A DNA stretch of 20,735 bases from IMG/VR virus record IMGVR_UViG_3300009502_000241, positions 1 to 20,735 of that record; one strand, written 5' to 3'. A program made the position numbers and the translations under genes. The notes under the pieces were generated by a model. That model had not been told where the DNA came from, ran no database searches, and saw nothing but the letters and a program-made list of their open reading frames with translations. Each line of letters begins with the position of its first letter. Positions within the stretch are counted from its first letter, which is position 1. Shown here piece by piece: positions 1 through 20,735 of this stretch. Origin of the DNA: a virus.

Positions 1-1027
1 ACCAGGAGTCTCCGCCGCCTCCGCCGCCGCCGCCGTAGCTGACGCTCGTTCCGCTGATGGACGATGAGACTCCGGGGCCGCCGTTCTTGGGGTCGCTGGG
101 GGAGCCGCCGGCGCCGCCGCCGCCGCCGCCTTCGAAGCTGTGCGGCAAAGCTGCGGTCTGGCCGCCTTCGCAGGACTGAGGCGCTCCCGATGGTCCGCCT
201 TCGCCTTGCTCGGGATTTGCCTTGAATCCGCCGTGTCCGCCGTAGGCGGTCAGTTCGGCAAAGGTCGTGTCTCCGCCGTTCTGGGTCGAGCCGGTAGCTG
301 CCGAGCCGGCGCCGCCGGCTCCTATCACGATCTCCATTACGCCGCTGAGACTGACGGTGTCCTCGACGACTCCGCCGCCGCCGCCGCCGCCGCCGTAGCA
401 TGTGCCAGGCGTGCCCTTGCCGCCGCTGCCGCTGCCGCCGACGAGTAGTACATCGGCCTCGTCGACGTCTTCCGGGGTCGTGAAGTCGCCGCTTTCGAGG
501 AACTTGACGACGGTATAGTCGCCGTCCTCGTAAGGGGTCTCGCCGGCGTAGGGCGACCAACTCATCATCTCCATCTCGCCGACGGAGAGATAGTAGAGAC
601 CGAAGCCGTAGTTGCCGGCCGTCACGTCGAGGCGGTAATAGAGGTACTCCGTCGTGTTGACGAACTGGTAGGTCTTCTTCGTTGCCCAGAGGCTTGCCCA
701 GTCGGTGACGTCGGAGTGGGAGTCGAGGGTGTCCCACGTGGAGCCGTCGTTGCTGCCCTTGAATGTCCACGTCTTCGGCGTCCACGTGCCGTCCGAGGTA
801 TCTCCCTGTGAGGCGATGGTGTACTGCGCGATGGCGACGGCCTCGGCGAACTGGTATTGCAGCCAGCCGCTCGTGGATGCGATTACCCAGCGGTCGCCGG
901 AGGTGGTGCCGTTGCTGTGGTTGAATGCGAGGTACGCCGAGAGAATGCTCTCGTCTGACGCCGAGGCGACACCGCTGGGGGCGGTGTCGCCGGTCATTGT
1001 CGGTATGAGGTTCTCGGAGTACGGCAT
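1..1027 (-). CDS. Discoidin-like plus glycine-rich tail protein, partial (C-terminus outside window)
   Basis: The frame opens at an ATG at 1027 and stays open to the left edge, giving at least 342 residues with no stop seen. Residues about 8-180 look like an F5/8 type C (discoidin) carbohydrate-binding domain: SAYLAFNHSNGTTSGDRW, then WLQYQFAEAVAIAQYTI, a TWTFKGSNDGSTWDTLD strand and YLYYRLDV. A link with DGDYTVVKFLESGDFTTPEDV follows. A glycine-rich domain begins near residue 196 (VLLVGGSGSGG), with an eight-glycine run, an IVIGAGGAG motif and further Gly runs. It is paralogous to the glycine-rich part of the gene at 3555-5498. The position distal to the hub-like gene suggests an exposed tail-tip or fibre protein that binds sugars on the host. 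That role is inferred from domains and place. The ribosome-binding site is weak. Confidence 0.8.
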   Translation of the reverse strand, partial: MPYSENLIPTMTGDTAPSGVASASDESILSAYLAFNHSNGTTSGDRWVIASTSGWLQYQFAEAVAIAQYTIASQGDTSDGTWTPKTWTFKGSNDGSTWDTLDSHSDVTDWASLWATKKTYQFVNTTEYLYYRLDVTAGNYGFGLYYLSVGEMEMMSWSPYAGETPYEDGDYTVVKFLESGDFTTPEDVDEADVLLVGGSGSGGKGTPGTCYGGGGGGGGVVEDTVSLSGVMEIVIGAGGAGSAATGSTQNGGDTTFAELTAYGGHGGFKANPEQGEGGPSGAPQSCEGGQTAALPHSFEGGGGGGAGGSPSDPKNGGPGVSSSISGTSVSYGGGGGGGGDSW

Positions 1028-1050
1028 GTCTTACAGGGTGCCGGCGAGGC

Positions 1051-1578
1051 TCACGGGTTCTCGATGCAGAGCTGGTACTCGCATCCGGTGTTCTGCGCCT
1101 GCGAGCTCGGCGTCACCATGCGCACGTAGACAGCCACGTAGTCATCCTCGACGTAGTCGGGGCTCGGCAGGGCTACGCCGGCGCCCTTGCTCGCTGCAGT
1201 CGAGAAGCTGCGGCCAGCCGGCGCCGTGTTCTCGTTGGTGAGCGCGGCCACCTCCGTGTTCTTGGCCGCGGCGAAGGCGAAGGCGTAGGTCTCACCGTCG
1301 GCGGTGTACGGGGAGCTGGGGTCGCGCGGCTGGTAGCCGATCCAGGCGACCGGCTCCGGCCAGCCGGCCACGTCGCCGCTCGTGTTCTGGATGTAGATGA
1401 CCCGGTAGCGAGTGATGCCGGTGCCGGCCTCGGTGCCGGTGACGTCGTCGAAGAGGTTGTTGAGGGCGGTCGCCGAGACTTCGACGCTAGACTTCGCGCC
1501 GCCGACGGAGATGCGCGGATCGGCGTTGCTGGCGCCGCCCGAGAGAAACGCTTTGAGGTCGGATGAGAGGACAGTCAT
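1051..1578 (-). CDS. Putative virion-associated protein, 175 aa
   Basis: Complete ORF with an ATG preceded by GGGAGA at suitable spacing. The protein has no signal peptide or membrane segment. Its N-terminal half contains ISVGGAKSSVEVSATALN, NLFDDVTGTEAGTG and then ITRYRVIYIQNTSGDV. I recall this pattern from small hypothetical proteins of many phage tail modules, but I cannot name a family with confidence. The C-terminus (DDYVAVYVRMVTP) is strand-rich, which suits an all-beta virion protein. It lies between the hub-like gene and the discoidin protein, 12 bp after the former and 23 bp before the latter, so it probably belongs to the tail-tip or fibre set. The function is otherwise unknown. 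Confidence 0.7.
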   Translation of the reverse strand: MTVLSSDLKAFLSGGASNADPRISVGGAKSSVEVSATALNNLFDDVTGTEAGTGITRYRVIYIQNTSGDVAGWPEPVAWIGYQPRDPSSPYTADGETYAFAFAAAKNTEVAALTNENTAPAGRSFSTAASKGAGVALPSPDYVEDDYVAVYVRMVTPSSQAQNTGCEYQLCIENP

Positions 1579-1590
1579 CTGGTCTCCCTT

Positions 1591-3558
1591 TCAGCCGGCG
1601 CTGCGCCGGAGGTCGAGTGATGTGGCGGACTTGGCACTGTTCGTCGGCGTCGTCGAGAGCGGCACGCCGACCGCGTTCGAGGGGAAGCGCGCGACGTATC
1701 CGGAGTGGCCGAGGTCGAGGCTTACGGTGTCGGCACCCACGTCCACGGAGACGCCCGTGACGACGGTATCGGCCGCCACTCCGGGGCCGGTAAGCAGACA
1801 GCCGGGACGCACGAGGCTGGCGCCGGCGATGGCCTTGAGAGTCACGGACCCGCAGCCCTGATTTGGACGCTGCTCGATGGCCACCGACTGTCCCATGCGC
1901 GCCGCGGCGAGGATGCCGCTCGCGCCGGTCCCGTCCACGAACACGACGCGATCGGTAGCGCGCGGCGTCCACCACTCATCGACGAGCTCGTAGACGCCGG
2001 CCGCATCCACGGTCAGGAATGACGGCGATGAGACCGCGAGCTTGCCCGCGACCGGCGTGGCGGCCGGCGCCATGTAGGAGACGAGCACGAGGTCGACGGC
2101 GCCCTCGCTGGTCGTGCCGGCGCCGGTCGTGTCGACGCCGGGCTCGTCGGTCAGGTCGTAGGCGCCGTCGGGCTTCTTGCGGATGCGCAGGACGCCTCCT
2201 TCCCACCAGCCGTAGGACATGTCGCTCGGGTAGAGGGCGAGCAGGTCGGCGACGGCCGCCGGCAGGGTCGTCGCGTTGCGGATCGCGATGGTCGTGCCGG
2301 CGGAGCCGTCGAGCGGCGGCGGCAGAATCATCGGCTTCACGTCGCAGCCAGGGACGAGGATGCGGAAGACATCGGCAAGGTCGTCACAGTCGCTCGCCGC
2401 GTTCGGCGCGTAGCCCTGAGCGCGTACCTGGAGCCCATAGATGAAGGCCCACTGTCCACGCTGTGCCATCAGCCGAGTGCGCCCGACCCACGCACCGCGG
2501 ATGACGTGCGCACTGGTCACGGCGTACATGTCGTCGAGGCTCTCGGGGAAGCGGATCGCCCTATAGGCCGCGTACCAGACAAGGTACTTGCAGGCCACGT
2601 CGATCGTGACACGCCCGCTGGAGTCGTACAGGCAGTGACCGAACTTGTAAATCAGGTGCGGGTCATTCTCCATTCCGTCGGGGCGGTCGGTGGGGAGGTC
2701 CGCGAGGTCGTCGCAGGCATAGAGCGCCATGAAACAGTTTGCGGGCGGCGCGGCGCCGTAGAGGCCGCTCCAGAGGTTCGTGTCGGGGTAGGTGGCGAAG
2801 TGGTTGACCTCGGCCTCTTCCGTGCCGTAGAAGTCGGCGTCCTCGCCGGCCGGGACCACGGGCGCGATGGGCGCGTCGTAGTCGGGCGTCGTGAGCGCAT
2901 CGATGGCTGCCTGACCGAGGTCGGCCACGGGGATGAAGCTCACGCTGCTGATGCGCTTCGACGTGGCGCCGCCGCCGATCTGGTAGTAGGCGGCGGTCCA
3001 CAGGGCTTTCGCTTTGGGAAAGTCGCTCGCGTGCCAGCCCGGCGGCGGCGTGTTGCCGACGTATGGCCGGTAGTCGGTGAGCGGCTCGCTCGTGTCGACG
3101 AGCACGAGGTCGGTGCCGGTGTCGGGTTCGATCGTCGGCCAGAAGAATGCGATCTTATCCGTGATCTCGACGTTTATCTGCCCGTCGGACCAGCCCTCCC
3201 AGCCGGAATCCACCGCGTGCCACTGGCCGAGGTCGCGGTCGATGAAGACGCCTTCGATGGTGCCGTTGCTCTTGAGGTCCTCGGCCGGACCCTTGCAGCT
3301 CACGTGGTAGAGCAGGCGCTCGCCGACCATCGCCGGGTCGCTGGCCGACATGACCTTGCCCTCGAATGATGTGACGCCTTCAAGCGTGATCGTGGCGACT
3401 TCGCCCTCAGCAGGCGGCGCCCCGTACTGGTCCCAGTCGGCGGTCCCGAATCCGAAGGCATCGACGTTCTTGACCTGCAGGTTGATGGCTCCGGGCGCGA
3501 TGTCCACGGATGTGCCAGGGATGAGGCGATGGGGGATCTCTCCGCGAGTGCCGCTCAT
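1591..3558 (-). CDS. Putative tail hub / baseplate-like protein, 655 aa
   Basis: I start this gene at the ATG at 3558, which overlaps the stop of the upstream gene as ATGA. A start 30 bp earlier is possible but would add only an Arg-rich leader (MPAHLRRDAR). Residues about 15-100 (LIPGTSVDIAPGAINLQVKN, TITLEGVTSFEGKVMSASDP, ERLLYHVSCKG) look like the beta-barrel start of hub proteins that frame a tail tip. A middle segment of about 200 residues is rich in Trp, Tyr and Asp, and about residues 440-500 carry MSYGWWEGGVLRIRKKPDGAYDL, written here only as a strand pair typical of hub domains. The C-terminus is beta-rich (LLTGPGVAADTVVTGVSVDV). The position after the tape measure and one adhesin supports a tail-tip role. 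No lysozyme or peptidase motif was seen. Confidence 0.6.
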   Translation of the reverse strand: MSGTRGEIPHRLIPGTSVDIAPGAINLQVKNVDAFGFGTADWDQYGAPPAEGEVATITLEGVTSFEGKVMSASDPAMVGERLLYHVSCKGPAEDLKSNGTIEGVFIDRDLGQWHAVDSGWEGWSDGQINVEITDKIAFFWPTIEPDTGTDLVLVDTSEPLTDYRPYVGNTPPPGWHASDFPKAKALWTAAYYQIGGGATSKRISSVSFIPVADLGQAAIDALTTPDYDAPIAPVVPAGEDADFYGTEEAEVNHFATYPDTNLWSGLYGAAPPANCFMALYACDDLADLPTDRPDGMENDPHLIYKFGHCLYDSSGRVTIDVACKYLVWYAAYRAIRFPESLDDMYAVTSAHVIRGAWVGRTRLMAQRGQWAFIYGLQVRAQGYAPNAASDCDDLADVFRILVPGCDVKPMILPPPLDGSAGTTIAIRNATTLPAAVADLLALYPSDMSYGWWEGGVLRIRKKPDGAYDLTDEPGVDTTGAGTTSEGAVDLVLVSYMAPAATPVAGKLAVSSPSFLTVDAAGVYELVDEWWTPRATDRVVFVDGTGASGILAAARMGQSVAIEQRPNQGCGSVTLKAIAGASLVRPGCLLTGPGVAADTVVTGVSVDVGADTVSLDLGHSGYVARFPSNAVGVPLSTTPTNSAKSATSLDLRRSAG

Positions 3559-5498
3559 GCGTGCGTCTCTTCGTAGGTGCGCGGGCACTGTTCGTCGCCG
3601 GATTCGTCGTTGTGCGTCATGTACTCAGGCAGGCGGCGGATCGTCACGTGCGGATCGTCGCAGAGGCAGACGGGCAGACCGAACTCGTTGTGCTCTGGGT
3701 CGGGGTCGGTGCCGGTGATGAGCGGATAGGTGACGAGGTCCTCGTCTGCCGTGCGGATGCGAATGACGACGATGCCGGAGCCGCCGTTGCCGGCCTCCAC
3801 GATGTAGGGAGGAGCGATGGCGAAGTTGTTGAATCCGCCGCAGCCGCCGCCGCCACTGTTGTCGGCGCCGTGCTGTCCGCTGGGGCCTTGGTAGCTGTAC
3901 CCGCCACCGCCGCCGTATCCCGGTTTGGACGCGTAGCCGGACCACGACCATCCTCCCGGCAGCCATGCCCCGCCGGCGCCGCCGCCTGAGTACCAGTCAA
4001 CAAACATTAACTGCTTGGCGGTTTCCTCGTACATGTGCCAGCCACGTATATCGCAGGGGCGCCCGTGCATCGCGTTGCAGGAGTACCCGGCCTCCATCTC
4101 GCCGCACTGGTCGTAGGTGAACCAGGGGAATCGCGCTTCGCCCTCGCCCTCGCCCCACCAGAACTGGTGCGCGCCGCCGCCACCTCCGCCGACGCAGACG
4201 GAGTAACCGCCGCTGTCGGCGGGCCGACCGTCGTAGCCACCGGCGTGCTCTACCACCCAGAACTTTTCGCCGGCATCGTTCTCCCAGAAGTCCACCGGGT
4301 CGCCGCTGGGGTAGCCGTTCTCACGAGCGTAGGCGTTGAACGACGCGACGGTGCCGTCCCCGTATGGGATGTCCGTGTCGGCCGCGTAGGGGGTCGCGGT
4401 CGCATGGCCGCCCGCTCGCTCGACGATGTCTGTCGCCTCGAGCCCATCGTACCCAGGGATGCGATCGTTCCACGGCAGGCCGCCGCCGCCGCTGCCTCCC
4501 GGGGCGCCGCGGACCGACTGGCCTGGCGTCACAAGATCCACGATCCACAGCTCGCCGCCGCGGCCTCCGCCCCTCGCCGTGAAGCCGGCGAACGAACTGT
4601 CACCGGCCACCTCATTGGGGCCGTCTGCACCGGAGCCGTCCCCGACGACGTGCGATAGCGTGCCGCCGGCGCCCACGATCACCTCGCCGTCGTTACCCCC
4701 GCCCGTGATGGTGACCTTGTGCAGGTCCTTCATCTCACCCGCGCCGCCGCCGCCGGCCGCGGAGTTGTTCGTCGCCCCGCCGGCGCCGCCGCCGGCTACG
4801 ATGAGCGTGTCGGCGTCGAGCGTTTCCTTCGCCGCGATTGTGAACTGACTCGATGCGCTGAATGTGTAGACGGTCCAGCCGTCGGCGCTCTTGCCGGCCA
4901 CCGGGCCCCCTTCCGAGAGGTTCAGCGCGCAGTCGATGGCGCGCAGCCGGTAGCGTTTCTTCTTGTTCGTCGTGCGGTCGAGGAATCGGCGCACGGCGTG
5001 CGACTTGGCCTGTACGGTGTCGTTCGCCCACACCACGCTGTCGGGCTGGTCCTGGTCGGCGTCGTAGACCATGTACGCGAGCAGGCCGGACTCGGCGTCG
5101 CAGGCGGCGTGCCAGGTCAGCAGCTTGCCCGTGCTTCTCGGGCGCACCTTGAAGTTGTCGGGCGGCGAGGGCGGCATGGTGTCTGCGCTGGCGAACGACC
5201 TCGTGGGGATGATGACCGGCACGCGCGCGCCGACCGGGATCGTGCCGCCGTCCTTGGTTCGCCCGACGACCCGGTACCAGACCATGAGGCCCTCGGGGGC
5301 GTCGGTGTCGAAGAAGGCCTCGGCGCGCGTCGTGCCGATGAGGATGCCCGTGAGTTCTGCGGGGTCGGCCGTTCGGTACACGTCGAAGCTCTCGAACGCC
5401 TTGCGCTTCAGATAGGCGCCGCCGGGGCCGCGGGCGAAGTGCGGACCCTGCCCAGAGTCCCATGCAATGAGAGCGCGGCCGGGGGCGGTCCAGTGCAT
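3555..5498 (-). CDS. Fibronectin-like and glycine-rich tail protein (adhesin-like), 647 aa
   Basis: The ATG at 5498 lies two bases after the tape measure stop. An in-frame start at 5558 would add an Arg/His-rich leader that is only the shadow of the tape measure end. Residues 1-90 and 110-205 look like two fibronectin type III-like modules (FDVYRTADP, VWYRVVGRTKDG; PPSPPDNFKVRPRSTGKLLTW, YRLRAIDCALNLSEGG). From about 225 a glycine-rich domain starts (DTLIVAGGGAGG), with VIVGAGG, GGGRGGE and many Gly runs, ending in GSGIVVIRI near 600. Inside it is an island rich in Trp, Tyr and Cys (about residues 420-510). This layout recalls glycine-rich phage adhesins in which variable loops project from a polyglycine core. 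Receptor binding is inferred. Confidence 0.75.
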   Translation of the reverse strand: MHWTAPGRALIAWDSGQGPHFARGPGGAYLKRKAFESFDVYRTADPAELTGILIGTTRAEAFFDTDAPEGLMVWYRVVGRTKDGGTIPVGARVPVIIPTRSFASADTMPPSPPDNFKVRPRSTGKLLTWHAACDAESGLLAYMVYDADQDQPDSVVWANDTVQAKSHAVRRFLDRTTNKKKRYRLRAIDCALNLSEGGPVAGKSADGWTVYTFSASSQFTIAAKETLDADTLIVAGGGAGGATNNSAAGGGGAGEMKDLHKVTITGGGNDGEVIVGAGGTLSHVVGDGSGADGPNEVAGDSSFAGFTARGGGRGGELWIVDLVTPGQSVRGAPGGSGGGGLPWNDRIPGYDGLEATDIVERAGGHATATPYAADTDIPYGDGTVASFNAYARENGYPSGDPVDFWENDAGEKFWVVEHAGGYDGRPADSGGYSVCVGGGGGGAHQFWWGEGEGEARFPWFTYDQCGEMEAGYSCNAMHGRPCDIRGWHMYEETAKQLMFVDWYSGGGAGGAWLPGGWSWSGYASKPGYGGGGGYSYQGPSGQHGADNSGGGGCGGFNNFAIAPPYIVEAGNGGSGIVVIRIRTADEDLVTYPLITGTDPDPEHNEFGLPVCLCDDPHVTIRRLPEYMTHNDESGDEQCPRTYEETHA

Positions 5499-5500
5499 GC

Positions 5501-7585
5501 TCAGAAGCCCGTGCCGGTGACGCGGGCGCCCATGCCGTCGAGCTCCGGCTTGAGCCAAGCGGCGAGGCGTTGCTTCTCGCGCGTGGAGGGCTCGCCGGTG
5601 AGCGTCTGCCAGGTCAGGGTGACATGCCTCTCAATCACGGTCGCGTGCGTCGGTGCGGCGGGCGCGGCGCCGCCTCCGAGGGCCGCCTGGGCGAAGCGGC
5701 CGACCTTGCTCTCGGGGACCACGTACTCGCCCTCGCCGCCCTCGGCGAGCACGACCGCAAGGCCACCCGGCCGTGGAGCGACCCATCCGCCGGAGGCCAT
5801 TTGGAAGCCGCCGCCCTTGTCGATGTGGCCGCCGCCCTGCAGTCCCCGGCGTCGCTGCAGCGCGTTGGCCGCGGCGTTTGCGGCCTGCCGCGCCTGGTCG
5901 CGCATGCCGGAGAAAGCAGACGTGACTTTGCCGATTTCGTTGAGCAGCTTCTCGGCGTTGACGCCGCCCATGCGGATGTCCTTGGCGGCTTCCCGGCGCA
6001 GCTGCGCGATGCGCTTCTCCGTGGCCGCGGCGGCCTGGTTGATTGCCGGCTTGAGCACGTCCTGCGGGCGCCAGTCCTTGAACATCGTCTTCATGAGCGC
6101 GTCGGCTTCCTTGATGGTGATGCCGAGCGAGGTCGCGATACGATCTCGGGTGGTTCGCAGCTCGGCGTCGGTGTGCTCTTTGTCGATGTTGCCGAGCGGA
6201 ATCTTCTTGGCGGCCAGCTCGCGGAGCTGCGTCACCTGCTTCATGGTGGCGGTGAAGGCCTTGCCGGACTGCGTTGCCGAGGCCGCGCCGAGGTCAACGA
6301 TGGCTTTGTCGATGACGGCCTTCGCGCGACGTGCCTCGTCCGCGAGAACCTTGGCCTGCGCCGCCCCCCACTGACCGGCAGCAAGCGCGGTCCCCGTGTT
6401 GCCGGCGGAACCGGCCATGCGCCCCATATTCAGGCCACCCGCCGCGGCCTGCTTCGCACCGGGACCCTCAGGCTTCGTGCCTCGGCGTACCCACTCCGCC
6501 AAGAGGATGCCGGCGCCCGCTGCGATGCCGACGAGGATGACTGGAGCTGCGGCGCCCGCCAGCGCGCCACCGGCCGCGCCAGCCCCGCTACCCGCCCCGG
6601 CCGCGCCCGGAATCAGGCTGCTGGCGACGACCTGGCCGCCGCCAGCGCCGGCCAGGTCGGCGAGGCCACCGGCCAGCTTTCCTCCGGCCAGCAGGCCCTT
6701 CATGGTCTTGAGCGCCGTGTTGATCGTGTTGAAGCCGCTGGCGATCTTGGCGCCGACAGCGAAGGCTCCGAGTCCGAGAGCGATGTACTTGAGGCTCCCG
6801 GCCAGGGGCGCCGCGGCCCGCTGCAGCTTCGTGAACATGCCCACCATGGAGGTAAGCTCGGGGATCACGCTCTTGCCGGCCTGCTGCAAGAAGCCGCGCC
6901 AGGCCTGCGAGAGGTCTGCTTGAGCGGCGGCACTCTTCTTGTAGTCGGCAAGGTCCGACTCGCTCATGATGGAACCCTGCTCCTTGAGCGCGCTGTTCAC
7001 CTTGGCGATGCTGGCCGGCGTCGCGTCGAGCCACTTCAGCATGGCCATGCCGCCCCTGCCAAAGAGCTTCATCATGAGAGCGGCGCGCTCGGTCTTGTCG
7101 GTCATCTGACTCATCTGGTCGCGGACCTTGGCCATGATCTCGCCGCCGGTCATGGTGCTCAGGTCGCTGATGGTGATGCCGAGCTTAGCGAATGCCTCGA
7201 TCGAGGCCTTGGTGCCGCCCTCGGCGGACTCGATCTGCTTGCTGAGCATGATCAGGCCACGCTGCCCGGCGACAGCATCGACGCCGAATCGCGACCACTG
7301 GCCGGAGAAGGTCGAAGCGGCCTCCGCCGAGATGTTCGTCAGCTTCGTGAGCGCGCTCGTCGCCGAGCCCAGCTTGTTGTACTCGAAGACGCCCTTGGCG
7401 ATGACGCCGCTGACGCTGGCGAAGCCGATGGCCGCGCCGGCGCTAGCCTTCTGCATGACGCCGCCCCAGCGCTTGAAGGCGCCGCTGCCAGCGGTCGCCT
7501 CCTTCTTCAGGGATGCGAGCTGCTTCTCGGCGCGCTGGATCTGCTTCATGTCGGCTTTGCCGTAGACCGAGAGGATGACGGCCAT
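5501..7585 (-). CDS. Tail tape measure protein, 694 aa
   Basis: This is the longest gene in the tail module. The N-terminus (MAVILSVYGKADMKQIQRAE, then helical KQLASLKKEA) is typical of siphophage tape measures. An Ala/Gly-rich helical body follows with many Lys and Gln. One hydrophobic segment around residues 330-370 (APVILVGIAAGAGILLAEWV) may be the membrane-inserting part. The C-terminal portion contains GGHIDKGGGFQMASGGWV and VVLAEGGEGEYVVPESK, a common tape measure ending. By the usual scaling of about 1.5 angstrom per residue, the tail would be near 100 nm, which is an inference. The start has AGAGAGG-type purines (AGAGAGG, about nine bases upstream). It lies two bases after the gp10-like gene. 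Confidence 0.9.
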   Translation of the reverse strand: MAVILSVYGKADMKQIQRAEKQLASLKKEATAGSGAFKRWGGVMQKASAGAAIGFASVSGVIAKGVFEYNKLGSATSALTKLTNISAEAASTFSGQWSRFGVDAVAGQRGLIMLSKQIESAEGGTKASIEAFAKLGITISDLSTMTGGEIMAKVRDQMSQMTDKTERAALMMKLFGRGGMAMLKWLDATPASIAKVNSALKEQGSIMSESDLADYKKSAAAQADLSQAWRGFLQQAGKSVIPELTSMVGMFTKLQRAAAPLAGSLKYIALGLGAFAVGAKIASGFNTINTALKTMKGLLAGGKLAGGLADLAGAGGGQVVASSLIPGAAGAGSGAGAAGGALAGAAAPVILVGIAAGAGILLAEWVRRGTKPEGPGAKQAAAGGLNMGRMAGSAGNTGTALAAGQWGAAQAKVLADEARRAKAVIDKAIVDLGAASATQSGKAFTATMKQVTQLRELAAKKIPLGNIDKEHTDAELRTTRDRIATSLGITIKEADALMKTMFKDWRPQDVLKPAINQAAAATEKRIAQLRREAAKDIRMGGVNAEKLLNEIGKVTSAFSGMRDQARQAANAAANALQRRRGLQGGGHIDKGGGFQMASGGWVAPRPGGLAVVLAEGGEGEYVVPESKVGRFAQAALGGGAAPAAPTHATVIERHVTLTWQTLTGEPSTREKQRLAAWLKPELDGMGARVTGTGF

Positions 7586-7587
7586 GC

Positions 7588-8094
7588 CTAGTACCTCTCT
7601 CCGGCCGCGTCGAGCTTGGCCTGCACCGCATGTTCGGCCTCGCCGATGGCTGCTTTCAGGTCGCGCTCAAAGACTGACTTGTGCTTGTCCCAGGCATCCC
7701 ACATGAAGCGCCCGGGCTTGCCGAAGCCGTCGAGCCACTTGACCATCGCCGCGCCCTGCGGCGTGATCGGGCCGCCGCTGCGCGAGCGCCCCTTGGTCCC
7801 GGCGAACTCGAAGATGGAGGTTTCCTTGTCCGCCGCCATGAGGCGCACGCCGACGCGCTTTCCTCGGCTGGAGGCGCGGATGCGGTAGCTCATGCGGTGT
7901 CCGGGAGGGCCGCTCGCGGAGGCGGCGCTCTTGACCTTGGTCAGGGACGCGCGAATCGTCTTGTTCATGCGCTTCAGCGCCTCGGGCTCTAGGGCGCGCA
8001 GCGCGGCGATGGTCTGCTCCAGGCCTTCGACGCGGATCTCCGCGGAGAAGCCCTTGCCGCTCGCCCCTGTCACCTTGCCGCTGTATCTGGTCAC
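7588..8094 (-). CDS. HK97 gp10-like tail completion protein, 168 aa
   Basis: The start is a GTG at 8094 overlapping the stop of a small upstream ORF as GTGA, with GGGAG about eight bases before. The protein has the family pattern: IRVEGLEQTIAALRALEPEALKRMNK, a helix with SLTKVKSAASASGPP, basic strands (YRIRASSRGKRVGVRLM), a FEFAGTKGRS loop and a C-terminal GRFMWDAWDKHKSVFERDLKAAI helix; each is quoted as a short part only. Members of this family act at the head-tail joint or in tail assembly. They normally sit between the adaptor and the tube gene. Here it lies after the chaperones and directly before the tape measure, which is unusual. A generic minor tail protein is the alternative. Confidence 0.7.
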   Translation of the reverse strand: MTRYSGKVTGASGKGFSAEIRVEGLEQTIAALRALEPEALKRMNKTIRASLTKVKSAASASGPPGHRMSYRIRASSRGKRVGVRLMAADKETSIFEFAGTKGRSRSGGPITPQGAAMVKWLDGFGKPGRFMWDAWDKHKSVFERDLKAAIGEAEHAVQAKLDAAGERY

Positions 8095-8183
8095 CGCAGC
8101 CGCTCCCTAGCCTTCGCCATCAACGCCTGCCGCTTCGCGGCCTTCTCACGCTCCTCCAGCCGGACCATTACGGCGGCCAGCAC
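8091..8183 (-). CDS. Candidate small protein, 30 aa
   Basis: A short frame runs from a GTG at 8183 to a TGA at 8091 and encodes MLAAVMVRLEEREKAAKRQA followed by LMAKARERLR. It begins one base after the stop of the chaperone T frame, has GGAG eight bases upstream, and its stop overlaps the next start as GTGA. It thus exactly fills what would otherwise be a 90-bp hole in a tightly packed region. The product would be one charged amphipathic helix. No family is recognised. It could instead be just a leader that couples translation to the next gene. Confidence 0.45.
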   Translation of the reverse strand: MLAAVMVRLEEREKAAKRQALMAKARERLR

Positions 8184-8184
8184 C

Positions 8185-8687
8185 TCAGCGTCTCCGCGTC
8201 AGGCGGTCACCGAGCGCGCATAGCCGCGCGTCACGGGCGTCCTCGCGGGCTGCTTCGCCGCCGCCGCCGTAGAGCAGCTCAGCCATGGCATCGAAGACGC
8301 CGGGAGCGAATCGCGAGACCCCGAGCAGGTCACAGAGGTCACCGACCGGCTGCAGGGAGTCGAGGGCCACCCGGGCTAGGCTTCGCTCGGTGGCCCGTCG
8401 GATTCCCCCTCGGCCCCGGCCGCGTCTTCGTCTTCGTCGTCGTCGGGCAAGGTCACGAGGTCGAGCCAGTCGACCCACGTGCCGTTCGTGTGCGGCTCGC
8501 CGCTGCGCCTGGCTGCGAGAAACACGCCGTACATGCCGCTGCGCTCCGCCCGGAGTGCCTCGTCGTCCGGGTACTCGCTGCGCGCCCAGTCCTGCGCGCG
8601 GATCGAGTCGCCGAGCGTGACTACGATCGCCCTCTCTTCCAAGGTATCGACGTAGATCACGAAGATCTCTCTGCTGCTGATTCCCAT
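8185..8687 (-). CDS. Tail assembly chaperone G-T fusion, by probable -1 frameshift (167 aa)
   Basis: A second frame, -1 relative to the G chaperone, overlaps its end and continues to a TGA at 8185. A shift at the GGGGGAA run (8403-8409) would join 95 G residues to 72 T residues. The T part begins IRRATERSLARVALDSLQPV and continues with GDLCDLLGVSRFAPGVFDAM and AELLYGGGG. Siphophages commonly make such a pair as G and G-T, and both act with the tape measure during tail assembly. The place, after the tube gene and before the tape measure, fits. The T frame could instead be translated alone from a GTG at 8370 (61 aa), eight bases past the G stop, but no Shine-Dalgarno precedes it. An ATG at 8478 in this frame would give a poly-Arg start and is unlikely. 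Confidence 0.6.
8376..8687 (-). CDS. Tail assembly chaperone G, 103 aa
   Basis: Small acidic protein starting at an ATG with GGGGGAGG about eight bases upstream and ending in a TAG at 8376. It shows the usual pattern of G-type chaperones in high-GC phages: SIRAQDWARSEYPDDEALRA, MYGVFLAARRSG, WVDWLDLVTLP, then an acidic tail (DDDEDEDAAGAEGESD). It follows the tube gene by 27 bp. It is the unshifted product of the pair described at 8185-8687. In the known systems the G product is made in excess and binds the tape measure before the tube polymerises around it. Confidence 0.75.
   Translation of the reverse strand: MGISSREIFVIYVDTLEERAIVVTLGDSIRAQDWARSEYPDDEALRAERSGMYGVFLAARRSGEPHTNGTWVDWLDLVTLPDDDEDEDAAGAEGESDGPPSEA
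8403..8409 (-). promoter_or_regulatory. Candidate -1 ribosomal frameshift site GGGGGAA
   Basis: In the G frame the codons read GAG GGG GAA. A one-base slip back re-pairs the P-site glycine tRNA perfectly (GGG to GGG), while the A site goes from GAA to GGA. It lies near the end of G and well upstream of its stop, inside the overlap with the open T frame. It is not a canonical XXXYYYZ heptamer, but runs of G before A are plausible slippery sites in GC-rich phages. No better heptamer was found in the overlap. Confidence 0.5.
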
Positions 8688-8702
8688 GCTCTGCCTCCCC
8701 CT

Positions 8703-8718
8703 TGAGGATTCGGCTCAG
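8703..8718. repeat. Stop-codon-proximal element, copy 1 (tube gene)
   Basis: Plus strand TGAGGATTCGGCTCAG covers the tube protein stop codon and the bases just after it. It matches the element at the capsid gene stop (14432-14445) except for a two-base insertion. It can form a small TGAG/CTCA hairpin. Confidence 0.4.
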
Positions 8719-10046
8719 TAGGGCCCATGGGCGTTCACGACCGTGGCCGTGAGCACCGAAGCCGGCGTGCTGCCGTAGCAGCGGCCGGTCAGGGTCAGCT
8801 CAGCCGGGCCGCCCTTGGGGTCGGCGTCCGGCTCGCCGGCCTTCCATGCGACGCGCGTCGCCGCCAGCTCGAGCGAATCGGGAGCGTTGGCGAACACCAG
8901 GTCGAGCTCGCCGTAGGGCACGGTCCCCGTGATGGCTGTGCCGTCCACAGCGCCCGTGAGGAGTAGCCGCACAGGCAGGAGGTCGGGGACGCGCACCTTG
9001 AGCTCGACGTCGATCTCGAGGGCGGCCTCGAAGATGTCGCCGGCCAGCATGCTGCCGCTGTAGATGTCGGCGGCGAGGTTGCGCTTGATGGTCAGCGAAC
9101 CGCCGAGGATCGCAGTGCCGCCGGTGTAGCCGTTGCCGTCGAGGTCGATCGTCGCGGTCGTGAGGTGGATGCCCCGGAAGTAGTCGAGCAGGGCCTCGTC
9201 AAGACCGGGCGTGTAGTCCGCTGATGCGTAGTCGGCATCGCAGCCGGCCCACGTGGCGTTGACCTTGATCGGCTGGTTGCCCTCCCACTCAATCCTGAGC
9301 TCGTCGAGCTTGCAGTCGACGGCGGCCTTGAGGTCGGAGTCCTTCTTGCCGAACACGGTCGCCCAGGGGACCGTGGCGGCCGGCGTGATGACGTGCGAGT
9401 AGGTGCCGCCGGAGCCCGCCGCGGCGCCGCCGGCGAGGTTCGTGGCCACGAGCGCGGTGACGACGCCGACGCCCGAGTTGCCGGGCGCGAGGGATGCCGT
9501 GATGAGTGCCTTGGCCTCGGCGTCCGCGTTGATCGCGGCGCGGACCTGGCTGGCGGTGGAGGTGATGGCCTTGCCGGAGCCCGTGGCGAGGTTGACGGTG
9601 ATGGCGCTGCTGGCCACGCCCACGCTGAGCTCCGCGTCGGCCTCGTCCGGGGCGTCGAGATGGACGGTGATCGAGTTGCCGGCGGTGCCGCCCGCCATGG
9701 CGAGGAAAGTGAGATCGTTGTTCGCGCCGGCGAGCGCGGTGGTGAGCACGGCTTTCACGGCGGGCGCGGTGCCGCTGCTCGAGTCGATGTCTCCAAGCGC
9801 GGCGTACAGCAGGCCGGCGACGGACTGCGGCCAGGCACGCGACTCGTAGTCGGCGGCGGCGGCGGCGGAAGAACGGAACTCGCCGGGGCCGACGATCTCG
9901 GCGGAGGTGAGCTCGTCCTCGGTCTGCTCCAGCGCGAAGGTCACGAGGGAGCCGCCGGCGACAGGCCCCATGAAATCGGGCTGAGTCTTGGCAGCGCCCT
10001 TGGCCGACTGGAGGGCGAATCCGACGGCGGACAGCTTCATGTTCAT
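8715..10046 (-). CDS. Major tail (tube) protein with an inserted domain, 443 aa
   Basis: The ATG at 10046 is preceded by GAGGAG seven bases upstream. Residues 1-90 and about 208-443 form a tail tube-type protein: VGFALQSAKGAAKTQPDFMG, VTFALEQTEDEL, RAWPQSVAGLLYAALGD, then TYSHVITPAATVPWATVFGK, DCKLDELRIEWEGNQPIKVN and SLTIKRNLAADIYSG. Residues about 99-207 are an inserted module (ALAGANNDLTFLAMAGGTAG, NSITVHLDAPDEADAELSVG, SAITVNLATG, ASQVRAAINADAEAKALITA, then a GTGVV-like strand and LAGG). I recall this repeat-like module from other phage structural proteins. It would project from a loop of the tube. The gene sits upstream of the chaperones and tape measure, as expected. Confidence 0.85.
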   Translation of the reverse strand: MNMKLSAVGFALQSAKGAAKTQPDFMGPVAGGSLVTFALEQTEDELTSAEIVGPGEFRSSAAAAADYESRAWPQSVAGLLYAALGDIDSSSGTAPAVKAVLTTALAGANNDLTFLAMAGGTAGNSITVHLDAPDEADAELSVGVASSAITVNLATGSGKAITSTASQVRAAINADAEAKALITASLAPGNSGVGVVTALVATNLAGGAAAGSGGTYSHVITPAATVPWATVFGKKDSDLKAAVDCKLDELRIEWEGNQPIKVNATWAGCDADYASADYTPGLDEALLDYFRGIHLTTATIDLDGNGYTGGTAILGGSLTIKRNLAADIYSGSMLAGDIFEAALEIDVELKVRVPDLLPVRLLLTGAVDGTAITGTVPYGELDLVFANAPDSLELAATRVAWKAGEPDADPKGGPAELTLTGRCYGSTPASVLTATVVNAHGPY

Positions 10047-10095
10047 GCGGACTCCTCATCAGGGCCTGTGGTAGCTACCCGTCCATCCTCGCGGC

Positions 10096-10106
10096 GGCGT
10101 CACCCG
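10096..10106 (+). promoter_or_regulatory. Junction motif GGCGTCACCCG
   Basis: Exact GTCACCC core in the 69-bp gap between the tail terminator-like gene and the tube gene, 50 bp before the tube start. Same orientation as all other copies. Confidence 0.5.
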
Positions 10107-10115
10107 AGAGGGCCT

Positions 10116-10595
10116 TCATGTTTGCCGCCATCGACAGAGGTAAGCGGTCGTCGCGTAGGCGACGCGCAACGCGAGCCCATACATGCGGCTGTGCTCGTCG
10201 GGCGCCGCCTCGTTGCCGGCGACGGCCGTCACGTAGGCCTCGTCGACCACGCCGCCGAGCGTCGGGTCGACGCTCACGGCGTTCTCGACGATCCGCGACA
10301 GCGCGAGGGCGCGATCGCGGGCGGTGGCCATGTCGGCGGCGGTCCAGAGCACGCTGATCCGCACCTCGATCTCGCCGAGCTCGTCGCGCTGCAGGCCGCC
10401 GGAGATGAGCCGCGGCATGGTCACGTTGAACTCGCCACCGATCCAGATGTGTTCGGCCTGCAGGCCGCCCGCCGGGTAGCCCACGGAGAGCGGCGTCACC
10501 TCACCGGAGGACGTGAGCTGCGTGGCGATCGCCGTCCCGAGCGCGTCCTGGACGGCGGCCGCCTTGACGACGAAGCCCTTGCCAGCGTTCGTCAT
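10116..10595 (-). CDS. Tail terminator-like protein, 159 aa
   Basis: The ATG at 10595 overlaps the adaptor stop as ATGA. No good Shine-Dalgarno is seen, so translation is probably coupled. The protein starts with a helix (VVKAAAVQDALGTAIATQLT) and continues with strands: HIWIGGEFNVTMPRL, GEIEVRISVLWTAADMATAR, SRIVENAVSVDPTLGGVVDE and YGLALRVAYATTAYL. A helix followed by a beta sheet, with the sequence VEV-type strands and a C-terminal variable strand, matches the general look of tail terminator proteins (gpU or Ne-type). The position, right before the tube gene, agrees. The assignment rests on pattern and context; a head-tail stopper is possible, since no separate stopper gene was found. Confidence 0.65.
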   Translation of the reverse strand: MTNAGKGFVVKAAAVQDALGTAIATQLTSSGEVTPLSVGYPAGGLQAEHIWIGGEFNVTMPRLISGGLQRDELGEIEVRISVLWTAADMATARDRALALSRIVENAVSVDPTLGGVVDEAYVTAVAGNEAAPDEHSRMYGLALRVAYATTAYLCRWRQT

Positions 10596-11449
10596 GCGAC
10601 GCGCGGGCGGCGGCGCCCGAAGTCGGTGATCACGGCGTCGACCTCGGGGATGCCGGTGGGCCTGTCGGGGCCGGCCACGCTGACGCGAAAGAAGCCCACG
10701 TCTGTAGCCTCGACGGTGGCGCGAGAGGAGAGCGCGCTGCGCACGAGGTACTCACGGGCGAGGAGCATGGCAGCCTGCACGACCGGCGCGTCCGGGTAGT
10801 CGAGGCCGTGCTTGTAGAAGACTTCGACTACGGCGCCGCTCTCAAAGTCGTAGGCGTCGCCGCGCGTCACGCGGCCCCACTCGCGCACGTCGAGGGCGGC
10901 GAGCTCGTCGGCAGTGAATGCCGTGCCGTCCACCGTGAGGCTGGTCACGCTGCGCACGGCGTTGTCGGGCAGGCACAGGGTGTCTGAGCCGTTGCCGGCC
11001 AGCACCACGCGACGGGCCCGCGGCACGAAGGCGACGCGGCAGGCGCGTTCGAGGCGCTGTTCTGCGGCAGTGCGGGCGGCGCGCATCTTGGCGTCGGGGT
11101 AGGTGGTGGCACTGGCGAAGGCGGCGTCGAAGGCGCGCATCTCGGCGACCTCGAAAAGGTAGCCGCCGCAGAGTTCGATGAGGGACTGCCACTCCTTCGT
11201 CTCCGACGACTTCTTGCCGGTCCACGTGCAGGTGTAGGTGTCGAGCGCGGAGAGCACGCTGTAAGCGGCCGAGTAGGTGATGCCGCTCACCTTGCCGGTG
11301 GCCGCGGTCGATGCAAGGACGGCCGTGCCGGCGCCGTTCTTGATCGCGATCGTCCAGGGCGTCGTAGAGGTGAACAGGGCGCCCGCCTCGTCGGGGGTCG
11401 CCACTTCGAGGGCGTAGGTGCCACTGGTGACGAGACGCAGGCGCTCCAT
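10592..11449 (-). CDS. Head-tail adaptor (gp6-like) with an extra N-terminal domain, 285 aa
   Basis: Residues about 101-285 resemble HK97 gp6-type adaptors: helices FDAAFASATTYPDAKMRAAR and AEQRLERACRVAFVPRARRV, a strand region with LCLPDNAVRSVTSLTVDGTA, AVVEVFYKHGLDYPDAPVVQ and AAMLLAREYLVRSALSSRAT, then VGFFRVSVAGPDRPTGIPEV at the end. Such proteins form a ring under the portal. Residues 1-100 (LVTSGTYALEVATPDEAGAL, WTIAIKNGAGTAVLAS, ALDTYTCTWTGKK) are an all-beta, Ig-like segment that adaptors of usual size (about 100-200 aa) do not need. It may be a fusion with a virion surface domain. It starts three bases after the stop of the decoration-like gene. Confidence 0.7.
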   Translation of the reverse strand: MERLRLVTSGTYALEVATPDEAGALFTSTTPWTIAIKNGAGTAVLASTAATGKVSGITYSAAYSVLSALDTYTCTWTGKKSSETKEWQSLIELCGGYLFEVAEMRAFDAAFASATTYPDAKMRAARTAAEQRLERACRVAFVPRARRVVLAGNGSDTLCLPDNAVRSVTSLTVDGTAFTADELAALDVREWGRVTRGDAYDFESGAVVEVFYKHGLDYPDAPVVQAAMLLAREYLVRSALSSRATVEATDVGFFRVSVAGPDRPTGIPEVDAVITDFGRRRPRVA

Positions 11450-11452
11450 CGC

Positions 11453-11899
11453 TTATGCGGTGCCCGCAATCGGGCTCATGTGGCGCTCGTAGGTGATCTT
11501 GTTGGCGACGGTCACGGTCTGCGGACGCTGGCAGGCGGCGTACTGGTAGTAGACCGCCGACTCGCCGGAGGCGTTCGCGGCGTTCTTGTCGACGTAGAGG
11601 CGCACGTACCGCTCCACGGGCTCCCACAGGTCGAGGATGAAGATCTGCCCGTCGTCGTCGCCGGCCACCGAGATGCCGGTGCCGAGCAGGTCGGCCATGG
11701 TGCCGCCGGCCACGTCGCTGTCGTGCTGCCACTTGAGGGTGGTCACGCAACTGTCATGGATGGCCAGGAACTGGACCACCACGAAGATGCCGCGGAAGTC
11801 GATCATGTCGATGATCGCGCCGGTGCGGTCGGCGGTGCCGCTCACGTAGGGCAGCGCCTCCGTGACCGCAAAGTCCTGGATTGACTTGGGGATGCCCAT
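11453..11899 (-). CDS. Putative capsid decoration-like structural protein, 148 aa
   Basis: The ATG has a strong AGGAGG about eight bases upstream. The protein is strand-rich: AVTEALPYVSGTADRTGAII, FRGIFVVVQFLAIHDSCVTT, LKWQHDSDVAGGTMADLLGT, then IFILDLWEPVERYVRLYVDK. The pattern (aspartate-rich start, a strand with KWQ, DLLGTG, and ERYVRLYV) is one I associate with small phage virion proteins encoded between capsid and connector genes, often called decoration or hypothetical structural proteins. No signal or membrane segment is present. Presence in the virion is inferred from the operon position and the strong translation start. Confidence 0.6.
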   Translation of the reverse strand: MGIPKSIQDFAVTEALPYVSGTADRTGAIIDMIDFRGIFVVVQFLAIHDSCVTTLKWQHDSDVAGGTMADLLGTGISVAGDDDGQIFILDLWEPVERYVRLYVDKNAANASGESAVYYQYAACQRPQTVTVANKITYERHMSPIAGTA

Positions 11900-11951
11900 C
11901 TCTCGCGCCTCCTGATCGGTCTACGGGTGGAGTCGCAAGTAGGCTAAGACC

Positions 11952-11962
11952 GGCGTCACCCG
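11952..11962 (+). promoter_or_regulatory. Junction motif GGCGTCACCCG
   Basis: Exact GTCACCC core that overlaps the stop codon of the glycosyltransferase-like gene, 53 bp before the start of the decoration-like gene. The extended sequence is identical to the copy at 10096. Confidence 0.5.
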
Positions 11963-12546
11963 CGCCCGGAGCCGAAGACCTTGCCCTCGCCGCCGCGCCA
12001 CGGCGGTTCGTCCGCGTCCTCGAGGTGAGCGATGGTGAGAAGGCCCTTCAGCGGCACGGGGTCGGCCTGCGTGACCATGACCTCGAAGCCCGTCGGCCAG
12101 AGGTAGCGCGACTCATGCAGCCAGTCGGTGCGCAGCAGCGCGCAGCTCGTCGTCCACATGTCGAAGTGGTAGGCGTCGTGCTGCGGCACGCCGGCCATCA
12201 CGGGATGAGTGCCATCTGCGTGCGCGAGCAGGACCTCGAGGGTCTGCGGCGGGCAGATGACATCGGTCTCGATGCAGGCGATGTGCTCGCAATCGAGGTC
12301 GTGGGCGCGGCGGACGATGAGCTGCCAGCACATCTCGATGGTGTCCCAGAAGTCGGGCATCGGCTCGACGTGCGCGGTCTCGACGCCGAGAGAGCGCAGC
12401 TTTCGCGTGTACGAGAGCGTCCCTGGTGTGTTGTCGACGAGGAAGAGGTCGCGGTCGGGATACGTGAACGCCTTGTAGGCGGCGAGGTAGGCCGGGAGCG
12501 CGTAGTCCTTGCCGCTGTAGGTCGGAGCTGCTACCAGCACGGTCAT
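11956..12546 (-). CDS. Small glycosyltransferase-like protein, 196 aa
   Basis: I start at the ATG at 12546, which overlaps the acetyltransferase stop as ATGA. A longer reading from 12630 adds an Arg-rich leader that only shadows the upstream gene. The protein looks like a GT-A fold: a first strand and loop MTVLVAAPTYSGKDYALPAY, a second strand with LFLVDNTPG, then HIACIETDVICPPQTLEVLL, where ETD at residues 93-95 stands where a metal-binding DxD would be, followed by PVMAGVPQHDAYHF and a late His in TIAHLED (174). Family 2-type enzymes move a sugar from a nucleotide-sugar. It is shorter than usual, so the acceptor-binding part is minimal. It probably acts with the acetyltransferase on a virion protein or a surface glycan. 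The target is unknown. Confidence 0.65.
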   Translation of the reverse strand: MTVLVAAPTYSGKDYALPAYLAAYKAFTYPDRDLFLVDNTPGTLSYTRKLRSLGVETAHVEPMPDFWDTIEMCWQLIVRRAHDLDCEHIACIETDVICPPQTLEVLLAHADGTHPVMAGVPQHDAYHFDMWTTSCALLRTDWLHESRYLWPTGFEVMVTQADPVPLKGLLTIAHLEDADEPPWRGGEGKVFGSGRG

Positions 12547-13049
12547 CGGAGTGACTCCAGGAAGGCGTCGACGGGGCCGGAGAGCAGGTGCGCGCAGGCC
12601 TCGATGCGCTGCCGCTCCCAGTCCCACCAACGGACCTCGAGCAGCTCGGCGATCTGCGGCTCGCTGAAGCGGTAGCGCAGGAGCCGCGCCGGGTTGCCTA
12701 TCATGACGGCGTAGGGGGGCACGTCGCTGGCGACCACGGCGGCCGCGCCGATCACGGCGCCGTCACCGATCGTGACGCCGGAGAGGATGACCGCGCCCTG
12801 GCCGATCCACACGTCGCTGCCGATGACCACGTCGCCCTTGGAGAAGCCGTTGACCAGGGCCGCGCCCACGCCGAGCTCGCAGAAGGGGTAGCTGGCGACG
12901 GTGTCGATGTGGTGCTCGCCGCCGAGGAAGATGGTCACGTCCTCGGCGATGGAGCAGTACTTGCCGACGGTGCAGACGGCGCCCTGGTAGTCGAAGACGA
13001 CGGTGGGCCTGCCGTAGGTGTAGGAGCCGTAGGTGTAGGTGGTGGTCAC
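12543..13049 (-). CDS. Hexapeptide-repeat O-acetyltransferase, CatB/Vat type, 168 aa
   Basis: A left-handed beta-helix acetyltransferase that uses acetyl-CoA. Visible features are VGKYCSIAEDVTIFLGGEHH at residues 28-47, then SYPF (53-56), GDVVIGSDVWIGQGAVILSG (72-91), VTIGDGAVIGAAAVVASDVP and PYAVMIGNPARLLRYRF at the end of the helix. The second His of GEHH (His47) aligns with the catalytic His of Vat/CatB enzymes. Family members acetylate antibiotics or sugars. Next to a glycosyltransferase and inside a head operon, sugar modification is more likely than drug resistance, which is an inference. The start is a GTG at 13049 with no clear Shine-Dalgarno, odd for this operon; the HNH gene just upstream may have changed the leader. 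Confidence 0.85.
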   Translation of the reverse strand: MTTTYTYGSYTYGRPTVVFDYQGAVCTVGKYCSIAEDVTIFLGGEHHIDTVASYPFCELGVGAALVNGFSKGDVVIGSDVWIGQGAVILSGVTIGDGAVIGAAAVVASDVPPYAVMIGNPARLLRYRFSEPQIAELLEVRWWDWERQRIEACAHLLSGPVDAFLESLR

Positions 13050-13065
13050 GGGGATAGGGTGGGGC

Positions 13066-13076
13066 GGGGGTCACTC
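13066..13076 (+). promoter_or_regulatory. Weak junction motif GGGGGTCACTC
   Basis: Degenerate copy (GTCACTC) in the gap between the HNH endonuclease and the acetyltransferase, 17 bp before the acetyltransferase start. It has the same orientation as the exact copies. Confidence 0.3.
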
Positions 13077-14292
13077 AGCAGAGGCGGCCGGCGAACTCGG
13101 GATCGTCAATCACATGGGCGAGGCCGTTCTCTCTGAGGCAGCGCTCAAGAAGAATAATCCTCCAGTTGGCCTCGCTGAGTTCACGAATAACGCGAGCGTG
13201 CTGGCGATGGTGATCACGGCGCGTCGTTGCGAGCATGAGATTCTTGATACGGTTGTCGTCCTTCTTCCCGTTGATGTGGTGCACATCGTCGCTGCTCGAT
13301 AGGGGATGCCCAAGCCACAGAGCCATCACGGCTCGATGCTCCATGATGCGCCCCTTGCCCCCGCGGCCGAACATCGGCTCGAGCAGAGCGACTTCCTCCG
13401 CGGAAAAGAAAGTCCGACAAACAGAGACGTACCCGGACTTGTTGACACTCCGGTTCGGTCTTCCTTCGTAGGGCCACTTGAGCCCAGCTTTCTTCAGTGT
13501 CTTCTTCTGAGCCCAATGCCACTCTCGCAACTTGGCCACCGCGTTATTCGGGCTACGTGCCCAGGCTGCGCCTGACCCTGAGCGACGGACCTTTGACCAA
13601 TCGACCTCCCAAGAAGAGCATGCGCAAGACAACGGTATTGCGAATCCCTCCTTGCGCATGGCGCCTGCGGCGACCAGATGCCACTCTCTCGCCGATGGCT
13701 GCCATGAAAGCGGGTTTCGTGCCCAGACCTTCTGCCCCGCCGCTCCCGGCCGGTCAAGGTCTATCTCCCATGCCCTGCCCCCGTACACAGATTCCTTCGC
13801 CGCAGCTTCTCTTGCCGCAGCCCACTCATCCCGGTGTCTCTCCAAGAAGGCACGTCTCATACACTGCTTTGAGCAGTAGCGTTGATTCTTCGCCTTGGGA
13901 AGAAACACACGTCCGCATTGCCGGCACGTGATCTCCGGGTAGTTGACACGCGGTTCGTGTATCTCTCTCCAGCGCCGGTGCGACTCTCTGGCGTCTTCCT
14001 TGTGGTTCGCAGTCCTGCAGGCCTCAGAACAGTAGAGTCGAGGGCGCCCGTGTTCCCCTCTTGGGGGTAGATCGGCCCCGCATTTCAGGCAGACTTGCGA
14101 CCACTCCTGTTTCAGGCTGAGCCCGAGTCGATTTGCACGGTGCTCGACGGAGCAGGCCGAACGCCCAAGTTCGGATGCGAGTGTTCTCGCCCCAAGATGG
14201 GAGCCAGCGATAAGGCACTGTGTCTCCTCTCGCGTCCAACATCTGGGGCGGCAGACCGTGGTGGTGGTGACGGAGTTGTGAGACTCAGACAT
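13075..14292 (-). CDS. HNH endonuclease with Myb-like and two zinc-finger segments, 405 aa
   Basis: Probable homing endonuclease. Order of parts: residues about 18-60, a Myb/GcrA-like helix-turn-helix (CWTREETQCLIAG, RTLASELGRSACSVEHRANR); a first CxxC-CxxxC finger (Cys68, 71, 88, 92); a second one (Cys123, 126, 140, 144); a long Trp-rich middle; and an HNH_3-type nuclease at about 314-366 (RIMEHRAVMALWLGHPL, DDVHHINGKKDDNRIKNL, DHHRQHA), with catalytic His338/339 and Asn347. It has a strong GGGAGG six bases before the ATG. Base use is less GC-rich than its neighbours: 34 of 60 G+C at 13201-13260 against 46 of 60 at 12721-12780. It separates the capsid gene from the rest of the head operon, typical of a mobile intruder. 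A free-standing DNA-packaging HNH is less likely, since those sit next to terminase. Confidence 0.85.
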   Translation of the reverse strand: MSESHNSVTTTTVCRPRCWTREETQCLIAGSHLGARTLASELGRSACSVEHRANRLGLSLKQEWSQVCLKCGADLPPRGEHGRPRLYCSEACRTANHKEDARESHRRWREIHEPRVNYPEITCRQCGRVFLPKAKNQRYCSKQCMRRAFLERHRDEWAAAREAAAKESVYGGRAWEIDLDRPGAAGQKVWARNPLSWQPSAREWHLVAAGAMRKEGFAIPLSCACSSWEVDWSKVRRSGSGAAWARSPNNAVAKLREWHWAQKKTLKKAGLKWPYEGRPNRSVNKSGYVSVCRTFFSAEEVALLEPMFGRGGKGRIMEHRAVMALWLGHPLSSSDDVHHINGKKDDNRIKNLMLATTRRDHHRQHARVIRELSEANWRIILLERCLRENGLAHVIDDPEFAGRLC

Positions 14293-14318
14293 GTCGAACC
14301 TCCCAGCGGTTCGTCCAC

Positions 14319-14347
14319 GGTCCCGGGCGTTTGCGCGCCGCGGGACC
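14319..14347. promoter_or_regulatory. Hairpin upstream of the HNH gene
   Basis: GGTCCCGGGCG (14319-14329) pairs with CGCCGCGGGACC (14336-14347) with one bulged G and a six-base loop. It lies 27 bp before the HNH start. On the plus strand it is followed by TCTTTTGT, so it could also end antisense transcripts. On the coding strand no T-run follows it. It could modulate expression of the endonuclease, as hairpins do for some phage homing endonuclease genes; this is inference. Confidence 0.4.
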
Positions 14348-14368
14348 TCTTTTGTCTGAGTGTGAGAA

Positions 14369-14380
14369 GGGTGTCACCCG
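14369..14380 (+). promoter_or_regulatory. Junction motif GGGTGTCACCCG
   Basis: Exact GTCACCC core between the two hairpins of the capsid-HNH gap. GGGTG-T-CACCC here is also a perfect short inverted repeat. Confidence 0.45.
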
Positions 14381-14391
14381 ACCCGGAACGT

Positions 14392-14419
14392 AGAGGGGCC
14401 GCCCGGAGGCGGCCCCTCT
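14392..14419 (-). terminator. Strong hairpin after the major capsid gene
   Basis: AGAGGGGCCGCC and GGCGGCCCCTCT form a perfect 12-bp stem around a four-base loop, 22 bp past the capsid stop. No T-run follows on the minus strand, so it is not a textbook Rho-independent terminator. It may partly terminate transcripts, or protect the 3' end of capsid mRNA and so raise capsid output relative to the HNH and downstream genes. Confidence 0.55.
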
Positions 14420-14431
14420 GCTGAAGCGTCC

Positions 14432-14445
14432 TGAGGATTGCTCAG
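14432..14445. repeat. Stop-codon-proximal element, copy 2 (capsid gene)
   Basis: Plus strand TGAGGATTGCTCAG covers the capsid stop codon and the bases just after it. It is the same as the element at the tube gene stop (8703-8718) apart from two missing bases, and can form a CTGAG/CTCAG hairpin. Confidence 0.4.
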
Positions 14446-15608
14446 ACGGTTGCGCACCTCATGATCTGGACGGCCTGGTAATTCCAGGGTACGCCTCCCA
14501 TGCGTGCCAGGCTGTAGTACCTGATGTACGGCGGGGCCGTGTACGGGTCTCTGAGGATTGTGGTGTTCCTGTGGATTCCCACGGCGTAGCCCTGGCGGAT
14601 GTCGCCGAAGCCGACGGCGTACAGGCCGGCGCCCAGGGCGGGTGCCGAGTCCGTCTCCAGGACGGGCTTGCCGTACATGCTCCACACGCCGTTGCCGTCG
14701 ACCGTGCAGAGCGGCACGTTGGCGTTGCTGGGCAGCGCGAAGCCCACGAAGGTCGCGAGCGTGGCGCTCGCCATGAGCCACACGGCGTTGCTGCGGAACT
14801 GGGGAGCGAGGCCAAAGTACAGTTTTATGGGTGAGGTGTTCAGTACCGTCGCGGCCGCGCCGCTGAACTGCGTGGTGTACTTCGAGGTGCCGTGGAAGAG
14901 GCCCTCGATCTTGGTCGAGCCGTTGCCGCTGACGGCGTCGGCGCCGGCCTGCTCCATGATGTCTTCGTACATCCAGCCGAGGAGCATGCCCTCGGCGCCG
15001 CCGACGCCGTCCAAAAAAGTCTGAGTTGCACGCTGGTCGCTGTAGTAGTCGTAGCAAACCAGCGTCGGGCTCGTGAACACGGGCTCGGTCTGCTCGCTGC
15101 GGGCGCCCGTCTCCGTCGCGGTCGTGGCGACGCCGTGACCGCTCTTGTACGGCAGCATGAGCGTGGTGTCTCCACTCATGTTAAAAACCGTAGCCCGGCC
15201 GAAAACAGGGTCATTCTTGCGGATCAGTTCTATGAGCGCGGCGTGCTCCGGCTCGGGCACGAGGAAGCCACCGTTGGCGTCCGTGGTGCTCAGCGAGGTG
15301 TTCATGATCTCGCCGATTCTGCCGGTCTTGAGGTAGTTGTAGAACTCGGCGCGGGCGGCCTCTTGCGGGTCGACGACCGGCTCGCCGATGCTCACGGCGG
15401 TGCCGCGGGCGATCGAGGCGCGGAGCTCTACCAGCTCGGCCTCCTTGACCTTGCCGGCCGCATCCTCGAGCGCGTGGATCTGGCCCATGAGGCTGTTGAC
15501 CTCATCGCGCTCCGCGGGGGTCTGGTCTTCCTTCGAGGTCAGGTCCGTGACGCGGGCCTGCAGGTGCTTGGCATCCTCCTCGAACTGGCGATAGTCGAAG
15601 AAGCTCAT
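14442..15608 (-). CDS. HK97-type major capsid protein, 388 aa
   Basis: I start at the ATG at 15608, which has GGGAG five bases upstream; a GTG six bases earlier sits directly on that site. Residues 1 to about 75 form a charged coiled coil (FFDYRQFEEDAKHLQARV, MGQIHALEDAAGKVKEAELV), the delta scaffolding domain that the neighbouring protease normally removes. The HK97 fold follows: LSTTDANGGFLVPEPEHAAL, IELIRKNDPVFGRATVF, DTTLMLPYKSG, a central helix with GGAEGMLLGWMYEDIMEQAG, then VWLMASATLATFVGFAL, PLCTVDGNGVWSMYGKPVLE and VGFGDIRQGYAVGIHRNTT. The gene order portal-protease-capsid is the HK97 order. No scaffold gene is separate. A strong hairpin follows the gene. Confidence 0.93.
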   Translation of the reverse strand: MSFFDYRQFEEDAKHLQARVTDLTSKEDQTPAERDEVNSLMGQIHALEDAAGKVKEAELVELRASIARGTAVSIGEPVVDPQEAARAEFYNYLKTGRIGEIMNTSLSTTDANGGFLVPEPEHAALIELIRKNDPVFGRATVFNMSGDTTLMLPYKSGHGVATTATETGARSEQTEPVFTSPTLVCYDYYSDQRATQTFLDGVGGAEGMLLGWMYEDIMEQAGADAVSGNGSTKIEGLFHGTSKYTTQFSGAAATVLNTSPIKLYFGLAPQFRSNAVWLMASATLATFVGFALPSNANVPLCTVDGNGVWSMYGKPVLETDSAPALGAGLYAVGFGDIRQGYAVGIHRNTTILRDPYTAPPYIRYYSLARMGGVPWNYQAVQIMRCATV

Positions 15609-15610
15609 AC

Positions 15611-16369
15611 TCACTCCCTTCTTGAAAGGTCTCGGTATCCGAGGAAGGGAACGAACACCCTCTCGGAGTGTGACACGGCCCCCAGGGCCGGTCGCTCCTC
15701 CGGCGCCCCCAGGGCGTCGGCGGTGCCTTCTGTGGTGACGCGGGCGAGGGCATCCGGCACGTGCCGGTAGCCCAGGCTCTTGAAGTCGAAGCGCGAGAGC
15801 GCCGCGGCCTTGACCGGCGCGGCCACGCTGTCTGCGTAGCCGGCCTCCTCCGCCTCGGCGGCGGTGTACCAGGTCTCGGCGGCCATGGCCCCGAGGATTG
15901 CCTCGGCGTCCATGCCGGTCTTGCGCTCGTACACGCCGAGGATGGTGCCCTTGACCTTGTCGAGCACCTCGGCCATCTGCCGCATGTCGGCGCTCGTTCC
16001 CATAGCCATGCCATAGGGGTCGTGGATCATGAACAGCGCGTTGGCCGCCATCTCCACGGTGTCGCCGGCGAGGGCGACCACGCTGGCGATGGAGGCGGCG
16101 AGGCCCTCTACGTGACTCGTGACTCTCGCCGGGTGCCGCTGGATCGCGTTGTAGATCGCCTGACCGTCGAAGACGCTGCCGCCTGGAGAGTTGATGTGCA
16201 GAGCGATGTGGTCGACCTGGAGGGCCGCAAGGTCCTCCACGAACTGCTTCGCCGTCAGGCCCTCGCCCCAGAAGTTCTCGCCGATCTCCTCATAGATCCA
16301 GATGTCGGCGGAGCTGCCGCTCGCATCCTTGATCTCGTACCACTGACGTTCTGTCTTGCATGTCTTCAT
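15611..16369 (-). CDS. ClpP-like head maturation protease, 252 aa
   Basis: Serine protease of the ClpP/S14 type that trims the capsid delta domain during head maturation. It shows IYEEIGENFWGEGLTAKQF, LHINSPGGSVFDGQAIYNAI (residues 58-76), the nucleophile Ser93 in EGLAASIASVVALAG, and His116 in ALFMIHDPYG. The third catalytic residue cannot be fixed by eye; an Asp near 180 (GYADSV) is a candidate. The C-terminal 65 residues are less conserved. The ATG at 16369 has AGGAGAAAG nine bases upstream and gives a family-like N-terminus (MKTCKTERQWYEI). A GTG at 16426 would add 19 residues, also with GAGGAG before it, but that stretch contains a junction motif. It precedes the capsid gene by two bases. 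Confidence 0.9.
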   Translation of the reverse strand: MKTCKTERQWYEIKDASGSSADIWIYEEIGENFWGEGLTAKQFVEDLAALQVDHIALHINSPGGSVFDGQAIYNAIQRHPARVTSHVEGLAASIASVVALAGDTVEMAANALFMIHDPYGMAMGTSADMRQMAEVLDKVKGTILGVYERKTGMDAEAILGAMAAETWYTAAEAEEAGYADSVAAPVKAAALSRFDFKSLGYRHVPDALARVTTEGTADALGAPEERPALGAVSHSERVFVPFLGYRDLSRRE

Positions 16370-16410
16370 GGCCGCTTTCTCCTCACGGGAGTGGTCACGG
16401 TCCATCATGT

Positions 16411-16424
16411 GGGGGCTGTCACCC
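16411..16424 (+). promoter_or_regulatory. Junction motif GGGGGCTGTCACCC
   Basis: Exact 14-base copy, identical to that at 18266. It lies between the portal stop and the preferred protease start, 42 bp before that start. From memory it differs little from the L5 stoperator consensus GGTGGMTGTCAAG. Confidence 0.55.
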
Positions 16425-16427
16425 ACG

Positions 16428-18218
16428 TTACTTCTCCTCGAGGGTCTCGCTCAGGGTTTCTCGGATGAAGCCGGCCACGTCGAAGGGCTCGCCGGCGAGA
16501 GCGTAGGCGTCGATCGCGGGCGCCAGTGCGAGGCGTGCGAACTCCTCCGTTCGCCACCGCCCGTTCTCGTTCTTCGAGCTGCCCGCAGCGTGTACCCGGA
16601 TGCGCTCGGCGGCGTCGAGAAGGAAGGGCGCGAGGATCGCAGCCGTGGGCAGCGGCGGGGAGGTCTCCCCGCCCTGCGCCTCGCCGTGGTCGCCGCCAGC
16701 GTCCGGCAGGTTGTCCTCTGGCGGGATAGCCGCCGCGTCCGGAGCCGGATCCGGAGCGGGCGGAGTCTCATTCAAGGGAGACACGGTCACGGGCCGCACC
16801 GGTAGGTAATCGAGGTCCGGGAGGCCGAGGAAGCCGAGCGCCTTGACCGGGTCGTAGCCGCTGCGCACAAGCGTGCCGAGGGCGTTGACTTTCTCCGCGA
16901 GCACGGCGTCGTCGTCGCCGTCGCTCGCGCCGTCGCCCTCCGGCTGCGACTCCGCGGGCGCGCCGCCGGCCGCGGAGGCAGCGGGCGCCGACCCGGTGAT
17001 CACGCCGTCTTCGCCGACGGTGCCCAGGTTGAGCTCGGCAAGCGGCGTGTCGAGGCCGTCGATCGGGTTCATGTCCTCGAGGGCTCGCGCCTCGTTGCGG
17101 GTCATCACGCCGGAGCGCACCAGTGCCGACTCGCCCTCGGTGCGCGTCTTGTAGTCGCCGCGCAGCAGCGCGTCGAGGGAGAACTTGCCGAAGTAGTCGG
17201 GCTCCTTCACGAACAGCTTGTGGCGCACGACCCGCTCGGTGTTGACGCAGATTGGGGCGGCGCAGTGCTTGCCGAGCTGCAGGTCCTGCTGCTCCGTGTT
17301 CGAGTAGGTGCCGTTCGTGAGGTCCTGGACCATGGCCATGGGCACGCGGGTCACGGCGCAGATCTGCTGGAGCTGCCAGCGCAGCTGCTCGACAAGCTGC
17401 GCGTCCTTCATGGTCAGCGGGTTCTGCTTGTACTTGAGGCCGCGGTCGAAGACCCTGAGCTCGCCCGCCTTGAAGATGCCGGCGAAGCCCTTCATCTGCT
17501 CGCTGATTGCCTCAAAGTCGGGGTCGGAGAGCGTGTTCTCGGTCTCCAGGTAGCCGGGGAAGTGGTTGCCGTTGCCGAGCAGGCGGGCGAAGAACTGCTC
17601 GGAGCCGATGGAGACGCCGATCGTCTCGCTGATCAGGTCGATGAGGGACTTCGCTTCCCAGGGACTGCGCAGGACTGGGCCCTTGAAATGCAGGAGCTCG
17701 CGGGGCTGGAGGATCTGCGCCGGCGAGAAGTCGTCGCCGTTGTACTGGTAGAGCGCCCGCCTCGTGGTCCGGTCGACGCTCATCTGCAGCTTCTGCCCGT
17801 AGAGCGGCCAGATCTCCTGCGCCTCGTAACCATTCCACACGATGCGCGCATAGGCGTTGCCGGAGATGTCCTCGGTGAGCTGCTTCCAGCGCCAGAACTC
17901 GCCGGCGTTCATCATCTCGTTGGGGGCGATCGCGAGCAGGCGGTAGACGGGATGCATCTCGTCGGAGATGCGGTAGCGCCCGTCCTTGCGGTAGACGTCG
18001 AAGGGCAGCGCGGAGAAGGTCTCGGCGCGCACAATGAGGCAGGCGAGGACGGCGGTCGAGCGCAGCGAGCTCTCCTGCGTCACGCGGATGCCGCTCGATG
18101 AGAGGCCGGCGGCGAGCGCCCCGTAGAAAGCGCGGAGCACGTTGTCGTCGCCGATGCCCCACTCCTCTTCGGCCTGGTCCTTCGTCGCGGTGAACCAGCG
18201 CAGCGGATTCAAGCTCAA
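16428..18218 (-). CDS. HK97-type portal protein with long C-terminal extension, 596 aa
   Basis: Portal ring subunit at the unique head vertex. The core (about residues 45-400) is typical: SLRSTAVLACLIVRAETFSA, LPFDVYRKDG, EFWRWKQLTEDISGNAYARI, ELLHFKGPVLRSPWEAKSLI, GYLETENTLSDPDFEAISEQ, ICAVTRVPMAMVQDLTNGTY, SNTEQQDLQL. About 190 residues follow that a normal portal lacks: VRSGYDPVKALGFLGLPDLD, a Pro/Ala/Asp linker, and a helical end (FLLDAAERIRVHAAGSS). The start is unusual: a TGA lies five codons upstream in frame, so TTG at 18218 is the only plausible codon, with GAGAGGG about seven bases before it. The gene ends two bases from the alternative protease GTG. The extension may carry part of the head morphogenesis role, an inference. 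Confidence 0.9.
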   Translation of the reverse strand: MSLNPLRWFTATKDQAEEEWGIGDDNVLRAFYGALAAGLSSSGIRVTQESSLRSTAVLACLIVRAETFSALPFDVYRKDGRYRISDEMHPVYRLLAIAPNEMMNAGEFWRWKQLTEDISGNAYARIVWNGYEAQEIWPLYGQKLQMSVDRTTRRALYQYNGDDFSPAQILQPRELLHFKGPVLRSPWEAKSLIDLISETIGVSIGSEQFFARLLGNGNHFPGYLETENTLSDPDFEAISEQMKGFAGIFKAGELRVFDRGLKYKQNPLTMKDAQLVEQLRWQLQQICAVTRVPMAMVQDLTNGTYSNTEQQDLQLGKHCAAPICVNTERVVRHKLFVKEPDYFGKFSLDALLRGDYKTRTEGESALVRSGVMTRNEARALEDMNPIDGLDTPLAELNLGTVGEDGVITGSAPAASAAGGAPAESQPEGDGASDGDDDAVLAEKVNALGTLVRSGYDPVKALGFLGLPDLDYLPVRPVTVSPLNETPPAPDPAPDAAAIPPEDNLPDAGGDHGEAQGGETSPPLPTAAILAPFLLDAAERIRVHAAGSSKNENGRWRTEEFARLALAPAIDAYALAGEPFDVAGFIRETLSETLEEK

Positions 18219-18265
18219 ACTGTCGCCCTCTCAGGCCGCTCTACGGGATGCGGCTTCTACTCTGC

Positions 18266-18279
18266 GGGGGCTGTCACCC
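18266..18279 (+). promoter_or_regulatory. Junction motif GGGGGCTGTCACCC
   Basis: Exact 14-base copy overlapping the large terminase stop codon, 48 bp before the portal start. It is identical to the copy at 16411. Confidence 0.55.
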
Positions 18280-19764
18280 GAGGGAGATGGTGCGCACGCC
18301 ACCGGTCGCGGCGAAGCTCGGGCCGGCGTCCGCCTGCGCCTCGGCAAGGAAGGTCGCCATGGCCAGCGCCACGGCGCCGTCGATCTTCTCGGCCTTGCTT
18401 GCTTTGCCGAGCCTCCAGCCCATCGGCTCGCGGGGCATCTCGATGGCGTTGAGGATGTGCTCCTTGATGGACGTGCCGCGGCCGGCGCGCAGACGCCCGG
18501 TGCGCACGAGCTCGCGGAGCGTCGCAGAGGCCGGGCACATGCGCGTGTTCGTCTGCCCGAACTCTTCGACGGGGATGCCGTGGTGGCGCTCCAGGCGCTG
18601 CATTAGAAGGAGCAGGCGGTTGGGGTCGAAGGCGATGCGCGCCACGTTGCGCGTGCGGCAGAGTCCGGCGATGAACTCCTCGATCTCGTCGAGGTCGTAG
18701 TAGCCGGTGTCCTGCGGAGGTTCGTCGTAGATGTAGGGCTCGACGTGGTGCGTGCCGCCCGGATCACGGCGGTCGACGACGATGGCGAAGCAGTCTCCCT
18801 TGTTGGCGCCGTCCACGGCTATCACGCAGGGTTCATCGGGCTCGACCACGGGCGGCTTCTGGCATTGCTTCCACTCGCCCCAGCGGAAGGCGCGGCTGGC
18901 GTCACTCGTCAACGGAAAGCGGTTCAGGTGGTACTGCTCGAACTGGGCGAGCGTGAGGCGCCTGTACTCGTCACGCAGGTACTCCCCAGTGATCCACGGC
19001 GCGATGTTGACGGATCGCCATACCTTGGGATCGCCGGCGGCCTGATTGTCGCGGGCGCCCTGCCAGTAGAGGTAACCGCGGGGGTCCTTCTTGATCGCCG
19101 CGAGCCACTCCCACAGCGGCCCCATGCGGGTCGGCCCGGCGGTCGTGATGCCGATGGTGAGCGGCTCCTCACGGCCGCCCATGCCGCTTCGCAGAGCGTT
19201 GACCACGTCCATGTTCGGGTACGTGTGCGGCTCGTCGCAGATGGCGATGCGCGGGTGGATCGCCTGGCCGGCGGCCGTCTTGTGCGGGATCACGTAGAAC
19301 TTGGCGTCGATCTCCGGGATGTGGATCACGTTCTTGTAGACCTTCGCCAGCTCCTTGAGAAGCGGGTTCTGCTCGACCATGGAGCTCGCGAAGCCGAGGA
19401 TGAGGCGCGCCTGGTCCTCGTCGAATGCGAGGGCGACGACCTCCTGCCCAACGACGGGCTCCATGAAGAGGAAGTACAGCGCGAGGCCGGCGGTGATCGT
19501 CGTCTTGGCGTGCTTTCTCGGCAGGCCGATAAGGGCCTCCGTGTACTTGCGCCGGCCGTACCTGTCGAGCGTCCCAAAGATGGGCTCAACGATGTGCTCG
19601 CTGGCGTAGTCGGGGAGGATGAACGGCTGCCCCGCCCAGCGGTCATCGACGAGGCGCAGCTGCGTGCGGAAGAAGGCGTCGACCAGGAGCGGCCCTAGCT
19701 CCGCCCTCGTGACGCGGCCGCCGACCGCATCGAGGATCGTCTCTCGGAGGTCGCTGGCTCTCAC
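18274..19764 (-). CDS. Large terminase subunit, 496 aa
   Basis: ATP-driven DNA packaging motor and nuclease. It starts with a GTG that overlaps the small terminase stop as GTGA. The ATPase part shows a Walker A-like GLPRKHAKTT (residues 80-89), a Walker B IAICDE (173-178) and a coupling motif LTIGITTAGPT (202-212). The nuclease part has Asp318 in VIAVDGANKGD, Asp380 in IAFDPNRLL and Asp462 in KIDGAVALAMA, matching the usual acidic triad. Overall it resembles the Terminase_1 (HK97/P27-linked) family in length and order. All motifs are intact, so the enzyme is probably functional. The cutting mode (cos or headful) cannot be told from sequence alone, although the P27-type partner is common in cos phages. 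Confidence 0.95.
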   Translation of the reverse strand: MRASDLRETILDAVGGRVTRAELGPLLVDAFFRTQLRLVDDRWAGQPFILPDYASEHIVEPIFGTLDRYGRRKYTEALIGLPRKHAKTTITAGLALYFLFMEPVVGQEVVALAFDEDQARLILGFASSMVEQNPLLKELAKVYKNVIHIPEIDAKFYVIPHKTAAGQAIHPRIAICDEPHTYPNMDVVNALRSGMGGREEPLTIGITTAGPTRMGPLWEWLAAIKKDPRGYLYWQGARDNQAAGDPKVWRSVNIAPWITGEYLRDEYRRLTLAQFEQYHLNRFPLTSDASRAFRWGEWKQCQKPPVVEPDEPCVIAVDGANKGDCFAIVVDRRDPGGTHHVEPYIYDEPPQDTGYYDLDEIEEFIAGLCRTRNVARIAFDPNRLLLLMQRLERHHGIPVEEFGQTNTRMCPASATLRELVRTGRLRAGRGTSIKEHILNAIEMPREPMGWRLGKASKAEKIDGAVALAMATFLAEAQADAGPSFAATGGVRTISLG

Positions 19765-20264
19765 TTTCCCGAAGCGATCTGCGCCACGATCGCCTCAGCG
19801 ATGCCGGAGTGGAGGTCCTTCATGAGGCTCTGGCCGGCGAGCCGCAGGAGCCCGGCGCGCAGACGAGCGACGAAGGTAAGCGCGTACTGGTCGGCGATTC
19901 GCAGGTAGAACGTGCCCTCGTCGCGTGCCACCTTGAGCATGGGATTCACCTTGGGTCCGAACGGCGTCTCAACCACCATGCCGTCCCGCTCGATGTACTC
20001 CTGCGCCTGCTGGTGCCGGTACAGTGACCAGGCCATCATTCGCAGCGCCTCAAGGTCCGTGTCGTTCAGGCGCCCGGCGAGCTCGCCGACGGCGCGCGTG
20101 AAGATGTCGCGGGGCAGGCCCTGAGGCAGCTCCCCGGCGATGACCTCGGCAAGGCCGGGCTCGACGACCTGCGGCACGACCTTCGTGGTCTTCTGGCCCT
20201 GCTGCGGGGCGTGCCCGGTGCCGCGCCGAGCGCGGCTGGGGTCCGGTTTGCGACCGCGCGTCAT
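19761..20264 (-). CDS. P27-family small terminase subunit, 167 aa
   Basis: Recognises the packaging start on phage DNA and recruits the large subunit. The N-terminus is basic and unordered (MTRGRKPDPSRARRGTGHAP, with RRGTGHAP as in P27-family proteins). Residues about 35-160 are helical: GLPRDIFTRAVGELAGRLND, TDLEALRMMAWSLYRHQQAQ, EYIERDGMVVETPFGPKVNP (family-typical G..v......G.KvNP), then MLKVARDEGTFYLRIADQYA and LTFVARLRAGLLRLAG. It starts at an ATG overlapping the upstream stop as ATGA and ends overlapping the large subunit start, so three genes are translationally linked. Confidence 0.9.
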   Translation of the reverse strand: MTRGRKPDPSRARRGTGHAPQQGQKTTKVVPQVVEPGLAEVIAGELPQGLPRDIFTRAVGELAGRLNDTDLEALRMMAWSLYRHQQAQEYIERDGMVVETPFGPKVNPMLKVARDEGTFYLRIADQYALTFVARLRAGLLRLAGQSLMKDLHSGIAEAIVAQIASGK

Positions 20265-20641
20265 GGCGAGACGTCGCGGAAGTAGCGTTGCAGGGCGGCC
20301 TCGATCGCGTCGGCCATGCCCGCGCAGCGCCAGGCGAACTGGCGGCGAGCCTCGACGCCGAGGCGGCGGTAGGAAACGACCAGGAGAAGGGTCTCGTGCA
20401 CGGCGGAGAGCACCTGGTCGTCGGGTTCAGCGGATCGGCCCACGAGGAAAGCCTCGACGACCGTGGCGTCAGGAGCCTCCGGCGGGTTGGCCGAGTCGGC
20501 GCCGAAGACTGCACGTTTGGCGCGGCCCGCGGCGATCCTGCAGCTATCGCGGCAGTAGCGGCGCCGTCGGCCGGTCACCGCTGCAGCCGGAAGATCACCC
20601 CCGCAGAACTGACAAATGCTGATTTCAAGTTTGGGCGCCAC
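20261..20641 (-). CDS. Zinc-ribbon protein upstream of terminase, 126 aa
   Basis: The first gene of the visible operon. The N-terminus has a CxxC...CxxxC zinc site (Cys10, 13, 30, 34; CQFCGGDLP and RRRRYCRDSC), followed by a helical acid-basic body (VEAFLVGRSAEPDDQVLSAV, HETLLLVVSYRRLGVEARRQ, FAWRCAGMADAIEAALQRYF). Similar short CxxC-RRYCSxxC proteins occur beside terminase genes in phages of high-GC hosts, as I recall, and could help in DNA recognition or regulation. The same finger pattern appears in the HNH protein of this window. The GTG at 20641 is the first possible start; its ribosome-binding site is weak. Function unknown. Confidence 0.6.
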   Translation of the reverse strand: MAPKLEISICQFCGGDLPAAAVTGRRRRYCRDSCRIAAGRAKRAVFGADSANPPEAPDATVVEAFLVGRSAEPDDQVLSAVHETLLLVVSYRRLGVEARRQFAWRCAGMADAIEAALQRYFRDVSP

Positions 20642-20652
20642 TCGCCCATGGT

Positions 20653-20683
20653 GCGTTTCGTGTCACCGGGGGGGGCGTTTCGT
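20653..20683. repeat. Direct repeat GCGTTTCGT, two copies 22 bp apart
   Basis: GCGTTTCGT is found at 20653-20661 and 20675-20683, i.e. two helical turns apart, with a junction-motif variant and a G-run between them. Tandem spacing of this kind suits a protein binding site, for example a terminase or regulator site. The function is inferred only. Confidence 0.4.
20659..20669 (+). promoter_or_regulatory. Weak junction motif CGTGTCACCGG
   Basis: Degenerate copy (GTCACCG) just upstream of the first gene of the operon, 18 bp before its start. Same orientation as the exact copies. Confidence 0.35.
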
Positions 20684-20735
20684 AACAGCGTGGCTAGACC
20701 CCGACTCCCCAGAATCGGGGGAACATTGGTGTAGG

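Follow-up and report, generated by a model that had tools for sequence, protein, structure and literature searches.

Two near-identical phages differ across the glycine-rich part of one predicted tail protein, and in the alignment of their sequences the whole of this glycine-rich domain looks like a swapped cassette. The protein is encoded by an open reading frame at 3555-5498 on the minus strand of the window, by which we mean the whole 20,735-nucleotide stretch analysed here (positions 1-20,735 of the IMG/VR record IMGVR_UViG_3300009502_000241). The swapped appearance of the domain supports an adhesin role, and we regard it as on balance probable that the product is a siphophage tail-tip adhesin with an exchanged Gly_rich_2 cassette, in which a Trp/Cys island, suggested in the initial annotation as a possible receptor-contacting part, would be half loop and half base hairpin.

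ORF 3555-5498 is genuine and kept in relatives, and it directly adjoins the tape-measure ORF (5501-7585), behind which it lies. The main features of the gene are as follows.

3555-5498, minus strand: the ORF, 647 aa, with its ATG at 5498
4878-5498, minus strand: N-terminal part, residues 1-207; beta-rich, probably FN3-like (on weak profile matches)
3777-4787, minus strand: variable glycine-rich cassette, residues 238-574; the Gly_rich_2 match covers 217-444
3589-4785, minus strand: stretch over which the near-identical phage L005 departs from the window, with differences starting at 4785 (residue 238, inside the initial Gly run) and ending at 3589 (residue 637)
3558-3752, minus strand: conserved C-terminal tail, residues 583-647
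Orthologues: L001:5410-7386 (658 aa); L005:6001-7863 (620 aa); L016:3401-5278 (625 aa)

Residues 1-213 are 100% identical to L005, 88% to L001 and 28% to L016, and residues 575-647 are 95%, 86% and 77% identical to the same three. The N-terminal part consists of strands in the model, with block pLDDT values of 55-73 for residues 31-100 in a whole model that is poor; it is probably FN3-like, the matches of a neogenin FN3 profile to it being at chance level (E 0.41-0.92; six matches at E up to 10). Pfam holds a GP38 family model; a Pfam scan of the 647-aa protein (E up to 0.1) gave nothing besides Gly_rich_2 (PF21722), which matches at residues 217-444 with 31 bits against a gathering cut-off of 24.3. 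Among the orthologues the scores are 64.7 for L005, 35.0 for L016 and, just under the cut-off, 22.3 for L001. The 647-aa protein had no match among PDB chains by phmmer at E up to 1 or among annotated phage and plasmid collections at E up to 0.001, and the L016 protein had none among phages at E up to 0.01. L005 itself is a contig in a Phycisphaerales MAG. Among relatives of this MAG the protein profile matched 2 of 101 genomes and the Pfam family 2 of 200, the MAG itself being one of each pair, and the phage therefore seems not to be a widespread provirus among them.

Over 1320-3749 and 4799-11100 the window and L005 align without gaps and are identical at 8689 of 8732 positions (~99.5%), a count that leaves out both alignment ends (620 of 681 identical); the remaining L005 contig has 99.2% identity to window positions 11463-20735. 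Inside 3750-4798 the identity falls to 609 of 947 positions (64% at the nucleotide level), with a further 123 gap columns. The divergent tract is ~1.0-1.2 kb long. Its left edge is sharp, and exact at 4785; on the right side the differences are mostly at third positions and extend to 3589.

Within the cassette, the two peptides of the island lie between Gly runs at residues 437-442 and 505-507, as the initial annotation had placed them.

4110-4169, minus strand: island peptide 1, residues 444-463, HQFWWGEGEGEARFPWFTYD; first part variable with indels
4029-4088, minus strand: island peptide 2, residues 471-490, GYSCNAMHGRPCDIRGWHMY; overlaps a conserved block

The clustering of aromatic and Cys residues claimed for this region does not stand out from chance. 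Residues 420-510 hold 19 W/F/Y/C in 91, and 91-residue windows at least as rich arise in 875 of 5000 whole-protein shuffles and 488 of 5000 domain shuffles; a richer window (23) is present in the protein itself. Trp alone is unremarkable (5 in 91, reached in 4700 of 5000 protein and 4554 of 5000 domain shuffles), while Cys is mildly concentrated within the domain, where four of its five Cys residues fall in this stretch (787 of 5000 domain and 3004 of 5000 protein shuffles). When His is counted as well, the shorter stretch 444-510 holds 19 of 67, a richness reached in 301 of 5000 shuffles of the protein and 128 of 5000 of the domain; no other cut that was tried is as favourable.

Conservation was counted over the only four distinct alleles found (window, L001, L005 and L016), after removal of L002, which is a truncated near copy of L001, of further loci from the same contigs, and of L017, which shows no difference from L016 in the 3 kb compared. 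As L016 was located via a pattern inside the island, which favours similarity there, three-allele counts without L016 are given alongside. Gly columns are retained among the four alleles and the segments between them vary. The island had been expected to be hypervariable against this Gly scaffold. Residues 444-457 do vary, with indels; the last residues of the first peptide (near 457-464) form an aromatic cluster that is kept in kind in all four alleles. The variability of 444-463 is ordinary, with 175 of 323 windows more conserved in the four-allele count and 209 of 323 in the three-allele count. Blocks 278-297 and 538-577 are more variable than 444-463 in both counts, and 318-397 is about as variable (0.19-0.28 against 0.19 for three alleles, 0.16-0.22 against 0.24 for four). 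Residues 478-510, on the other hand, are among the most conserved non-Gly stretches, with higher windows numbering 0 of 310 for four alleles and 3 of 310 for three; this half of the island is conserved while other regions vary, contrary to the expectation. Within it, residues 480-503 keep the motif C-[DN]-I-x-G-W-x-x-[YW]-E-E in all four alleles. A search of IMG/VR with the pattern HGxxC[DN]IxGW returned four stretches, three of them the known contigs of L001, L016 and L017 (the copy of L016); the fourth lies in a frame that is not glycine-rich and was taken as chance. The island alone, compared with phages, gave five records at E 2-9, four of Xanthomonas phage and one unannotated Variovorax record; the Xanthomonas matches were taken as chance, and the one that was inspected falls outside the glycine-rich part of that protein.

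The glycine-rich domain of the protein itself has a pLDDT of about 20 in the whole-protein model, which is uninformative, and the fold assignment thus rests on a sister Gly_rich_2 domain from L001, for which the AlphaFold model has a pTM of 0.68. The best PDB match of this model is the Pam3 fiber 7ypx_A (Foldseek E 7.9e-8; VIA Z 16.5, rmsd 2.8, 177 aligned), and it also matches the Bxb1 tail tip 9d93_Qb (E 1e-6; VIA Z 15.9, rmsd 3.3, 183 aligned). Profiles of the sister domains had no match among PDB sequences, and the available portions of two papers on other mycobacteriophages gave no description of the Bxb1 tail-tip protein. The elements mapped from the sister-domain model onto the window are listed below.

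4797-4877, minus strand: base strands, residues 208-234
4677-4733, minus strand: base hairpin, residues 256-274
4575-4598, minus strand: base hairpin, residues 301-308
4062-4574, minus strand: residues 309-479, predicted loops that form the longest variable stretch
3990-4061, minus strand: predicted third base hairpin, residues 480-503, from alignment to the sister model (pLDDT 56-64 there)
3774-3989, minus strand: predicted loops, residues 504-575, variable with indels
3753-3773, minus strand: closing base strand, residues 576-582 (IVVIRIR)

Non-Gly identity in the base segments is 0.56 for three alleles and 0.61 for four, against 0.20 and 0.21 in the loops, a contrast reached by 0 of 342 circular shifts; the alignment behind the model includes the cassettes, and model and conservation are not fully independent. 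With residues 480-503 placed on a base hairpin, this difference suggests that the conserved half of the island is probably scaffold, and the model makes the variable loops the likelier contacts, their 'distal' placement following from chain topology. Only the first 78 columns of the domain are aligned by hhalign, and the cassette as cut has 379 aa compared with 230-251 aa for complete sister domains. The alignment of the island to the base hairpin has moderate support: the hairpin is the best place in three of four cassettes but is not picked by the window's own copy, and equally high scores arise in 315-518 of 2000 shuffles with Gly positions fixed. By these shuffles, an equivalence of the island with the sister-domain segment S-[DS]-I-[TS]-G, which alignment suggests, is not significant.

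A different reading makes the island itself the receptor-contacting element and the rest scaffold, with a sub-type common to the window and L016 defining the receptor. The island does appear to have its own history: over residues 456-535 the window is 70% identical to the distant phage L016 and 51% to the near-identical L005, and column bootstraps place it nearer to L016 in 999 of 1000 replicates (286 of 1000 for residues 238-455, 835 of 1000 when the cassette is taken whole), although similarity there is favoured by the way in which L016 was located. The retained aromatics near 457-464 point in the same direction. The conservation of 478-510 and its mapping to a predicted base hairpin count against this reading, as does the presence of cassette segments more variable than the island, and we consider it unlikely. 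The receptor contact proposed in the initial annotation finds support at the level of the domain, which differs sharply from that of L005 and whose sister models onto a tail fibre and a tail tip, but not for the island as such, given the conserved stretch 478-510.

The glycine-rich domain could instead be a fast-evolving part of the virion surface that has no role in host binding and serves as decoration or for attachment to particles or mucus, its exchange being neutral or otherwise driven. The adhesin role is predicted from sequence and models, and the protein that truly binds the receptor might be that of a second Gly_rich_2 ORF, which is paired with domains of the F5/8C or laminin-G-like type; yet a bounded tail-gene replacement in a near-identical genome is a usual mark of host recognition, to judge from known adhesins in the accessible part of one study (PMC8651126), and this alternative seems unlikely. 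The L005 cassette could be a chimera assembled from more than one strain, but this too would require that another real allele exists, and both cassettes are full-length open frames, with the same kind of diversity in the independent records L001 and L016. L005 does come from a metagenome-assembled genome, and a variant (L014) in the same bin indicates that strain mixtures exist, but a chimera is in our judgement very unlikely. It is extremely improbable that the cassette owes its diversity to a diversity-generating retroelement, or to targeted mutagenesis of a similar kind, instead of exchange: variability confined to one region of a tail gene resembles the targets of such elements in general, but a reverse transcriptase (PF00078) was found in none of three records (window, L001 contig and L016 contig), which may be fragments, the differences include the many indels noted above, and part of the cassette is common to a distant phage.

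We propose that the tail-tip adhesin is built from a conserved N-terminal part and a conserved C-terminal tail that together hold the Gly_rich_2 domain. The latter would resemble that of Pam3 gp24: from a beta-sandwich base, the connections between strands would extend as glycine-rich segments with loops at their ends. Recombination among phages of this group would exchange the entire glycine-rich domain, crossing over once within the first Gly run and once within the conserved C-terminal tail; the recognition surface would thereby be altered, with most of the virion left unchanged. The island would then not be one unit, residues 444-479 forming part of a variable loop and residues 480-503 an enlarged third base hairpin, which may be conserved because it is structural.

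The L001 sister domain models over most of its length onto Pam3 gp24, a cyanophage tail fibre (PDB 7YPX/7YFW), and onto the Bxb1 tail-tip protein (PDB 9D93 chain Qb). In Pam3 the glycine-rich domain has a conserved stem and a hypervariable tip, according to the available excerpts (PMC9608196), a pattern matched here by the predicted conserved base and variable loops, with hairpin 480-503 resting on a pLDDT of 56-64. Unlike Pam3, the cassette has a very long loop stretch (309-479, 171 residues), and the N-terminal part is beta-rich where those excerpts give Pam3 gp24 an alpha-helical docking domain.

The initial annotation likened the domain to T-even gp38. In gp38 of S16, PP01 and T2, variation of the segments between glycine motifs tracks receptor specificity, as stated in the available parts of the sources (PMC6851490, PMC12892980), and the cassette likewise alternates glycine-rich motifs with variable segments. 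These segments exceed in length the short loops described there for gp38, the protein differs in size, and the gene, unlike that of gp38, lies behind a tape-measure gene. In gp38 the central beta-helix continues as a lattice in which ten polyglycine II helices form three layers, and an N-terminal helical domain with exposed tryptophans docks on a gp37 trimer. Membership of the gp38 type is not upheld by the Pfam scan, which gives Gly_rich_2 alone, or by the modelled strands at the N-terminus in place of a helical attachment domain. gp38 is not among the matches listed for the sister-domain model, an absence that excludes nothing, and we use it as an analogy only.

The matches of the sister domain in BFVD include a glycine-rich protein of the Halorubrum phage HF2 (Q8V6M2). 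In the portion of the work available (PMC8651126), the glycine-rich adhesins of hafunaviruses from a single species fall into different groups, and these viruses have different host ranges; for one Haloferax strain, the available portion of another study reports no link between adhesin type and infection (PMC9229481). As far as these portions describe them, hafunaviruses differ from the present phages in being archaeal myoviruses with a separate fibre gene, and their host range was measured.

If the proposed explanation holds, the two phages, alike in nearly all of their sequenced parts except the glycine-rich stretches, constitute a clean natural experiment in an uncultivated group, and two cassettes would suffice to ask whether the domain sets host recognition and through which loops. 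The island also carries a caution, that an aromatic and Cys-rich patch in a glycine-rich adhesin need not be a binding site, as half of this one looks like scaffold.

A second Gly_rich_2 gene is present in the window.

2-1027, minus strand: second Gly_rich_2 ORF, which runs off the record; its N-terminal part is F5/8C-like, with a score under the Pfam cut-off

Its counterparts differ in relatives, and this ORF and its relatives pair Gly_rich_2 with F5/8C or laminin-G-like domains; in L005:10375-12225 an F5/8C domain (381-509) lies inside the second Gly_rich_2 match (about 285-561, same frame). We raise tentatively the possibility that the group has two separately variable glycine-rich adhesin genes, with Gly_rich_2 as a plug-in platform on which whole cassettes, sub-cassettes such as 456-535 and complete domains of ligand-binding type might be swapped, or inserted between its glycine segments. 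The Gly domain of L014 had no match among phages at E up to 1. L014, from a separate contig of the bin that also contains L005, represents a further glycine-rich version of the second locus.

The window spans an entire virus record (20,735 bases), and its genes lie in a siphophage-type order on the minus strand. Residue numbers below refer to the protein of ORF 3555-5498, whose sole Pfam match is Gly_rich_2, at residues 217-444.

Main features of the phage genome
18274-19764, minus: large terminase (tblastn matched 827 phage records, each at <60% identity)
minus: HK97-type portal and major capsid protein, part of the siphophage-type gene order
5501-7585, minus: tape-measure protein (PHROG match)
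3555-5498, minus: tail protein ORF of 647 residues, directly behind the tape-measure ORF

Relatives were sought by scans of IMG/VR and genome contigs, and three other alleles of the variable glycine-rich cassette (residues 238-574) were left once copies had been removed.

Alleles other than that of the window
L001: IMG/VR 3300021075_000001
L005: contig CAIWOY010000101.1, Phycisphaerales MAG
L016: IMG/VR 3300044987_003178

L005 is practically the same phage as the window: its contig shares 99.2% identity with window 11463-20735, 8689 of 8732 positions agree across 1320-3749 and 4799-11100, and 620 of 681 agree at the outer ends of the alignment. Its placement in the MAG bin hints weakly at a Phycisphaerales host. 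Across window 3750-4798, the identity to L005 is 64.3% (609/947), with 123 gap columns. The left edge is abrupt; 4922-4786 is identical to L005 and differences start at 4785, which is residue 238, within the first Gly run. Towards the right edge, third positions account for most of the differences (3754-3720, then 3639-3589), which fall within the conserved C-terminal tail. In the protein, residues 1-237 are identical in the two (237/237) and residues 238-574 agree at just 139 of 301 positions, no closer than the distant L016 (154/313), whose N-terminal part is 31% identical to that of the window. We infer from these alignments that homologous recombination brought in a foreign stretch of roughly 1.2 kb in place of the resident one.

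Conservation within the cassette was measured as non-Gly identity in blocks of 20 residues. Three blocks are conserved, 258-277, 298-317 and 478-497, with variable stretches in between; their identities are 0.54, 0.46 and 0.57, against 0.07-0.30 for the remaining blocks (in the three alleles not found via the motif), and the closing strand, 578-580, is likewise conserved. The initial annotation had described a Trp/Cys-rich island at residues about 420-510, with two peptides, as a possible receptor-contacting part, which would be expected to be hypervariable against a conserved glycine scaffold.

Island peptides
residues 444-463: peptide 1
residues 471-490: peptide 2

The clustering of aromatic and Cys residues in these peptides is not above chance. 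Peptide 1 is of ordinary conservation, with 209 of 323 same-length windows ranking higher (175/323 with four alleles), and residues 478-510 are nearly the most conserved of all (3/310 windows higher; 0/310 with four alleles), so hypervariability does not hold for that half. Of 1000 column bootstraps, 999 place the window nearer to L016, and further from L005, across 456-535; just 286 of 1000 do so across 238-455. Judged from sequence, segment 456-535 has a history of its own, apart from 238-455, and because of this difference exchange probably also occurs at a scale smaller than the whole cassette.

The phage group carries two variable glycine-rich loci, since the domains of a second ORF differ among the window, L001, L005 and L014 (another contig of the L005 bin). 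The added domains are F5/8C-like, laminin-G-like, none found, or, in L005, F5/8C within Gly_rich_2.

Versions of the second locus
window 2-1027: F5/8C-like part (below Pfam's cut-off; PHROG tail protein match, E 1.4e-28), then Gly_rich_2
L001:9902-12151: laminin-G-like domain in place of the F5/8C-like part
L005:10375-12225: two Gly_rich_2 matches, the second (about 285-561, coordinates computed) enclosing the F5/8C domain at 381-509
L014:3249-4883: third variant, on the MAG contig

By eye, repeats of the form TSRHxV follow the Gly domain in L001:9902-12151 and L014:3249-4883.

AlphaFold2 with four sequences gave a pLDDT of about 20 for the glycine-rich domain of the ORF 3555-5498 protein, and better values for the N-terminal part. 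The sister domain, Gly_rich_2 of the second L001 ORF, was modelled with pTM 0.68 and mean pLDDT 63; outer strands mostly reach 76-95, hairpin 157-168 only 56-64, and stretches 107-153 and 174-202 stay below 50 (model numbering). Among solved structures it matches best the tail fibre of Pam3, on which the Foldseek superposition is loose (rmsd 8.8, TM 0.54), and a Bxb1 tail-tip protein; ALK/LTK domains match at Z about 7, well below both. BFVD has 269 matches at E up to 0.001, and many of the 50 listed are named glycine-rich domain-containing protein. The base segments of this model were mapped onto the ORF 3555-5498 protein via alignment A11.

Mapped base segments
residues 208-234, 256-274, 301-308, 480-503 and 576-582: base of the sister-domain model

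Within 238-580, non-Gly identity is 0.56 in the base (51 columns) vs 0.20 in the rest (211) for three alleles, and 0.61 (51) vs 0.21 (201) for four, a difference reached by 0 of 342 circular shifts. With a base segment at 480-503 and this contrast in identity, the conserved half of the island coincides, in the model, with the third base hairpin; the alignment of the island to the sister-domain motif has moderate support only, and the agreement between model and conservation is not wholly independent, because the alignment behind the model contains the cassettes. Chain topology suggests that the base side would face the phage.

The best reading of the ORF 3555-5498 product is an adhesin with an exchanged recognition domain. 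This exchange resembles that reported for hafunaviruses, where viruses of one species carry differing glycine-rich adhesins and differ in host range (PMC8651126); a later study gives no clear link of adhesin to infection for one Haloferax strain (PMC9229481). In T-even gp38, the model of the initial annotation, receptor specificity is set by variable loops between glycine-rich motifs (PMC6851490, PMC12892980). Cyanophage Pam3 gp24 is described as having a glycine-rich stem that is conserved and a tip that is hypervariable (PMC9608196). The build of our protein is nearer to Pam3 gp24 than to gp38, and membership of the gp38 group was not adopted. Among the results listed by the literature searches, none described the protein or the phage.

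Several smaller features were seen elsewhere in the window. Amid near-identical surroundings, differences from L005 cluster at 7799-7898 (11 in one 100-column bin) and 11199-11398 (15 and 20 in two bins). Two ORFs at 11956-13049 separate the head genes from those of the tail, one of them glycosyltransferase-2-like (E 0.015, under the cut-off) and the other for a hexapeptide acyltransferase (PF00132, E 8.4e-12). The ORF at 13075-14292 is HNH-like by eye, with a local G+C of about 0.60-0.61 vs mostly 0.63-0.74 elsewhere. The tape-measure proteins of the window (5501-7585) and L001 (L001:3619-5406) are 41% identical overall, and their final ~100 residues are almost identical.
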